NCBI GenBank assembly: GCA_002698425.1
Contig: NZXU01000052.1
Coordinates: 1-64,000, forward strand
Direction of reading: 5' to 3'
Origin: Ahrensia sp.
GTDB lineage: Bacteria; Pseudomonadota; Alphaproteobacteria; Rhizobiales; Rhizobiaceae
DNA: 64,000 nt
The position numbers and the translations under genes were made by a program. Below, one piece after another: positions 1 through 64,000 of the stretch; the first letter of the stretch is position 1; every line of letters starts with the position of its first letter. The notes under the pieces were generated by a model. The model was not told where the DNA came from and did no database searches. It was given only the letters and a program-made list of their open reading frames with translations.

Positions 1-1601
1 GGCGGCACGCCCTCGATGAGCATCTGGAACGCCTCGTTCATGTAGCGCAGCACGCAGCGATTGACGTAGAAGCCGCGCGTGTCGTTGACGACGATGCCGG
101 TCTTCTTGATGGCGCGGACATAGTCCATCGCGACCGCCAGCGCCTTCTCGCCGGTGCGCTTGCCCATGATGATCTCGACCAGCATCATCTTGTCGACGGG
201 CGAGAAGAAGTGGATGCCGATGAAGTTCTTCGGCCGCTTCGAGTTCTTCGCCAGCGAGGTGATCGGAATGGTCGAGGTGTTGGAGGCGAAGATGCCCGAG
301 GGCTTGAGCTGCGCCTCGCCCTGCTCGGTGGCGGTCTTCTTGACCTCGGAATCCTCGAACACCGCCTCGATGATCAGGTCGGCGCCTTCGAGCTCGGCAT
401 AGTCGGTGGTCGGGGTGATCAGGGACAGGAGCTGTTCCTTGTCTTCCGCCGTGGCGCGGCCCTTCTGCATCGCCTTGGAGACGATGCCGTCGGAATGCGC
501 CTTGCCCTTCTCGGCGGCTTCCATGGTGCGGTCGAGCAGGACGACCGGGATGCCGGCCTTGGCCGTCACATAGGCGATGCCCGCGCCCATGAAGCCCGCG
601 CCGAGGACGCCGATCTTCTTGAACTTCGTCGGCTTGATGCCGGCCGGGCGGCGCGCGCCCTTGTTGAGCTCCTGCAGCGAGACGAAGAGCGAGCGGATCA
701 TCATGCCCGCCTCGGTGGTCTGCAAAACGTTGGCGAAGTAGCGCTGCTCGATGGTCAATGCGGTGTCGAAGGGAACCTGAAGGCCCTCATAGACGCATTT
801 CAGGATCGCCGCCGCGCCCGGATAGTTCATGTTGGTTTCGCGGCGCAGGATCGCCGAGGCGGCCGGCCAGAGATTGGCGCCGGCCGGCGTGTAGATATTG
901 CCGCCGGGGAGCCTGAAGCCCTTCTCGTCCCAGGGCTGCACCGGCTTCAGGCCGGCGGCGATCATCGCCTTGGCGGCGGCGATCAGCTTTTTCGGCGGCG
1001 CGACGTCGTGGATCAGGCCCATCGCCTTGGCGCGGGACGGCTTCAGGGAGGACCCCTGCGTCATCATCTGCAAGGCGTCCTGCTGGTTGGTCAGGCGCGG
1101 CACGCGCTGGGTGCCGCCGGCGCCGGGGAAGATGCCGATCTTGACTTCGGGCAGGGCCATGCGGACGGCGTCACTATCGGCGGCGACGCGGCCATGGCAG
1201 GCGAGCGACAATTCGAAGGCACCGCCCATGCAGGTGCCGTTGATCGCCGAGACCCAGGGCTTGCCGCAGGTTTCGAGCTTGCGCCAGAGCCAGCTCATCC
1301 GGCCGGCGCCGTCGAACAGCATCTGCATGGCCTTTTCCGGATCCTTCGCCTTCTCGGTCTGGATGATGTCGAACATCTTCTTGAGCATGGTGATGTCCGC
1401 GCCGCCGGAGAACGAATCCTTCTTGCCGGAGGTGAAGACCGCGCCCTTGATGGCGTCGTCGGCGACGACCTGGTCGATGATCGCGTCGATCTCGTCCATC
1501 ACCTCCTCGGTGAAGACGTTCATCGACTTGTCGGGCATATCCCAGGTGACGAGCGCGATGCCGTCGGCGTCGGTTTCGACGGTGAAGTTTGTGTAGGTCA
1601 T
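1..1601 (-). CDS. FadB/FadJ-type 3-hydroxyacyl-CoA dehydrogenase / enoyl-CoA hydratase, 3' end beyond window
   Basis: Last gene visible of a leftward beta-oxidation operon. It begins at an ATG (1599-1601) and runs off the window edge, so about 533 residues of an expected 700-740 are present. The N-terminal third is a crotonase (enoyl-CoA hydratase/isomerase) domain with the oxyanion-hole stretches SFSGGADI and [15 protein letters not shown]. From about residue 330 a Rossmann fold follows with [14 protein letters not shown] and then the 3-hydroxyacyl-CoA dehydrogenase core ([24 protein letters not shown]). It should hydrate trans-2-enoyl-CoA and oxidise the resulting 3-hydroxyacyl-CoA with NAD+. 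It starts 19 bases after the thiolase stop, so the two are co-transcribed and probably work as a complex. FadB versus FadJ cannot be decided from the visible part. Confidence 0.93.
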
Positions 1602-1620
1602 TTCGTGTCTCTCCCGATCC

Positions 1621-2829
1621 TTATACGCGCTCGATGATGGTCGCGGTGCCCATGCCGGCGCCGATGCACAGCGTCACCAGGGCGGTGTTGAGATCGCGGC
1701 GCTCCAGCTCGTCGAGCACGGTGCCGAGGATCATCGCGCCGGTCGCGCCGAGCGGATGCCCCATGGCGATCGCGCCGCCGGCGACGTTCATCTTCGAATG
1801 GTCGATGTCGAAGGCCTGCATGTAGCGCAGCACGACGGCGGCGAAGGCCTCGTTCAGCTCGAACAGGTCGATGTCGGAGATGCTCATCTTCGCCTTCTTC
1901 AGAAGCTTCTCGGTCACGTCGACCGGGCCGGTCAGCATCAGCGTCGGGTCGGAGCCGATATTGGCGAAGGCCTTGATCTTCGCGCGCGGCTCGACGCCCA
2001 TCATCTTGCCGCCCTTCTTGGAGCCGAGCAGCACGCCGGCCGCGCCGTCGACGATGCCCGACGAGTTGCCCGCATGGTGGACATAGTTGATCGCCTCGAC
2101 CTCAGGATGGCCGGCGATGCCGACGGCCTCGAAGCCGCCCATCTGGCCGGGCATGACAAAGGAGGGATTGAGGCTCGCCAGCGACTGCATGTCGGTGCCG
2201 GGGCGCATATGCTCGTCACGGTCGAGGATGGTCAGGCCGTTCTGGTCCTTCACCGGGATGACGGACTTGGCGAAATGGCCCTTTTCCCAGCTTTCCGCCG
2301 AGCGCTTCTGGCTTTCGACGGCATAGGCGTCGACGTCGTCGCGCGAGAAGCCGTATTTGGTGGCGATCAGATCGGCCGAGACGCCCTGCGGCATGAAATA
2401 GGCCGGGATGTTGACCGACGGGTCCATGTACCAGGCGCCGCCGGACGCACCCATGCCGACGCGCGACATGGATTCGACGCCGCCGGCGATGACGATGTCG
2501 TCGGCGCCCTGGGCGATCTTCGCCGCGCCGAAATTGACCGCGTCGAGGCCCGAAGCGCAGAACCGGTTGATCTGCATGCCGGGCGCTTCGGTGGCGTAGC
2601 CGGCCTCGAAGATCGCGGCGCGCGCGATGTCGCCGCCGGCCTCGTAGACCGGGTCGACGCAGCCGAAGATCACGTCGTCGACTTTCGACGTGTCGAGTTC
2701 GTTGCGTGCGCGAAGCGCCTCCAGAACCTTCGCGCCGAGGCGCGGCGTCGGCACCTCGTGCAGGCTCCCGTCCTTCTTGCCGCGTCCGCGCGGCGTGCGC
2801 ACCGCGTCATAGATGAATGCGTCTGCCAT
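1621..2829 (-). CDS. Acetyl-CoA C-acyltransferase (thiolase)
   Basis: Thiolase of 402 residues that cleaves 3-ketoacyl-CoA with CoA to acetyl-CoA and a shortened acyl-CoA, the last step of beta-oxidation. The nucleophilic cysteine lies in [11 protein letters not shown] (Cys91). The C-terminal half has the histidine loop [15 protein letters not shown] and the second catalytic cysteine in TLCIGAGMG. The reading frame extends far upstream without a stop, but the ATG at 2829 ([15 protein letters not shown]) matches the usual thiolase N-terminus, so I start there; the upstream extension only overlaps the GST gene in another frame. It sits between the GST and the FadJ-type gene on the same strand. 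Confidence 0.95.
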
Positions 2830-2861
2830 TTGCTGGTCTCCTTGTTCGTTCCGGGCGCGGC

Positions 2862-3515
2862 TTACGCCGTCGCCGTGTCTTGTTCCTGGCCGCTCGGCAT
2901 CAGGTCTTCCGGCAGCCTGAAGCCGCGCAGCGCGCGCAGCCGGTTCAGCCAGGCGGTGATGTTGGGATATTGCTCGGTGATCATGCCGATCTGCGCCGGC
3001 CAGAACAGGTAGCCGGCGAGCGACAGATCGGCGATGGTCGGCCTGTCGGCGGCGACCCAGTCGCGCCCCTTCATGTGGTTGTCGAGGACGCGCCATGCGC
3101 TCTCGGCGCGGGCTTTCAGGAACAGCGCTTCCGGCGTGTCGCCTTTGCCGGCGAACATGCGCAGGAACCGGTAGGTCGCCGAGTAGCTGGTCAGCTTGTG
3201 ATTGTCCCACAGGATCCAGCGCAGCGCCTCGTGCCGCTCGGTTTCGGATTCCGGCAGGAACTTCCCGAAATGCTCGCCGAGGTGATAGAGGATCGCGCCC
3301 GACTGCGAGAGCACGAGGTCGGGCCGCCTTGTGTGGTCGATCAGCACCGGCGCCTCGCCCATCTCGTTCATCTCGCGATAGGCGTCGCCGCGCGTCTCGC
3401 CGGTAAAGAAGGCGACGCGCTGCGGCTCCCAGTCGGCCCCGCACAGTGCGAGCATCAGCGCGACCTTGTAGGAATTGCCGGATTCCGAGAAGCAGTGGAG
3501 GGTGAAATCTGGCAT
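2862..3515 (-). CDS. Glutathione S-transferase family protein
   Basis: Protein of 217 residues with a thioredoxin-like N-terminal domain (MPDFTLHCFSESGNSYKVALML, then the VLIDHTRRPDLVLSQSGAILYHL region that contacts the glutathione gamma-glutamyl group) and an all-helical C-terminal domain containing WVAADRPTIADLSLAGYLFW. The serine in the first loop may activate glutathione. The start codon shares one base with the stop of the upstream acyl-CoA dehydrogenase (TGATG), so translation is probably coupled. GST genes inside beta-oxidation operons are common in alphaproteobacteria. The substrate is unknown; detoxification of reactive enoyl or epoxy acyl intermediates is a guess. Confidence 0.9.
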   Translation of the reverse strand: MPDFTLHCFSESGNSYKVALMLALCGADWEPQRVAFFTGETRGDAYREMNEMGEAPVLIDHTRRPDLVLSQSGAILYHLGEHFGKFLPESETERHEALRWILWDNHKLTSYSATYRFLRMFAGKGDTPEALFLKARAESAWRVLDNHMKGRDWVAADRPTIADLSLAGYLFWPAQIGMITEQYPNITAWLNRLRALRGFRLPEDLMPSGQEQDTATA

Positions 3516-4687
3516 CAAAGCCCCCGCGCGATCAGCAGCTTCATGATCTCGTTGGTGCCGCCATAGATACGCTGGACGCGGGCGTCGCGGAACATGCGGG
3601 CGATCGGATACTCGTTCATGTAACCGTAACCGCCATGCAGCTGCAGGCAGGCGTCGGTGATCTTGCCCTGCAGGTCGGAGAGCCAGTATTTCGCCATCGA
3701 GGCGAGCTCGGGCGACAGGCGGCCTTCGAGGTGTTCGCCGACGCAGAAATTGTAGAAGGTCCGGCCGACGGTGGCCTCTGTCTTCAGTTCGGCCAGCGTG
3801 AACTGCGTGTTCTGGAACTCGATTACCGCCTTGCCGAAGGCCTTGCGCTCCTTGACATAGTCGATGGTGACGGCCAGCGCCCGTTCGCACATGGCGATCG
3901 CCGAGCCGCCGATCTGCAACCGCTCCTGGGGAAGCTGCTGCATGAGCTGGACGAAGCCCAGCCCTTCCTCGTGGCCGAGCAGGTTGGCGGTCGGCACGCG
4001 CACGTCGTTGAAGAACAGTTCCGACGTGTCGTTCGACTTCAGACCGATCTTGTCGAGGTTGCGGCCGCGCTCGAAGCCCTCGGCGTCGTCCGTCTCGACG
4101 ACGATCAGCGACGTGCCTTTCGCGCCCGCCGACGGGTCGGTCTTGGTCACGACGATGACCAGATTGGCGAGCTGGCCGTTGGTGATGAAGGTCTTCGAGC
4201 CGTTCAGGCGGTAGTGATTGCCGTCCTTCTTCGCCGAGGTCTTGACGCCTTGCAGGTCGGAGCCCGCGCCGGGCTCGGTCATGGCGATAGCGCCGATCAG
4301 TTCGCCGGTGGCGAGCTTCGGCAGCCAGCGCTTCTTCTGCTCCTCTGAGCCGTAATGCAGGATGTAGGGCGCGACGATGGAATTGTGCAGCGGGATGCCG
4401 AAGCCGTCGACGCCGACATGGCTGATCGCTTCGAGGATCACGCTTTCATGGGCGTAGGTGCCGCCCGAGCCGCCATATTCTTCCGGCATGGAGGCGCAGA
4501 GCAGTCCGTTGGCGCCGGCCTTTTCCCACGATTCCCGATCGAAGATCTCGGCCTTCTCGAAATCCTCGTATTTCGGGAGGATTTCCTCCGTCATGAAGCG
4601 CGTCGCCATCTCCTGGAGCATGACGACGTCCTCCGTCGCCCAGGACGGCTTCGGCATGCCAAGGATATCCGCCGGATTGCTGGCCAT
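3515..4687 (-). CDS. Acyl-CoA dehydrogenase (short form, 390 aa)
   Basis: FAD-dependent acyl-CoA dehydrogenase of the standard length. The FAD and substrate-binding middle domain shows AIAMTEPGAGSDLQGVKT and NGSKTFITNGQLA, and the C-terminal helical domain shows QLHGGYGYMNEYPIARMFRDARVQRIYGGTNEIMK. It introduces the trans-2 double bond into acyl-CoA and passes electrons to ETF. Its start (ATG at 4687) is 33 bases after the stop of the larger dehydrogenase, and its stop overlaps the GST start. Two dehydrogenases in tandem suggest different chain-length or branched-chain preferences, which the sequence does not resolve. Confidence 0.95.
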   Translation of the reverse strand: MASNPADILGMPKPSWATEDVVMLQEMATRFMTEEILPKYEDFEKAEIFDRESWEKAGANGLLCASMPEEYGGSGGTYAHESVILEAISHVGVDGFGIPLHNSIVAPYILHYGSEEQKKRWLPKLATGELIGAIAMTEPGAGSDLQGVKTSAKKDGNHYRLNGSKTFITNGQLANLVIVVTKTDPSAGAKGTSLIVVETDDAEGFERGRNLDKIGLKSNDTSELFFNDVRVPTANLLGHEEGLGFVQLMQQLPQERLQIGGSAIAMCERALAVTIDYVKERKAFGKAVIEFQNTQFTLAELKTEATVGRTFYNFCVGEHLEGRLSPELASMAKYWLSDLQGKITDACLQLHGGYGYMNEYPIARMFRDARVQRIYGGTNEIMKLLIARGL

Positions 4688-4720
4688 GTATTCCTCCCGT
4701 AACGCTTGTTTTCCGCGAGC

Positions 4721-6514
4721 CTAGAACGCCTCCGCGGAGAGCGCCATCATCGAATCCGCGCCGGACGAGATCCGCGCCAGATGGGCGGCGGTTTCCGGCA
4801 TGATGCGTTCCATGAAATAGCGCGCCGTGGCGAGCTTGGCTTCCAGGAACTGCGCGTCGCCTTCGCCGGCCGCGAGCTTCGCCTGCGCGGCCTTGGCCTG
4901 CAGTGCCCACATATAGCCGAGCGTGACGAGCCCGAAGAGGTGCATGTAGTCGTAGGACCCGGCGCCGGCATTGTCGGGCTTCGCCATGGCGTTCTGCACG
5001 AACCACATGGTTGCCCCTTGCAGGTCGTTCAAGCCCTTCTTCAGGTGCTTGGTGAAGAACGTCATCGCTTCGTCGGCGCGGTTTTCCTCGCAGAAATCGC
5101 CGACTTCCTTGAAGAAGGCCTGCACGGCGCGGCCGCCATTGGCCGGCAGCTTGCGGCCGACGAGATCGAGCGCCTGGATGCCGTTGGCGCCCTCGTAGAT
5201 CATGGCGATGCGCGCGTCGCGCACATACTGGCTCATGCCCCATTCCTCGATATAGCCGTGGCCGCCATAGACCTGCTGCGCCATCACGGCGTGGTCGAAG
5301 CCCTTGTCAGTCAGCACGCCCTTGATGACAGGGGTGAGCAGGCCCATCATCTCCTCGGACAATTCGCGGTCGGTCACATCCTCGGAGCGGTGCGCGACGT
5401 CGGATTTCAGCGCCGCCCAGAGCAGGAAGGCGCGGCCGGCCTCGTTGAAGGCGCGGATCGTCATCAGGTTCCGCCGGATGTCGGGGTGAACGATGATCGG
5501 ATCGGCCTTCTTGTCGGGCGCGGCGGGACCGGTCAGGGCGCGGCCCTGCAGACGGTCCTTCGCGTAGGCGACGGCGTTCTGATAGGCGACCTCGGCGATC
5601 GACAGGCCCTGCAACCCGACGCCGAGACGCGCCTCGTTCATCATCGTGAACATGGCTTTCAGGCCCTTGTTCTCCTCGCCGATCAAATAGCCGGTCGCGT
5701 CGTCATAGTTCATGACGCAGGTCGAATTGGCATGGATGCCCATCTTTTCCTCGATGGAGCCGCAGACGACGCCGTTGCGCTCGCCCGGCGCGCCGTCGTC
5801 GTTCAGGACGAATTTGGGCACGATGAACAGCGAGATGCCCTTGGTGCCTTCCGGCGCGCCCTCGATGCGGGCCAGCACCAGGTGGATGATATTCTCCGAC
5901 ATGTCGTGCTCGCCGGCGGAGATGAAGATCTTCTGGCCGGAGATCTTGTAGGAGCCGTCGCCCTGCGGCACGGCCTTGGTGCGCAACAGGCCCAGATCGG
6001 TGCCGCAATGCGGCTCGGTCAGGTTCATCGTGCCGGTCCAGGTGCCCTCGACCATCTTCGGCAGATAGGTCTGCTTCTGCTCGTCGGACCCGTGCACGTG
6101 GATCGCCGCCATCGCGCCCTGGGTCAGGCCGAAATACATGGCAAAGGCCATGTTGGCGGAGGAGAAATATTCGCCGACCGCGGAATGCAGCGTGTAGGGC
6201 AGGCCCTGGCCGCCATAGTCCGGATCGAAGCCGAGGCCCATCCAGCCGCCTTCCTTGTACTGCTCGAAAGCTTCCCTGAAGCCCTTCGGCGTCGTCACCG
6301 AACCGTCGTCGTGACGGGTGCAGCCTTCCTGGTCGCCGGACTGGTTGATCGGGAAGAAGACCTCTTCCGCCAGTCTCGCGCCTTCCTGAAGGACCGCCTC
6401 GACGATATCGGGCGTCGCGTCGGCGAAGCCGGGCAGGTTGTTGTAGCGCTCATATTTGAGAACGTCGTTGAGCACGAAAAGCGTGTCGGCGACCGGTGCG
6501 CGATAGGCGGGCAT
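4721..6514 (-). CDS. Acyl-CoA dehydrogenase with C-terminal extension (597 aa)
   Basis: Long-type acyl-CoA dehydrogenase, first gene of the beta-oxidation operon. The N-terminus ([19 protein letters not shown]) is followed by [20 protein letters not shown] and [23 protein letters not shown] of the flavin/substrate domain, then [37 protein letters not shown]. About 130 extra residues follow, as in the family that carries an acyl-CoA dehydrogenase C-terminal domain. It should oxidise acyl-CoA to enoyl-CoA using FAD and ETF. The gene lies directly downstream of a 32-bp inverted repeat (6583-6614), the likely control site for the whole operon. Confidence 0.95.
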
Positions 6515-6582
6515 GTTTTCCTCCGGATGCGGTTGAAACGCGCGGGAACGCCCGCGCGAGACAGGATGGCCGTGTCGCTAAC

Positions 6583-6614
6583 AAATTTTGACGTTTCCGT
6601 AAACGTCAAAATTT
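6583..6614. promoter_or_regulatory. Perfect 14-bp inverted repeat, candidate operator of the beta-oxidation operon
   Basis: The left arm AAATTTTGACGTTT (6583-6596), a 4-base spacer CCGT and the exact reverse complement on the right (6601-6614) form a 32-bp dyad 69 bases upstream of the first acyl-CoA dehydrogenase start. The inner part resembles the ACGT-containing dyads reported for MerR-family LiuR-type regulators of acyl-CoA catabolism. A MerR gene lies immediately upstream, so it is the obvious candidate to bind here. The binding assignment is inference. Confidence 0.6.
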
Positions 6615-6709
6615 TGAAAAACGTCGAAAAATCCCGTGAGGCGGCGCGTGGCCGGCCCCGCAATAGCGGAAAAACCGCCTTTTCAGGCTTGTTTTGGCGT
6701 TTTGGAATG

Positions 6710-6741
6710 AAAAACCCCGGCGATCCTCTCGGATGCCGGGG
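6710..6741 (-). terminator. Rho-independent terminator of the MerR-family gene
   Basis: Reading on the minus strand, the stem CCCCGGC (6735-6741) pairs with GCCGGGG (6715-6721) around a 13-base loop and is followed by five T residues (6710-6714). It lies 78 bases after the regulator stop and separates it from the downstream operon. Confidence 0.8.
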
Positions 6742-6818
6742 TTGTTGCGAAGCCGGACGGTTGCCCCATCGAACCGCCTGCTTCGAACCCGATAAAGGGC
6801 GAAAGTCCCGATCCGGGA

Positions 6819-7235
6819 TCAGGCCGCGTTGCTTTCGATCAAGCCGCGCACGGTCGTCAGCGACTGGCTGAGTTCCTCGATGGCGGCGTCGATTTCCTTA
6901 CGCTGCGACTGCAGGATCTCCATCTGCTCCTCGCCCTTTTCTATGGCGACTTCGAGCTGGCGATGGTTGTCGCCCTTCGGATCGTAGAGATCGAGGATCT
7001 CCTTCACGTCCAGAAGCGACATGCCGACCCGCTTGCCGAGCAAAATCAGCTTCAGCCGGGTTCGGTCGGCGCGGGAATAGAGCCGCGTGTTTCCGATGCG
7101 GCGTGGCGAGAGCAAACCCTTGTCCTCGTAGAAACGTAACGTGCGTAACGTTACATCGAACTCCTTTGACAACTCACCGATTCGATAGACCGCCTCGCGA
7201 TTTGCGAGCGTCTCAACTTTCGTAGCGCTGTTCAT
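6819..7235 (-). CDS. MerR family transcriptional regulator
   Basis: Regulator of 138 residues. The winged-helix DNA-binding domain is at residues about 15-85 (YRIGELSKEFDVTLRTLRFYEDKGLLSP, then GNTRLYSRADRTRLKLILLGKRVGMSL), followed by an effector/dimerisation coiled-coil helix (QLEVAIEKGEEQMEILQSQRKEIDAAIEEL). No cysteines occur in the effector part, so metal sensing is unlikely. I start at the ATG at 7235 (MNSATKVETLANREAVYRIGEL); a frame-open extension to 7355 adds 40 residues with no family resemblance. Position upstream of the acyl-CoA dehydrogenase operon and the dyads around both genes suggest it controls fatty-acid or branched-chain acyl-CoA catabolism, possibly like LiuR. The ligand is unknown. 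Confidence 0.9.
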   Translation of the reverse strand: MNSATKVETLANREAVYRIGELSKEFDVTLRTLRFYEDKGLLSPRRIGNTRLYSRADRTRLKLILLGKRVGMSLLDVKEILDLYDPKGDNHRQLEVAIEKGEEQMEILQSQRKEIDAAIEELSQSLTTVRGLIESNAA

Positions 7236-7798
7236 TTTCCTGTATCCACTTTTGTCCCGCAGGGGGGAATCCATTCGGGTCGTGAAACGGAGTGGCCATG
7301 CGTGCAAGGGCATGGCGGAAGTCGCCAAGCGATTGCATGATACCCTTCCCAACATCCCTATAACGCGCCTGTGGGACGCGAATTTGTAGGTAACGTGGCG
7401 TTACCTTGCTGTTACAGGACGGTTCGCCGTGCGCGCCGCGGCGGAAAGACTTCCGGATACAAGCGGTTACTCTGCGTCAAAAGCAGGATGAGGCCCTTCC
7501 GGGGCGATGGCCCGACCGCGTGGCACGCTACCTGTTTCACGGCCTCCAGGCTGGTCCCAGGCCGCTTCGAGGCCCGGTCGCGGCCCGAATCGCCCCGTCA
7601 TTTTGTTTTGCGGAAAAGCGTGCCGGTTAACCGCTTGTTTACCGCGATTTGAAAAACGTTAACCATGAATAATCGCGGCGTGGTTGTGTACCCGGTGTGC
7701 GCGCTCCGGTTTCAGGGACAAACAGTTCGAGGCGCCTGCTGCCTGAAGAGTATCCGCCAGGGGGCAGTGTAGCGGACGCCGCGAGGAATGGGCGAAAC
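7236..7798. other. Intergenic region between MerR-family gene and podJ-like gene
   Basis: About 560 bases. They contain the palindrome at 7388-7406 and the divergent promoters of the two flanking genes. Short frames here have no recognisable protein features and I do not call any of them. Confidence 0.6.
7388..7406. promoter_or_regulatory. 19-bp perfect palindrome upstream of the MerR-family gene
   Basis: AGGTAACG-TGG-CGTTACCT is an exact inverted repeat with 8-base arms, 153 bases upstream of the regulator start. A 19-bp dyad is the typical spacing for MerR-family operators lying between -35 and -10, so this may be an autoregulatory site. I could not pick convincing -35 and -10 boxes. Confidence 0.55.
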
Positions 7799-10700
7799 AT
7801 GCACGACAGGCACATGAATCCCGGTCAGGAGCCCGCTTCCAGGCGCTCCCAGAACATGACGCTCGACAAGCTCGACGAGGCGCTGTCCAATCTCGAAAGA
7901 CGGATGGGCATCAATTCGGCCGCCCGCGCGCCGCGCCCGGCGCCGCAGCGCGACGACGACGTCTCCGCCATCCGCGCCCGCCAGGAAGCGCTTTCGCACA
8001 GGGAAGCGCTCTCGCATCGCGACGATTACGCCCGGCCCTACAGGCAGGCCCCGCGCGGCGGCTACCAGGCCCCGGGACCCGATGCCTCCGCGCTGCACGC
8101 CGAACTCGCCGTCATGCGCGAGGAGCTCAACCGCGAAATGTCCTCGACCATCGCCGCACAGTTCGGCGGCATCCGCGAGGAGCTGAAGGCGCTCTATCAT
8201 CGCGGCGCCGGGGTTTCGCCGGAAGATCTCGCCGACGGTTTCAGCCGCGTCACCCGCGAACTCGGCCTCGTCGCCTCGCGCGTCGAAAACAGCGACATGG
8301 GCTCGCTGCGCGCCGAGGTCGAGGAACTGAAGGGCCACATCGCCTCGCTCGCCCGCGAGGACACGCTGCGCGACATGGCCGAGCGCTGGTCGGTCATCGA
8401 GCGCGAGATCGGCGCGCTGCCGCAGGCGCTTGATTCGCGCGCCGAACTGAACGCGGTGGCGGACCGGATCGCCGAACTCGGCGCGGCGCTCAGCGACATG
8501 CCGAGCTCGCAGTCGATCGGCGCGATGGAAAACCAGATGCGCGCGCTTGCCGAGGCCGTCGAGGGCCTCGCGTCGCAGAACGCGTCGATTTCGCCCGAGC
8601 ACCTCACCGCCATCGAGGACCGCCTCGACGAGGTCACCAGGGCGATCGTCTCCATTTCGGTTTCCGCCCAGCCGCAGGAATTCGACACCGCGCCCTTCGA
8701 CCGCATCGAGGCGCGTCTCGCGACGCTGGCCGGCCAGTTCGAGCAACAGAGCCGGGCTCCCCAAGCCGGTGCAGTCGAACAGCGGCTGACGGAAATCTCC
8801 GCCCGGCTCGACGCGCTGCATGAATCGACCGCGGCCGCCCCGGCCCACAACGAGGCGTTCGAAACGGTCGCGCAGCGTCTCGACGAACTGACGCGGCGCA
8901 TCGACAGCGCCCCCGCCGGCGGGTCCGGCATCTCCGACGGCGTGCTCGAAGGCCTCGACGCACGGTTCCGCGACATCGCCAGCCGCCTCGAATCGCAGCA
9001 GACCTCGCTGCAGGAAAACGGCAAGCAGATGCTCCAGTCGCTGGACCAGCGAATGGAGGAGCTGGCGCAGCGCATCGAGGAGAACGAAGCCGAATCCGCC
9101 GCCATGCCGAGCTTCGATCACATGGAGCGGCGCATCGAGGAAATCGCCCAGATGCTGACGGCGGGCGACGGCCTGTCGCCGGTGGCGGCGGCCCAGCCCG
9201 ACGCCCAGATGCTGGATACCCAAGTGCTGGAAGGCCTCGAGGCGCAGATCGCCGCGCTATCGGAAAAGCTCTCCACGGTCGCCGCACCCGCGCTTGACTA
9301 TGGCCCCGTCGCCGATCTGGCGCCCCGCCTTGCCGCGATCAGCGATCAGCTGGCGAACGGCCGCGAGGACATGGTCGCGCTCGCCCGCCAGGCCGCCGAG
9401 GAAGTGGTCGCGAAACTCGCCGGCGGCGCGTCGAAGGAACAGAAGCAGATGCTGTCGCAGCTTGCCGGCGATCTGCGCTCTCTCGAGGAACTCGCCCGCA
9501 ATTCCGACGATCGCAACAGCCGCACCTTCGAGGCCATCCACGACACGCTGGTCAAGGTCGCCGAGCGGATCGCCGGGCTGGAGATGAGCATGCGTTCCGG
9601 CGACGAGGCCCCGGCGCCGCGCTTCGCCCGCGAGGACGCCGAGCATGCCTCGCCGCCGCAGCGCATGGCGGAGACGCCGAGCGCGCCCGAGATGCCGCGC
9701 AAGCCGCAGGCGGCCCCGAAAGCAGAGCCCTATGAGCCGCCCGCCGAAGAGGCGCAGGACGAGCCGGCCGAGGCCGCAAAGACGCATATCGAGGATGCGC
9801 CGCCGGTCGATTTCGCCGCCGGGGAACAGCCGCGCGCCAGGCAGCAGTCGCGGCGGGTGACGCGGCAGGGGATCACGCCGGCGGAAGCCGCCGCCATGGC
9901 GGCGCGCGCCGCGCTGGGCGACGACGCCGCCGACGAAGAGGCCGATCCGGCCGAAGCCGTCGCCGCGGAGGCCGCGAAGGCCGACGCCAAGCCGTCGAAG
10001 GGTTTCCTGAGCGGGCTGCGCAGATCCATCCGGCGCGGCGGCAAGGACGAACCTGTCGAGCCGGTGGTCGAACCCGAGGAGCCCGCCGTCTTCGGCAAGG
10101 CCGCGGACGCGTCGCAAAAGCCGCTTGAACTGGCCGACGAGCCGCTCGAGCCGGGCTCCGGCGCGCCGGATCTCGCCGAGATCATGAAGCGGGTGCGCGC
10201 CGAACGCGCCGGCCCCGCAGCCGCGCAGGGCGACGCCGCCGCCGACGATGCCGGCAAGTCCGATTTCATCGCCGCGGCCCGCCGCGCCGCCCGCGCCGCC
10301 GCCGACGAGGTGGCCGTTCCCGACCGTAAGAAGGGCGAGGGCAAGGCCTCCGGCAAGGGCGGCATGCTCGCCTCGCGCCGCCGTCCGCTGATGCTGGCCG
10401 CGGGCGCGATCCTGCTCGCCGTGATGGCGATCCCGCTGGCGCGCGGCTACCTGTTCGATCGCGGCGGCAGCCCGGCCGAGGTGGCCGAAACCGCCAAGCC
10501 GATGGTCATGGACGAGCCCGCCCGGGCCGATCTTGGTGCCGGCGACGTCGCCGCCGTGGAGACCGCCGACGAGACGCCGGCCGCGCCGGTGCGCATGGTC
10601 GATACGCCGTCCGACGAGATCACGGCGGCGCTGCCGGCCGAGCCGCAGAGCCTCGACGCAGCGCCGGACGGCGCCGGCGATGTCGCGATGGATGCCGGCT

Positions 10701-11704
10701 CCGACATCGAGATGGCCGCCGAAGATGGCGGCGAGGCGTCCGACATCGACATGGCTTCGTCGCCCGACATGGCGTCCGCCGACGAGGCCGGTGCCGACGA
10801 GTCGTTCCAGCAGATCACCCTTGCCGACATTCCCGGCGAAATCGGCCCGGTGGCGTTGCGCGAAGCGGCTGTTGCCGGCGACGCCAAGGCGCTCTTCGTC
10901 ATCGGCGACCGGCTGATGGGCAAGGCGCCCGGAGACCCCGCCGGCGACATGAAGGCGGCGGCCCGCTGGTACGAGATGTCGGCCGAACTCGGCTTCGCGC
11001 CGGCGCAATACCGCATCGGCAACGCCTATGAGAAGGCCATGGGCGTCGACCGTGATATCGACGCGGCCAAGTCCTGGTATCTGGCCGCCGCCGAGCAGGG
11101 CAACATCAGCGCCATGCACAATCTGGCGGTGCTTTACGCCACCGAGGTCGACGGTTCCCGCGACATGGAAGAGGCCGTGCGCTGGTTCAACGAGGCCGCC
11201 GATCACGGCGTCACCGACAGCCAGGTCAATCTCGGCATCCTCGCGGCGCGCGGCGAAGGCGTGCCCCAGGATCTCGCCGAATCCTACAAGTGGCTGGCTC
11301 TGGCCGCCAAGGCCGGCGACAAGGACGCGGGCGCCAAACGCGACGAGGTCGCTGGCTTCATGCGGCCCGACCAGCTGCAGACGGCGCGCGACGCGGTCGA
11401 CCTGTGGAAGGTCAAGCCGGTCGACGCCGCCGCCAACGCCATCGAGGCGCCCGAGGCGTGGAAGACCGGCGGCGAAATGACCGCCTCGGCGCCGATCTCC
11501 GGCGAGGACATGAAGAAGGCCATCCGCAACATCCAGGCCATCCTCAACAACAACGGTTACGACGCCGGCACGCCGGACGGAATCATGGGCGCGCGCACCC
11601 GCAACGCCATCATCGAGTTCCAGAAGGCGAACGGCCTCCTGCCCAGCGGCGAGGTGGACCGGGCGCTTGTCGACAAGCTGTTGGAAGTCAACAAACAATC
11701 CTGA
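7799..11704 (+). CDS. podJ: PodJ-like polar localisation protein (coiled coil, TM, Sel1 repeats, peptidoglycan-binding domain)
   Basis: Protein of about 1301 residues with the architecture of PodJ, the polar organelle scaffold of Caulobacter and rhizobia. Residues about 15-620 are rich in heptad-like helices (LDKLDEALSNLERRM and many RLDEL, RIEE and RIAEL blocks), then comes an acidic Ala/Pro-rich linker. One membrane segment lies at about 862-884 (LMLAAGAILLAVMAIPLARGYL). The periplasmic part has Sel1/TPR units at about 1013-1205 (AARWYEMSAELGFAPAQYRIGNAYE, AKSWYLAAAEQG, AVRWFNEAADHG) and a C-terminal peptidoglycan-binding domain at about 1234-1298 (ILNNNGYDAGTPDGIMGARTRN). The ATG at 7799 was chosen; a GTG at 7697 is in frame, and later ATGs at 7814 and 7856 are possible. 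It probably marks a cell pole and links it to cell-wall and division proteins. Confidence 0.85.
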   Translation: MHDRHMNPGQEPASRRSQNMTLDKLDEALSNLERRMGINSAARAPRPAPQRDDDVSAIRARQEALSHREALSHRDDYARPYRQAPRGGYQAPGPDASALHAELAVMREELNREMSSTIAAQFGGIREELKALYHRGAGVSPEDLADGFSRVTRELGLVASRVENSDMGSLRAEVEELKGHIASLAREDTLRDMAERWSVIEREIGALPQALDSRAELNAVADRIAELGAALSDMPSSQSIGAMENQMRALAEAVEGLASQNASISPEHLTAIEDRLDEVTRAIVSISVSAQPQEFDTAPFDRIEARLATLAGQFEQQSRAPQAGAVEQRLTEISARLDALHESTAAAPAHNEAFETVAQRLDELTRRIDSAPAGGSGISDGVLEGLDARFRDIASRLESQQTSLQENGKQMLQSLDQRMEELAQRIEENEAESAAMPSFDHMERRIEEIAQMLTAGDGLSPVAAAQPDAQMLDTQVLEGLEAQIAALSEKLSTVAAPALDYGPVADLAPRLAAISDQLANGREDMVALARQAAEEVVAKLAGGASKEQKQMLSQLAGDLRSLEELARNSDDRNSRTFEAIHDTLVKVAERIAGLEMSMRSGDEAPAPRFAREDAEHASPPQRMAETPSAPEMPRKPQAAPKAEPYEPPAEEAQDEPAEAAKTHIEDAPPVDFAAGEQPRARQQSRRVTRQGITPAEAAAMAARAALGDDAADEEADPAEAVAAEAAKADAKPSKGFLSGLRRSIRRGGKDEPVEPVVEPEEPAVFGKAADASQKPLELADEPLEPGSGAPDLAEIMKRVRAERAGPAAAQGDAAADDAGKSDFIAAARRAARAAADEVAVPDRKKGEGKASGKGGMLASRRRPLMLAAGAILLAVMAIPLARGYLFDRGGSPAEVAETAKPMVMDEPARADLGAGDVAAVETADETPAAPVRMVDTPSDEITAALPAEPQSLDAAPDGAGDVAMDAGSDIEMAAEDGGEASDIDMASSPDMASADEAGADESFQQITLADIPGEIGPVALREAAVAGDAKALFVIGDRLMGKAPGDPAGDMKAAARWYEMSAELGFAPAQYRIGNAYEKAMGVDRDIDAAKSWYLAAAEQGNISAMHNLAVLYATEVDGSRDMEEAVRWFNEAADHGVTDSQVNLGILAARGEGVPQDLAESYKWLALAAKAGDKDAGAKRDEVAGFMRPDQLQTARDAVDLWKVKPVDAAANAIEAPEAWKTGGEMTASAPISGEDMKKAIRNIQAILNNNGYDAGTPDGIMGARTRNAIIEFQKANGLLPSGEVDRALVDKLLEVNKQS

Positions 11705-11734
11705 CGCGCTCAAAGGTCGCAACAGGCGTATTTC

Positions 11735-11770
11735 GGGGCGGTGCAGGGTCACCGCCCCGTTCGTTTTGTG
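11735..11770 (+). terminator. Rho-independent terminator after podJ-like gene
   Basis: A perfect 9-bp stem GGGGCGGTG / CACCGCCCC (11735-11743 with 11750-11758), 6-base loop, followed by GTTCGTTTTG. It starts 31 bases after the stop codon. Confidence 0.8.
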
Positions 11771-11860
11771 CTAAGCGATATCGCGGCCGATCCGATTTGA
11801 CTCCGCGCATCGGCAGGCGCATGACGAAACATGCCGTTCTACAGATGAAAGGGGACACGG

Positions 11861-12784
11861 GTGGCTCTCTATCTGCCGATCGCGGAAATGTCGGTGAACA
11901 TTTTCGTCGTGCTCGGCATGGGCGCCGCCGTGGGATTCCTGTCGGGCATGTTCGGCGTGGGCGGCGGCTTCCTGATCACGCCGCTGCTCATCTTCTATAA
12001 CATCCCGCCCGCGGTCGCGGTGGCGACCGGCGCCAACCAGGTCGTCGCCTCGTCGGTCTCCGGCGTGCTGTCGCATCTCAAGCGCGGCACCGTCGACATC
12101 AAGCTCGGCACCATGCTGCTGATAGGCGGTATCGCCGGCTCGACCGTCGGCGTCTGGATCTTCTCGATCCTGCGCACGCTCGGCCAGCTCGATCTGATCG
12201 TCTCGGTTCTGTATGTCGTCTTCCTCGGCATCGTCGGCGGGCTGATGATGCAGGAAAGCGTGCGCGCCATGCTGCGCCAGCGCGCCGGCGCGACGGTGAG
12301 CCTGCGCCGGCCGGGCGCGCATATGTGGATCCACAAGCTGCCCTTCAAGATGCGCTTCAAGGCCTCGAAGCTCTATGTCAGCGTCATCCCGGTGCTGGTG
12401 CTCGGCGTGATGATCGGCGGCCTCTCGGCGATCATGGGCGTCGGCGGCGGCTTCATCATGGTTCCGGCGATGATCTACCTGCTCAAGGTGCCGACCAATG
12501 TCGTCATCGGCACCTCGCTGTTCCAGATCATCTTCGTGTCCGCCTATACGACCGTCGTTCAGGCGACGACCAACCATTCCGTCGACGTGATCCTGGCGCT
12601 GCTGTTGATGATGGGCAGCGTCGTCGGCGCGCAATATGGCGCCAAGGCCGGGCAGCGGCTGCGCGGCGAACAACTGCGCGCGCTTCTCGCGGCGCTGGTG
12701 CTGCTAGTGGCGCTGCGCCTCGGCTATGCGCTCTTCGTCGTGCCGGACGAGATCTACTCCATTTCGCGGAACTTCATCCTGTGA
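11861..12784 (+). CDS. Sulfite exporter TauE/SafE family protein
   Basis: Integral membrane protein of 307 residues with about eight hydrophobic segments. The internal duplication typical of TauE/SafE is visible as two glycine-rich motifs, GMFGVGGGFLITPLL near residue 28 and GVGGGFIMVPAMIYLL near residue 194. The family exports sulfite, sulfoacetate or other sulfur-containing organic anions across the inner membrane. I start at the GTG at 11861, preceded by AAAGGGG. Its stop overlaps the GTG start of the next gene by three bases, so the two are coupled. The actual substrate is not shown by the sequence. Confidence 0.9.
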   Translation: MALYLPIAEMSVNIFVVLGMGAAVGFLSGMFGVGGGFLITPLLIFYNIPPAVAVATGANQVVASSVSGVLSHLKRGTVDIKLGTMLLIGGIAGSTVGVWIFSILRTLGQLDLIVSVLYVVFLGIVGGLMMQESVRAMLRQRAGATVSLRRPGAHMWIHKLPFKMRFKASKLYVSVIPVLVLGVMIGGLSAIMGVGGGFIMVPAMIYLLKVPTNVVIGTSLFQIIFVSAYTTVVQATTNHSVDVILALLLMMGSVVGAQYGAKAGQRLRGEQLRALLAALVLLVALRLGYALFVVPDEIYSISRNFIL

Positions 12785-13641
12785 GGGCGGCGGGCGCAAT
12801 CCTCCTGACGCTTCTCCTGCTGGCCGGGATGCCGGCCCGCGCGCAGGACGATGCCGCGACGCCGGAAACCCTGGAAGCGCCGGCTCCAACGCCGGAAGCA
12901 CCGGCTGTGCCGTTGAATACGGGCGTGCAGCCCGAACGCATCGAGATCGGCCTGTCGACCGATTCCATCGCGATCACCTCCGATTTCTCCGGCGCGCAGC
13001 TGACCATCTTCGGCGCGGTGGACAATGTCGATCCGCTGATCCAGCGCCAGGGCCGTTACGATATCTTCGTCCTGCTGGAGGGGCCGACCAACGACCTCGT
13101 CACCCGGCGCAAGGGCCGCGTTCTCGGCATCTGGATGAATGTCGACTCGCAGGCTTACCTGGACGTGCCCGAATCCTTCCTGATCGCCTCGACCCGGCCG
13201 AGCCAGGACATCGCCAATTCCGAAACGCTTGAGCGCCTGTCGCTCGGCGTGAGGAATATCCGCCTGCGGCCCTATGTGCTGGGCACCGAGACGGTGGACG
13301 ATATCGCGACCTTCACCGAGGAACTTCGCCGCCTGAAGGCGGAAAAGAACCTCTATGAGGAGTTCCCGAGCGGCGTGCGCTTCATATCCCAGTCGCTGTT
13401 CCGCGCGACGCTGCAACTGCCGGCGAACGTGCCGCTCGGCCGCCACACGGCGCGCGCCTATCTGTTCCGCCAGGGGACGCTGGTCGCCCAGACCCAGTCG
13501 ACGCTGGACATCCGCAAGGCCGGCCTCGAGTTCCGGATCTACACGGCTGCGCAGACACAATCGCTGCTTTATGGTATGGCGGCTGTCGCGCTCGCCTTTA
13601 TCGTCGGCTGGCTCGGGCGCGTTCTGTTCAAGAAAGACTGA
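12781..13641 (+). CDS. TIGR02186 family membrane-anchored protein, partner of TauE/SafE
   Basis: Protein of 286 residues with a signal peptide (VRAAGAILLTLLLLAGMPARAQ), a Pro/Ala-rich linker, a periplasmic beta-rich domain (PERIEIGLSTDSIAITSDFSGAQLTIFGAVDN) and one C-terminal membrane helix (LLYGMAAVALAFIVGWLGRVLF). This matches the TIGR02186 family, whose members are usually encoded beside a TauE/SafE exporter; no biochemical role is established. The start is the GTG at 12781, overlapping the exporter stop (GTGA). The frame is open far upstream, but the signal peptide fixes the start here. Confidence 0.85.
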   Translation: MRAAGAILLTLLLLAGMPARAQDDAATPETLEAPAPTPEAPAVPLNTGVQPERIEIGLSTDSIAITSDFSGAQLTIFGAVDNVDPLIQRQGRYDIFVLLEGPTNDLVTRRKGRVLGIWMNVDSQAYLDVPESFLIASTRPSQDIANSETLERLSLGVRNIRLRPYVLGTETVDDIATFTEELRRLKAEKNLYEEFPSGVRFISQSLFRATLQLPANVPLGRHTARAYLFRQGTLVAQTQSTLDIRKAGLEFRIYTAAQTQSLLYGMAAVALAFIVGWLGRVLFKKD

Positions 13642-13676
13642 CCGGCGGGTCGTCGCGGAAAAAGGGGGAAGCGCGC

Positions 13677-14153
13677 ATGTCCGTGGAAAAGACCGCGACC
13701 ATGCTCGCGATGCTCGGGTTCCTGCCCTTTGCCTTTTTCACCGCGCTCCTGCTGGTCGATCCCGGCCTCATTCCGCAGGAGACCGGATGGGACGCCGGCG
13801 CCGGCGGTTTCCTGGCCACCGCCTTCAAGGTCTATGCGGCGATCGTCCTGTCCTTCATCGGCGGCATTCGATGGGGCGTGGCGATCGTGCAGCAGGAGGG
13901 CGGACGCGAGGAGAACGAGGCGCTCGTGCTGGCCGCAGGCCCGTCGATTATCGGCTGGTTCGCCTTCTTCACCGCCGAGCCGTGGTCCTATGCCGTGTTC
14001 GCCGTCGCCTATGCCGCCACCGGATGGTGGGACAGCCGGCTTGCCGGCAACAAGGGCGTGCCGACATGGTTCGGCCGCCTGCGCGTCTTGCTGACTGTGC
14101 TGGTCATGGCGACGATGATCTCGGCCTTCGCCGCGAGCTATTCGGCGGGCTGA
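13677..14153 (+). CDS. DUF3429 domain-containing membrane protein
   Basis: Small integral membrane protein of 158 residues with about five hydrophobic helices. The stretch FIGGIRWGVAIVQQEGGREENEALVLAAGPSIIGW is characteristic of DUF3429. An ATG at 13677 is preceded by GGGGGAAG. It follows the TIGR02186 gene by 35 bases on the same strand and may share its transcript. Function unknown. Confidence 0.82.
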   Translation: MSVEKTATMLAMLGFLPFAFFTALLLVDPGLIPQETGWDAGAGGFLATAFKVYAAIVLSFIGGIRWGVAIVQQEGGREENEALVLAAGPSIIGWFAFFTAEPWSYAVFAVAYAATGWWDSRLAGNKGVPTWFGRLRVLLTVLVMATMISAFAASYSAG

Positions 14154-14156
14154 ACG

Positions 14157-14879
14157 TCAGTCGCCGTAAAGGTCCCGCGGCCCGATGGCGTGGACGCGGT
14201 CGCTTCCCAGCATGTAGGCGCGGAACGTCGCGGCGTGGAACAGGCCCGCATAGGCCTCGTCGCGGACATTCAGCCCGCCGGTGAAGACGCCGAAGCTCGG
14301 CATGACGAGGCGCACCCCGTCGCAAGCGAAACAGGCGCGGCGCACGGCCCGGCCGTGACGCACCAGCCGCGCGCAGGGATGCCAATGGCCGCTGACCTCG
14401 TGACCGGTCTCTTCCGCGACCGCGATATGGCGGAAGACGATGCGCCCGAGCGCCAGCATCTCCACCGATTGGCCCGGAACGCCCTCCGGCGGCGAGGGAT
14501 CGTGATTGCCCGTCACCCAGACCATGTCGCGGCCGCGCGCGATCGCGCCGATGGCGCGAAGAGCGTCCTCGCCGAGCCTTTCGCTCGCCTCGTCGTCATG
14601 AAAGGCGTCGCCGAGGCTGACGATGGTCGCCGGGTCGTATTTCGCCGTCATCGCCGCAAGCCGGGCGAGCGTCGCCGCCGTGTCGTAGGGCGGCAGGAAG
14701 ACCCGCCGGCGCGCAAAGGAGGAGCCTTTTTCCAGATGCATGTCGGAAACGACGAGGAGGCGCTCATCGGCGAAATACGCGGCGCCGGCCGGATCGAGCA
14801 GAACGTCCGACCCCGCATAATCGATCGCCAGCGCTTCGCCCGCCGTCACCTGTTCCACCGTCTTCAGCGCTGCGCGCAT
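14157..14879 (-). CDS. pdeM: Ligase-associated DNA damage response endonuclease PdeM
   Basis: Metallophosphoesterase of 240 residues. The metal-binding motifs appear in order: SDMHLEKGSSFARR, VSLGDAFHDDE, VTGNHDP and VSGHWHPCARL. This arrangement is that of PdeM, one of four proteins (with an Lhr-like helicase, an MBL-fold exonuclease and an ATP-dependent ligase) that recur together as the ligase-associated DNA damage response set. It lies 69 bases downstream of the helicase on the same strand. It is expected to be a two-metal nuclease acting on DNA; the precise substrate is not visible. Confidence 0.9.
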   Translation of the reverse strand: MRAALKTVEQVTAGEALAIDYAGSDVLLDPAGAAYFADERLLVVSDMHLEKGSSFARRRVFLPPYDTAATLARLAAMTAKYDPATIVSLGDAFHDDEASERLGEDALRAIGAIARGRDMVWVTGNHDPSPPEGVPGQSVEMLALGRIVFRHIAVAEETGHEVSGHWHPCARLVRHGRAVRRACFACDGVRLVMPSFGVFTGGLNVRDEAYAGLFHAATFRAYMLGSDRVHAIGPRDLYGD

Positions 14880-14948
14880 GCTGTCCTTCTCATCCTAGGT
14901 CTGCCGCGTTTCCGGACAGCGAACCGGTGTCCACTTCGCCTGGAAACG

Positions 14949-17480
14949 CTAGATATCCGCCCCGATCGCGTCGCGGATCAGGTCTTCCGCCGCTTCCGCC
15001 ATCAGCGCGTCGCTCACATCCTCGCCATGCACCGTTTCCTTGCCGATTTCTAGCATCACGGGCACGGCGAGCGGCGAGATCATCTCCAGATCCTTATGCA
15101 CGATTCGTCCCCTGATGCGCGAGAGCATGTCCCCGAGTCGGCCGATATCGAGCAGGCCGGTGCGCGCGTCGTTGCGCGTCGCCTGCAAGAGGATATGGTC
15201 CGGCTCGTGGCTGCGCAGCACGTCATAGATCAGGTCGGCCGAGATCGTCATCTGGCGGCCGGATTTCTCCTTGCCGGGATGCCGCTTCTCGATCAGCCCG
15301 GCGATCGTGGCGCAGGCGCGGAAGGTGCGCTTGAGGAGGTAGGATTCGTCCAGCCACGCCTCCAGATCGTCGCCCAGCATGTCCTCGTCGAACAGGCCGG
15401 CGAGCGACAGGTCTCCGCGCCGCAGCATCTGGCCCATGTCGCGCAGGCCCCAGATGGCGACGGCGTAGTCGGAGGCGACGAAGCCGAGCGGGTGGGCCTT
15501 CGCCCGCTCCAGCCGCCGCGTCAGCAGCATGCAGAGCGTCTGGTGCGCGAGGCGTCCCTCGAACGGGTAGGCGACCATGTAGTAGCGGTTGCCGCGCGGA
15601 AAGGTCTCGACCAGCAGGTCGCGCGCACCCGGCACGACGGATTTCGCCTTCTGGATCGCCAGCCAGTCGGAGACCTGTTTCGGCAGCCGGTCCCAGCCGG
15701 AGGGGTCGGCCAGCATCTTGCGCACCTGTTCGGAGAGATAGGTGGTGGTCGGAAACTTGCCGCCTGCATAGGCCGGCACCTTGGCGTTGAGGTCGCTGGC
15801 CTTCGAGACGATGCAGTCGTTCTCGTGGATGCCCTCGAACTGCAGCACCTTGCCGGCGAACAGGAAGGTGTCGCCCGGCACCAGCGCCTCGATGAAGCCC
15901 TCCTCGATCTTGCCGAGCACCGGCCCGCCGCGCAAAGGTCCGCCCTTGCGCTGCCGGGTCAGGCGGATATTGAGCATCGGCGCTTCGATGATCGTGCCGC
16001 AATTGAGCCGGTATTGCTGCGCGACGGAGGGATGCGCGACCCGCCATGTGCCGTCCTTCGTCAGCTTGATGCGGGCGTAGCGCTCATAGGACTGCAGCGC
16101 GTAGCCGCCATGGGCGACGAACTGCACCGCGCGGTCGAAGGTCTCGCGCGGCAGCTTTGCATAGGGGGCCGAGGTGGTGATCTCGGCATAGAGATCGTCG
16201 GCGGAAAAGGGCTCGGCGCAGGCGCTGCCGAGAATATGCTGGCAGAGCACGTCGAGCGCGCCGTCTGCGAGCGGCGGCGTGTCCTGCGCGCCGAGATAAT
16301 TGGCGTCGAGCGCCGCCTGGCACTCCATCACCTCGAAGCGGTTGGCGGGGACCAGGATCGCCTTCGACGCCTCGTCCATGCGGTGATTGGCGCGCCCGAT
16401 GCGCTGCGCCAGCCGCGACGCGCCCTTGGGCGAGCCGACATGGACGACGAGATCGACATCGCCCCAGTCGATGCCGAGATCGAGCGTCGAGGTGGCGACG
16501 ATGGCGCGCAGCGAATTGGCCTGCATCGCGTGTTCCACCTTGCGCCGCTGGCTGACGTCGAGCGAGCCGTGATGCAGCGCGATGGGCAGGTTGTCCTCGT
16601 TGATCTTCCACAGTTCCTGGAACAGCAATTCCGACTGCGAGCGCGTATTGACGAAGAGCAGTGTCGTCTGGTGCCGCCGGATCGCCTCATAGACCTCCGG
16701 CATCGCGTAGCGCGCCGAATGGCCGGACCACGGCACCCGCTCCTTCGATTTCAGGATTGTGATGTCGGGCTTTGCGCCGCCGGCGACGGTGACGAGCCCG
16801 GCCATTTCGCCGCCGGTCTTTTGCGGCACCAGCCACTGGCGCAGCAGGTCGGGCTCGGAGACCGTCGCCGACAGGCCGGTCGCTTTCAGATGCGGGCAGA
16901 TCCGATGCAGCCGGGCGAGGCCGAGCGCCAGCAGGTGGCCGCGTTTCGAGGTGACGAGCGAATGCAACTCGTCGAGCACGACATGGCGCAAATCGGAAAA
17001 GAAGTGCTCGGCGTCCTTGTGCGAGAGCAGCAAAGCGAGCTGTTCCGGCGTCGTCAGCAATATGTCGGGCGGATTGAGCTTCTGGCGCTGGCGGCGCGAC
17101 TGCGGCGTGTCGCCGGTGCGCGTTTCGATCTCCACCGGCAGGCCCATCTCCTCGACCGGGGTCGACAGGTTGCGGTGGATGTCGACGGCGAGCGCCTTCA
17201 GGGGCGAGATATAGAGCGTGTGGACGCCGGGCTTTTTCACGCCGGGTCTCGGCCTGCCGCGCCGGGTAAGGTCGACCAGCGTCGGCAGGAAGCCGGCGAG
17301 CGTCTTGCCGGCCCCGGTCGGCGCGATCAGCAGTGTCGACTGCCCGGCCTCGGCGCGCGCCAGGAGATCGAGCTGGTGCGCGCGCGGCTGCCAACTCTTC
17401 GACGAAAACCAGTCGAGAAAGGGCTTCGGCAGGTCGATGCCGGCGGAGGACGGCTTGGGCGGGGGCGTTGCGATGCTCAC
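14949..17480 (-). CDS. Ligase-associated DNA damage response DEXH-box helicase (Lhr-like)
   Basis: Superfamily-2 helicase of about 843 residues. Motif I is APTGAGKTLAGFLPTL, motif II is VVLDELHSL, motif III is GLSATVSEPD, and motif VI is RLAQRIGRANHR. The rest contains the winged-helix and Lhr-core region (LNCGTIIEAPMLNIRLTR, GPVLGKIEEGFIEALVPGDTFLFAGKVLQFEG). It unwinds DNA or DNA:RNA using ATP and belongs with PdeM downstream, plus the exonuclease and ligase further along. The start is uncertain: GTG at 17480 or TTG at 17486 both fit, and neither has a strong ribosome binding site. Confidence 0.9.
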   Translation of the reverse strand: MSIATPPPKPSSAGIDLPKPFLDWFSSKSWQPRAHQLDLLARAEAGQSTLLIAPTGAGKTLAGFLPTLVDLTRRGRPRPGVKKPGVHTLYISPLKALAVDIHRNLSTPVEEMGLPVEIETRTGDTPQSRRQRQKLNPPDILLTTPEQLALLLSHKDAEHFFSDLRHVVLDELHSLVTSKRGHLLALGLARLHRICPHLKATGLSATVSEPDLLRQWLVPQKTGGEMAGLVTVAGGAKPDITILKSKERVPWSGHSARYAMPEVYEAIRRHQTTLLFVNTRSQSELLFQELWKINEDNLPIALHHGSLDVSQRRKVEHAMQANSLRAIVATSTLDLGIDWGDVDLVVHVGSPKGASRLAQRIGRANHRMDEASKAILVPANRFEVMECQAALDANYLGAQDTPPLADGALDVLCQHILGSACAEPFSADDLYAEITTSAPYAKLPRETFDRAVQFVAHGGYALQSYERYARIKLTKDGTWRVAHPSVAQQYRLNCGTIIEAPMLNIRLTRQRKGGPLRGGPVLGKIEEGFIEALVPGDTFLFAGKVLQFEGIHENDCIVSKASDLNAKVPAYAGGKFPTTTYLSEQVRKMLADPSGWDRLPKQVSDWLAIQKAKSVVPGARDLLVETFPRGNRYYMVAYPFEGRLAHQTLCMLLTRRLERAKAHPLGFVASDYAVAIWGLRDMGQMLRRGDLSLAGLFDEDMLGDDLEAWLDESYLLKRTFRACATIAGLIEKRHPGKEKSGRQMTISADLIYDVLRSHEPDHILLQATRNDARTGLLDIGRLGDMLSRIRGRIVHKDLEMISPLAVPVMLEIGKETVHGEDVSDALMAEAAEDLIRDAIGADI

Positions 17481-17678
17481 GCGCAAAGATTAGAGCCGGG
17501 GACCGCGATCGCCAAGTGCGATGTTCACGTTTTCTTCCCGGAGGAGAATCCGGGGTCGACTCGGCAAATGCCGGATATCCGGGATGCCTGACTCGCTGTG
17601 CCGTTTCGGCACAGACGAGATGGTTCAAATTTTATCTATTCTGTTCACCGTCTGTTTGCCATGCCGCCGCCGGCCGGC

Positions 17679-18662
17679 TCAATGCGCGGCGCGGATGCGG
17701 GCCGGCTTGTCACGGTCTGCCGCCGGCAGCTCGGGATGCGCACCCGCCTTGCTGGCGACGACGAGGAAACCCTCGATGCGCGCCGCGCCTTCCTTGCGCA
17801 GGAAAATCCGCTCGAGCGTCAGCGTCTCGAACCCGGCCTCGGCGAGCGCGCGGGCGAGATAGGCTTGCGAATGGGCATAGCGCAGCGACGGACGGACGGC
17901 GAAGTCCTCCGGCCCGTCATGCGCCTCGACCGTGAAGGCGAAGTGCCCGTTCGTTTCCAGCAGGCGCGCGGCGAGCGCAAACGCCGGCGCGAGATCGCCG
18001 AGATAGATATAGACGTCGGCCGCCACCGTGAGGTCTGCGCGGCCAGGTTCGGCCTCCGCGAAGCCCGGCGCGGTGACGTCGCCCTTTTCCAGCCGGTCGT
18101 AGATGCGCTTGGCCCTGGCGCGTTTCAGCATGCCGGCGGACAGGTCGATGCCTTCCAGAAAGCTTGCCCGGCTGCGCAGCCGCTCGCCCATCAGCCCGGT
18201 GCCGCAGCCGAGATCGACGGCATGGCGGATCGCTTGCCCGTCCGGGCCGCGCGCGGCGAGGATCGCGTCGGCGAGCAGTTGCGGCGCGTGATAGTCGAGC
18301 TTTTCGACCAGCGACGTGTCAAAGCGCGGCGCGAAATCGTCGAACAGGCTTTCGACATAGGCGGGCGGCGGCGCGTCGGGCGTATCGGTCATGCCGATGC
18401 TGGCGAGCTTCAGCTGCGCTCCGAACCGGTCGTCCGCGTCGAGCCTCAGCATCTGCGCCCAGACGGCGGCGGCGTCCGCCGTGCGGCCGGCCTTGTCCAG
18501 CCATTCGCCCTGCAGCGACAGGAAGGGCAGGTGGCCGGGCGCGAGCTCGAGCGCCTGTTCGATCAGATCGGCGGCGGCGGCGAAATCTCTCGCCTCGGCG
18601 TAATGGCGGGCGAACTCGGCGCGTCGGTCCGCCGTCAGGTCGCCCGATGTCTGGGTGGTCAT
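17679..18662 (-). CDS. Class I SAM-dependent methyltransferase with N-terminal TPR-like region
   Basis: Protein of 327 residues. The first 100 residues look like tetratricopeptide units (FARHYAEARDFAAAADLIEQALELAPGHLPFLSLQGEWLDKAG). The methyltransferase core follows with motif I HAVDLGCGTGLMGERL, then GIDLSAGMLKRARAK and LTVAADVYIYLGDL. It resembles TPR-containing methyltransferases (DREV/UbiE-like fold) of unknown substrate. I start at the ATG at 18662 (MTTQTSGDL); an ATG at 18677 is also in frame. It stands alone between the helicase and the parDE pair. Confidence 0.85.
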   Translation of the reverse strand: MTTQTSGDLTADRRAEFARHYAEARDFAAAADLIEQALELAPGHLPFLSLQGEWLDKAGRTADAAAVWAQMLRLDADDRFGAQLKLASIGMTDTPDAPPPAYVESLFDDFAPRFDTSLVEKLDYHAPQLLADAILAARGPDGQAIRHAVDLGCGTGLMGERLRSRASFLEGIDLSAGMLKRARAKRIYDRLEKGDVTAPGFAEAEPGRADLTVAADVYIYLGDLAPAFALAARLLETNGHFAFTVEAHDGPEDFAVRPSLRYAHSQAYLARALAEAGFETLTLERIFLRKEGAARIEGFLVVASKAGAHPELPAADRDKPARIRAAH

Positions 18663-18779
18663 GAAAGAAAGTCTCATGCGGGAATCGCTGCAGGCATATG
18701 TTGCGGGACGCGGAAAATTTCAATCGGAATCTGAAAGCCTTCCCGGTGCGACGCGAATGCGCAGGAACGCGTTTCTTCC

Positions 18780-18806
18780 ACAAGGTAGGAATAGTTCCTA
18801 CCTTGT
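18780..18806. promoter_or_regulatory. 27-bp perfect palindrome, candidate ParD operator of parDE
   Basis: ACAAGGTAGGAA, a TAG spacer, then its exact reverse complement form 12-bp arms immediately upstream of parD. A possible -10 box TATAGA lies at 18809-18814. ParD antitoxins are ribbon-helix-helix repressors that bind such dyads at their own promoter, so autoregulation is likely. Confidence 0.75.
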
Positions 18807-18837
18807 GCTATAGAGTGTTCAGCCGGAGGCAAAGGCC

Positions 18838-19101
18838 GTGTCGAACATGAACACCAAGAAATCCTATGTGGTCGGAGAGCGCTATGAGGCGTTCATAACG
18901 CGGCAGGTCGAAACGGGGCGCTACAACAACGCCAGCGAGGTGGTGCGGGCAGGCCTGCGCATGCTGGAGGACTACGAGACCCGGCTGAACAGCTTGCGGG
19001 CGGAAATCGCTATGGGCGATGCCGACATCGCTGCGGGCCGCGTGGTTGCCTATGACAGCGGGCAGGAGCTGTTCGAAGACATCATGCGGGACGGCGAGTA
19101 G
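18838..19101 (+). CDS. parD: Type II antitoxin, ParD family
   Basis: Protein of 87 residues with an N-terminal ribbon-helix-helix ([41 protein letters not shown]), then a charged C-terminal segment that wraps the toxin. The GTG at 18838 is preferred because GGAGG (18825-18829) sits 8 bases upstream; the in-frame ATG at 18847 would be too far. The stop is one base before the ParE start. It neutralises ParE and, with ParE, represses the operon through the palindrome at 18780-18806. Confidence 0.92.
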
Positions 19102-19102
19102 G

Positions 19103-19426
19103 GTGGGGCCGAGGCGGCTCGAACTGACCGAGGCCGCCCGCGCCGATTTGCGTAACATCCGCCGCTATATCGCGGAAGACAGTCCGCACAATGCCCGCGT
19201 CTTCATCGCGGAACTGACGGCAAAGATGGCATTTATCGCCGAGACCGGATTCACCGGCTCTCCAAGGGATCATGTTGCAGAAGGCCTGCGGGCGTTCCCT
19301 TACAAGCATCGCTGCATCTATTACCGGCTCTATGATGACCGGGTCGTGATCCTTCGTGTCCTTCACGGCGCGCAGGATGTCGCGGGGCAGCCGTTTGGCG
19401 ATGGTGCTGCGCCACGCGGCAAGTGA
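19103..19426 (+). CDS. parE: Type II toxin, RelE/ParE family
   Basis: Protein of 107 residues: MGPRRLELTEAARADLRNIRRYIAED, then FIAETGFTGSPRDHVAEGLRAFPYKHRCIYYRLYDDRVVILRVLHGAQD. The order of strands and the final beta-strand with RVLHGAQD are typical of ParE, whose characterised members poison DNA gyrase. The start is a GTG at 19103, one base after parD. The frame is open further upstream inside parD, but the family N-terminus fits this start. About ten extra C-terminal residues follow the usual end. Confidence 0.9.
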   Translation: MGPRRLELTEAARADLRNIRRYIAEDSPHNARVFIAELTAKMAFIAETGFTGSPRDHVAEGLRAFPYKHRCIYYRLYDDRVVILRVLHGAQDVAGQPFGDGAAPRGK

Positions 19427-19498
19427 CGCGACGCCGACCATGGGCATAGCGCCATCCGGGCCATATATAGGGTTCATCACCGACCGGATATGGATTGA

Positions 19499-20509
19499 AT
19501 GCGCTTCGAGGACCTGCTTCGCCCGACACCGAAAGGGCTTTACTGCCCGCCGGGCGATTTCTTCATCGATCCGGTGCGGCCGGTCGAGCGGGCTCTGGTC
19601 ACCCATGGCCATGCCGACCATGCCCGGCCGGGCCATGCCCATGTCATGGCGACGCGCGAGACGCTGGACATCATGGGCATCCGCTACGGGGACGGTTTCG
19701 CCGGCGCGACACAGGAGGCCGGCTATGGCGAGGTTCTCGACATCAACGGCGTCACGGTGAGCTGGCATCCGGCCGGCCATGTGCTCGGCGCGGCGCAGAT
19801 CGCGGTCGAAAAGGACGGTACCCGTATCGTCGCCTCGGGCGACTACAAGCGCCGCCGCGATCCGACCTGCGCGACTTTCGAGCCGGTGGCCTGCGATGTC
19901 TTCATCACCGAGGCCACCTTCGGATTGCCCGTCTTCCGCCATCCCGACGACCGCGAGGAGATCGGCAAGCTGTTGAAGAGCGTCGCGCAGTTCCCGGCGA
20001 GCGCCCATCTGGTCGGCGCCTATGCGCTGGGCAAGGCGCAGCGCGTCATCGCCTTGCTGCGCGAGGCCGGCTACGGGGAGACGATCTATATCCACGGCGC
20101 GATGCAGAAGCTCTGCGACTACTATGTCAGCCGCGGTATCGATCTCGGACCGCTCGCGCCGGCCACCGTCGAGAGGCAAGCGAAGGACCAGTTCGCCGGC
20201 GCCATCGTCATCGGCCCGCCTTCGGCCTTCGCCGATCGCTGGGCGCGGCGTTTTCCCGACCCGGTCTCCTGCTTCGCGTCTGGCTGGATGCGGGTGCGCC
20301 AGCGCGCAAGGCAGCGCGGCGTCGAGCTGCCGCTGATCCTGTCGGATCATTGCGACTGGGACGAGTTAACGGAGACGATCCGCGAGATCGGCCCAAGGGA
20401 AGTCTGGGTCACCCATGGCCGCGAGGAGGCGCTTGTGCGCTGGTGCGAACTGAACCAGATAAGGGCGAAGCCGCTCAACATCGTCGGATATGAGGACGAA
20501 GCCGAATGA
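19499..20509 (+). CDS. Ligase-associated DNA damage response exonuclease (MBL fold)
   Basis: Metallo-beta-lactamase-fold nuclease of 336 residues. Metal ligands are in LVTHGHADHARPGHA near the N-terminus, with IVASGDYKRRRDP, FITEATFGLPVFRHP, VGAYALGKAQRVIALLREAGY and LSDHCDWDELTETI following. This is the SNM1/Artemis-like exonuclease that travels with the ATP-dependent ligase. Its stop overlaps the start of the next gene by four bases. A diverged copy of its last 55 bases lies about 1 kb downstream (21473-21527), suggesting the 3' end was exchanged or duplicated in the past. Confidence 0.92.
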   Translation: MRFEDLLRPTPKGLYCPPGDFFIDPVRPVERALVTHGHADHARPGHAHVMATRETLDIMGIRYGDGFAGATQEAGYGEVLDINGVTVSWHPAGHVLGAAQIAVEKDGTRIVASGDYKRRRDPTCATFEPVACDVFITEATFGLPVFRHPDDREEIGKLLKSVAQFPASAHLVGAYALGKAQRVIALLREAGYGETIYIHGAMQKLCDYYVSRGIDLGPLAPATVERQAKDQFAGAIVIGPPSAFADRWARRFPDPVSCFASGWMRVRQRARQRGVELPLILSDHCDWDELTETIREIGPREVWVTHGREEALVRWCELNQIRAKPLNIVGYEDEAE

Positions 20510-21378
20510 CATCGCCATCCCGTCTCGCCCGCATCGTCGCGCCGCTTTGCCTGGCGCTCCTGGTCTTTTCCGGCGCGCACGCGGTCGGATCGAGCCCCGA
20601 CACCTGGAAGCAATTCCGCACGCAAGTCGAGAGCGCCTGCGTCGCGCTCGCCGCGCCGCGCATGAAGGTCGCCAGCATCCGCATCGATCCGACGGGCACG
20701 ACGAGTTTCGGCGTCGCGCTCCTGACCGACGCGGCGACCGGGGCGCAGCATGTCTGCGTCTACGACAAGCAGACCGGCAAGACCGAGCTCGGCGGTGCGC
20801 TGGAGATGATGACCGATCCGGTCGAGCCCTTCTCGCCGCAGGACGCCACGCAATTGTCCGACCTGACGCCGCAGGTCCAGGCGACGCTCGACGAGCTGGC
20901 GAAGCGGGGCGTTCCCGTCAACGGCCAGGCCGACACGGTCAAGGCGCTGCTCGACGGGCGGGTCAAGTCCGACGACATCGGCTCCCTGCCGGCCGGGCCC
21001 TATCGCTGCAATGTCTTCTGGTACGGTTTCCTCGACGAGGGCGCGCGTCGCGTCGGCACCCATGTCTGCACGGTATCGCGAGCGCCGGGCGGCGGGCTCG
21101 TCATCGAGAAGACGACCGGCGAGCATCTGCATGCCGAGACTGTCGCGATGCAAGACGGCCAGACTGCCTATGCCGGACGGACATGGATCGACGGCCAGTC
21201 GGAGCGGCAATACGACCCGACCCGCCCGGCCAATGCCGAAAACGACAATTTCGGCAACAAGGTCGGCCGCGTCCTGCGCTCGGGCGAAAGGCTCTTCCTT
21301 GTCTCCATCGACGAGCGCGGCATGACCGAGCCGGACCCGACCTTCTTCGAGATCCTGGAACTGGTCCCGCAGCTTTGA
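20506..21378 (+). CDS. Secreted protein of unknown function (DUF4893-like)
   Basis: Protein of 290 residues with a clear signal peptide (RLARIVAPLCLALLVFSGAHAVG). The mature part includes LPAGPYRCNVFWYGFLDEGARRVGTHVCTVSR and KTTGEHLHAETVAMQDGQTAYAGRTWIDGQ, ending in FFEILELVPQL. This pattern resembles DUF4893, but I hold the assignment weakly. Four cysteines in the mature part could form disulfides. The start overlaps the exonuclease stop (ATGA). The gene lies between the two copies of the exonuclease 3' end, so it may have arrived with the recombination that made them. Confidence 0.75.
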   Translation: MTSPSRLARIVAPLCLALLVFSGAHAVGSSPDTWKQFRTQVESACVALAAPRMKVASIRIDPTGTTSFGVALLTDAATGAQHVCVYDKQTGKTELGGALEMMTDPVEPFSPQDATQLSDLTPQVQATLDELAKRGVPVNGQADTVKALLDGRVKSDDIGSLPAGPYRCNVFWYGFLDEGARRVGTHVCTVSRAPGGGLVIEKTTGEHLHAETVAMQDGQTAYAGRTWIDGQSERQYDPTRPANAENDNFGNKVGRVLRSGERLFLVSIDERGMTEPDPTFFEILELVPQL

Positions 21379-21449
21379 AGGCGTTCGCCGACCGCTCGGT
21401 GCGCCGCCTACCAGACCCGATATCCCGCTATCCGCCGGGGTGAGTACGC

Positions 21450-21527
21450 GTGCGCCAGCGCGTCAGCGAAGATGCGCTGGTGCGAGCTGAACCAGATCAG
21501 AGCAAGGCCGCTCAAAATCGCCGGTTA
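21450..21527 (+). pseudogene. Decayed fragment of the exonuclease 3' end
   Basis: Bases 21473-21527 match 20436-20490 of the exonuclease gene at 47 of 55 positions without gaps. The 13-base string GTGCGCCAGCGCG at 21450-21462 matches 20294-20306. This is therefore a remnant with an internal deletion, not a live gene. Its divergence from the intact copy argues against a very recent tandem duplication. Confidence 0.75.
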
Positions 21528-21533
21528 ATATTG

Positions 21534-22325
21534 CTAAGCAGAATTAAACTTATCAATGAAGTCTGGATTATGCTCTTTCCAAACTGCCCAGCGCAGGAAT
21601 TCTTTAACAGCGGGAATCTCCCACAGGTTGGTTGCTCTTAGCGAAATGTGAGATTCTTCGTTGGTCAGATGACCGAGTTTACGTTCTCTCGATTTCGAGA
21701 GCTTCTCTATGACGTCAACGACGACCCCACCCATAATAAAAATCATTCCAGTTCGGGTTTTTTGCCGACCACGAAATCCTGACCGCGCCCCCCAAATTCT
21801 TGGCGTGAGCAAGAACGTGTCAATAGCGCCATCGTCCAAGCCCCCTTCTGATGCGGAATTTGGGTCAAAGATTGGTTGAATTCGATATGAAAAGGAGAAA
21901 TTCTCCATCCGAGAAACATCCTCGCGTAGAGTTTCTACGATAGTTCGAGGCGGCTTGAACCCTTTATAGTACTCCGCATTCGAAATTGCCGCGCGCCAAA
22001 GTACTGAAGCAATCGCATTTTTGATTTTTGCGCCGTCGCACAAAATCAGATGGGATTCACCGGCTCGGTATTTCCGACGGAGTTCAGCGAACAGCTCTTT
22101 GAGCGGACGATCAAAATTGTCCCCAAAAGTTTGTTCGCATTCGTGACAGAGCAAGCGATCTTGAGATCTATCGCCGAGCCGTTTTGCAGGTTCGTTACCG
22201 CTGCTGAGATGGACCATCTTGCCACTGTCTTGGCGAGAGATATCTCGTATGAATGAACGCGGTATCGCATGGGAATTACGCAATTCAGACTGCTGGCCAC
22301 AAAAGTGACAAATACCCCTATTCAT
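21534..22325 (-). CDS. HNH-like zinc-binding protein of unknown function
   Basis: Protein of about 263 residues (268 if the ATG at 22340 is used). The N-terminus reads CHFCGQQSELRNSHAIPRSF and then LLCHECEQTFGDNFDRPL: two CxxC pairs bracketing a SHxIP element, the layout of a treble-clef HNH-type zinc finger. The rest (WRAAISNAEYYKGFKPPRTIVETLRED, GMIFIMGGVVVDVI) I do not recognise. The gene is clearly AT-richer than its neighbours and points against the flanking repair genes, which suggests horizontal acquisition. Such proteins may be nucleases or only structural zinc proteins; a defence role is possible but unproven. Confidence 0.72.
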   Translation of the reverse strand: MNRGICHFCGQQSELRNSHAIPRSFIRDISRQDSGKMVHLSSGNEPAKRLGDRSQDRLLCHECEQTFGDNFDRPLKELFAELRRKYRAGESHLILCDGAKIKNAIASVLWRAAISNAEYYKGFKPPRTIVETLREDVSRMENFSFSYRIQPIFDPNSASEGGLDDGAIDTFLLTPRIWGARSGFRGRQKTRTGMIFIMGGVVVDVIEKLSKSRERKLGHLTNEESHISLRATNLWEIPAVKEFLRWAVWKEHNPDFIDKFNSA

Positions 22326-22384
22326 TCGACCACCATGCATATGCGTAATCTGGCGTTACTGCATCTATGCACGGGCCATAGGAA

Positions 22385-24106
22385 ATGAAAGCTTTTGCCG
22401 ATCTCCTCGACCGGCTTGTCCTGACGCCTTCGCGCAATGCCAAGCTGAAGCTGCTGACGGATTATCTCGCCGCGACGCCGGACCCGGACCGCGGCTACGC
22501 CATCGCGGCGATCACTCGCGATTTGGACATCCTCTCGGTCAAGCCGGCGATGATCCGGGCGCTGGTTTCCGAGCGCGTCGACGAGGTGCTGTTCGGCTAT
22601 TCCTACGATTTCGTCGGCGATCTGGCGGAGACGGTGAGCCTGATCTGGCCGGCGCCGGAACCCCCCTCTGTCGCCTCCGGCGACATCTCCCCCGCAAGGG
22701 GGGAGAGTGGCGGGATGCTGGCAGATGGGGCTCCAGTCTCCACCCTTGCGGGGGAGATGTCCGCGCAGCGGACAGAGGGGGGGCCGTCGGCCACTCCGAC
22801 GCTGTCGCAGATCGTCGAAACCCTGCAAACTGCCTCGCGTTCCGACGGGCCGAAGCTGGTGGAGCGCTGGCTGGACGATCTCGATTCCTCCGGACGCTAC
22901 GCCCTGTTGAAGCTGATCACCGGCGGCATGCGCATCGGCGTGTCATCGCGGCTGATGAAGCAGGCGCTCGCCGATTACGGCGGCAAGGACGTAACCGAGA
23001 TCGAGGAACTGTGGCACGGGCTCGCGCCGCCCTATCTGCCGCTGTTCGCATGGCTCGACGGCAAGGCGGACAAGCCCGAAAACCTTGCCGCCGCGCCGTT
23101 CCGGCCGGTCATGCTCGCCAATCCGACCGATCTCGACGAACTCGCCCGGTACGAGCCGGCCGACTATCTCGCCGAATGGAAATGGGACGGCATCCGGGTG
23201 CAGGTGACGGCGGAGCGGGGTGTATGTCGTATCTATTCGCGCACCGGCGATGACATTTCCGGCGCCTTTCCGGACTTGCTCGAGGCGATGGAATTCGACG
23301 GCGCGATCGACGGCGAATTGCTGGTCGGCCATTTCGAGGCCGGCGCGATCCGCACTGGCACTTTCTCCGACCTGCAGCAGCGGCTGAACCGCAAGACCGT
23401 GCCGGCGAAATTGCAGAAGCAATACCCGGCGGTGCTGCGTGCCTATGATTTGCTGCAGGAGGGCGCGGACGATCTGCGGCCGCTCGCTTTCGAGGCGCGG
23501 CGCACGCGGCTGGAAGGCTTTGTCGAGGCGCTGCCGAAGGAGCGGTTCGACCTGTCGCCGCTGGTGCCTTTCGAAAGCTGGGAGGAAATCGCCGCGAAGC
23601 GAAACGCCTCGCCCGATCCGGTGATCGAGGGGCTGATGCTGAAGCGCCGCGATTCCGCCTATGTGCCGGGCCGCCCGAAAGGGCCATGGTTCAAGTGGAA
23701 GCGCGATCCCTATCTGGTCGACGCGGTGCTGATGTATGCCTAGCGCGGCCATGGCAAGCGGTCGAGCTTCTATTCCGACTACACGTTCGGTGTCTGGACC
23801 GGGCCCGCGGACGACGCGCAGCTCGTGCCCGTCGGCAAGGCCTATTTCGGCTTCACCGACGAGGAACTGAAACAGATCGACAAATTCGTCCGCGACAACA
23901 CGATCGAGCGCTTCGGCCCTGTCCGCTCGGTGCGCGCGGAGCCGGATCACGGCCTTGTCCTCGAAGTCGCCTTCGAAGGCCTGAACCGCTCGACCCGCCA
24001 CAAATCCGGCGTCGCCATGCGCTTTCCGCGCATCTCCCGGCTTCGCTGGGACAAGCCCCCGCATGAGGCCGACCGGCTGGAAGCGCTTGAAGCGAAGCTA
24101 GATTAG
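22385..24106 (+). pseudogene. ATP-dependent DNA ligase, interrupted by an in-frame amber codon
   Basis: Companion ligase of the ligase-associated repair set. The adenylation motif is EWKWDGIRVQV (Lys266), followed by YSRTGDDISGAFPDL, EFDGAIDGELLVG, VIEGLMLKRRDSAYVPGR and WFKWKRDPYLVDAVLMYA. At 23741-23743 TAG occurs where the family usually has Gln (MYAQRGHGKR). The same frame then continues for 121 more codons with an intact OB-fold region (SFYSDYTFGVWTGPADDAQLVPVGKAYFG through RFPRISRLRW) to the normal stop. One C-to-T change therefore splits it into 452 + 121 residues. A 120-bp palindromic element (22662-22781) is also inserted in frame near residues 93-133. The truncated product keeps the nucleotidyltransferase domain but loses the OB fold. 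Readthrough or a sequencing error remain possible. Confidence 0.88.
22662..22781. repeat. REP-like palindromic element inserted in frame in the ligase gene
   Basis: Two 45-base arms (22662-22706 and 22737-22781), nearly exact inverted complements, surround a 30-base loop. Arms begin CCCCCTCTGTCGCC and end GCAAGGGGGGAGA. This resembles the CTCCCC-rich palindromes dispersed in rhizobial genomes. At 120 bases it preserves the reading frame and encodes about 40 residues (SVASGDISPARG through GEMSAQRTEGG) that do not look like ligase sequence. Confidence 0.85.
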
Positions 24107-24416
24107 CGGCGACGCGGTAAATAAAGATCACCCTTGTGCGAGACAACGGGCTCACGATGATCAAGTCGATTATGCAGACATTGATTGTCTATATATGCCA
24201 ATAAACATATTATAAAACCTAATAATATAAAATATAATAGTCATTATATTGAAATAATTAAAGTTTAGATTAGAATGATAGGTCTTCTATATGATGATAT
24301 CGCTATCTTGCATCGTTGATGATCCGTTGTCGGGTTGTTTGACTCAACGTCAGTTCAAATGCATTATCACTCTATTGGGGCTAAATCGCCTGCAAGGCAG
24401 GATTTAGGGGGTTGGG
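24107..24416. other. AT-rich intergenic region with 5' UTR hairpin
   Basis: About 310 bases, strikingly AT-rich between 24180 and 24300, in contrast to the GC-rich surroundings. No ORF is supported. Just before the next gene CTAAAT-CG-CCTGC / GCAGG-ATTTAG (24381-24407) forms a hairpin whose 3' arm touches the GGGGG ribosome binding site (24407-24411). The base composition suggests imported DNA. Confidence 0.6.
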
Positions 24417-25055
24417 ATGACTTCGCTGTTTCGAATGGCTCGCTTGGGCGTGGCCGGGGTTGGCGTCATGGCCGCATGCGCCGGTAGCGCGTCTGCCGCG
24501 ACCGTCGGATTTACGCTGGTAATTTCCGGTGCTGCCAACACGCCGAGTATGCTGCTCACGAATGACAGCGATTTGGCGTTACTTACGGGCTTCAGCCTGA
24601 CGATCGGCGACACAGACTACAATTTCGACGCATTCAATTCGTTGCCGTCAAACCCGGCCGGCGGTACGGCCGTGGGGAATACGCCCGATACAAATAACTT
24701 GGGTGCAATCCGATCCGACCTGATCGATATCTCCTACACCGGCTTCAACCCCGGAGAAACGTCGTCCTGGATCGTGGATGTCGATGTGGATAGCGATAAT
24801 ACCGTCGAAGATTATCGAACGGTGTTGTTAAACAATGGTTCGGTCGCGAATGCCGTGGCAACAGCCCTCTTCTCTGGAGGTGGCGTTCTTAGTTTGACGC
24901 TTTCGGATGGCGGCGCGAGCCAGCCATCATATACATTTAGTGCATCAAGCGTACTGTCGGAAGTGCCCTTGCCGGCGGCCTTGCCTATGTTGGCAAGCGC
25001 AATGGTTTTGGCGGGTTTTGCGGCCCGCCGAAAGAAGCATGACATCGGTGCATAA
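24417..25055 (+). CDS. VPLPA-CTERM sorting-domain protein (exosortase substrate)
   Basis: Secreted protein of 212 residues with a signal peptide (VAGVGVMAACAGSASAA), a beta-rich, Asn/Asp/Gly/Ser-rich body, and a C-terminal sorting signal: the VPLPA motif (VPLPAALPMLASAMVLAGF), a membrane helix and the basic tail AARRKKH. Such tails are cleaved by an exosortase (EpsH/Xrt family) and the proteins are usually tied to exopolysaccharide export. No exosortase gene is in this window. Base composition is AT-richer than the surroundings. The gene lies between two copies of the ligase 3' end. The body is not recognised. Confidence 0.85.
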   Translation: MTSLFRMARLGVAGVGVMAACAGSASAATVGFTLVISGAANTPSMLLTNDSDLALLTGFSLTIGDTDYNFDAFNSLPSNPAGGTAVGNTPDTNNLGAIRSDLIDISYTGFNPGETSSWIVDVDVDSDNTVEDYRTVLLNNGSVANAVATALFSGGGVLSLTLSDGGASQPSYTFSASSVLSEVPLPAALPMLASAMVLAGFAARRKKHDIGA

Positions 25056-25372
25056 ATTCCCGCACTCCTGACATCCGGCGGGATTTCACGAGGCCGACCG
25101 GCTGGAGACGCTGGAAGCGATGCTAGATTAGCGGCGACGCGCCGGCTCGACCGGCCGCCGAGGCTCAGATTCGGGCAAGCTACAAATGATAGGGACTGGG
25201 TGTCCGGCGGGGCTCGGATCATCGATCGTGATCCCGGCGTCCGGGCGGACCGGTAGCCGGTTGCGCATGGCCAGCGGGTGTTCGTTCTGTCTCGGGGCAG
25301 TGACGCGCCGCTTCGTGTGGCAGGCGGCAGACAGATACGCTGCGAATTCCGACCGATCGAGGGCCGCCAACC
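25056..25372. other. Intergenic region upstream of the octad-repeat gene
   Basis: About 317 bases. They contain the ligase 3'-end copy (25090-25141) and presumably the promoter of the octapeptide-repeat gene. I found no convincing promoter boxes or other gene. Confidence 0.5.
25090..25141 (+). pseudogene. Second copy of the ligase gene 3' end
   Basis: These 52 bases match 24065-24116, the last codons of the ligase plus its TAG and following bases, at 48 of 52 positions. The copy is not attached to a ligase ORF. It marks a duplication or gene-replacement scar on the far side of the VPLPA-CTERM gene. Confidence 0.8.
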
Positions 25373-28300
25373 GTGACTTCCGTCCTGTCTTCCCTGACCA
25401 CGCAGCAGATCAGGAACCTGTCCACGGCGACTGTCGCCTCCTGGACGCCCGAGGACCTCGCCGAGCTTACCGAGCAGCAGATCTCCGTGCTGACCGCCAG
25501 CCAGGTCGCGGCGATCGAGACCGACGGCTTCGCCGGCATGACGACGTCGCAGCTTGCGGCGATCGCGCCGAGGTCGATGGTCGGCCTGACGCTGGACCAG
25601 CTGAGTGTCCTGACGCCGGACGAGGTTTCGGGCCTGGGAACGAGCCAGGTTGCCAGCCTCGGCGCGGACCAGCTGACCGCGCTCACGAGCGAGCAGACCG
25701 AGGCGTTTACGCCCGAGCAGGTGGCGCGGCTGAATTCGGTCCAGATCGCAGCGCTCGACCCCGAGGACATCGCGACCTTCTCGACCGCCGACATTGCGGC
25801 GATTACCACCGGCGCGATCAGGGGATTGACCGCCGACCAGATCGGCGTGCTGTCGCTCGACCAGTTCGGCGCCCTGGAGCCGCGCCAGATCGCGGCGCTC
25901 AGGACAACCCAGATCTCCGCGATCACGCCGTCGCAACTCGCCGCGATGTCGACGGCGCAGATCGGCGCGCTGAGCCCCAGCCAGATCGGCGCGCTGAGCG
26001 ACGAGGCCTTCGCCGCCCTCTCGCCCGACCAGGTCGCCTCGTTCGGCCCGCGCGCCATCCCCGGCCTGTCCCCGGAGCGGATCGCCGGCTTCAGCACCGA
26101 GCAGATCCAGGCCCTGACGCCGTCGCAGATCGGTTACCTGAATTCCAGGCAGGTCACGGCACTGGGCACGGCGCATCTCGCGTCGATGTCGCCCGAAGGC
26201 GTCGCTGCGATCGCCACGAGAGCCGTTCCGGGCTTCACTGCCGAGCAGGTCGCCTCCCTGAGCACCGAGCAGTTCGCGGCGCTGAAACCCTCGCAGATCA
26301 GCGCGATGCGGCCGTTCCAGTTCGCGGCGATGACCCCGTCGCAGATCGGCTCCATGGACAGCGCACAGCTCGGCATATTGAGCGCGACCGATATGAGGGC
26401 CTTGACCACCGACGCCGTCGCCGCGCTCTCCGCCGATCAGATCGCCGCGCTCAATCCCGGCGCCTTCCGAGGGCTGGGCGAAGACCAGATAGCGGTGCTC
26501 GCGACCGATCGGATCGAAGCCTTGACGACGACCCAGCTCGGCCGCATCAGCCCCCTCCAGCTTGCCTTCTTCAGTACCGAGCAGCTTGCGGCCCTGTCGC
26601 CTGAGAAGATCTCTTCGCTGGACCCGAGGGCGATGGTGAGGCTTTCGCCCGACGCCGTCGCCGGCCTGTCGCTCGACCAGCTCGCGGCGCTCAAGCCGAG
26701 CCAGGTCGCGCAGCTTCGACCCGACCAGGTCGCCGCTTTGTCCGTTGTGCAGACGGAATCCTTCACGACGTCCCAGATGGCCGTGCTCAGCGGCTCGCAG
26801 CTTGCCGCGCTGGGCCTCGAAAACATCGCCGCGCTGTCGGAAGACCAGATCTCCGCGATCAATCCCCGCTCGATATCGAGCTTTTCCGGTCACCAGATCG
26901 CCGCATTGAGCAATATCCAGATCGCGGCCCTTTCGATCATGCAGGTCGGCGCGCTGAAGATGGGCCAGACCGATGTCCTCAGCGCGGAGGCGATCGAGAC
27001 CTTCTCGCCCGCCAAGATCGCCGCGATGAACGTGTCGGGCGTTCGCGGGCTCTCGGCGGAGGTCTTTGCCTCCTTATCGCCGGAACAGTTCGCGGCGCTG
27101 ACGACCGGGCAGATCGGCGGCCTGAGAGCGCACCACATGGCGGCGCTGACGCCGTCCGGCATCGAGCATTTCTCGACGCAGCAGATCGCCGCATTCGACG
27201 CGGCGCAGGTCGCCGAGCTGGGAACCGAGACACTCGCGGCGTTTTCGACCGACCAGATCGCCGCGCTGAGCACCCGGGCCGTATCCGGCCTGACGGAGGC
27301 GCAGATCGCCGCGCTGAGCGCGGACCAGGCGGAAGCGTTCACCACCTCGCAGGTGGCGAGGTTCGGCGCGACGCAGACCGGTGCGCTGAGCACCGCCAAT
27401 TTCGCCACCTTCTCGGCTGCCGATCTGGCGGCGATGAGCGGCGCGGCGATCGGGGCCCTGTCGGTCGACAGCATCGCCTCGCTGACCATGGACCAGATCG
27501 CCGTCTTGAAGACCACCCAGGTCGCGGCCCTGAAGCCGGAACAGGTCGCCGTCCTGTCGATGACGCAGATCGATGCGCTGACGCAAGGCCAGATCGGCGC
27601 CTTGTCCGCCAACCAGGTCGCCGCTTTCAGCCCGGAGACACTGGCGGCCATGTCTGCGGAGCAACTCGGCTCGCTCAGCGTCGGAGCCATGTCCGGCCTG
27701 ACGCCCGATCAGCTCGCATCCCTGGATGCGAGCCAGTTCGAGGCCTTTTCCGACAGGCAGATCGGCGGGCTGGGCGCCGAGCAGCTGAATGCGCTCGGCT
27801 CGACGATGCTGGCGAATTTCACCGCGGACAGGATCGCGGCGATCAGCGTCGGGGCGATTTCTGGCCTCTCGGCCGACGCGCTCGCCTCCTTCGACGGCGA
27901 CCGGCTCGCCGCGCTGAGGCCGGCCCATATCGCGGCGCTGACAGCGGAGCAGGTCGCGGTCCTGTCCCCGGCCCAGGTCGAGCAGCTTTCGACCGACCAG
28001 ATCGCCGCGTTGTCCGCGGAGCAGCTCGGCGCCATTACGACCGACGCGGCCGGCATGCTGACGGCGGAGCAGATCGCGGCGCTGAAACCATCCACGGTCG
28101 CGGGCTTCACCGACGCGCAGATCAGGAATTTGAGCACGATCCAGTTCGACGCGCTGTCGGCGTCCCAGATCGGCGCCCTGACCGCGACGCAGGTCGAGGC
28201 GATCACCGCCGCCAACCTGGCGACCCTGTCGCCCGCCGACATCGGCGCGATCTCCGACCAGGCGATATCCGGGCTCACGGCCGCGAGTATCGCCGCGCTG

Positions 28301-28804
28301 GATCACGAACAGATCGGCGGGCTGAAATCCACGCAGATCGCCAAGCTGACCTATTTCCAGATCAAGGCCTTCGCCAGCGACCAGCTATCGGTGTTCACCA
28401 CGGCGCAAATCGGCGCCCTGAACGGATTGCAGGTCTCGGCGCTCGGGTCCGAGGCGGTTCCGCTGCTGTCGACCGGGCAGATCGCCGCTATAGACCCGAT
28501 GTCTGTCCCCGGCCTGACGACCGCGCAGATCGAGGCCTTCACGCCGATCCAGGCCGAGGCGCTGACCTCCGCCCAGGTCGCCAGGCTGACCTTCGCCCAG
28601 GTCGACGCCTTCGACGTCGAAGACCTCGCCGCCTTCTCGGCCGCGGATATCGCGTCGCTCACCCGCTCTGGCATAAACGGGCTGTCCGAGAGCGACATCA
28701 TGAGCCTGCGGCGCGAGCAGCTCGACGCTTTCACCGCCGAGCAGTATCAGGTGATGGATTCGCAAACGATCTGGGCGATCGCCGCCGCCTACGAGGCGGC
28801 GTAG
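25373..28804 (+). CDS. Octapeptide-repeat protein of unknown function (142 uninterrupted octads)
   Basis: Protein of 1143 residues: a 7-residue leader then exactly 142 octads with no insertion or deletion. The consensus is L-[ST]-x-x-Q-[IV]-[AG]-A, e.g. LSTDQIAA, LTPSQIGA, FTTSQVAR. Position 1 is L/F/I/M, position 6 I/V/L, and position 5 is Gln in about 85 octads. Octads lacking Gln recur in blocks every 17 octads (16-18, 33-35, 51-53, 67-70, 84-87, 101-104, 118-121, 135-138), giving a 136-residue super-period. No signal peptide, no cysteine, two tryptophans. Positions 2-5 ([ST]-P-[ED]-Q) look like helix N-cap boxes, so a compact solenoid is plausible. The start is GTG 25373; no nearby ATG exists. 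Similar LTTAQ-type octads occur in other alphaproteobacterial proteins, but I know no function. It converges with the GNAT gene 7 bases away. Confidence 0.85.
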   Translation: MTSVLSSLTTQQIRNLSTATVASWTPEDLAELTEQQISVLTASQVAAIETDGFAGMTTSQLAAIAPRSMVGLTLDQLSVLTPDEVSGLGTSQVASLGADQLTALTSEQTEAFTPEQVARLNSVQIAALDPEDIATFSTADIAAITTGAIRGLTADQIGVLSLDQFGALEPRQIAALRTTQISAITPSQLAAMSTAQIGALSPSQIGALSDEAFAALSPDQVASFGPRAIPGLSPERIAGFSTEQIQALTPSQIGYLNSRQVTALGTAHLASMSPEGVAAIATRAVPGFTAEQVASLSTEQFAALKPSQISAMRPFQFAAMTPSQIGSMDSAQLGILSATDMRALTTDAVAALSADQIAALNPGAFRGLGEDQIAVLATDRIEALTTTQLGRISPLQLAFFSTEQLAALSPEKISSLDPRAMVRLSPDAVAGLSLDQLAALKPSQVAQLRPDQVAALSVVQTESFTTSQMAVLSGSQLAALGLENIAALSEDQISAINPRSISSFSGHQIAALSNIQIAALSIMQVGALKMGQTDVLSAEAIETFSPAKIAAMNVSGVRGLSAEVFASLSPEQFAALTTGQIGGLRAHHMAALTPSGIEHFSTQQIAAFDAAQVAELGTETLAAFSTDQIAALSTRAVSGLTEAQIAALSADQAEAFTTSQVARFGATQTGALSTANFATFSAADLAAMSGAAIGALSVDSIASLTMDQIAVLKTTQVAALKPEQVAVLSMTQIDALTQGQIGALSANQVAAFSPETLAAMSAEQLGSLSVGAMSGLTPDQLASLDASQFEAFSDRQIGGLGAEQLNALGSTMLANFTADRIAAISVGAISGLSADALASFDGDRLAALRPAHIAALTAEQVAVLSPAQVEQLSTDQIAALSAEQLGAITTDAAGMLTAEQIAALKPSTVAGFTDAQIRNLSTIQFDALSASQIGALTATQVEAITAANLATLSPADIGAISDQAISGLTAASIAALDHEQIGGLKSTQIAKLTYFQIKAFASDQLSVFTTAQIGALNGLQVSALGSEAVPLLSTGQIAAIDPMSVPGLTTAQIEAFTPIQAEALTSAQVARLTFAQVDAFDVEDLAAFSAADIASLTRSGINGLSESDIMSLRREQLDAFTAEQYQVMDSQTIWAIAAAYEAA
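25394..28801 (+). repeat. Tandem octapeptide array with 17-octad super-repeat
   Basis: Octad n begins at residue 8n. Between octads 16 and 138 equivalent positions 17 octads apart share type. Examples: 28/45/62/79/96/113/130 (x-x-P/T-R/G-A-I-x-G), 26/43/60/77/94/111/128 (D or E at position 4, mostly no Gln), 21/38/55/89/106/123 (often K or R at position 2), 34/51/68/85/102/119/136 (S-[PA]-x-[DKR]-[IL]). The super-period is 136 residues or 408 bases. The first 15 octads follow the pattern only partly. Confidence 0.85.
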
Positions 28805-28811
28805 AGCGCTT

Positions 28812-30035
28812 TCAGGCCGATTTCTCCGCAGCGCCGGAGATGCGCTCGGCGATCGGCGCCAGCCGGGTGCGCAGGCCGAGCGGCGCGGCCTGCATCATCG
28901 ACTTGGCCGCCGGCCGGATCGAGCGGCTCCACACGGAGGCAAAGGCCTTGCCGCGCAAGGTCGGCTCCAGCCGGTAGGTCTTCAGGCTGGTCGACATGTT
29001 GGACCAGCCGGATTTGTAGGCCGCCGGCTCGCCGAGGAGGTCGTAGGCCTCGATGCCCTGTTCGAGGCACCAGCGAATGGCTTCCTCCAACTGCACCTTG
29101 CCCGGCGAATAGTCACGCAGTTCCCAGTCGAAGGAGCCGAGATAGGAATAGAAGCGCCCGTACCAGCGAAAACCGATCTCAACCGCGATCGGCCGTCCGT
29201 CGAGCGTGATCGCTGAGGCCAGCGCGCCATTGCCGGTTTCGGGATCATGCGGCAGCGCGCCGAGGAAGTCGGCGAAATCGGCGCGGTTGACGACGCGTGT
29301 CGGCCGGCCCGTTTCCTGCAGCCATATGCGCTTCATCTCGACGCCGGCCCGGACCAGTTCGCCGAAGCCCGCTTCGCCGCCATGCCTCACCACGTGCTCG
29401 ATCCGGCCGAGGCCGTCGAGCGCGTTGCGCTTGCGCTTGCGGCCCTTGCGCACCGACCGGGTAAGCTGGCGGTTGTAATCGTCGAAATCCTCGAACTGCG
29501 TCAGGTCCATCCAGGCGCTCTTGCCGGCGCACTCGATTTGGCCCGCGCCGTCGAAGGCCGAAGGCAGCTCCTCGCCGCCGGCCGGAACGTCGGCGAAACT
29601 GACGAGATCGGGATTTTCAGCGGCGACGAGCCGGGAAAGGCATTCCTCGATGGTCGCGCGCAGCGGCCCGTCGGCCTGCAAATCCGGGTCTACGATCATG
29701 TTGCCATACTGGCCATGCGGCATGGTGAGCGGCAGCATGCGGCGCACGGTCCAGGAGGAGCCGGTCAGCATCAACGGCCAGACGAGAACGAGCCGGTCGC
29801 GCGACCGGGCGGTGACGATGCGGATGCCGCAGGGGTCGGCGCCGTCCTGATTGAAACGGCACCATGTCGAGCACCAGTCGAAGCTCTGGAAATAGGTCAG
29901 CGGATCGGCGGCGCGCTGTTCGAGCGCGCGCCATTCTTCCTCCAGCGACGCCAGCCCGTCCGCGGACCGGAGGATGTCGACACGTATGCCGCCGGCGGGC
30001 CGGTTTTCGTCTGTCGTCGCGGCAGGCGGCGGCAT
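28812..30035 (-). CDS. GNAT-family acetyltransferase, CelD/BcsL-like
   Basis: Protein of 407 residues with the two-lobe GNAT layout of CelD/BcsL: LEEEWRALEQRAADPLTYFQSFDWCSTWCRF near the N-terminus and the acceptor lobe LDGRPIAVEIGFRWYGRFYSYLGSFDWELRDYSPGKVQLEEAIRWCLEQGIEAYDLLGEPAAYKSGWS in the C-terminal half. Members are linked to polysaccharide or cell-surface acylation, but targets are mostly unknown. The ATG at 30035 has AAGGA upstream. It starts 30 bases after the JmjC-like gene on the same strand, so they form an operon. It ends 7 bases from the convergent octad-repeat gene. Confidence 0.85.
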   Translation of the reverse strand: MPPPAATTDENRPAGGIRVDILRSADGLASLEEEWRALEQRAADPLTYFQSFDWCSTWCRFNQDGADPCGIRIVTARSRDRLVLVWPLMLTGSSWTVRRMLPLTMPHGQYGNMIVDPDLQADGPLRATIEECLSRLVAAENPDLVSFADVPAGGEELPSAFDGAGQIECAGKSAWMDLTQFEDFDDYNRQLTRSVRKGRKRKRNALDGLGRIEHVVRHGGEAGFGELVRAGVEMKRIWLQETGRPTRVVNRADFADFLGALPHDPETGNGALASAITLDGRPIAVEIGFRWYGRFYSYLGSFDWELRDYSPGKVQLEEAIRWCLEQGIEAYDLLGEPAAYKSGWSNMSTSLKTYRLEPTLRGKAFASVWSRSIRPAAKSMMQAAPLGLRTRLAPIAERISGAAEKSA

Positions 30036-30065
30036 GGATGTTTCCTTGTTCGCGTCCGCGCCGGG

Positions 30066-31007
30066 TTACTTGGCCAGTTCGAAGGTGTCGATGTCCGAGA
30101 AGCCGCCGGGCGCCTTCGGGTCGACCCTGAAGTCGATCTTGAACGCCATCTTGTTCTTCTTGCGGAAACCCAGCTGGCGGTGCAGGCCGGCGATCGCGAG
30201 CTTGGCCCAAAGCGCCGGCCCGGAGGGCGTGATCGACGGGGTGATGCCCAGATTGCGGCGCAGGATGCCGTTCGCATAGACATTCGCATAGTGGTTGCGC
30301 AGCGGCGCGGTCCAGTGCTCCGTCGTGAAGGAGACGTTGACGCAATCGCCGTTGACGACGCGATGCGGCGAGTGAATCGGCCAGTGCAGCATCTCGCCGG
30401 CCTTCAGGTCGACGATCTCGGCATAGTCGTCGAACCAGGGCTCATAGGGCGTGTCCTGCTCGTCCGCCTCGTTGAGGACGATCTTCTCCATCGCCTCGGG
30501 ATGAAGGAAGGGCGCGGAATTGGGATACATGTAGACCCGCTTGGAGCCGCGCAACTGCCAGAGCGACTGGCCGGGAATATCGCAATGGTAATAGACCTGC
30601 ACCTTCGGCGAGGAGATCAGGATGCTCATCTTGCGCTTGAAGGTCTCGAGGCCCGGAACATGCTCCTCGAACTCGCCATAGAGCTGGTCGAGCACCTCGC
30701 GATAGGCGGGATCGAGCTCGGCCACCTGCTGGATCAGCACCCAGATATTGCCGTTGCGGACGGCGTCCATGACCTCGCGTCCTGACGCACCGGCAAAATC
30801 GCCCTCGCGCCATGTGCCGGGCGCATGGCGGTCCGTGTTCATCGTGTTGACGTGATAATATTCGCGCGGAACGCGGTCGATCAGGCCGGCCAGCGCATCG
30901 TCCGAGAAAAGCGGCGATTCATGCAGGCGGTGCTGCAGGTGCACGATATGCTTGCCGTACAGCGCGGAGTGTTTGGGTTCCCAGTTCGTAATAATGGATT
31001 GGGCCAA
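30066..31007 (-). CDS. JmjC/cupin-like oxygenase-fold protein
   Basis: Protein of 313 residues with a double-stranded beta-helix region: VQVYYHCDIPGQSLWQLRGSKRVYMYPN, then GEMLHWPIHSPHRVVNGDCVNVSFTTEHW. The HxD pair (H-C-D) and the distal His resemble the iron ligands of JmjC-type Fe(II)/2-oxoglutarate hydroxylases. Basic residues follow at the C-terminus. The start is TTG at 31007: GGAGG (31016-31020) lies 8 bases upstream and MAQSIITNWEPKHSALY reads well. It is first gene of an operon with the CelD-like GNAT. The substrate is unknown; protein hydroxylation is possible. Confidence 0.8.
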   Translation of the reverse strand: MAQSIITNWEPKHSALYGKHIVHLQHRLHESPLFSDDALAGLIDRVPREYYHVNTMNTDRHAPGTWREGDFAGASGREVMDAVRNGNIWVLIQQVAELDPAYREVLDQLYGEFEEHVPGLETFKRKMSILISSPKVQVYYHCDIPGQSLWQLRGSKRVYMYPNSAPFLHPEAMEKIVLNEADEQDTPYEPWFDDYAEIVDLKAGEMLHWPIHSPHRVVNGDCVNVSFTTEHWTAPLRNHYANVYANGILRRNLGITPSITPSGPALWAKLAIAGLHRQLGFRKKNKMAFKIDFRVDPKAPGGFSDIDTFELAK

Positions 31008-31497
31008 CGGTTTGTCCTCCGGGGTGGTGATCGATCGAATGCAAGCAGACCGGGCTTTGTCGGCCGGACGGAAAAGTATTTCTCCGTCTAAATCGTCCTG
31101 CTTTCAATTTCATAAATCCCGGGAAGGCGCTTTAATTCAAGCCGATTTCCGATCTAGCCTTAAGGCGTTTATTTAATATTTAAAATTTTAGCGATTTAAC
31201 ATCGCGCAATGCTGCGGGAACGTGACGTAGGGGTACCGCGAATGTTTGCCTGATGAGGGACGCAAAGCGGCAAGATCTTTGATCAAAAGGTAAAATACAA
31301 CGCTTCGCGCCGTTATTGCGGCGCGATTCCAACGCTCATGACAACGGTTGCTCGCGAAAGGCCGGCCCGCAACGGCGTGACCGGCATTACCGAACTGTAT
31401 CATCCGGGGAGAAACGGACCGCCAAATCGGTGGCCGGTTCGCCGTTGTTCCGAAAACGCGCGGTCCGGGACCGCAGGACAACACAGGAGCACACACC
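31008..31497. other. Intergenic region, divergent promoters
   Basis: 490 bases between the JmjC-like operon and the lipoprotein-like gene, AT-rich around 31150-31200. It must carry two divergent promoters, but I could not identify boxes with confidence. No gene seen. Confidence 0.5.
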
Positions 31498-31857
31498 ATG
31501 CAGATCAAGACCCTCTTCGCAGGCGCCGCCCTCTCGCTGATCGCGAGCCTCGCCGCCGCGGCCCCCGCCGGCCTCTCGAACGGCGTTCTCGCCGACGGCA
31601 AGGGCATGACCCTCTACACATTCGATAACGACAGCACTGGCGTCAGCAATTGCTATGGCGGCTGCGCCTCAAGCTGGCCGCCCTTCATCGCCAAGGCCGG
31701 GGCCGGGACCGACGGCGATTTCACCCTGGTCACCCGCAAGGACGGCTCCGCGCAGTGGGCCTACAAGGGCATGCCGCTCTACTACTGGGCCGGCGACAAG
31801 AAGCCGGGCGACACCCGTGGCGACGGCGTCGGCGGCGTCTGGCACGTCGTGAAGTAA
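31498..31857 (+). CDS. Secreted protein with Yx(F/W/Y)xxD repeats (COG4315-like)
   Basis: Protein of 119 residues with a signal peptide (MQIKTLFAGAALSLIASLAAAAP). The mature part contains the duplicated motif: TLYTFDNDSTGVSNCYGGCASSWPPF and MPLYYWAGDKKPGDTRGDGVGGVWHVV. This is the small family of periplasmic or lipobox proteins with Yx(F/W/Y)xxD motifs; this member lacks a lipobox cysteine. Two cysteines (CYGGC) could be redox-active or bind metal. GGAG precedes the start. Function unknown. Confidence 0.85.
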   Translation: MQIKTLFAGAALSLIASLAAAAPAGLSNGVLADGKGMTLYTFDNDSTGVSNCYGGCASSWPPFIAKAGAGTDGDFTLVTRKDGSAQWAYKGMPLYYWAGDKKPGDTRGDGVGGVWHVVK

Positions 31858-31905
31858 ACCGCGACCCGGGGCCGAATTGGTCCATCGCACGGCCCCGAAG
31901 AGCAA

Positions 31906-31934
31906 GGCCCGCGCCCTGGCGCCGGGCTTTGTTT
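31906..31934 (+). terminator. Probable rho-independent terminator
   Basis: GCCCGCGCC pairs with GGCGCCGGGC across a short loop with one bulge, followed by TTTGTTTC. It lies between the Yx(FWY)xxD gene and the DUF1127 gene. Confidence 0.6.
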
Positions 31935-31969
31935 CTTCCGGCCGGAAAATCTCCGAAAGGACAAGGACA

Positions 31970-32239
31970 ATGATCCAACTCGCAACAGAAACAACCCATG
32001 GCGAACTCGGCGGCGTCCGCCTCGCCGGCCTTCGCACATGGCTTTTCCATTTCAGGCGCCGCCGCGCGTTCAACCGCATGCTGGCCCTCGACGACCGCAT
32101 GCTCGAGGACATCGGTGTGCTGCGCGCGGAAGTCGAATTCGCCAGCCGCCTCCCGCTCGCCGTCAACGCCGCGATCGAACTGCGCCGCATCGCCCACCGG
32201 CGCCGCGCTCGGGAAAGGGGGTTTTCGTTCCGGTACTGA
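31970..32239 (+). CDS. DUF1127 domain-containing small protein
   Basis: Basic protein of 89 residues. The DUF1127 signature FHFRRRRAFNRMLALDDRMLEDIGVLRAEVEFA is near-complete. Such small arginine-rich proteins are widespread in Hyphomicrobiales and have been linked to phosphate, nutrient and RNA-related stress adaptation. The ATG at 31970 is preceded by AAAGGACAAGG. The frame is open upstream, but the family length fits this start. Confidence 0.85.
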   Translation: MIQLATETTHGELGGVRLAGLRTWLFHFRRRRAFNRMLALDDRMLEDIGVLRAEVEFASRLPLAVNAAIELRRIAHRRRARERGFSFRY

Positions 32240-32354
32240 GGGGGCGCGGTTGTCGCGCCAGGCGGGACTATCCGCGAAGGCGCGGCTATCGGGCCTTGCG
32301 TCCGCCCCAATTTCTCCCTAGCTGACACGCCAGGCCTAGCGGGAGCGCATATCC

Positions 32355-32618
32355 ATGGCAGTCAACCGGTTTCTCGGCGACACGGTCGCCCGGACGATCA
32401 TCAAGCTGATCGTTGTGTCGATCCTTGTCGGCATGGCGATGAATGTGTTCGGCGTCTATCCGCTCGACATCTTCTATGCGTTCCGCGATTTCATCGTGAA
32501 CCTGTGGGAAAAGGGCTGGGCCGCGCTCGGACGCTTCGGCGACTGGCTGATCCTCGGCGCCATGGTCGTCGTGCCGGTGTTCCTCTTGCTGCGCGTCCTC
32601 AACTACAGGCGCGGCTGA
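32355..32618 (+). CDS. DUF6460 domain-containing small membrane protein
   Basis: Membrane protein of 87 residues: NRFLGDTVARTIIKLIVVSILVGMAMNVFGVYPLDIFYAFRDFI, then WLILGAMVVVPVFLLLRVL. Two transmembrane helices are evident. It matches the small DUF6460 family of alphaproteobacteria, of unknown role. Its stop shares one base with the CAP gene start (TGATG), so the pair is translationally coupled. Confidence 0.82.
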   Translation: MAVNRFLGDTVARTIIKLIVVSILVGMAMNVFGVYPLDIFYAFRDFIVNLWEKGWAALGRFGDWLILGAMVVVPVFLLLRVLNYRRG

Positions 32619-33085
32619 TGATCCGGCGGCGTGTCGTCATTCTCGGGGCGCTGTCCTCGGGGCTGCTTGCCGGCTGCACGACGTCGAGCCTGCTCGACCT
32701 GTCGATCGGCGCCGGCGAAAGCGAAATCGTCACCGGCGAGACGCTGGGCAGCGTCAACCGGCTGCGCGTCGGGGCGGGCCTGCCGCGGCTTTCCGCCGAC
32801 CGCAATCTCGGCCGCCAGGCGGAGGCGCATGCGCAATACATGGCCCGCAAGGGCCGCATGTCGCACGACCATTTCGAAAAGCGCATGCGCAAATGGAAGG
32901 TCGACCTGCCCGCGGCGGAGAATGTCTCCGAGGGCCAGCACGATATCGCCGGCATGTTCGAGGCCTTCGCCACCTCGCCGAAGCACCGCGAGAACATGCT
33001 GGTCGGCAAGTTCCGCAAGCTCGGCGTCGCTGTCGCCTCCAACAGCGAGGGCCGCAGGTTCTGGGTGATGGGGCTTTCGGGCTAA
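32618..33085 (+). CDS. CAP (SCP/PR1) domain lipoprotein
   Basis: Protein of 155 residues with a lipoprotein signal peptide (RRRVVILGALSSGLLAGC; lipobox LLAGC). The CAP fold is seen in VNRLRVGAGLPRLSADRNLGRQAEAHAQYMARKGRMSHD, AENVSEG and FATSPKHRENMLVGKFRKLGVAVA. The conserved His of the CAP cavity is in SHDHF, and the second in SPKHREN. Bacterial CAP proteins sit in the periplasm or envelope; their activity is uncertain. Its 3' end overlaps the convergent HDAC-like gene by four bases. Confidence 0.88.
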   Translation: MIRRRVVILGALSSGLLAGCTTSSLLDLSIGAGESEIVTGETLGSVNRLRVGAGLPRLSADRNLGRQAEAHAQYMARKGRMSHDHFEKRMRKWKVDLPAAENVSEGQHDIAGMFEAFATSPKHRENMLVGKFRKLGVAVASNSEGRRFWVMGLSG

Positions 33086-33987
33086 AACACGAACTCGGCT
33101 GCCACGCGGTGCAGGATGACGTGCCTAAGCGCGATCGCCTCGATGTCCTTCGAATAGCCGCCGCCGATGACGCCGCAGACCGGGATGCCGCGCTGTCGGA
33201 AATGGGAAAACACCATGCGCTCGCGCTGCTCGATACCGTGATCGGTGAGGGACAGGCGTCCGAGCCGGTCGTCGCGATGCACGTCGACGCCGGCATTGTA
33301 GAAGACGATGTCCGGAGTGATCCTGTCGCGCAGTTCCTCCAGCACCAGCGCCAGCGTCTTGCAATAGGCGAGATCCTCCATGCCGTCGGGCAGGCCGAGA
33401 TCGTAGTCGGAGGTCTGCTTCACATGCGGGTAGTTGCGTTCCGCATGCACGGAGGCGGTGAAGACGCGAATGTCGTCTGAAAAGATTTCGGCGGTGCCGT
33501 CGCCCTGGTGGACGTCGAGATCCAGCACCAGCGCGTTTCCGATCTCCCCGTCGGCCAGCAGCACATGCGCCGCCACGCCGACATCGTTGAAGGTGCAGAA
33601 GCCCGCGCCCTGCATGCGGCCGGCATGGTGGCTGCCGCCGGCCGTGTTGCAGGCAACGCCATGCTCCAGCGCCAGCCGCGCCGCCATGACCGTGCCGGCC
33701 GTCGCGCATTGGGCCCGCAGCGCGGTCTTCTCGGTCACGTCGAAGCCGATCGCCTTCTCGATGTCGCGCGGCACGTCGAAGCCATAGACCTGGTCCACAT
33801 AGGCCGGGTCGTGCGCCAGCTTCACCCAGGCGGCGGGGGCGGGCGCCGGCACGTGGAAATCGCCGGGCCCGGCCAGCCCCTCGCGCATGATCGCCTCGGC
33901 CAGCAGCCGGTATTTCGACATCGGAAAGCGGTAGTCGGGCGAAAATTTCGCGTCATAGGCGGGATTGTGGACGATTGGCAGGCGCAT
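33082..33987 (-). CDS. Histone deacetylase-like (acetoin utilisation/APAH-type) amidohydrolase
   Basis: Zinc-dependent deacetylase-fold protein of 301 residues. Motifs: MRLPIVHNPAYDAKFSPDYRFPMSKYRLL, CNTAGGSHHAGRMQGAGFCTFND (the tandem His of the charge relay), LVLDLDVHQGDGTAEIF (Asp and His zinc ligands), and FYNAGVDVHRDDRLGRL (third ligand region), then GVIGGGYSKD. Bacterial members deacetylate small acetylated amines or proteins. The true ATG is at 33987; the longer open frame upstream is not supported. Confidence 0.9.
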   Translation of the reverse strand: MRLPIVHNPAYDAKFSPDYRFPMSKYRLLAEAIMREGLAGPGDFHVPAPAPAAWVKLAHDPAYVDQVYGFDVPRDIEKAIGFDVTEKTALRAQCATAGTVMAARLALEHGVACNTAGGSHHAGRMQGAGFCTFNDVGVAAHVLLADGEIGNALVLDLDVHQGDGTAEIFSDDIRVFTASVHAERNYPHVKQTSDYDLGLPDGMEDLAYCKTLALVLEELRDRITPDIVFYNAGVDVHRDDRLGRLSLTDHGIEQRERMVFSHFRQRGIPVCGVIGGGYSKDIEAIALRHVILHRVAAEFVF

Positions 33988-34062
33988 GCGCGAGTGACCT
34001 ATTGTATTCTTTCGCAAAAGCAACCAAGCCAAATGGGCAGGAAAAGCGGAGGAGATGTATAC

Positions 34063-34785
34063 ATGAAGGTTCTCATCACGGGCGCGAGCGGCGGCATCGG
34101 TTTCGCCACGGCGTGCGAATTGGCGCATCGCGGCCATCAGGTCATAGCCGGGGTGCTCAATGAAAGCGAACGCGGCGTCTATGAGGCCGTCCCGGGCGTC
34201 GAGACGATGCTTCTCGACATCACGAAGGCCGAGGACCGGACCGCCGCCGCCGCGCATGAGCCCGACGTGCTGATCAACAATGCCGCCGTCGGCATGATCG
34301 GCCCGCTGGCGCTGTTTCCCATGGACCGCGTCCGCGCGCTGTTCGAGGTCAATGTCTTCGCGACGCTTCAGATGACGCAGGCGATGATCCCCGCGATGGT
34401 GGCGCGCGGCTCCGGCCGCATCGTCATCGTATCGTCCGTCGCGGGCATTCGCGCCTCGGCCATGGCCGGTCCCTATGCGATGAGCAAGCATGCGCTGCAG
34501 GCGATGGGTTCCAGCCTGCGCATGGAGCTGGCGCCGCAGGGCGTCGACGTGGTGCTCGCCAATCCGGGCGCCTACGGCACCGGCTTCAACGACCGCATGG
34601 TCGCCTCGGTGCGCGAATGGCTGAAGCCGGAGGATGCCGGCCCCTACGAGCCCTTCATCGAGCGCATGGCCGGGATCATCACCGTCGACCAGATGGACCC
34701 CGCCGAGGCCGGCCCGCACATGGCCGATCTCTGCGAGGCGAAGGAAACCGAACTGGTCAACCCGATCCCGCCCGGCCTGTTCTGA
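34063..34785 (+). CDS. Short-chain dehydrogenase/reductase (SDR)
   Basis: Classical SDR of 240 residues. Cofactor motif LITGASGGIGFATA near the N-terminus, NNAAVG, catalytic Ser in IVIVSSVAGIRAS, and YAMSK for the Tyr/Lys pair. It is an NAD(P)-dependent oxidoreductase with unknown substrate. GGAGGAG at 34048-34054 lies just upstream of the ATG at 34063, deciding the start within a longer open frame. It diverges from the HDAC-like gene. Confidence 0.92.
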   Translation: MKVLITGASGGIGFATACELAHRGHQVIAGVLNESERGVYEAVPGVETMLLDITKAEDRTAAAAHEPDVLINNAAVGMIGPLALFPMDRVRALFEVNVFATLQMTQAMIPAMVARGSGRIVIVSSVAGIRASAMAGPYAMSKHALQAMGSSLRMELAPQGVDVVLANPGAYGTGFNDRMVASVREWLKPEDAGPYEPFIERMAGIITVDQMDPAEAGPHMADLCEAKETELVNPIPPGLF

Positions 34786-34888
34786 TCGCGGTTCCGATCG
34801 CCCGGGGCCGAGGATTGCGGCGGCTTGCGTTCGGGGCTAACTAGGGTCTCCGTCCCGCCCTTGCGGCCCGACCTCCCGGGATCGATCC

Positions 34889-36235
34889 ATGTCAGCCGAG
34901 ATGCCCACCGCGCCGCGTCCGTCGCGCCCCTTCGAGGTGACCAACCGCATGGTCTTCGCCATCGCCGTGCCGATGACGCTGGCCTTCCTGACGACGCCGA
35001 TCCTCGGCATCGTCGACACGGCGGTGATCGGCCAGTTCGGCGACGCGGCGCTGATCGGCGGCCTCGCCGTCGGCGCGATCATCTTCGACATCGTCTTCAC
35101 GACGCTGAATTTCCTGCGCTCCGGCACCACCGGCTTCGTCGCACAGGCCGTGGGCCGCGAGGACGAGCGCGAACAGCAAGCCGTGTTCTGGCGCGCGATC
35201 ATCCTGGCCGCCGGGCTGGGGCTGGCGCTGCTGCTGCTGGCCTGGCCGATCCGCGAGCTCGGCATATTGCTGATGGATCCCGGCCCGGGCGTCGCCGAGG
35301 CGACGCGCACCTATGTGACGATCCGCATGTTTGCCGCGCCGTTCTCGCTGATCAATTATTCTGTGCTCGGCCTGCTGCTCGGACAGGGCAGGGCGGTGCC
35401 GGCGCTGCTGCTGCAGACGCTGCTGAACGGCATCAACATCGTCGGCTCGATTTACTTCGGGCTGCATCTCGGCTGGGCCGTCGAGGGCGTCGCCTTCGGC
35501 ACCATTCTCGGCGAGGCGACCGCCGCGATCGTCGGGTTCCTCTACATCATGCGCGGTTTCGACCGCGCCCATGCGCCGGCATGGAGCCATGTCTTCGAGC
35601 GGGTCGAATTCCTGCGCCTCGTCTCGGTCAATCGCGACATCATGATCCGCTCCTTCGCGCTGCTGGCGGGCTTTTCGCTGTTCACCCGCACCGGCGCGCA
35701 ATTCGGCGCGGTGGTGCTGGCGGGCAACGCTATCCTGATGAACTTCTTCATGATCGCCGGCTATTATCTCGACGGTTTCGCGACCGCCGCCGAGCAGATC
35801 GTCGGGCGCGCCATCGGCGCCAACCACCAGCCGGCCTTCTGGCGCGCGATCAAGCTCACCATCCTGTGGGGCTTCCTGCTCGCCGGCTTCACCAGCATCG
35901 TCGTGCTTCTCTTCGGCGGCCCGGTGATCGATATCATGACGACGGCGGAAGGGGTGCGCGGGACGGCGAAAGCCTACCTGCCCTGGGCCGCGCTGACGGC
36001 GGTGATGGGCGTCCTCGCATTCCAGATGGACGGCGTCTATATCGGCGCCACCTGGTCGCGCGACATGCGCAACATGATGCTCGCCTCCCTGGCGCTGATG
36101 GTGGCGCTGCTGTTTACGCTGGTTCCGGTCTTCGGCAATCACGGCCTGTGGTTTGCGCTGAATGCGTTTCTCGGCGCGCGGGGGCTGACGCTGCTGGCGA
36201 ACTTGCCGAGGAAGGCGCGGGGGGTGTTTGTGTGA
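34889..36235 (+). CDS. MATE family efflux transporter (DinF-like)
   Basis: Integral membrane protein of 448 residues with about twelve helices. N-terminal signature VTNRMVFAIAVPMTLAFLTTPILGIVDTAVIGQFGDAALIGGLAVG and FLRSGTTGFVAQAVGRED are typical of the DinF branch of MATE transporters. It is expected to export cationic drugs or metabolites using Na+ or H+. It ends directly against the convergent wHTH-TPR gene with no gap. Confidence 0.93.
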   Translation: MSAEMPTAPRPSRPFEVTNRMVFAIAVPMTLAFLTTPILGIVDTAVIGQFGDAALIGGLAVGAIIFDIVFTTLNFLRSGTTGFVAQAVGREDEREQQAVFWRAIILAAGLGLALLLLAWPIRELGILLMDPGPGVAEATRTYVTIRMFAAPFSLINYSVLGLLLGQGRAVPALLLQTLLNGINIVGSIYFGLHLGWAVEGVAFGTILGEATAAIVGFLYIMRGFDRAHAPAWSHVFERVEFLRLVSVNRDIMIRSFALLAGFSLFTRTGAQFGAVVLAGNAILMNFFMIAGYYLDGFATAAEQIVGRAIGANHQPAFWRAIKLTILWGFLLAGFTSIVVLLFGGPVIDIMTTAEGVRGTAKAYLPWAALTAVMGVLAFQMDGVYIGATWSRDMRNMMLASLALMVALLFTLVPVFGNHGLWFALNAFLGARGLTLLANLPRKARGVFV

Positions 36236-37837
36236 TCAGGCGGGTAGACCGCACCGCGCCAGCATGTCCGAAAAGTCCTCGAGCCTTTCAGGGGCCTTGT
36301 AGGGCCACAGATTTTCCAGCCGGCTGCACCGCAGTTCCGGGTCGAGGCTGAGGGCCACACGCACTTCGCCGGCGGCCGGGCCGGTCTCGCCGAGCCGCGT
36401 GAGCGCCGCCGCGTGCAACAGCCGCAATCCGCGATGGTTCGGGTCCCGGCGAATGCCTTCGACCGACGCCAGTCTCGCCTTGTCGAAATCGCCCGCGAGA
36501 TAATGCGCATGGCCGAGGGCCGAATAGTAGATCCGGTTGGCCCGGAACGGATTGTGACGCAGCGCCAGTTTCGATTGCTTTAGCGCTTCGTCGACATCGC
36601 CGTTCATGGCGAGGCAGTACGCAAAGATCATCCGTGAATCCGCATGGCTCGGATCGCTGGTAATCGCCTGAAAGCCGGAGCGGACCGCATTTTCGTGGTC
36701 GCGTCGCCACAACCGGATATCGCCCATGACCGAATGGGCCTTGGCCAGTCGCCGGTCGAGCTTCAGGGACGCCGTCGCGGTTTCGTAGGCGAGCGCGATG
36801 GCCTCGCGCTGGTTGTCGCACCACCCCTGGTTGCCCCGGTGGTTCTGCGCCCAGGCGAGACCCGCGAAGGCCGGCGCGAAGCGGTCGTCGAGGTCTATGG
36901 CGTTGCGGTACATCGCAATCGCGCGATCATTGTCGTCTTTGGTCATGTGCGAATGGTAATGATCGCCGCGCAGCACCCATTCATAGGCGTTGAGCTGATC
37001 CGCGCTCATCCGCAGCGCGCGACCGCGTTCGACCTGCGGCAGCTTCGTGGTGATCCGGTCGATCGTCTTCACGACGACGGTGTCGAGAAAGGCGAACACA
37101 TCCGACAATGCGCCCTGAAGGCGCTCCGCCCACACGAGGCGCAGGTCGAGCGCGTCGTGGAGCTGCACATTCAGCCTGAGGCGCTGGTTCACCGCGAAGA
37201 CATAGCCCTTCAGGACATAGCGGACGCCAAGCTGCCGCGCCACTTTGCGCAGGTTCTCTCCGCCGGCGGTCAGTCCCGCCGTGGCCGCCGGGGCTATGAC
37301 GAAGAGATTGCCGCTCCGCGCCAGTTCCGTGGCGATTTCCGAAGCGAGGCCGGAGGCGAAGAACTGCTCGGAAGCGCCCGTATCCGCCTGGAACGGAAAC
37401 ACCGCGATCGCCGGCCCCATGAAACCTGTCGATCCGGCCCCCAGAAAATCCGCCGGCGCTTCTGCCGCCTCCGCCCATTCGCCAGGCTCCGTATTGTCTC
37501 CTTCGCCTGGCTGGCGGGCCAGCGCCTCGACCGGCCCGACAAAGCGGAACCCGACCTTGCGAAGCGTGCGGATGAACCGCTGGTCGCGGCCGTTGTCGCC
37601 GATCGCCGCGCGCGCGGAACTGATCCGGCTCAGGACGGTCGCGTCCGAAACCAGCCGGCCGTTCCAGACCACCTCGATCAGCTCATCGATGCCGACGGCG
37701 CGGTCGCTGTTGGCGATCAAATGCACCAGAAGATGAAAGACCTGGGGCTCCAGACGTTGCGGCTTGCCCCCGCGCAGAAGTTCTCCACGGCGCAAGTCGA
37801 TCTCGAAACCGTCGGACCGATAGACTGTGAAGCTCAT
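36236..37837 (-). CDS. Winged-helix (OmpR/CadC-type) regulator with adenylate-cyclase-like and TPR regions
   Basis: Protein of 533 residues. An OmpR/PhoB-type winged helix spans residues 1-105 (FEIDLRRGELLRGGKPQRLEPQVFHLLVHLIANSDRAVGIDELIEVVWNGRLVSDATVLSRI, FIRTLRKVGFRFVG). The middle (AIAVFPFQADTGASEQFFASGLASEIATELAR, VRYVLKGYVFAVNQRLRLNVQLHDA) is the TolB-like sensor module that follows such domains. TPRs occupy the C-terminal third (AIAMYRNAIDLDDRFAPAFAGLAWAQN). No transmembrane helix. The ATG at 37837 starts the wHTH. A cytosolic one-component regulator of unknown signal; it diverges from the hydrolase-like gene, a possible target. Confidence 0.87.
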   Translation of the reverse strand: MSFTVYRSDGFEIDLRRGELLRGGKPQRLEPQVFHLLVHLIANSDRAVGIDELIEVVWNGRLVSDATVLSRISSARAAIGDNGRDQRFIRTLRKVGFRFVGPVEALARQPGEGDNTEPGEWAEAAEAPADFLGAGSTGFMGPAIAVFPFQADTGASEQFFASGLASEIATELARSGNLFVIAPAATAGLTAGGENLRKVARQLGVRYVLKGYVFAVNQRLRLNVQLHDALDLRLVWAERLQGALSDVFAFLDTVVVKTIDRITTKLPQVERGRALRMSADQLNAYEWVLRGDHYHSHMTKDDNDRAIAMYRNAIDLDDRFAPAFAGLAWAQNHRGNQGWCDNQREAIALAYETATASLKLDRRLAKAHSVMGDIRLWRRDHENAVRSGFQAITSDPSHADSRMIFAYCLAMNGDVDEALKQSKLALRHNPFRANRIYYSALGHAHYLAGDFDKARLASVEGIRRDPNHRGLRLLHAAALTRLGETGPAAGEVRVALSLDPELRCSRLENLWPYKAPERLEDFSDMLARCGLPA

Positions 37838-38013
37838 GATCGCCGCCTCGGCTGAACCCCGATGATCCCGTTGTACCGTCGAACCATGACGAAAACTCAA
37901 GGTTTCCTCAAGGTAACAGGAAAAGCCGATTGCTAATTTCAGGCCGATGGTTGGCGTCCCGCCAACGGGCGCTTCGGCTCGATGTCGGCGCCGTCGCACC
38001 GGAGGATCACGAA

Positions 38014-38913
38014 ATGCTCTGCAATCGAACCCTTTCCGCCGTTCTCATGCTGTCGCTCGTCCCGCTCCTATCGCAGGCTGCGGCCGCGAAGACTTACCGG
38101 CAGGTCGATTTCCGAAGCGCCGACACGCAGCCGACCTCGCTGCAGCTCAAACGCGCCGAGGTGCAGGACGGTCCGCTTGGCCGGCCGGGCGACACGCTGA
38201 CGGGTTTCCTGAGGGTTCCGGACGGCGACGGGCCGTTTCCCGCGGCGATATTGCTGCATGGCTGCGAGGGCATAAAAGCCTTCCAGCAGGATTGGGCGGC
38301 CTATCTGACTGCGCAGGGCTATGTCACGCTCCTCGTCGACAGTTTCTCCGCGCGTGGCCAGAGGGACCCGATTTGCGACAAGGTGAGCACCGAGAAGCGG
38401 TCGAAACTGGTCTCCGGCCGGGTATTCGATGCTTTCGGCGCGCTCGACTATCTCGCGCAGCAGCCCTTTGTCGCGCCGGACCGGATCGCGGGCCTCGCCT
38501 GGACCCGGGAATCCGGGATCAGCCTGACCAACGACGACAGCGTCTCGCAATTCTTCGACAGGAAGTTCGCCGCCTCGGTCCAGTTCTATCCCGAATGCCG
38601 GTCGACGAAGCCCGGCGGCCAATTCCATGCGCCGTTGCTGCTGCTGCTTCCCGGCGAAAATGACTGGGCGGTCTACGGCGACTGCACTGGGCTCGCCGAA
38701 AACTCCTCCGGAGTGAAGCCGGTCGTCAAACGCCTCGAAGGCGCCCGTTACGGTTTCGACGATCCCGCTTTCCAGCCCGAAACGGTGATGCCGGAGTGGG
38801 AAAACATCTACAAGACGCCGCCGAAAGGCGTGACGGTCGCCTATAGCCAACCCGCGGCGGAAGCGGCGCGAGACGACGTGGTGGAGTTTCTCGCCGACTC
38901 GCTTCGGGAGTGA
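38014..38913 (+). CDS. Dienelactone hydrolase-like secreted protein with degenerate catalytic triad
   Basis: Alpha/beta-hydrolase-fold protein of 299 residues with a signal peptide (LCNRTLSAVLMLSLVPLLSQAAAA). Fold landmarks are FPAAILLHGCEGIKAFQQDWAAYLTAQGYVTLLVDSF and HAPLLLLLPGENDWAVYGDC. The nucleophile elbow, normally GWSxGG, reads AGLAWTRESG; the usual AYHGFD histidine reads ARYGFDD. Only the acidic residue (END) is intact, so the enzyme may be inactive or use other residues. GGAGG at 38001-38005 sets the ATG at 38014. Confidence 0.82.
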   Translation: MLCNRTLSAVLMLSLVPLLSQAAAAKTYRQVDFRSADTQPTSLQLKRAEVQDGPLGRPGDTLTGFLRVPDGDGPFPAAILLHGCEGIKAFQQDWAAYLTAQGYVTLLVDSFSARGQRDPICDKVSTEKRSKLVSGRVFDAFGALDYLAQQPFVAPDRIAGLAWTRESGISLTNDDSVSQFFDRKFAASVQFYPECRSTKPGGQFHAPLLLLLPGENDWAVYGDCTGLAENSSGVKPVVKRLEGARYGFDDPAFQPETVMPEWENIYKTPPKGVTVAYSQPAAEAARDDVVEFLADSLRE

Positions 38914-38914
38914 A

Positions 38915-38937
38915 GGGGCGGCGCGTGGCGCCGCCCC
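38915..38937. terminator. GC-rich stem-loop between convergent genes
   Basis: A perfect 9-bp stem GGGGCGGCG / CGCCGCCCC with a 5-base loop lies exactly between the two convergent genes. There is no T-run, so it may be a bidirectional, Rho-assisted or barrier hairpin. Confidence 0.5.
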
Positions 38938-38940
38938 TGA

Positions 38941-40776
38941 TCACGCCGGCCGCTTCGGCTTGCGGTCCTTGCGTTTCGGCGCGGGGCCGCGGTCGGCGGG
39001 CGGGCCCTTGTGTTTATGGCCCGGCTTGCCGCCCTTCTTGAATTTCGGTTTCCCGTCGCCCGGTTTCGCATCTCTGGGCTTCGCATCCCTCGGCTTTCCT
39101 CGCGGCTCATCCGCCGGGGCGATGGCGACGCCTCTCTCGATGGTTCCGGCCTGGCTGATTCGCTCGGCGAAGCTGGCGGCCTTGTCGGCGGAAATCTCGA
39201 ACCGGGTTTCGGCGGCGTCGATCCGGATCGCGCCGACATCGCGTTTGGTCACGCCGCCAGCGTTGCAGATCATCGGCAGTAGGAATTTCGGATCGGCGCG
39301 GTGCTTGCGCCCGAGCGAGATGGTGAACCAGACGCCGCCCTGCATGTCGGGGCGCGGCTCGCGCACCCGCGGCTGTTCGTCGGCGGAGCGGCGGTCGCGT
39401 TTGGACCGCTTGTCCTGCAAGGCCTCGGCGGGAAGCGGCAGCAAATCCTCCGGGATCGGCCGGGCCGACAGCTGCTGACGCAGGAACGCCGCGGCGATGC
39501 GCTCGGGCCCGACCTTGTCCAGCAACTCGGCGACGAATTCCGCTTCCTGCCCGGACGGCTCGGCGGCCGAGACGGCGGCGTCGAGGATCTGGCGGCGGTA
39601 GCGCGCCTCGATCTCGGCGATGCCGGGGGCGGCGCGCATGGTCGCCGTCAGTTTCGCCATGGCGAGGACGCGATGCGCCGCGCCACGCCTGTGTTCCGGA
39701 ACGATGAGCACGCAGACGCCCTTGCGCCCGGCGCGGCCGGTCCGGCCGGAACGGTGCAGCAGGGTCTCCGGGTTGCTCGGCACGTCGGCATGGACCACGA
39801 GGTCGAGGTTCGGAAGGTCGATGCCGCGCGCCGCGACATCGGTCGCCACGCAAACGCGGGCGCGCCCGTCGCGCATGGATTGCAGCGCATTGGACCGCTC
39901 CGATTGCGCCATCTCGCCCGAAAGCGAAACGACGGAGAAGCCGCGATTGGCGAGCCGCGCCGTCAGATGGCGCACCGCTTCGCGCGTGTGGCAGAACACC
40001 AGCGCGCTTCTGGAGTCGGAATCGAGTAGCGCATTGATGATGGCGTGTTCCCGCTCGTCGCGGCGTACCAGCATCAGCTGATATTCGATGTCCGCATGCT
40101 GTTCGGTGGCTGCGACCGTCTCGACCCGCACCGCGTTGTTCTGCACGGTCCTGGCCAGTTCGGCGATGCCGCGCCGCACCGTCGCCGAAAACAGCAGGGT
40201 CCGGCGCTCTTCCGGCGCCGCGCCGAGGATGAATTCCAGATCGTCGCGAAAGCCGAGATCCAGCATCTCGTCGGCCTCGTCGAGCACCACCGCGCGGATG
40301 GCGCCGAGATCGAGCGCGCCCCGAGTGATGTGGTCGCGCAGGCGTCCGGGCGTACCGACGACGAGATGCGCACCGCGTTGCAGCGCCCGGCGTTCGGTGC
40401 GCATGTCCATGCCGCCGACGCAGGTCGCGATCCTGATCTCGGCCGTTGCGTAGAGCCATTCGAGTTCGCGCTGCACCTGGATGGCCAGTTCGCGCGTCGG
40501 CGCGATGACAAGGCCGAGCGGCGCGGCGGCCGCATCGAAACGCTCGGCGCTACCCAGCAGCGTCGACGCGATCGCGATGCCGAAGGCGACCGTCTTGCCG
40601 GAGCCGGTCTGCGCGGAGACCAGCAGGTCGGCCTCGCCATGCTCCTCGTTGGTCATCGCCTGCTGGACCGGCGTCAGCTGATCGTAGCCCTTCTGCGCCA
40701 GGGCGGCGGCGAGGGAGGGATGGATGGCGGTATTTTGGGAAGTCGGGTTCGGGTCGGCACTCAACGTGATGGTCAC
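38941..40776 (-). CDS. DEAD-box RNA helicase with DbpA-type RNA-binding domain
   Basis: RNA helicase of 611 residues. Motifs: Q motif (YDQLTPVQQAM), AQTGSGKT, PTRELA, DEADEMLD, SAT, ARGIDLPNLDLVVHAD and HRSGRTGRAG. A DbpA-type RRM follows (WFTISLGRKHRADPKFLLPMICNAGGVTKRDVGAIRID), then a Lys/Pro/Gly-rich tail that is likely disordered. DbpA uses its RRM to bind 23S rRNA during large-subunit assembly; this protein is a likely counterpart. The start is a GTG at 40776 (VTITLSADPN). Confidence 0.92.
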   Translation of the reverse strand: MTITLSADPNPTSQNTAIHPSLAAALAQKGYDQLTPVQQAMTNEEHGEADLLVSAQTGSGKTVAFGIAIASTLLGSAERFDAAAAPLGLVIAPTRELAIQVQRELEWLYATAEIRIATCVGGMDMRTERRALQRGAHLVVGTPGRLRDHITRGALDLGAIRAVVLDEADEMLDLGFRDDLEFILGAAPEERRTLLFSATVRRGIAELARTVQNNAVRVETVAATEQHADIEYQLMLVRRDEREHAIINALLDSDSRSALVFCHTREAVRHLTARLANRGFSVVSLSGEMAQSERSNALQSMRDGRARVCVATDVAARGIDLPNLDLVVHADVPSNPETLLHRSGRTGRAGRKGVCVLIVPEHRRGAAHRVLAMAKLTATMRAAPGIAEIEARYRRQILDAAVSAAEPSGQEAEFVAELLDKVGPERIAAAFLRQQLSARPIPEDLLPLPAEALQDKRSKRDRRSADEQPRVREPRPDMQGGVWFTISLGRKHRADPKFLLPMICNAGGVTKRDVGAIRIDAAETRFEISADKAASFAERISQAGTIERGVAIAPADEPRGKPRDAKPRDAKPGDGKPKFKKGGKPGHKHKGPPADRGPAPKRKDRKPKRPA

Positions 40777-40874
40777 TTTCTCTGAAAGGCGCGCACTATC
40801 ACGTTGCGCGCGCTTTGGGCAGCGATTGTTGCGATCGGTTGACCTGAAAGTGGAACGCGTTGGCTATCGGCCAA

Positions 40875-41969
40875 TCACGCCGGAATAGGCTTCGCCGCCC
40901 AGTCCTGCGCCTTCGTATCGCGCAGATCCGCAATCGCCGCCGCTCCGCGTCTGTCGAGCGCGGCGGACAGGTCCCGGGTGATCTCGTTGGCGATGCCGGG
41001 GCCGCGATAGATCATGCCGGTATAGAGCTGCACGAGGTCCGCGCCGGCCTCGATCTTGGCGAGCGCGGTCGCGCCGCTGTCCACCCCGCCGACGCCGATC
41101 AGCGTCTTCAGCGGGCCGAGCCGCAGCCTCGTCTTGGCGAGCACGATGGTGGAGCGATCGAAAACCGGCCGGCCCGACAATCCGCCGGCCTCGCCGGGGT
41201 CGCGCCCGATCCCGGCGCGCGACAGCGTCGTGTTGGAGACGATCATTCCGTCGAGGCCCTTGTCCAGGACCTCGGCGACGATGTCGTCGAGCCCGTCCTC
41301 GGTGATGTCCGGCGCGATCTTCAGGAACACCGGCACGACTCGCTTGTGGGTCTCCTCCTCCTCGCGCCGCGCCTCGGCGAGGCGCGTCAGCAAGTCGGCC
41401 AGCTGTGCGCGGCCCTGCAGATCGCGCAGGCCCGGCGTGTTGGGCGAGGAGATATTGACGGTGAAATAGTCGGCCAGCGTGTAGAAGCGGTGCAGCCCCG
41501 TCACGTAGTCGGCGATGCGGTCCTCGGCGTCCTTGTTGGCGCCGATATTGACGCCGAGGAGCCCGTGGCCGCGCCGCGCGACCAACCGGTCGAAGGCAGC
41601 GTCATGGCCCTCATTGTTGAAACCGAGCCGGTTGATGACGGCATGGTCGGCGGGAAGCCGGAAGATGCGCGGGCGCGGATTGCCGGGCTGCGGCTTCGGT
41701 GTCGTCGTGCCGATTTCCGCGAAGCCGAAGCCGATGGCGACCAACTCGTCCGGCACCTCGGCGTTCTTGTCGAAGCCGGCGGCGACACCGACCGGGTTGG
41801 CGAAGGTCAGCCCCGCCGTCGTCACGGAGAGACGCGGATCGGGCCTTGCCGCGCGCACCGGCAGGACGCCGGTCTTCAGCCCCGCGATCGCCATGCGATG
41901 CGCCGTCTCCGGCTCGAAGCGGAAGGCCAGCCACTGACCGGCGCAGGACAGGATCGATGCGGGATTCAT
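40875..41969 (-). CDS. pyrD: Quinone-dependent dihydroorotate dehydrogenase (class 2)
   Basis: Class 2 PyrD of 364 residues. Oxidises dihydroorotate to orotate with FMN and passes electrons to quinone at the inner membrane. N-terminal amphipathic helix (ILSCAGQWLAFRFEPETAHRMAI) as in membrane-associated class 2 enzymes. Motifs: NPVGVAAGFDKNAEVP, INRLGFNNEGHD, FTVNISSPNTPGLRDLQ (catalytic Ser), IVSNTT, IGVGGVDSGATALAKIEAGADLVQLYTGMIYRGP. Its ATG overlaps the DUF952 stop by four bases (ATGA). Confidence 0.97.
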   Translation of the reverse strand: MNPASILSCAGQWLAFRFEPETAHRMAIAGLKTGVLPVRAARPDPRLSVTTAGLTFANPVGVAAGFDKNAEVPDELVAIGFGFAEIGTTTPKPQPGNPRPRIFRLPADHAVINRLGFNNEGHDAAFDRLVARRGHGLLGVNIGANKDAEDRIADYVTGLHRFYTLADYFTVNISSPNTPGLRDLQGRAQLADLLTRLAEARREEEETHKRVVPVFLKIAPDITEDGLDDIVAEVLDKGLDGMIVSNTTLSRAGIGRDPGEAGGLSGRPVFDRSTIVLAKTRLRLGPLKTLIGVGGVDSGATALAKIEAGADLVQLYTGMIYRGPGIANEITRDLSAALDRRGAAAIADLRDTKAQDWAAKPIPA

Positions 41970-42313
41970 CCCTCGATCTCCGGAAAGATGTGCGCGCCGT
42001 CCTCGCCGAGCGGCAAGTCCTTCACCCAGATCGCCGCCGCGAGATCGAGCGGCTTGTAGAGATGCGGGAACAGCGCGCCGCCGCGCGACACCTCCCATTT
42101 CAGGTCGCCGCCGAAATCCTTCGTGTCGACGGCGACCAGCAGGAGGTTGTCCTGCCCGGCGAAGTGTTTCGCCGCTGTCTCGCGCATCTGGTCGCCGGTG
42201 GAGAAGTGGATGAAGCCGTCGGCGATATCGATCGGCGCGCCGGCGAACGCGCCCGCCTTTTCGGCCTCGGCCCATTGGTCGCGCGTGGCGATCTTGTAGA
42301 TGATCCGGTCCAT
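41966..42313 (-). CDS. DUF952 domain-containing protein
   Basis: Protein of 115 residues: MDRIIYKIATRDQWAEAEKAGAFAGAPIDIADGFIHFSTGDQMRETAAKHFAGQDNLLLVAVDT, a near-complete DUF952 signature (IHxS and VDxxxF elements). The stop overlaps the pyrD start, and the pairing DUF952-pyrD is common in Hyphomicrobiales. Biochemical function unknown. Confidence 0.9.
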   Translation of the reverse strand: MDRIIYKIATRDQWAEAEKAGAFAGAPIDIADGFIHFSTGDQMRETAAKHFAGQDNLLLVAVDTKDFGGDLKWEVSRGGALFPHLYKPLDLAAAIWVKDLPLGEDGAHIFPEIEG

Positions 42314-42470
42314 GCTTGCTGAATAGTGCCGGCGCCCTGTGGAGGAAAGCCATGAACCGCGAAACGGACAGGATTCTTGCAAGGCTACGGCGAACTGTCG
42401 CAATTCGCGCCGAATTATCTGCTATGGCAGGCAAAAGGGACGCCGACATGACGCAAGAGGATTTGACGCG

Positions 42471-42881
42471 ATGAGACTGACCTGCCGCGAATTCGCCGCC
42501 ACGGTGCTGCTCGCCCCGCTGCTCGCCGCCGCCCCGGCATCCGCCGAAACCGGCCGTTACGTGATGGAAAAGACCGCGGAGGGCTATGTCCGCATGGACA
42601 CCGCCACCGGCGAAATGTCGATCTGCGCGGAAAAGAGCGGCCAGCTCGTCTGCAAGCTCGCCGCCGACGAGCGCGCCGCCTTCCAGGATGCGCTCGACCG
42701 GCTCGAGGAACGCGTCTCGCGCCTCGAGGAGAAGGCGGACCGCACGCTGGCCGTGCCGAGCGAGGAGGAATTCGACGAGGGGCTCGACCGCATGGAGAAG
42801 TTCTTCCGCCGTTTCCTCGGCATCATCGAGGAACAGGAAAAGCGCGAAAACGGCGGCGGCATGCTGCCCGACCGGACCTGA
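42471..42881 (+). CDS. Periplasmic coiled-coil protein of unknown function
   Basis: Protein of 136 residues with a signal peptide (MRLTCREFAATVLLAPLLAAAPASA). Two cysteines (SICAEKSGQLVCKL) could form a disulfide in the mature part; then a coiled coil (FQDALDRLEERVSRLEEKADRTL) and a charged tail. I do not recognise a domain. Found before tRNA-Phe. AGAGG lies upstream of the ATG at 42471. Confidence 0.7.
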   Translation: MRLTCREFAATVLLAPLLAAAPASAETGRYVMEKTAEGYVRMDTATGEMSICAEKSGQLVCKLAADERAAFQDALDRLEERVSRLEEKADRTLAVPSEEEFDEGLDRMEKFFRRFLGIIEEQEKRENGGGMLPDRT

Positions 42882-43004
42882 AGTCGGTCTCCGGCGGGAT
42901 CGGGAAATTGGCGCTTGCCAGCGCAAAATCACATGCTATAACCCGCGCACTTTCCGGCGGCGCAGCCCCGGAACGTGCCTTCACGACGATTGTCTGAAGT
43001 GTTT

Positions 43005-43079
43005 GCCCGGGTAGCTCAGGGGTAGAGCAGCGGATTGAAAATCCGCGTGTCGGTGGTTCAAATCCGCCCCCGGGCACCA
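43005..43079 (+). tRNA. tRNA-Phe (GAA)
   Basis: A 75-base cloverleaf with acceptor stem GCCCGGG / CCCGGGC, D-arm AGCTCAGGGGTAGAGC, anticodon arm with GAA at 43037-43039, T-arm GGTTCAAATCC, and an encoded CCA end (43077-43079). The GAA anticodon reads Phe codons. Confidence 0.97.
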
Positions 43080-43194
43080 CCAAACCCGACATCCGCAGTA
43101 TTCGTTTGCGCCGCACGCTGTCCATCCTGTGGATAGGGCAGGCTTGTCTGTTGATAAAACTTCCGATTTTCGCGCCTTCGAATCATTCGACATT

Positions 43195-43210
43195 GATTTG
43201 AATTCAAATC
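43195..43210. promoter_or_regulatory. 16-bp perfect palindrome upstream of the autotransporter
   Basis: GATTTGAATTCAAATC is an exact palindrome in an AT-rich patch 103 bases upstream of the autotransporter start and 116 bases after tRNA-Phe. It could be an operator; no regulator is identified. Confidence 0.4.
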
Positions 43211-43312
43211 GTGACCAACCTGCTGGCGAGGGTGGACGTTTTGATTCGACATGCTGTTGCCGAGTGTCGGCCTGCTGTGATTGCTGAACGGGGAGGTGCT
43301 GCGGGCGGATCA

Positions 43313-46300
43313 ATGCGGCGTGCGTTGTCGCACGTCTCCGTCCTTTCCGTGCTTGTCGCCGCCTTCGGAGTGCCGCTGCCCTACCTAGCGAGCTCCGGCT
43401 CCGCCCGCGCCGAGAACGAGGGCTGCGTCGTCAACGGCTCGACCGCCGACTGCCCCGACGTGCCCCAGGCCGGTATCCGATACACATCCCACGTCACCAC
43501 CGTCACCGTGTCGGGGTCGACCCCCGGCGTGACCGTCGTCGATCCGTCGAGAATCGGCATCGAGCTGGATCAGACCGGAGCCGACGGCAGCGACGGCATT
43601 TCGACGACGTTCAGCAACACCGTAACCGTCAAGATCGACGGCAATGACACGGAAGTCATCGCCGACAGCGACAACCAGCCGGTTCTCTCGGATGGTTTCT
43701 ACATCATCGTGGTTGGCGACAACGACTTTTCCATCAACGGCACCAGCTATACCGGCGACGAGTTGGCGCAATACCTTGCCGGAACGCCCGACGATCCCGG
43801 CGAAACGGTCCATGCAAGCCTTACCCTGACGCATCGGGAACCGTATCCGGGCAATGACGGCGGGCTCTCGACCACGAACGCCTACGGCGTCTCCGTCACG
43901 TCTTATGGCGGCAATGGCGGCAATGGCAGCTGCCATTCGGTGCTCGTCTACACCTGGTGCCATGACGGCCATCACGGCGGGAACGCCGGCTCGGTCGCGA
44001 TCAACAACAATGGCGTGGTTACCGTCGACGCGACGAGCGACAAGCGCTACGGGATCAACGCCATCAGCAAGGGCGGCGAGGGCGGCGACGGCGGCGGCGC
44101 CTTCGGCCTGTTCGCCTCCAAGGCCGGCCATGGCGGCGCCGGCGGCACCGGCGGCGAGATCACCATCAATCTCGGCATCCATTCCGACATCACCACCCAT
44201 GGCAAGCTCGGCCACGGCGTCTTCGTCCAGAGCCTCGGCGGCAATGGCGGCACCGGCGGCGAACCGTCGGGCATCGCGGCGCTCGGCGACAAGGGCGGCC
44301 AGGGCGGCAATGCCGGCGCGGTGGTGGTGGCGAATGCCGGCTCCATCCTGACCACGGGCGAAGCCGCCTATGGCATCAACGCGTCGAGCATCGGCGCGGG
44401 CGCCGGCAGCGGCAGCAGTTCCGGCGGCATCTATGCGGTCGGCGGCGCGGGCGGCGGCTCTTCGACCGGCGGCGTGGTCACGGTGCGCAACAGCGGCTCC
44501 ATCGAGACGACGAACAGCGACGCCTTCGGCGTTTTCGTCCAGTCGGTCGGCGGCGGCGGCGGCAATGGCGGCAGTTCCGGCGCGCTCGTCTCCGTCGGCG
44601 GCCATGGCTCGTCCGGCGGCAACGGCGGGAAGGTCGAAGTCTACAACAGCGGCTCGGTCAAGACCGGCGGTGATGCGGGAGGGCCGGGCGACGGCTCGGT
44701 CGGCGTCTTCCTGCAATCGGTCGGCGGCGGCGGCGGCAATGGCGGCAACGCCTATTCGGGCGGTCCGAGCATCTCGGTCGCGGTCGGCGGCAGCGGCGCG
44801 ATCGGCGGTGAGGGCGGGACGGTCTCCTACAACCCGCTCGCCGATGGCGATACGGTCGCCGATCTCGCCAGTTCCTCCGTCGTGACGACCGGGGACCGTT
44901 CGCACGGGATCCAGGCCCAGTCGGTCGGCGGCGGCGGCGGCAATGGCGGCTTCGCGGTTGCCGGCAGCGTCGGCGTCGGCACGCTCAACGCAAGCGTTTC
45001 GGTCGGCGGCAGCGGCGCCAAGGGCGGCGCGTCCAACGCGGTCACGGTCAATCAGAACGGCCTCGTCGAGACATCCGGCGACCAGTCGATCGGCATCTTC
45101 GCCCAATCGGTGGGCGGCGGCGGCGGTAATGGCGGCGGCTCCGTGGCGGCGTCCGTGGGCGGCAGCTACACCGTCGGGGTCGCGGTGGGCGGCAGCGGCG
45201 GCACCGGCGGCGCCAGCAACACCGCGACCGTGAACGCCGCCGGCTCCGTGATCACCAAGGGCGATCTGTCCCATGCGATCCTGGCGCAATCGATCGGCGG
45301 TGGCGGCGGCAATGGCGGCTTCTCGGCGGCGGGCGCGGTCGGAGGCATGTCCGGCACGGTCTCGCTCGGCGGCAGCGCCTCGGAAGGCGGCGACGGCAAG
45401 ACCGTCGTGGTCAACACCCAGGCCGGCGACGAGTCCGGTTCCGTCGTCTCGACGGCGGGCGACGGCTCCGTCGGCGTCTTCGCGCAGTCGATCGGCGGCG
45501 GCGGCGGCAATGGCGGCGTGGCGGGCTCGCTCTCGGTGGGCGGCGGCGGCATCGGCGTGTCGCTCGGCGGCACCGGCGGTGCAGGCGGCAAGGGCGGGAC
45601 GGTCACGGTCGGCAACGCCACCGACGTGACGACGCGCGGCAAGAACGCGACGGCCGTCCTCGCCCAGTCCATCGGCGGCGGCGGCGGCAATGGCGGCTCT
45701 TCGCTGTCCGGCTCCGGCGGCGTGATCGGTGTCTCGGTCGCGGTGGGCGGCAAGGCCGGCGGCGGCTCCAATGGTGGCACGGTCAATCTTACCAACCACG
45801 GAAACATAACCACCGGCTATTCGGTCGACTCGGTCGTCGACGGAGAGACGGTCACCGAACTCTTCGGCAGCAAGTCCTACGGCATCTTCGCGCAATCGGT
45901 CGGCGGCGGCGGCGGCAATGGCGGCTATGCGATCTCCGGCGCGCTGGGCGTGTCCATCCCGGACATGCCGGGCGGCGCCGCGGCGATCTCGGTCGGCGGC
46001 AAGGGGGGCGGGGCCAGCACCGGCGGCACGGTCACGGTCGACAATTACGGCGGCATCGAAACCTTCGGCCTCGATTCCCATGCGATCTACGCCCAGTCGG
46101 TGGGCGGCGGCGGCGGCAATGGCGGCTTTGCCGGCAGCGTCTCTATGACGGTGGGCTCCGGCGCGTCCGTCGGCGTTGCGGTCGGCGGCAGCGGCGGCGG
46201 CGGCGGCGACAGCGGAACCGTGACCGTCACGGCCGGCGCGGCGGACACGGCCGCGACGATCGTCACCCACGCGGACGGCGCGGACGGCATTCACGCCCAG

Positions 46301-49300
46301 TCGGTGGGCGGCGGCGGCGGCGATGGCGGCTTCGCCATGTCGGGCGCCTTCGGCTTTGGCGGCGAGGTGTCCGTCGATGTCTCCGTGGCCATCGGCGGCC
46401 CGGGCGGGCAGGGCGGCAAGGGCGGCGTCGTCACCGTCACCGCCTATCAGGACATCACGACCCATGGCGACAGCTCCATCGGCGTCATGGCGCAATCGAT
46501 CGGCGGCGGCGGCGGCAATGGCGGCATGGCCGTGAGCGGAACCCTGGCCTTCTCGGAATCGGCCGGCGCAACGGGCGTATCCGTCGGCGGGGCTGGCGGA
46601 GACGGCAATACCGCGAATGCGGCGACCGTCGACAATTACGGCGCGATCACCACCTGGGGCCGGGACTCCATCGGCATCCTCGCCCAGTCGATCGGCGGAT
46701 CGGGCGGCAATGGCGGCCTTGCGGTCGCCGCGCAGATGACCGGAACCTCGAATATCGGCGCGACGGTCGGCGTCAGCATCGGCGGCGGCGGCGGAACCGG
46801 CAACAGCGCAGGCATGGTCACGATCACCAACCACCAGCTGGCGGCGATCCTGACGAATGGCTACGGCAGCCACGCGATCAAGGCGCAGTCCATCGGCGGC
46901 GGCGGCGGCAATGGCGGTCTCGCCGTGACGGCGCAGCTGGGCAAGTCCTCGGGGACGGAAGACGAGGAATCGAAGACGCTGAATGTCGGCGTCGCGGTCG
47001 GCGGAGCGGGCGGCGACGGCGGTTTCGGAAACACGGTCACCGTCACCAATGACGGCGGGATCACGGCCAAGGGCACCGCCGCGACGGGCATTTTCGCGCA
47101 ATCGGTCGGCGGCGGCGGCGGCGACGGTGGCGGCGGCGTCAATGGCGTCGGCATGCTGACGGATTCCGCCAATGAATCCTCGCGGTCCGTCGTCGCCGAT
47201 GTGACGATCGGCGGCAATGGCGGCGACGGAAACTATGGCGGAGAGGTCGACGTCACCAATTCCGGCAACGTGAAGACCGAGGGCGATAGCGGCCACGGCA
47301 TCCAGGCCCAGTCTGTCGGCGGCGGCGGCGGCGTCGGTGGACGGGCCAATACCTACCAGGTGATCATCACGAAGCCCGAAGAGGGCCAGACAGCGAACAA
47401 GAACAACCTTTCGCTGGCCGCGACCATCGGCGGCAATGGCGGCACCGGCAGTCACGGCGGCAAGGTCAAGGTCGACAATTCCGGCGAGATCGAAACCTCG
47501 GGCGACACCGCCCACGGCATCTACGCCCAGTCGGTGGGCGGCGGCGGCGGCGATGGCGGCAACGGCACCGTCGGGCTCGGCGGGATCCTGAACCTGAAGG
47601 GCGCCGACTCCATCATCACGTCGAAATACGGGTCGCTGAAGACCTACAAGAACATCCAGGTCGCGGTCGGCGGCTCGGCCGGCTCGACGGGCGATGGCGG
47701 GGTGGTCGAGGTCGACAATTCCAACCACGTCACGACGCATGGCGCGAACTCCATCGCCATCCTGGCGCAGTCCGTCGGCGGCGGCGGCGGCATCGGCGGC
47801 ACTGGCGTGTCGGGCGCGACCGGGCTGTTGGGGCTCGGCGGCGCCGGAGGCTCGGCGGGCAATGGCGGGATCGTGACCGTCACCCAGACGGGCGAGGCCA
47901 TTGTCGAGACATTCGGCGTGGCCTCCCACGGCGTCTTTGCACAGAGCGTCGGCGGCGGCGGCGGCATGGCCGGCAGCGTCAACAGGGTGATGACGTCGGC
48001 CATGAAGGAGGGGCCGGTCAACGTGCCGGCGATGAATATAGGCGCCGGGCTCGCCATGGGCCGCAGCGGCGGCAATGGCGGCAGCGGGGCGAAGGTCGAG
48101 GTCGATTTCGACGGGATGATCGTCACCCATGGCGACAGCGCCGCGGCGATCATGGCGCAGTCGGTCGGCGGCGGCGGCGGCGTCCTCGGCGATCTCGGCA
48201 ACGTCACCGATGTCCTGAGCTATCAGCTGGGCAGCGCCGGCGACGCCGGCAATGCCGGTGTCGTGACCGTGGACCTGACGGGAACCGTCAAGACCGCCGG
48301 CAACAGCGCGACCGGCATTTTCGCCCAGAGCGCCGCGGGCACCGCCGGCGGCGCGCACACCGGCGAGGCCGGCAATGTGAATGTGACGGTGAACGGTTCG
48401 GTCCTCACCGCGCAGATCCTCGACACGGAGGACGACGGAACCCTCGAGGCCCCCAAGCGCGGTCTCGGCGCTGTCGGCATCCTCGCGCAGAGCGTCGCGG
48501 TCGATAATGACAAAAACGGCGACATCACGGTTACGATCAACGGCGCGGACACGGTGGTCGCCGGCGGCCGCAGCCTCGTCGTGGACGACAAGCACACTTT
48601 CCTGGGCGTCGGCGTCTGGTTCACCGACGGCGACGCCAACACGCTGGCCAATCACGGCCATATCACCACCTTCGACGGCGTCGACGACGGCTACGCGATC
48701 TTCGCCAGCGGCAGCGACGCGACCCATCTCGGTGGCTCCGAGACGGTCACCAATGCCGGCACCGTCACCGGCTCCTTCGATCTCGGCACGGGCGTCAACA
48801 GCTTCACGAACCAGGCGGGCGCGACGCTCAATTTCGGCAAATATGCTTTCGCCGGGGCTGGCGGAACGGTCTCGAACAGCGGCTGGATGTCGCCCGGCGG
48901 TGACGGCAAGGTCATGACGACCAGCATGACGGGCGACTTCACCCAGACCGCGACCGGTGTCTACGGCGTCGATCTGGACCTGTCGAAGACATCGCTGGTT
49001 ACCGTTTCGCCGCTCATGCCGGCCGAGGCCGACACGCTGATGTCGGCTGACACGATCGCTTTCGACGGCGCCGTCCGCCTGTCGCTTCTCAATATCGGCA
49101 CGGCCAAGCCCGGTCAGCACACGGCGCTCCTCGCGCGCTCCGAAATATCGCTGACGGACAACGGCCTGGTCCTCGACGCGCCGGTCAGCGCGGTCGCCAA
49201 GTATTCGCTTTCGACCAATGCGACCGACCTTATCCTCGATTACGGGATCGATTTCGCGCCGGCTGGCCTGGACGCCGACGATGCGGCGGTCGGCGAATAT

Positions 49301-50356
49301 ATCAACCGGTTGCAGCTGGCGGGCGGATCCGCGGCGCTGGAGCCGGTGATCGTGGCGTTGTTCGATATCCAGGATCTCGCCGAATATGCCGCGATTATCG
49401 ATGAGTTGAACCCCGCACCCTATCTGGGTAACCAGATCGCATCGCTTTACGGAGTTCTGGATTTCTCCGACGCTCTGCTCAGCTGCAAGGTCATGGACGG
49501 GCCTTACAAGTTCAACGCCGAGGGCGAATGCATGTGGTTCGCGGCAACCGGCAGCAGCAGCCACAAATCGTCCGATATGCCGAGCACATCGTTTTCCAAC
49601 AATCGCCACGGATGGCGCTTGGGCGCGCAGGGAATTGTCTCCGAGCATGTGCGGGCGGGTTTCGGTCTGTCTGTGGAGAGCGTGACCAGCAACTCCGGCA
49701 GCCTGGATCAGTCGACCGGCATGAGCTATCTCGCCGGTGCGTCTCTCAAGGGCGTTTTTGGCGGCACCGTTCTCGCGGGCACGGTCGCGGCAGGCTATGA
49801 CAGCTACAACGTCCAGCGCGCGATCGACCTGCCGCTCGGCCCAAGCTACGTCGACGACGGCACCCAGAACTTAGCTTATCTATCGGCGCACAGCCGGATC
49901 TCTCACACATTCGGAAGCCAGATCGCCTATTTGCGCCCGCATCTGGATCTCGGCATCACGCATATGTTCGGCAGCGATTTCTCCGAGAGCGGAGACAGCC
50001 CGCTCGACGTCAATGTCTCCCAGCCGGCGCATACGATGGTTACCGTCAACACGGGCGTGGAGCTCGGAGCGGAAATCGCCACGGATGCGGGATCGGTCAT
50101 AAGGCCCTTCGCGGCAGCGGGTGTTCTCTTCGTCCCGGTCGGGGACGATCTTGGCCTTTCCGGAACATTCGCGGGAGAGCCGTCCGCCGAGCCCTTTACG
50201 GTGGATGAGACGATCGACGATATCGCGCTCGATCTGCGCCTCGGCTTCGACGTGGTGACCGCGCCGGGCCTGAGCGTGAGGGCGATGGCGGGCGCGCGCA
50301 TCGGCGAAACGACCGAGACCTACAGCGGCGATCTCAAACTGTCGCTGCCGTTCTGA
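43313..50356 (+). CDS. Giant glycine-rich autotransporter (type V secretion)
   Basis: Protein of about 2347 residues. A signal peptide (SHVSVLSVLVAAFGVPLPYLASSGSARAE) is followed by a passenger of about 1750 residues, with some 20 repeats of the type AQSVGGGGGNGG, each with VTV-NSG-I-T-G strands (spacing 60-80 residues). This is compatible with a right-handed beta-helix surface adhesin. The C-terminal 280 residues (GWRLGAQGIVSEHVRAGFGLSVES, AYLRPHLDLGITHMFG, VRAMAGARIGETTETYSGDLKLSLPF) form the outer-membrane beta-barrel ending in Phe. The open frame starts at 43211, but the ATG at 43313 begins the signal peptide. It probably mediates adhesion or aggregation. Confidence 0.9.
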   Translation: MRRALSHVSVLSVLVAAFGVPLPYLASSGSARAENEGCVVNGSTADCPDVPQAGIRYTSHVTTVTVSGSTPGVTVVDPSRIGIELDQTGADGSDGISTTFSNTVTVKIDGNDTEVIADSDNQPVLSDGFYIIVVGDNDFSINGTSYTGDELAQYLAGTPDDPGETVHASLTLTHREPYPGNDGGLSTTNAYGVSVTSYGGNGGNGSCHSVLVYTWCHDGHHGGNAGSVAINNNGVVTVDATSDKRYGINAISKGGEGGDGGGAFGLFASKAGHGGAGGTGGEITINLGIHSDITTHGKLGHGVFVQSLGGNGGTGGEPSGIAALGDKGGQGGNAGAVVVANAGSILTTGEAAYGINASSIGAGAGSGSSSGGIYAVGGAGGGSSTGGVVTVRNSGSIETTNSDAFGVFVQSVGGGGGNGGSSGALVSVGGHGSSGGNGGKVEVYNSGSVKTGGDAGGPGDGSVGVFLQSVGGGGGNGGNAYSGGPSISVAVGGSGAIGGEGGTVSYNPLADGDTVADLASSSVVTTGDRSHGIQAQSVGGGGGNGGFAVAGSVGVGTLNASVSVGGSGAKGGASNAVTVNQNGLVETSGDQSIGIFAQSVGGGGGNGGGSVAASVGGSYTVGVAVGGSGGTGGASNTATVNAAGSVITKGDLSHAILAQSIGGGGGNGGFSAAGAVGGMSGTVSLGGSASEGGDGKTVVVNTQAGDESGSVVSTAGDGSVGVFAQSIGGGGGNGGVAGSLSVGGGGIGVSLGGTGGAGGKGGTVTVGNATDVTTRGKNATAVLAQSIGGGGGNGGSSLSGSGGVIGVSVAVGGKAGGGSNGGTVNLTNHGNITTGYSVDSVVDGETVTELFGSKSYGIFAQSVGGGGGNGGYAISGALGVSIPDMPGGAAAISVGGKGGGASTGGTVTVDNYGGIETFGLDSHAIYAQSVGGGGGNGGFAGSVSMTVGSGASVGVAVGGSGGGGGDSGTVTVTAGAADTAATIVTHADGADGIHAQSVGGGGGDGGFAMSGAFGFGGEVSVDVSVAIGGPGGQGGKGGVVTVTAYQDITTHGDSSIGVMAQSIGGGGGNGGMAVSGTLAFSESAGATGVSVGGAGGDGNTANAATVDNYGAITTWGRDSIGILAQSIGGSGGNGGLAVAAQMTGTSNIGATVGVSIGGGGGTGNSAGMVTITNHQLAAILTNGYGSHAIKAQSIGGGGGNGGLAVTAQLGKSSGTEDEESKTLNVGVAVGGAGGDGGFGNTVTVTNDGGITAKGTAATGIFAQSVGGGGGDGGGGVNGVGMLTDSANESSRSVVADVTIGGNGGDGNYGGEVDVTNSGNVKTEGDSGHGIQAQSVGGGGGVGGRANTYQVIITKPEEGQTANKNNLSLAATIGGNGGTGSHGGKVKVDNSGEIETSGDTAHGIYAQSVGGGGGDGGNGTVGLGGILNLKGADSIITSKYGSLKTYKNIQVAVGGSAGSTGDGGVVEVDNSNHVTTHGANSIAILAQSVGGGGGIGGTGVSGATGLLGLGGAGGSAGNGGIVTVTQTGEAIVETFGVASHGVFAQSVGGGGGMAGSVNRVMTSAMKEGPVNVPAMNIGAGLAMGRSGGNGGSGAKVEVDFDGMIVTHGDSAAAIMAQSVGGGGGVLGDLGNVTDVLSYQLGSAGDAGNAGVVTVDLTGTVKTAGNSATGIFAQSAAGTAGGAHTGEAGNVNVTVNGSVLTAQILDTEDDGTLEAPKRGLGAVGILAQSVAVDNDKNGDITVTINGADTVVAGGRSLVVDDKHTFLGVGVWFTDGDANTLANHGHITTFDGVDDGYAIFASGSDATHLGGSETVTNAGTVTGSFDLGTGVNSFTNQAGATLNFGKYAFAGAGGTVSNSGWMSPGGDGKVMTTSMTGDFTQTATGVYGVDLDLSKTSLVTVSPLMPAEADTLMSADTIAFDGAVRLSLLNIGTAKPGQHTALLARSEISLTDNGLVLDAPVSAVAKYSLSTNATDLILDYGIDFAPAGLDADDAAVGEYINRLQLAGGSAALEPVIVALFDIQDLAEYAAIIDELNPAPYLGNQIASLYGVLDFSDALLSCKVMDGPYKFNAEGECMWFAATGSSSHKSSDMPSTSFSNNRHGWRLGAQGIVSEHVRAGFGLSVESVTSNSGSLDQSTGMSYLAGASLKGVFGGTVLAGTVAAGYDSYNVQRAIDLPLGPSYVDDGTQNLAYLSAHSRISHTFGSQIAYLRPHLDLGITHMFGSDFSESGDSPLDVNVSQPAHTMVTVNTGVELGAEIATDAGSVIRPFAAAGVLFVPVGDDLGLSGTFAGEPSAEPFTVDETIDDIALDLRLGFDVVTAPGLSVRAMAGARIGETTETYSGDLKLSLPF
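44230..48200 (+). repeat. Glycine-rich passenger repeats of the autotransporter
   Basis: About 20 imperfect copies of a unit of 175-240 bases, each centred on a near-identical segment encoding QS[VI]GGGGG(N/D)GG. Conserved cores start near 44540, 44717, 44917, 45104, 45288, 45486, 45666, 45895 and onward to 48159. The DNA repetition favours recombination and length change. Confidence 0.85.
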
Positions 50357-50395
50357 TCACGGATCGCTACCGATCTGCATTCGACAAAATCTGGA

Positions 50396-50920
50396 TCAGG
50401 CGGGGCTGATGTCGTTCAGGGCCTTGGTGAAGCCCTTCAGCGAGAAATCGAGCTTGATCGGCCGCTTCTGATTGTCCTCGAAACTGATCGAGACGACATT
50501 GCCGGCCTTCATGGCGCTCAGCATGTCGTCGGGGATCGGTTCGCCGACATAGCATCCCGCCTGGTCGCAGGTCTGGAAGCCGAGATTCTGGCCGGGCGCA
50601 CCGTCGACGCTGATGCGCAGTCCGACCGGAAGCGCGATGCCGAGCGGCACCTGGATCATGTAGACCGGGCGTTTGGTCTCGGCGGGCATGCGAATGAGCA
50701 ATCGCGCCAGGAACTGGCCGCTGCCTTCCAGCACAAGCCTTTGCTCCATGGAACATTCGAGGGCGGCGCTGCTGCGCGCAGAGCCGCTGCATTGGGTCCG
50801 CCAGGCAGGGGCCTGTTCTGCGCCATTGCCGCCGGTCTCCTGCGCGGTCGCCGCCGGCACACCGCAGCCCAACGCGATCGCCGCGACAGCGGCATGCCTG
50901 CGAAAATCCCCGGCTTTCAT
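50396..50920 (-). CDS. Invasion-associated locus B (IalB) family protein
   Basis: Periplasmic protein of 174 residues. Signal peptide DFRRHAAVAAIALGCGVPAATAQ, then WRTQCSGSARSSAALECSMEQRLVLEGSGQFLARLLIRMP, MIQVPLGIALPVGLRISVDGAPGQNLGFQTCDQAGCYVGEPI and NQKRPIKLDFSLKGFTKAL, the IalB signature with conserved cysteine pairs. First described in Bartonella erythrocyte invasion but widespread in free-living Hyphomicrobiales. The ATG at 50920 has GGAAGGGG six bases upstream; the in-frame TTG at 50935 is not needed. Confidence 0.92.
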   Translation of the reverse strand: MKAGDFRRHAAVAAIALGCGVPAATAQETGGNGAEQAPAWRTQCSGSARSSAALECSMEQRLVLEGSGQFLARLLIRMPAETKRPVYMIQVPLGIALPVGLRISVDGAPGQNLGFQTCDQAGCYVGEPIPDDMLSAMKAGNVVSISFEDNQKRPIKLDFSLKGFTKALNDISPA

Positions 50921-50935
50921 GAATGCCCCTTCCAA

Positions 50936-51434
50936 TAAACCTTCCGGAATAAGGATTTAGGCTAACCGTTTGCGCCCGCGGCTGCCAAGGCACATTCGCA
51001 CGGGCATGCGTCCCTTACGCACAAGATTACGCTCCGGGGGTCAGGGAGTTTCTATCGCACCGGGGGAAAAGGCCGGAGCTTGTTCCGCCGCAGGATGGCC
51101 CGGTTCTGAGCCGGCAGATGGCGCAAAAAAGGCCGCCTTGCCTCGGGGCATCGGGCAAGGCGGCAAAAGCGGCTGACTGGATAGTGCCGCATTCGCTTGA
51201 ACACCCTGCAAAAAAAGCGGACCAGGGCGGTGGCCGGTAAGGCCGTCGCTACCAGTCTAGCCGCGAAACGGCTGCCGGCTCATGACCCAATTGGACTATT
51301 TGCCGGCTCGGTCGGGATGACGTTTTCGTGTATGTCGAAACAGGCTCTGCGGATGATGCGATCCCGGCGGCGGTTCCGGGCTTTGCATCCCATGCCGATT
51401 TTGGCATAGGTTTCCGCTGGAGAGGAGGCGGAGC
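50936..51434. other. Intergenic region with an orphan minus-strand terminator
   Basis: About 500 bases between ialB-like and the LuxR gene with no supported ORF. It contains a strong minus-strand terminator (51125-51164) not preceded by any minus-strand gene, which could end a small RNA transcribed leftwards from within 51165-51430. Confidence 0.5.
51125..51164 (-). terminator. Rho-independent terminator, orphan
   Basis: Perfect 11-bp stem GCCGCCTTGCC (51132-51142) / GGCAAGGCGGC (51154-51164) with an 11-base loop. On the minus strand it is followed by CTTTTTTGC, the classic terminator tail. Confidence 0.75.
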
Positions 51435-52577
51435 ATGACGGTCGGAATGCGGGAGTTCAGCGAACTCACCTCGCTGATTTACGGCGCGGCGCTCGACGAG
51501 GCCAAGTGGGATGTCTTCCTCGAAAGGCTGGCGCATACGTCCGGTGGGGTCCGCACATCGATGTTCGGTTGCGATTTCGAGACCAACACGGATCTTGGCG
51601 CGCGCGAATCGGGCTACGACCCCGATTTCATGCGCAGCTATCACGATTACTACTTTGCGAAGAACGCCTGGGCGGACGGTTTGCTGGCGGGTACGGTCGG
51701 AGTTCCGACGCTCGGACGATCCATTTGCTCGCATGAAGAGCTCTGCAGGACGGAATGGTATAATGACTGGGTCAGGCCGCAGGAGGATATTCTCGGCGGC
51801 GGCGGCGTGGTTTTGTTCAAGGAAAACCGCCGGATCTTCCTGATCGGCGGCAATATCCGCAGCCGCGACATAGACCGGCTCGAAGAGCCTTGGATGGAAC
51901 TGATGGCGCTGCTGGCGCCGCATCTCCGGCAGGCCTTCGAGATGATGCGCACGATAACCGGGCGCGCGCTGCAGCAGCAGGCCCATGCCGGCGCTCCGGG
52001 TCCGGTCACGTCAGGCTGCTTTGCCGTGACAGGCGATCGCCGCATCGTCCATGCCGACCGGGCGGGCGAGATGCTTCTCGAAAGCGGCGACCTGTTGCGC
52101 AGGGATCTCGGCGGCCGACTTGTCCTCGCGCAATGGTCGCATGAGCGCACATTTCAGGACAATCTGGCCGCGGTTGCCGCGTCCGAGCTGCACCACCCTG
52201 TCGCTTTCGACCTGGCCGGCGGCGACAATGAGACGGTCCACACCTGCCGGATCGCGCATGTCATGCCGGGCCTGTTGCCCTATCCGGGCCCCGGCCTCCT
52301 GTTCGGCTCCGACGAGCCGCTTTTCCTGGTCGCGGTCTCGTCGCAAAACACGACGGATCGCTCGCCTCTCGACATCCTCGGCGAGCGTTACGGCCTGACC
52401 GCGCATGAGATGAAAACCGTTATCCGCCTGGCCGACGGCCTCTCGCCGCGCGAGATCGCCGACGAACGCTCGGTCAGCATCCACACGGTGCGAAACCAGA
52501 AGAAGTCCGCCATGACGAAAATGGGCGTCCGAAGCCAGATCGAAATCGGCCGCCTCGTGGAATCGCTGCGGCGCTAG
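51435..52577 (+). CDS. LuxR-family helix-turn-helix regulator
   Basis: Protein of 380 residues. The C-terminal LuxR/GerE helix-turn-helix is at about residues 315-375 (ERYGLTAHEMKTVIRLADGLSPREIADERSVSIHTVRNQKKSAMTKMGVRSQIEIGRLV). The N-terminal 300 residues contain a possible PAS/GAF-like sensory region (MREFSELTSLIYGAALDEAKWDVFLERLA, TEWYNDWVRPQEDILGGGGVVLFKENRRIFLI) and are not clearly an acyl-homoserine lactone domain. A GGAGGCGGAG ribosome binding site precedes the ATG. The stop overlaps the convergent next gene by four bases. Ligand and targets unknown. Confidence 0.88.
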   Translation: MTVGMREFSELTSLIYGAALDEAKWDVFLERLAHTSGGVRTSMFGCDFETNTDLGARESGYDPDFMRSYHDYYFAKNAWADGLLAGTVGVPTLGRSICSHEELCRTEWYNDWVRPQEDILGGGGVVLFKENRRIFLIGGNIRSRDIDRLEEPWMELMALLAPHLRQAFEMMRTITGRALQQQAHAGAPGPVTSGCFAVTGDRRIVHADRAGEMLLESGDLLRRDLGGRLVLAQWSHERTFQDNLAAVAASELHHPVAFDLAGGDNETVHTCRIAHVMPGLLPYPGPGLLFGSDEPLFLVAVSSQNTTDRSPLDILGERYGLTAHEMKTVIRLADGLSPREIADERSVSIHTVRNQKKSAMTKMGVRSQIEIGRLVESLRR

Positions 52578-53635
52578 CGGCGATCGATGACCTCGCTGGT
52601 CTCCTTCAAGACCCGGTAGGGGGCACGAGCGGTAAACGCGTACTCGAACGTGGCGGATCCCGCGGCTTTCTTGTTGCGTTCAACGCTGATTACCGCCCAG
52701 CGATATATGCCGGTTACGCGACAGATCTCTCCGGTCGAGCAATCTGTTCGGATCGACTCCGGGAGGATCTCGTAGCTCCGCAATGGCCAGCGGTTGAAGT
52801 AGTTTTGCTTGTCATCCATCACGCTCGCGAGGCTGACCGGCTCGCCGTAGTAGTCGACGATCTCGCTATACTGTTCTTTCAGCGCCGAGATTGCCTGATA
52901 CGAAGGCAACATATGCGTCTCGACAAGCATCGTAACGAAAGCTGTGGCCTGTCGGGAATCCATTGTGGATCGTACCGGCGCTTCAGGTTGACCTTGCTGT
53001 GGCAGCGCCGGCGTTTCATTCTCTTGGTCCTTGGCGATCATAGGCATTTGCGCGTCCGGCCCGAAGTAAAGGATACCGAATTCGATCATCTCGCTCGCCG
53101 AGAGATAACGCATGTCATTGCTCTCATAAGAGAGCGCTAGTGTCAGCACAGCCGGGTCGATGCCCATCTCTACCATGTAGCTGATGATTTCCGCGGTTAG
53201 CGACTGCACCGCTGATACGGCGCCGTCCCGGTCCAATGCAGCATTGGGCGCAAAGGATGTTTTGTGAACGCCGATCGCACCGGGTTCGGCATGCCTTAAG
53301 GCACCACCGAAAAATGCAAGAGCGCATGCAGAGTCGCACTGAAACGCTCTTGTCTGGATCGTTGGCAGTCCCTGCTTGCGTATCAGGCGCCCCAGCCTCA
53401 TTGCCGCAACCGGATTGCCGCCCGGAGAATCGAACATCACCAAATCCGTGCCCCGATCCTTAACGGCGTCTAAGAACGGATCAAAGGACTCGTCGAACTC
53501 GAACTCTCCGGCGACCATGAGGACTTCGGTCCCGTCATCAAGTCGGACTGGGTAATATTTCAGTTCGGCAGTTGCAGGCCCTGCAAATAACCAGAGAAAC
53601 AACAGAACAACGACATTCGCCAGTAAACGCATCAC
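52574..53635 (-). CDS. Periplasmic ClpP-like serine protease-fold protein (COG3904-like)
   Basis: Protein of 353 residues with a signal peptide (MRLLANVVVLLFLWLFAGPATA). The ClpP/crotonase-like fold is shown by DLVMFDSPGGNPVAAMRLGRLIRKQGLPTIQT, RAFQCDSACALAFFGGALRHAEPGAIGVHKTSF, placing Ser in CDSAC and His in GVHKTSF as in ClpP-type dyads. The C-terminal 140 residues carry MLVETHMLPSYQAISALKEQYSEIVDYYGEP and two cysteines (DCSTGEIC), unrecognised. Likely a periplasmic peptidase or an inactive relative; substrate unknown. Lower GC than its neighbours. Confidence 0.8.
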   Translation of the reverse strand: MMRLLANVVVLLFLWLFAGPATAELKYYPVRLDDGTEVLMVAGEFEFDESFDPFLDAVKDRGTDLVMFDSPGGNPVAAMRLGRLIRKQGLPTIQTRAFQCDSACALAFFGGALRHAEPGAIGVHKTSFAPNAALDRDGAVSAVQSLTAEIISYMVEMGIDPAVLTLALSYESNDMRYLSASEMIEFGILYFGPDAQMPMIAKDQENETPALPQQGQPEAPVRSTMDSRQATAFVTMLVETHMLPSYQAISALKEQYSEIVDYYGEPVSLASVMDDKQNYFNRWPLRSYEILPESIRTDCSTGEICRVTGIYRWAVISVERNKKAAGSATFEYAFTARAPYRVLKETSEVIDRR

Positions 53636-53743
53636 ATATCTGCCCCTTCGAGTACAATCTAACGACAGGTTCGCGATTGACTCAACAGAGCGACGTGCAG
53701 GGCGGGGCGCGATTCCGTAATCGTTACTAACGCAAAGGTCTGC

Positions 53744-54190
53744 CTACGCCTTCACCCGCATATGCTGCCGCACCCACGCCGTGATCTGGCCGGCGGACAT
53801 CGCGCCGGACTGGCGGGCCACTTCCTTGCCGTCCTGGTAGAGTAAAAGCGTCGGGATGCCGCGGATGCCGAGGCGGCCGGCGGCGGTCTGTTCCTCGTCG
53901 GAATTGAGTTTCAGGAAGCGGACATCGGGTTCCATGGCCTGCGCCGCCTGTTCGAAGGCCGGAGCCATCATCCGGCACGGGCCGCACCACGGCGCCCAGA
54001 CATCGACGACGACCGGGACAGAACTGCGCGCGACCTGTTTGTCGAACATGGCGCCGTTCGCATTGGCCGGATGGCCGGAAAAGAGCGGCTCGTGGCAGAC
54101 GCCGCATTTCGCCTTTTCGGCCGGTTTTGCGGCGGGCAGGCGGTTCACCGCCGCGCAGGACGGGCAGACCACTTGGTGACGGTCGGACAT
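53744..54190 (-). CDS. trxC: Thioredoxin 2 (TrxC) with N-terminal zinc finger
   Basis: Protein of 148 residues. Two CxxC pairs form the N-terminal zinc finger (VVCPSCAAVNRLP and KCGVCHEPLF), then a thioredoxin fold with the active site VWAPWCGPCRMMAP and the cis-Pro loop GIRGIPTLLLYQDGKEV. It reduces protein disulfides in the cytoplasm, and TrxC is typically induced by oxidative stress in other bacteria. Confidence 0.95.
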   Translation of the reverse strand: MSDRHQVVCPSCAAVNRLPAAKPAEKAKCGVCHEPLFSGHPANANGAMFDKQVARSSVPVVVDVWAPWCGPCRMMAPAFEQAAQAMEPDVRFLKLNSDEEQTAAGRLGIRGIPTLLLYQDGKEVARQSGAMSAGQITAWVRQHMRVKA

Positions 54191-54276
54191 GACGGGAGCT
54201 CCGGAGAGATTACGTTTTCGGAATATATAAGAACCCCGATGCGCGCCTGCCAGACCGGCCGGCGCCCGCGGCGGCG

Positions 54277-55773
54277 TTACGCGGACATGGCCAGCGGCGC
54301 GCGCCGGGTCAACCAGCCGGACGCGGTCTCCATCTGCCCGGCAAGCGCAAAGAGCGCTTCCTCGCCGCCGATGCGCCCGGCGGCCTGGATGCCGAGCGGC
54401 AGGCCATTGGCGGTGACATGGACGGGCAGCGCGATGGAAGGCTGGCCGGTCGCGTTCTGGATCGCCGGCCAGTGGGTGAAGCCGAAGGACTGGTCCAGAA
54501 GCTTGTCGAGCAGCGGCCGCAGTCGCAGCAGGCGGGTGAGATGCAGCCCGTCCAGCATGCGCTGCGCGACCAGATCCGGGCCGGTCGGGTCCATCGACCC
54601 GCAGACGACCGGCTCCTCGGCGATCAGCGGCATCAACACCGCGTCATACTCTCTCGTGGCGGCGAGGATCTGCATGGAAAGCTGGTGCAGCCTCTGCAGC
54701 GTCTCATAAACCTCGCCCGCCGACAGGATCTCGCCCATCCGCCCCAACACGCGGACATGCCGTTCGACGTCGCCATGGACCGACCGTCCGCAGCGCATCG
54801 CTTGCTCGCGCAACTCTCCGGCGATCGAGGCGCAGATCACATGGGCGTAGTCGGCGAAGAAATCGCGCGTCAGCATCGGCAGGGCGATCTCTTCGACCGT
54901 GTGGCCGCATTCGCGCGCCAGCCGCGCCGCCTCGTCCAGCGCCGTCCACGTCTCGTCGGAGACCGGCAGGCCGAGCGGCGTCTCGCGGTAAACGGCGATC
55001 CGCATGCCTTTTTGCTGCGACTGGGCGGCCTGCGCGAAAGGGCCTTTCGGGGCAGGGGCCGCGTAAAGCGAAAGCGGATCATGGGACGAGACCAGGTCCA
55101 GCATGGCTGCGCTGTCGCGCACCGACCGCGTCACGGCGTGCTGCACGGTAAAACCGTGCCAGGGCTCCACCGCGCCGGGCGAGAAGGAGACCCGCCCGCG
55201 CGACGGTTTCATGCCGACAAGGCCGCTGCAGGCGGACGGCACCCGAATCGAGCCGCCGCCGTCAGAGGCATGCGCGACCGGCACGATCCCCGCCGCTACC
55301 AGCGCCGCCGAGCCGCCGGACGACCCGCCGGGCGTGCGGCTTGTATCCCACGGATTGCGGGTAATCCCGAACCGTTCGGATTCGGTTACCAAGCGTAAAC
55401 CGAACTCCGGCGTCATGCTGGTCGCCACCGGGATGAAGCCCGCGGACAGATAGTCCTCGACGATACGCGAATTCCCGTCGCCGGTCCGCGGCGGCATCGC
55501 ACTGCCGGAATGGATCGGCGTGCCCTTCAGTGAAAGGCCGAGATCCTTGATGGCGATCGGCACGCCGGCGAAGGGCAGCGTCCGGTCGACGGAAGCGGCC
55601 TGTTCGCGCGCCCGGTCGTAGAGGCGTTCGACAATGGCGTTGATCTGCGGATTGATCGCCTCGGCCCGGGCGATCGCCGCCTCGACGAGATCGGCCGGCG
55701 CGACGTCGCCTTTGCGCACAAGCTCCGCCAGCCCCGTCGCGTCGGTCGCTGCCAACACATCGTCAGTTGCCAT
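54277..55773 (-). CDS. Amidase (amidase signature family)
   Basis: Amidase-signature hydrolase of 498 residues. Catalytic Lys in GVPIAIKDLGLSLKG, cis-Ser and nucleophile Ser in PGGSSGGSAALVAAGIVPVAHASDGGGSIRVPSACSGLVGMKPSRGRVS. It hydrolyses an amide of unknown identity. I start at the ATG at 55773 (MATDDVLAATDATG), preceded by GGGAGAAG; an in-frame extension to 55812 lacks support. It follows the UxaA-type gene, so both may serve catabolism of one compound. Confidence 0.93.
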   Translation of the reverse strand: MATDDVLAATDATGLAELVRKGDVAPADLVEAAIARAEAINPQINAIVERLYDRAREQAASVDRTLPFAGVPIAIKDLGLSLKGTPIHSGSAMPPRTGDGNSRIVEDYLSAGFIPVATSMTPEFGLRLVTESERFGITRNPWDTSRTPGGSSGGSAALVAAGIVPVAHASDGGGSIRVPSACSGLVGMKPSRGRVSFSPGAVEPWHGFTVQHAVTRSVRDSAAMLDLVSSHDPLSLYAAPAPKGPFAQAAQSQQKGMRIAVYRETPLGLPVSDETWTALDEAARLARECGHTVEEIALPMLTRDFFADYAHVICASIAGELREQAMRCGRSVHGDVERHVRVLGRMGEILSAGEVYETLQRLHQLSMQILAATREYDAVLMPLIAEEPVVCGSMDPTGPDLVAQRMLDGLHLTRLLRLRPLLDKLLDQSFGFTHWPAIQNATGQPSIALPVHVTANGLPLGIQAAGRIGGEEALFALAGQMETASGWLTRRAPLAMSA

Positions 55774-55812
55774 TGTCTTCTCCCTCTCTCCCGCGATCCC
55801 AGACAGGCGCAC

Positions 55813-57336
55813 CTACATGACGCAGCCGACCTGCCAGGGTACGAATTCATTGTCGCCGAGCCCGAGCGCTTCGCTTTTCGACGGTTCGCCGGACGCGACC
55901 CTCAGGATCGTTTCGAGGATCTCCTCGCCCTTGGCGCGCACCGGCACGCCCGCATCGACGATGTCGCCGCAATTGACGTCCATGTCGTCGCGCATCGTCT
56001 CGAAGAGCCGGCTGTTGGTGGCGAGCTTGATCGTCGGCGCGGGCTTGGAGCCAAAGGCGGACCCGCGTCCGGTCGTGAACACGACGATCTGGCAGCCTCC
56101 GGCGATCTGTCCGGTCACCGAGACCGGGTCGTAACCGGGCGTATCCATGAAATTGAGTCCGGCCCTGCTGACGGTCACGCCGTACATAAGCACGTCGGTC
56201 AGCGGCGTCGCCCCGCCCTTCGCCGCCGCGCCGAGCGATTTTTCGAGGATCGTGGTCAGCCCGCCGGCCTTGTTGCCGGGCGAGGGATTGTTATCCATCG
56301 AGCCGCCATTCATCTCGGTGTATCGCTCCCACCACCGGATGCGCTCGACAAGCTTCTCCGCGACTTGCGCGTCGGCGGCGCGGCGCAGCAGAAGCTGTTC
56401 GGCGCCGTAGATCTCCGGCGTTTCCGCAAGCACCGTCGTCGCGCCGAGCCCGACCAGCATGTCGCTCGCCGCGCCCAGCGCGGGATTGGCGGTGATGCCC
56501 GACATGCCGTCCGACCCGCCGCATTGCAGCGCCACCCTGAGCGCCGCGGCGGGGATTTCCTCGCGGCGTACGTTGTTGGCCTCCGGCAGCAACGCGCGCA
56601 CCTTGGAGACGATCGCCTCGATCGTCTTCGTCGTGCCGCCGCTTTCCTGGACCGTCAGCCCGTGAAAGCGCTCGGCCCCTTCCGCTCCGAAACGCTGGCG
56701 CATGCGCGCCACCTGCATGACCTCGCAACCGAGCCCGACGAAGATCGCCGCGCCGACATTGGGATGCGTCGCGTGGCCCCACAAGACCCGCTGCAGATTG
56801 TCCCAGCCGGGTCCTTCAGACGCCATGCCGCATCCGGTGCCGTGACCGAAGGCCACGACGCCGTCGACATTCGGATACTCGGCGAGGACCGGATCGCGGT
56901 TGACGATCTCGGCGGCGCGGCGGATCACGCTCGCCGAGCAGTTTACCGTGGCGCACAGCGCGATGTAATTGCGTGTCGCCGCCGTTCCGTCGCTGCGCCG
57001 GTAGCCCATGAAACTGCGCGCCGGCATCTGCGGAACGGCCGCTCTCGCCCGGTCGAGATCCGCCCCGGCCCGGTAGTCCTGGTCGTGGCTGCCCATCAGG
57101 CAATTGTGGGTGTGGACATGCGCGCCGGCCGGGATCGCCTGCGCGGCATAGCCGATGATCTGGCCGAACTTGATCACTGTCTCGCCGGCGTTAATGTCGC
57201 GGCGCGCGATCTTGTGGCCGGTCGCGGCGGGCGCATCCAGCACCGCGCCTGACCCGAGTGGCCTGTCGCCGGCGTCTGCGCGCGCGGTCAGGATCGCGAC
57301 ATTGTCCCTGTCGTCCAGAACGATCGGCTCGGCCAT
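55813..57336 (-). CDS. UxaA/GarD-family sugar-acid dehydratase
   Basis: Protein of 507 residues. An N-terminal SAF-like domain (AGETVIKFGQIIGYAAQAIPAGAHVHTHNCLM) is followed by the GarD/UxaA catalytic region: FMGYRRSDGTAATRNYIAL, GHGTGCGM, QCGGSDGMSGITANPALG and FTTGRGSAFGSKPAPTIKLATN. Family members dehydrate altronate, galactarate or (2R)-sulfolactate-type acids using Fe(II). GGGAGGG precedes the ATG. The substrate cannot be told from the sequence alone. Confidence 0.92.
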   Translation of the reverse strand: MAEPIVLDDRDNVAILTARADAGDRPLGSGAVLDAPAATGHKIARRDINAGETVIKFGQIIGYAAQAIPAGAHVHTHNCLMGSHDQDYRAGADLDRARAAVPQMPARSFMGYRRSDGTAATRNYIALCATVNCSASVIRRAAEIVNRDPVLAEYPNVDGVVAFGHGTGCGMASEGPGWDNLQRVLWGHATHPNVGAAIFVGLGCEVMQVARMRQRFGAEGAERFHGLTVQESGGTTKTIEAIVSKVRALLPEANNVRREEIPAAALRVALQCGGSDGMSGITANPALGAASDMLVGLGATTVLAETPEIYGAEQLLLRRAADAQVAEKLVERIRWWERYTEMNGGSMDNNPSPGNKAGGLTTILEKSLGAAAKGGATPLTDVLMYGVTVSRAGLNFMDTPGYDPVSVTGQIAGGCQIVVFTTGRGSAFGSKPAPTIKLATNSRLFETMRDDMDVNCGDIVDAGVPVRAKGEEILETILRVASGEPSKSEALGLGDNEFVPWQVGCVM

Positions 57337-57452
57337 AAACCCTCCCTGCCGTCCGGCCGGATCGGGCGCAACGCCACCCTCCGGCTGGAGCTGTTACGGT
57401 CTTGCAGATACCGCATTTCGGGAAGCCGGGCGAGGGTGGGGAGAAACGGCGG

Positions 57453-58097
57453 TCAGCCGGCCCGCAGATGTTGCGAGAACCACGCGGCGGCCAGTTCGAC
57501 GACCTGTTCCAGTGTGCCCGCCTCCTCGAACAGATGTGTTGCGCCTGGCACGACACTCGTCCTGGTCGGGCAGGACATCATCGCCTGCGCTTCCTTGTTG
57601 AGCGAGACGACCTCGTAATCGCGCTCGCCGACGATCAGCAGCGTCGGCGCCTTCGCCTTGAACAGAGCCTTGCCCGCGAGATCGGGCCGGCCGCCCCGCG
57701 ACACGACGGCCTGAACCGCTTCGGGCATCGACGCGGCCGCGACCAGCGCCGCCGCCGCGCCGGTGCTGGCGCCGAACAGGCCGATCGGCAGATCGCGCGT
57801 TTCAGGATCGTCCTTCGCCCAGGAGACCACCTCGGCGACGCGGCTGCCGAGAAGCGGAATGTTGAACACATTGCGCCGGGTCCGGGCTTCCGGCTCCGTC
57901 AGGAGGTCGAAGAGGAGGGTCGCAAAGCCGCGCTGCTGCAGCGTTTCGGCGACGAATGTATTGCGCGGGCTGAACCGGCTGGAGCCGCTGCCATGGGCGA
58001 AGATGATCAGGCCGCTTGCGTCAGGCGGCCGGGCGAGAATGCCGCCCAGCCTGTGGTCGCCGATTTCGATTTCCCGTGTCGCCACGTCGCCCGACAT
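57453..58097 (-). CDS. Alpha/beta hydrolase (dienelactone hydrolase-like)
   Basis: Hydrolase of 214 residues with an intact triad: nucleophile Ser in LFGASTGAAAAL, Asp in VGERDYEV and His in VPGATHLFEEAG. The oxyanion region is IIFAHGSGSSRFSPRNTFVA. Typical of small cytosolic esterases of the DLH-like group. It stands upstream of the UxaA gene on the same strand with a gap of about 115 bases. Substrate unknown. Confidence 0.9.
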   Translation of the reverse strand: MSGDVATREIEIGDHRLGGILARPPDASGLIIFAHGSGSSRFSPRNTFVAETLQQRGFATLLFDLLTEPEARTRRNVFNIPLLGSRVAEVVSWAKDDPETRDLPIGLFGASTGAAAALVAAASMPEAVQAVVSRGGRPDLAGKALFKAKAPTLLIVGERDYEVVSLNKEAQAMMSCPTRTSVVPGATHLFEEAGTLEQVVELAAAWFSQHLRAG

Positions 58098-58214
58098 CGG
58101 TTTCCTCCCCCATCGCCCCGACCCTAGCAGCGGGCTTGGGTGATGGAAAGTAAGAAAAAGGTTACCGATTTCGGGCGTTGGTCGTCTTTTTTGAAACGAA
58201 ACGGACCTTAAGGT

Positions 58215-59246
58215 CTATTGTGAGCTGCCGGAAAGGCAGGATTCGAACGAGTCCGCCATGTTCCGTATCAGCGTGAAATAGAGGTCCGGCCCGGCTTCGA
58301 TATCCGCGCCCAGCGGATCGAGCACGCCGGAGCGCGCATCGCTGCCTTCGGTCGCCACCGTAATGAGTCGCGGTTCAAACTGGGGCTCGGCGAAGACGCA
58401 TGTCGCGCCGAGTTCGCCAACCCTCGCCTGGATCTCCCTGATCCGGTCCGCGCCCGGCATGATGTCCGGCGAAACCGTGATCGATCCCGCGGCCGACAGG
58501 CCGAAACGGTGTTCGAAATACTGGTAGGCGTCATGGAAGACGATGAAGCCCTTGTCCTTGACGGGTTCGAGTTCGGCCGAAAGCCCGGTCGTCAGCGTGT
58601 CGAGCCGTTCGGTCAGCGCGGCCGCGTTCTTTTCATAGAGGGCGGCATTGTCGGGATCGGCCTCGGCCAGCGCCTCGGCGATCTCATGCGTCATCGCCTT
58701 CGCATTGAAAGGATCGAGCCAGACATGCATGTCGACCTCGCCATGGTGATGGTCGTCATCGTGGCTGTCGGCATGTTGCTCTTCATGGTCATGATCGCCG
58801 GCTTCCTCATGCTCGTCCTCGTCTTCGGCATCGTGATCATCGTCATGACCCTCTTCGGCATGGTCGTCATCATGCGCGTGCTTCTCGAAAGCGCCGCCTT
58901 CGCGAAAACCGAGCATCTCCAGCCCGTGCGAATGGATCAGTTCGACCGACTTGCCGCTGCCGATCGTCGAGATCGGTTTTTCGAGGAAGGCTTCCAGATC
59001 GTCGCCGATCCAGAAGATCAGGTCGGCCTTCTGCAAGGCGGCCGCCTGTGACGGCTTGAGGCTGTAGGTATGCGGCGAGCCTGCGCCCTCGATGATCAGG
59101 GCCGGTTCTCCGGCGCCCTGCATCACCGCGGCGACCAGCGAATGAACCGGCTTGATCGAAGCGATGACATTGACATCGGCATGCGCGGAAAAGGCGGTGG
59201 CGCCGAGCGCGGAGGTGGCGAGCAGAAGTTTCGGGAAGCGTTTCAT
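58215..59246 (-). CDS. znuA: Zinc ABC transporter substrate-binding protein
   Basis: ZnuA of 343 residues. Signal peptide MKRFPKLLLATSALGATAFSAHA, zinc-ligand His in VHSLVAAVM and DMHVWLDPFNAKAM, and a long Asp/Glu/His loop (about residues 120-172) that may buffer zinc. It captures periplasmic Zn(II) for the ZnuBC permease. It diverges from znuC around the Zur box at 59284-59300, so it is expected to be repressed when zinc is plentiful. Confidence 0.96.
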   Translation of the reverse strand: MKRFPKLLLATSALGATAFSAHADVNVIASIKPVHSLVAAVMQGAGEPALIIEGAGSPHTYSLKPSQAAALQKADLIFWIGDDLEAFLEKPISTIGSGKSVELIHSHGLEMLGFREGGAFEKHAHDDDHAEEGHDDDHDAEDEDEHEEAGDHDHEEQHADSHDDDHHHGEVDMHVWLDPFNAKAMTHEIAEALAEADPDNAALYEKNAAALTERLDTLTTGLSAELEPVKDKGFIVFHDAYQYFEHRFGLSAAGSITVSPDIMPGADRIREIQARVGELGATCVFAEPQFEPRLITVATEGSDARSGVLDPLGADIEAGPDLYFTLIRNMADSFESCLSGSSQ

Positions 59247-59283
59247 CTCGTGTTCCTGGCAGACATTGCGGATCGGGTGCGTG

Positions 59284-59300
59284 ATGTTATATCATAACAT
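59284..59300. promoter_or_regulatory. Zur box between znuA and znuCB-zur
   Basis: ATGTTATATCATAACAT, a 17-bp dyad differing at one base from the classical Zur core ATGTTATANTATAACAT. It lies 38 bases upstream of znuA and 76 bases upstream of znuC, positioned to control both directions. Confidence 0.9.
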
Positions 59301-59375
59301 TCCAATATCGGATAACCTGAGATTGACGCGGCCGTCAAGCCGCGCGAAATCTTCGCATCACGGAAAGGACCGAAC

Positions 59376-60248
59376 GTGCTGCAAATGCCGCAATCGCTGG
59401 TGCGTCTCGAAAAGGCGGGCGTCGAACGCGCCGGCCGGTGGCTGGTGCGCGATATCGACCTCGAGGTCGAGCGCGGCGAGATCGTCACGCTGATCGGGCC
59501 GAACGGCTCCGGCAAATCGACGACAGCGCGCATGGCGCTCGGCGTACTGGCCCCGAGCGAGGGCCGCGCCTCCCGCGCCGCCGGCCTGCGCGTCGGCTAC
59601 GTGCCGCAAAAGGTCGCGGTCGACTGGACCCTGCCGCTGACCGTCGACCGTTTCATGACGCTGACCAACCCGCTGTCGCGCGAGGAAAAGACCGCCGCGC
59701 TGGAATCGACCGGCATCGCCCATCTCGCCCATGCTGAAGTGCGCAATCTGTCGGGCGGCGAATTCCAGCGCGCGCTTCTCGCCCGCGCCGTCGCCCGGCG
59801 TCCCGCCCTCCTCGTCCTCGACGAGCCTGTGCAGGGCGTCGACTTTTCCGGCGAGATCGCGCTTTACGAGCTGATCGCCGACATCCGCAACCATCTGCAT
59901 TGCGGCGTCTTGCTGATCTCGCACGACCTGCATGTCGTCATGGCCGCGACCGACCGTGTCATCTGCCTCAACGGCCATGTCTGCTGCCACGGCACGCCGC
60001 AGGTGGTCGCCGAAAGCGCCGAATACCGCCAGCTCTTCGGCGCGCGGGGCGCGGCGCAGCTGGCGGTCTACCAGCACCATCACGACCATACCCATCTGCC
60101 CGACGGCCGCGTGCGCCATGCCGACGGTACCGTCACCGATCACTGCCACGAGGAAGATGGCCACCATCACCACGCGCATGATCATCACGATCATAATCAC
60201 GGCGCGGAAGGCGAAGCCGGGAAGGGGGATGCGTCCGATGCTCGATGA
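59376..60248 (+). CDS. znuC: Zinc ABC transporter ATP-binding protein
   Basis: ATPase of 290 residues. Walker A in IGPNGSGKSTTARM, signature LSGGEFQRALLARA, Walker B LLVLDEP, H-loop LLISHDLHVVM. An unusual C-terminal tail is rich in His (QHHHDHTHLPDG, CHEEDGHHHHAHDHHDHNHG) and may bind zinc. The start is a GTG at 59376 with GGAAAGGA upstream; an ATG at 59385 is also possible. It overlaps the znuB start. Confidence 0.95.
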   Translation: MLQMPQSLVRLEKAGVERAGRWLVRDIDLEVERGEIVTLIGPNGSGKSTTARMALGVLAPSEGRASRAAGLRVGYVPQKVAVDWTLPLTVDRFMTLTNPLSREEKTAALESTGIAHLAHAEVRNLSGGEFQRALLARAVARRPALLVLDEPVQGVDFSGEIALYELIADIRNHLHCGVLLISHDLHVVMAATDRVICLNGHVCCHGTPQVVAESAEYRQLFGARGAAQLAVYQHHHDHTHLPDGRVRHADGTVTDHCHEEDGHHHHAHDHHDHNHGAEGEAGKGDASDAR

Positions 60249-61050
60249 TTTCTTCGTCCGCGCGATCGTCGCCGGGGCCGGCGTCGCGCTCGTCGCCGGC
60301 CCGCTCGGCTGCTTCATCGTCTGGCGCAGGCTCGCCTATTTCGGCGATACGCTGTCGCACGCGGCCTTGCTCGGCGTCGCCATCGCATTCCTGCTCGAAA
60401 TCGACGTGACGCTGGCCGTCTTCGCCGTCTCGATGACGGTCGCCCTGTCATTGTTGTGGCTGCAGCGCCGCGCCGGCCTGTCGGCGGACGCGCTGCTGGG
60501 TCTGCTCTCCCACTCGGCCCTGGCGCTCGGCCTCGTCGCGCTCGCCTTCATGACCTGGGTGCGCATCGACCTGATGGGGCTGCTCTTCGGCGACATCCTG
60601 GCCGTTTCGAAGGCGGATATCGCCGCGATCTATGCCGGCGGCGCATTCGTCCTCGCCGTGCTGGCCTGGGTGTGGAAGCCGTTATTCGCCGCAACCGTCA
60701 ATCCGGAACTGGCCGCGGCCGAAGGCATGCGGCCGGAGCGCGCCAATGTCGTCTTCATGCTGCTGCTCGCCATCGTCGTGGCGATCGCCATGAAGATCGT
60801 CGGCGTGTTGCTGATCACCGCGCTGCTGATCATCCCGGCAGCGACCGCACGGCGTTTTGCCGCCGGGCCGGAACAGATGGCGCTCCTTGCCGCCCTGTTC
60901 GGCGTCGCCGCCGTGGTCGGCGGGCTTTTCGCATCGCTGGAATGGGACACGCCGTCCGGCCCGTCGATCGTCGTCACAGCGCTTGCGATTTTCGTGCTTG
61001 GCCTGATACCTGTCAGGGCGCGGGCGAAACGGGAGGAGGGCAGGACATGA
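60238..61050 (+). CDS. znuB: Zinc ABC transporter permease
   Basis: Permease of 270 residues with about eight hydrophobic helices (IVAGAGVALVAGPLGCFIVWRRLAYFGDTLSHAALLGVAIAF, IVGVLLITALLIIPAATARRFA). The family motif GDTLSHAALLG is present. The ATG at 60238 overlaps the znuC 3' end; another ATG at 60229 lies too close to the AAGGGGG site. It ends with ATGA overlap into zur. Confidence 0.95.
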   Translation: MLDDFFVRAIVAGAGVALVAGPLGCFIVWRRLAYFGDTLSHAALLGVAIAFLLEIDVTLAVFAVSMTVALSLLWLQRRAGLSADALLGLLSHSALALGLVALAFMTWVRIDLMGLLFGDILAVSKADIAAIYAGGAFVLAVLAWVWKPLFAATVNPELAAAEGMRPERANVVFMLLLAIVVAIAMKIVGVLLITALLIIPAATARRFAAGPEQMALLAALFGVAAVVGGLFASLEWDTPSGPSIVVTALAIFVLGLIPVRARAKREEGRT

Positions 61051-61475
61051 ATCGGGACCACCGTCACGACCATCCGCATGCGGACAAGGCCGACCTGACC
61101 CGCAACCAGGCGCTCGTCTTCGACACGCTGGAGGATGCCGACGCGCCGCTGACGGCCTACAACATTCTCGACCGGCTGAACGGCGAGGGGCTGCGCGCGC
61201 CGCTGCAGGTCTACCGCGCCCTCGACAAGCTGCTCGACCTCGGCATGGTGCATCGTCTCGAGAGCCTCAACGCCTTCGTCGCCTGCCGCCATCCCGGCTG
61301 CGCCGGACATGAAACTGTCGCCTTCGCCATCTGCGACGATTGCGGCTCCGTCGCCGAGATCACCGACACGTCGCTCGCCGACGCGCTGGAGACGATCACA
61401 CGGAACGCAGAATTCAAGCCGCGCAAGACGACGGTCGAGATGCGCGGCCTGTGCCACGCCTGCCAGGCGGCGTGA
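61047..61475 (+). CDS. zur: Zinc uptake regulator (Fur family)
   Basis: Fur-family repressor of 142 residues. His-rich N-terminus (MNRDHRHDHPHADK), winged helix (TRNQALVFDTLEDADAPLTAYNILDRLNGEGLRAPLQVYRALDKLLDLGMVHRLESLNAFVAC), and a metal-binding half with CRHPGC, CDDCG and CHAC cysteine pairs. It starts by ATGA overlap with znuB and has GGAGGAGGG upstream. It should bind the Zur box at 59284-59300 when zinc-loaded, closing a negative loop. Confidence 0.95.
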   Translation: MNRDHRHDHPHADKADLTRNQALVFDTLEDADAPLTAYNILDRLNGEGLRAPLQVYRALDKLLDLGMVHRLESLNAFVACRHPGCAGHETVAFAICDDCGSVAEITDTSLADALETITRNAEFKPRKTTVEMRGLCHACQAA

Positions 61476-61623
61476 GGATCGTCCACGCAGGGCGACCGGT
61501 CCCGACTTGCGCCGCATGGACGCCCGGCGAAGCGCAAGGTAGAACTTCCCTTACGAAATAAGCGATGCGGCCGGCGCCGGGGTTGGAGGTCTTGTCAGCA
61601 TCGATGGACGTGAAGATCGCTTG

Positions 61624-63849
61624 ATGTCGAAACCGATTTCGATAGTCCTCCTCAATCACAATTACGGACGCTATCTCAGGCGCGCACTGGACTCCGCCCT
61701 CGACCAGGATTTCGACGACTATGAACTGATCCTGCTGGACGACGGCTCCACCGACGGTTCCGAAGCGATCGCGCAAGACTATCTGTCGCGGGTGGACTAT
61801 GTCCGGCAGCCGCACAGCGGCGCGTTCATGGCGGCGCGGGCGGCGGTCAGGCGGGCGCGGGGCGAGAGAATCCTGTTCCTGGACGCCGATGACGAACTGC
61901 GTCCGGGCGCCTTGCGGCACCTGGCCGACGCCGCGCGGGTCCATCCCGACAAGCCCGTGATCCTCGGAAGGATATGCAACATCGACGAGGCCACCGGCCG
62001 CACGTCCTACGAAGCGGCGGTCGCGCTGTCCGACAGCCCGCTGGAGAATTTTTCCCGGTTTTGCCGCGGTGCGCTCAAGGCGCCGATCGCCGGCGGCCTG
62101 GTAGACCGTTCGCTGCTTCTGGAATTCGACGAAACCGACCCGGACTATCCGATCAGCATGGATCTCGCGGTCCTGGCGGTCGGGCTCACCAGGGGCTGCG
62201 TCCAGATCGATCATTGCACGCTGAACATTCACGCCCATGAAGGCCGTCTCCGCGACAATGTCGGCTACATAGACCGGTCGGGACTGCGACTCGTCGATTT
62301 CATCTTCGACGACAGGCGCATCGGGCCGGAATTCATGCATCTGCGCGGAAAGTTCGTCGCCTTTCTTCAGCGCGAGCGCGCCCGCTCCTTCTATCGTGCC
62401 GGCTGGTATTCCGACGCCTGGCCCTGCTATGTCGCGGCGGTCCGCGCCGACCCGAAAACGCTGGCCGATACGCGGAACCTGCGCCGGGGCGTCGTCAGCC
62501 TCGCCAAGGCGCTCGCCGGCAGTGACGAAGGCCCCGTGGCCGACCCGAAAGGGCACTGGCTGCTCGGCCACAGGCGCAGTTTCCATGACAATCCGGTCGA
62601 TTTCGCGAAGAAGCACCTCGGCGGCGGCCGTGAGACTGTGCGTGTACGGGACGGAACGCGCAGCTACATCACCTGCAGCCGGCAGGATGCCGGGCATATC
62701 CTGACCAAGAACCCCGAAAACTATCAGCCTGCGGGGATAGCGCGGGCGTTCCCGGTCTTTCGCAATTCCATTCTCGGCACCCGCCATCCCGAGCATTCGG
62801 TGATCCGCCGGCAGATCGCGCCCTATTTCAGCCCGGCATCGCTGGACCGGCTCTTTCCGGTCATTGCCGGGAGCATGATCGCGGCCCTGGACCGGTGTCC
62901 GGGCGGATCCGATGTCGACCTGTTCCGCCGGTCGCGCGATGTCCTCAAATCGGTCAGCAGCGTCCTGCTCTTCGGCGAAACGGACACCGACTATGTCGAT
63001 CGGCTCGACGACGCGATCATGGTCATGCATCAACGCTCCTGCCGAAAGCTGCGCGCGTTCAATGCCGTGTCCGAGCTGGTTTCGCGCCGGAACGATCGCA
63101 TCATCGAGCGCAGTTTCGCCGAGCTCCGCACCATCGTCGGGGAATTGGCCGAAAAACCCGACAGGGCGTTCCGGTTCTCCATCCTCGACCAATTGCTAGC
63201 GGACAAGCAGGCGGACAGCGCCGAATTACGGCCCGATATCGCAAACAGCATCGCGGGTCTCTATCTCGCTTCGCTGGAGCCGGTGTCGATCACGGCGGCG
63301 GCGGCCCTTGTCCATCTCGGGCAGGACGATGCGTTGCAGGCCGAGATCGCCGCGGAAGTCGCGGCAGGCCTTTCGGCAAAACCCCTTGCCGCCCATGCGC
63401 GCGAGGACCTGAAAACATATCGCAAGCTCAACGGCTTTATCGATGAGATCCACAGGCTGTATCCGGCCGAATGGATGCTTAGCCGGGAGGTCGCGAAGAC
63501 GGAGCGCCTGCCCAGCGGTTTCCTCGCGCGCAAGGGCAGCAAGATCATGATCGACCTGCACGCGCTGCACAGGGATCCCGAATGCTTCCACGATCCGGAC
63601 AGCCTCGTCCTCGACCGTTTCGAAGACGGCCAGGCGCGAAAGAGCGGCTGTTACATCCCGTTCGGCGCCGGCATCACCTCATGCCTCGGCCTTTCGCTGG
63701 CGCGTATCCTGATCGCGCTTTTCCTGATCGGCTGCATCGAAAGATGGCGGATAAAAGCGCCGAAGAAAGAGATACCGCTGCAAAGCTACAATCTGTTTTC
63801 ATTCAATTTCGCCGAAGACCTGCCGGGTGAACTACTGCCCAGAAGCTAG
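61624..63849 (+). CDS. Fusion of family-2 glycosyltransferase and cytochrome P450
   Basis: Single open frame of 741 residues. Residues about 4-240 are a GT-A fold: ISIVLLNHNYGRYLRRALDSALDQDFDDYELILLDDGSTDGS (Asp39/Asp40) and the DxD-type RILFLDADDE (87-90). From about residue 309 a P450 follows: GHWLLGHRRSFHDNPVDFAKKHL, ExxR helix EIHR (608-611), and heme loop FGAGITSCLG with Cys687. In the I helix the usual AGxET reads ASLEPV: the acid (Glu552) is kept, but the threonine is Pro553. No signal peptide or transmembrane helix. The ATG at 61624 was chosen; a TTG precedes it. The P450 may hydroxylate a lipid or sugar that the transferase glycosylates; this is inference. It follows zur by about 150 bases but no functional link is evident. 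Confidence 0.88.
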   Translation: MSKPISIVLLNHNYGRYLRRALDSALDQDFDDYELILLDDGSTDGSEAIAQDYLSRVDYVRQPHSGAFMAARAAVRRARGERILFLDADDELRPGALRHLADAARVHPDKPVILGRICNIDEATGRTSYEAAVALSDSPLENFSRFCRGALKAPIAGGLVDRSLLLEFDETDPDYPISMDLAVLAVGLTRGCVQIDHCTLNIHAHEGRLRDNVGYIDRSGLRLVDFIFDDRRIGPEFMHLRGKFVAFLQRERARSFYRAGWYSDAWPCYVAAVRADPKTLADTRNLRRGVVSLAKALAGSDEGPVADPKGHWLLGHRRSFHDNPVDFAKKHLGGGRETVRVRDGTRSYITCSRQDAGHILTKNPENYQPAGIARAFPVFRNSILGTRHPEHSVIRRQIAPYFSPASLDRLFPVIAGSMIAALDRCPGGSDVDLFRRSRDVLKSVSSVLLFGETDTDYVDRLDDAIMVMHQRSCRKLRAFNAVSELVSRRNDRIIERSFAELRTIVGELAEKPDRAFRFSILDQLLADKQADSAELRPDIANSIAGLYLASLEPVSITAAAALVHLGQDDALQAEIAAEVAAGLSAKPLAAHAREDLKTYRKLNGFIDEIHRLYPAEWMLSREVAKTERLPSGFLARKGSKIMIDLHALHRDPECFHDPDSLVLDRFEDGQARKSGCYIPFGAGITSCLGLSLARILIALFLIGCIERWRIKAPKKEIPLQSYNLFSFNFAEDLPGELLPRS

Positions 63850-63914
63850 CGGCCGTCCGCTCCGACATTGATCGGACGCGAGGTAAGCTGTAAGAAAAAC
63901 CGGGGCTATTTGGG

Positions 63915-63935
63915 CCGGCATTCTTTCGATGCCGG
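63915..63935. other. Stem-loop downstream of the fusion gene
   Basis: CCGGCAT / ATGCCGG with a 7-base loop, 66 bases after the stop. No T-run; may be an RNA-stabilising or Rho-associated hairpin. The remaining bases to the window end show no gene. Confidence 0.4.
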
Positions 63936-64000
63936 GGCAGGGTTGGGCGGCGTTTCTTGCGCATAGGGTTGGCGATATACCGTCTTCATCCGCGCGGCGG

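Follow-up and report, generated by a model that had tools for sequence, protein, structure and literature searches.

The protein encoded at positions 25373–28804 of the + strand of the window (the whole stretch of 64,000 nucleotides from Ahrensia sp. that was analyzed) is composed, after a short leader, entirely of octapeptides (octads) in a single register, and both the octads and their net charge vary with longer periods. It is probably a stiff, charge-striped alpha-screw rod of the ALTTAQ repeat kind that is lengthened by whole turns, and its function is most likely passive, that of a spacer or adhesin at the cell surface or outside the cell.

The open reading frame (ORF), identified from the ORF list, the PF20080 match described below and an orthologue (locus L001), begins with GTG and encodes 1143 residues, the stop codon being included in its coordinates. 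Register analysis delimits a leader of 7 residues (25373–25393, + strand) and 142 octads in a single register (25394–28801, + strand), so that 1143 = 7 + 142 × 8 with remainder 0. Identity autocorrelation is 0.26–0.28 at lags of 8, 16, 24, 32, and 40 residues versus 0.04–0.09 at all other lags from 1 to 40. Leu is found at octad position 1 in 92 of the 142 octads, Ser or Thr at position 2 in 95, Gln at position 5 in 85, Ile, Val, or Leu at position 6 in 116, and Ala at positions 7 and 8 in 70 and 72, respectively. A position-specific matrix, built from these same octads, gave an unbroken run of 141; the final octad is too diverged to count. There is no cysteine in the protein. A first-pass annotation of this DNA had described the 7-residue leader, the 142 octads without an indel, their coordinates and their consensus correctly, as the zero remainder, the column preferences and the lag-8 autocorrelation that it had proposed as a check all indicate.

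The L001 orthologue is 85% identical, equal in length, and likewise has 142 octads. Compared position by position, the two ORFs differ at 22.5% of third codon positions and at 8.4% of first and second positions; the dN/dS of 0.24 for the whole frame falls to 0.055 at octad position 5. The octad reading frame is coding and under purifying selection. Long antisense and other-frame ORFs overlap the same stretch and are most likely by-products, because the codon-position differences and dN/dS show that the octad frame is the coding one. The equal length and the dN/dS of 0.24 also support the earlier suggestion that the strict phase reflects constraint.

The earlier statement that no known domain could be recognized was wrong. 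The protein matches the Pfam family PF20080 (ALTTAQ_rpt, ALTTAQ repeat) with an E value of 7.8e-152 and 493.1 bits versus a curated cut-off of 26.4, in 40 stretches, and a solved chain of 120 residues, 9zem ‘HeliScrew4’, at E 1e-20 (2.6e-30 in a profile search). Judged by these matches, it belongs to the ALTTAQ repeat kind, which is already catalogued. Its likeness to PF20080 proteins lies in the octad itself. Among the best 120 of 168 relatives, however, 86 carry a further Pfam label besides PF20080 and PF15335 (counted by eye), whereas the window protein has octads only, and single-register runs in this search, which was limited in protein length, did not exceed 66 octads. HeliScrew4, apparently a designed protein as we guess from its name and regularity, has octads of like kind in a solved structure but is short and regular, unlike the window protein. 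The CAAP1 family PF15335 scored 45.9 bits versus 25 for the whole protein, yet none of the stretches passes singly, and we read this signal as a cross-match of the octad repeats. NCBIfam and PHROGs provided no useful name (the best PHROG, 15773, is of unknown function), plasmid records held no near match to the protein, and phage records gave weak matches in 2 of 50,697. Our searches of the open PMC literature listed nothing on HeliScrew, ALTTAQ, or PF20080, nor a described role for the ALTTAQ family.

Most of the PDB sequence listings for the window protein consist of leucine-rich-repeat (LRR) chains. Leucine-rich repeats have one beta strand per repeat. Is the protein then an LRR protein, or merely one of low complexity? 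LRR chains do match it, at E 6.5e-5 with phmmer and 3e-8 in a profile search, but this reading is scarcely credible: the Pfam listing down to E 1 includes no LRR family, and the constraint relative to the orthologue argues against low complexity. LRR identity was rejected on the AlphaFold2 model of octads 35–68, which has 34 helices in 34 octads and no strand.

In this model (pLDDT 95.0, pTM 0.84) each octad is predicted to form one short helix. The first-pass annotation had proposed such a structure prediction and had suggested a novel solenoid with helix N-cap-like residues at octad positions 2–5. The fragment is indeed predicted to be a folded solenoid, with the helix beginning near position 3, but the repeat is not novel. 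A fold comparison of the model by VIA-align gave middling Z scores (best 7.2, rmsd 10.8), with armadillo proteins in most of the 50 best rows, from which 9zem was absent. As described in one article, armadillo and HEAT repeats have a unit of about 30–40 residues with two or three helices (PMC10035497), whereas one helix per 8 residues is predicted for the window protein. Mesothelin, which ties with the armadillo proteins in Z, is described there, together with those repeats, as a compact solenoid, right-handed and made of 24 short helices (PMC10035497). The listed Pfam matches (E 1 or better) included neither an ARM or HEAT family nor PF06060, the mesothelin family.

A second-order repeat, missed by the first-pass annotation, is present in the protein, the octads recurring every 17. 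The z score at octad lag 17 is 8.9, versus at most 4.0 in 200 permutations, and that of the phase information at the 17-octad period is 14.6. The protein consists of 8 supermodules of 17 octads plus 6 octads, with the frame set to place octad 18 at position 1. By this phase the supermodules, all on the + strand, comprise octads 1–17 (supermodule 1, 25394–25801), 18–34 (25802–26209), 35–51 (26210–26617), 52–68 (26618–27025), 69–85 (27026–27433), 86–102 (27434–27841), 103–119 (27842–28249), and 120–136 (28250–28657); octads 35–51 and 52–68 are the two halves of the fragment folded by AlphaFold2. The remaining octads, 137–142 (28658–28801, + strand), form a cap-like C-terminal end resembling the C-terminus of a 176-octad relative, L155. 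Copies at lag 17 have a nucleotide identity of 57% and a codon identity of 0.603 versus 0.548 expected. Recent duplication of the 17-octad blocks was rejected on this codon identity, and the copies are old.

The net charge per octad has a period of 3.39 octads, with a power of 29.0 versus at most 12.7 in 2000 permutations. Protein searches for relatives (best 120 of 168 and best 120 of 668) were followed by clustering of runs of at least 20 octads only, which reduced 145 segments from 126 of 222 proteins to 84 clusters. Averaged over these clusters, the charge has its peak at 3.36 octads, with z 21.6 versus a null maximum of 4.6; here and throughout, the nulls were made by shuffling octads or drawing lags, with kinship disregarded. 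A significant super-repeat, mostly of 10 or 17 octads, was found in 29 of the clusters and not in the other 55; the 29 count two segments each of proteins P0008 and P0010. Lags of 10, 17, 20, or 27 octads account for 23 of the 29, with a best fit of 3.40 octads per turn, and the other 6 (lags of 6, 8, 15, or 18) do not agree with 3.4 octads. Super-repeat lags below 5 were excluded, both for the clusters and for the 17 loci described below, because adjacent octads alternate in some families. Such a period-2 alternation is seen in many relatives, and the giants L102 and L103 have a larger charge peak at 2.0 than at 3.42.

An array of 142 octads is no extreme, since longer single-register arrays, of up to 424 octads, are found in relatives of the same order. 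The alphaproteobacterial giants (L101–L105, L107, and 12 of L140–L156) resemble the window protein in being built largely or almost wholly of octads, in a charge period of 3.37–3.45 octads, and in super-repeats that would be near-whole turns. They differ in being mostly longer and in having mostly 24-octad super-repeats (7 putative turns), or 31 or 62 octads in L105 and 10 in L101 and L107, whereas the window protein and L155 have super-repeats of 17 octads (5 putative turns). From an earlier set of seven loci, L106 (18 octads) was left out of further analysis. The 17 further loci represent 17 of the 24 genomes of the order with PF20080; G414, G443, G491, G550, G558, G602, and G622, with one to five matches each, were left out. 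Charge peaks in these loci were sought only at periods of 2.2–8, and all 12 loci with runs of at least 118 octads peak at 3.37–3.44. The top super-repeat lag of these 12 is 24 in nine giants, followed by 17, 34, and 55. The remaining five loci have runs of 21–31 octads only and were not significant.

L155 is 45% identical to the window protein (511 of 1136 residues) when the two are aligned with gaps restricted to whole octads and with a start codon of our choosing. In this one pair of relatives, the length difference of 34 octads is made up of gaps of 10, 7, and 17 octads. The N-terminal stretch of the window protein, with Trp at octad 3, resembles those of L102, L103, and L155.

In the rod that we favor, the protein would be a single very long alpha-solenoid in which each octad provides one short helix and a turn. 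About 3.4 octads would make one screw turn, and the 142 octads about 42 turns. The packing distance of helices is 0.9–1.0 nm; with this value assumed per turn, the rod would be roughly 40 nm long. Each of the 8 supermodules would make 5 turns, with 6 octads in addition, and acidic residues would lie on one face of the rod and most basic residues on the opposite face. Blocks of 7, 10, 17, 24, 27, and 31 octads would correspond to 2, 3, 5, 7, 8, and 9 turns, respectively. As these are near-whole numbers, duplication or loss of such blocks would keep every face in register, and rods would change length in this manner. It is more likely than not that ALTTAQ solenoids as a group are digitally extensible, electrostatically striped screws whose symmetry, with about 3.4 octads to a turn, limits viable block duplications to near-whole turns, so that selection lengthens the rod in steps, most often of 3, 5, or 7 turns, that leave the acidic stripe untwisted. 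The window protein and L155 (10 × 17 + 6 octads) would then be two lengths of one rod, perhaps a molecular ruler.

A pertinent question is whether the 17-octad order and the charge period reflect common ancestry only, through tandem duplication of a block, and have no bearing on geometry. Codons 17 octads apart are slightly more often identical than expected, and 9 of the 29 super-repeat clusters have 17 as their top lag, so that a block of this length could be old. However, the copies have diverged to 57% nucleotide identity, proteins with blocks of differing length (10, 17, 24, 27, and 31 octads) share the period of about 3.4 octads, and charge peaks near 3.4 are seen in the 84-cluster average as well as in all 12 long giants. 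We regard ancestry as an unlikely explanation of the whole pattern.

A profile scan identified a convergent GNAT gene (Acetyltransf_6; 28812–30035, − strand) and a Cupin_8 gene (30066–31007, − strand). Both occur in L001 as well, where GNAT again adjoins the octad gene, and neither was found in 12 other genomes searched, five of them of the same genus. The octad protein might work with these neighbors, for example as a substrate that they acylate or hydroxylate, but this is quite improbable: of 397 genomes of the order, 113 have the cupin and 24 have PF20080, but only 3 (weak cupin matches) are listed for both, and a scan of 10 neighbors of L155 revealed no GNAT or cupin. The two were rejected as general ALTTAQ partners on the proportion of cupin matches, 3 of 24 ALTTAQ genomes versus 113 of 397 in the order. 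No consistent partner gene was found for the octad genes of the window, L001, the order-wide genomes, and L155.

A type I ABC transporter and an HlyD gene lie close to the giants of G183 and G279, with two GT41 genes and an epimerase nearby in G183 and likewise in G279 (by similarity and scan); in G211 a GT41 gene lies between two giants, with an epimerase upstream. The Ser + Thr content of the giants at these three loci is 29–37%. Such surroundings would suit a surface rod that is secreted through a type I system and O-glycosylated by GT41 enzymes at its many Ser/Thr residues. For the window protein this is not the likely case, as its Ser + Thr content is only 19.2%, the orthologue genome G001 has no GT41, and no GT41 match was seen near the giants L101, L104, and L107, nor among the genes scanned there or at L155. 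The type I membrane-fusion family TIGR01843 was over its cut-off in 10 of 11 genomes searched, the exception being G001, a MAG. As a general rule, type I export with GT41 does not carry over to the window gene, since G001 has no GT41 and no TIGR01843 match over its cut-off, and the 10 scanned neighbors of L155 include neither.

The main alternative to a surface rod is an intracellular scaffold or ruler, whose acidic stripe would bind basic partners. The stripe along one face would suit this role, no signal sequence is apparent by eye, and no secretion system was found among the 21 window ORFs scanned. Some other ALTTAQ proteins, however, are labeled RTX (PF00353), haemagglutinin N-terminal (PF05860), or Ig-like (PF13205) among the best 120 of 168, which points outward, and no shared partner gene was seen. 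We consider a cytoplasmic location somewhat unlikely. Points for a surface role are these labels, the transporter and HlyD genes near the G183 and G279 giants, and the lack of cysteine; points against it are the secretion-gene results for the window, G001, and the L155 neighbors. What we consider most likely is a passive structural role, with the rod acting as a spacer or adhesin at the cell surface or outside the cell.

In summary, although the repeat type is already known, the signs of whole-turn lengthening and of a charged stripe in octad rods look new. The octad is, to our knowledge, among the shortest units of any helical solenoid, and natural single-register arrays of more than 400 units would be attractive in protein design as stiff rods of programmable length. 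Two agreeing routes from sequence alone, the charge period and the duplication lengths, lead to a prediction of the helical symmetry of the repeat fold, about 3.4 octads per turn. Such a symmetry would explain why super-repeats in these proteins often comprise 10, 17, or 24 units and less often other numbers.

The octad gene (25373-28804, forward strand) encodes 1143 residues, that is 7 + 142 x 8 with a remainder of 0, and the first-pass annotation was correct in describing a 7-residue leader followed by 142 octads (8-residue repeat units) without an indel. The autocorrelation check at lag 8 that it proposed was run and agrees, identity being 0.26-0.28 at lags 8, 16, 24, 32, and 40 versus 0.04-0.09 at the remaining lags up to 40. 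The start codon, GTG at 25373, is preceded by a purine-rich GAGGG and has the same context in the orthologue, and 7 bases separate the stop (28804) from the end of a convergent GNAT gene. The neighbouring DNA ligase served as query for gathering loci, of which the best 80 were kept; the top ligase match among them comes from a MAG labelled Ahrensia sp. SAT55 (92% identical) and the next from Oricola indica (83%). By our own octad score, an octad array is present in only one of these 80 loci, L001. Its orthologue also has 142 octads and is equal in length, and a residue-by-residue comparison of the two proteins gives 972 identities in 1143. Differences affect 22.5% of third codon positions and 8.4% of first and second ones, with dN/dS of 0.24; among octad positions, dN/dS is lowest (0.055) at position 5, the glutamine (Q5), and reaches its maximum of 0.34 at 3 and 8. 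Judged from this comparison, the ORF is a real gene under constraint, as had been proposed for the array.

The protein matches Pfam PF20080 (ALTTAQ_rpt) in 40 stretches with E 7.8e-152. Against PDB sequences, phmmer matched it to the solved 120-residue chain 9zem 'HeliScrew4' (E 1e-20), and a profile built from four slices of the protein matched the same chain with E 2.6e-30. The earlier view that no known domain was present therefore falls, and by these matches the protein is a repeat of a catalogued kind. A search of open PMC papers found no paper on PF20080 ALTTAQ or HeliScrew4, and no described role for the ALTTAQ family.

The spectrum of net charge per octad is dominated by a peak at 3.39 octads (power 29.0; maximum of 2000 permutations, 12.7), which is not the 3.6-residue helix period because charge was sampled octad by octad. 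When octads are set at 3.4 per turn, angles 180-360 carry 76 of the 105 acidic and 6 of the 43 basic residues, and the charge phase across the thirds of the chain is -4, 22, and 29 degrees. This charge stripe would give the pitch of the predicted screw. Octad-to-octad similarity in the same protein exceeds the permutation maximum (z 4.0 in 200 permutations) at lags 17 (z 8.9), 34 (7.0), 51 (6.2), 68 (5.9), and 24 (5.6); lags 7, 10, 27, 41, 44, and 58 are raised (z 2.4-3.1) yet remain under it. Phase information for period 17 has z 14.6, with only 34 also conspicuous among periods 2-35. Within the superperiod, most octads at positions 3-8, 10, and 12-15 have Q5, which is mostly missing at positions 1 (1/9), 2 (2/9), 9, 11, and 16 (1/8 each), and 17 (0/8). 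The 17-octad copies are old, since codon identity at lag 17 exceeds expectation by only a small margin (0.603 versus 0.548).

The giant (long all-octad protein) scoring best against the query among 12 is that of L155, with 6 + 176 x 8 residues from a start codon of our choosing. Its N-terminus best matches query octads 1-20 at offset 0 and its C-terminus octads 123-142 at offset 34. An alignment restricted to whole-octad gaps has 511 identities in 1136 residues and contains gaps of 10, 7, and 17 octads, with just 4 octads between the first and the second; the two proteins thus differ by two 17-octad supermodules, or 10 turns of the predicted screw.

Relatives (n=222) were taken from two protein searches (best 120 of 168 and best 120 of 668), and 126 of them provided 145 runs of at least 20 octads, which formed 84 clusters. 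The spectrum of net charge, when averaged across these clusters, has its maximum at 3.36 octads (z 21.6; highest null value 4.6). A significant super-repeat (lag at least 5) was found in 29 clusters and none in the other 55, two proteins each accounting for two clusters in this count. The lag is 10 in 11 clusters, 17 in 9, 20 in 2, and 27 in 1, and in the remaining 6 of the 29 it is 6, 8, 15, or 18, off the 3.4-octad screw. When screws with 2.5-5 octads per turn are compared, 3.40 fits the 29 clusters best, with a mean deviation from whole turns of 0.095 versus a null of 0.253 (0 of 5000 draws as low, the draws ignoring kinship). Charge period and super-repeat fit are thus two routes to one number. 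Q5 has a strong period of 2 octads in the cluster average. It alternates strongly (period 2.0 octads) in P0008, P0010, P0013, P0019, P0025, P0026, and P0029, relatives with PF13205 labels, in a different, two-octad order. In P0017, P0047, P0050, P0057, and others, labelled calpain-like protease (PF00648), the arrays begin near the N-terminus.

Within the class, 5 of the 289 genomes have PF20080; within the order, 23 of the 397 have a match that passes the cut-off. Six of the first seven loci have ORFs with runs of 182-389 octads in a single register; the run at L106 is 18. Charge in these six peaks at 3.41-3.45; this peak is the highest in four, and in the other two it is exceeded by a peak at 2.0. 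The top lags are 24 (L102, L103, L104), 62 and 31 (L105), and 10 (L101, L107). As a test of the 3.4 expectation, set beforehand, 17 more loci were fetched from among the order's 24 genomes with PF20080, and periods 2.2-8 were searched with 500 permutations each. All 12 loci with runs of 118-424 octads have a charge peak at 3.37-3.44 (0/500 permutations each); the top lag is 24 in 9 of them and 17, 34, or 55 in the others. These top lags depart from whole turns by 0.059 on average at 3.4 octads per turn (null 0.248; none of 5000 draws was as low) and by 0.016 at 3.43. At the 5 short-run loci (21-31 octads) the peak was not significant at the 0/500 level, with maxima at 3.33-3.46. In the open PMC papers searched, no description was found of this variant, the all-octad giant whose supermodules span whole turns and which carries a charge stripe.

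Gene order at L001 is DUF4893, ligase, octad gene, GNAT, and Cupin_8; two more genes occur in the window, one HNH-like and one PEP-CTERM-like, each under the Pfam cut-off. In the window the ATP-dependent DNA ligase (22385-24106) has a stop at 23743 (452 aa), its C-terminal part resuming in another frame from 23825, a frameshift or sequencing error; the L001 copy is intact (578 aa). The PEP-CTERM-like gene (24417-25055), which has no match in L001, lies between the two copies (24062-24116 and 25087-25141; 91%) of a 55-base direct repeat of the 3' end of the ligase, an arrangement that resembles a scar left by insertion or duplication. The window also encodes a 1335-aa protein that has both Sel1 repeats and a peptidoglycan-binding domain (7697-11704) and a glycine-rich (GGGGGNGG) 2381-aa autotransporter-like protein (43211-50356) with no Pfam match at E 0.01.

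GNAT and Cupin_8 were considered as partners of the octad gene. A search of 12 other genomes, five from the same genus, found neither, but the cupin is common across the order without ALTTAQ, so this pairing was not adopted. Giants lie near HlyD, a type I ABC transporter, two GT41 (O-GlcNAc-transferase-like) genes, and an epimerase in G183:C3 842500-854500 (L110) and G279:C31 (L112), and in G211:C1 3719000-3752500 (L116, L105, L117) GT41 sits between two giants with an epimerase nearby. For the giants of these three genomes, this suggests export and glycosylation, possibly of glycosylated secreted rods. The orthologue's genome has no GT41 and no TIGR01843 match over the cut-off, and neither was matched among the 10 L155 neighbours scanned; therefore only a passive rod is claimed for the octad protein, which we hold, with moderate confidence, to be more likely extracellular than intracellular.
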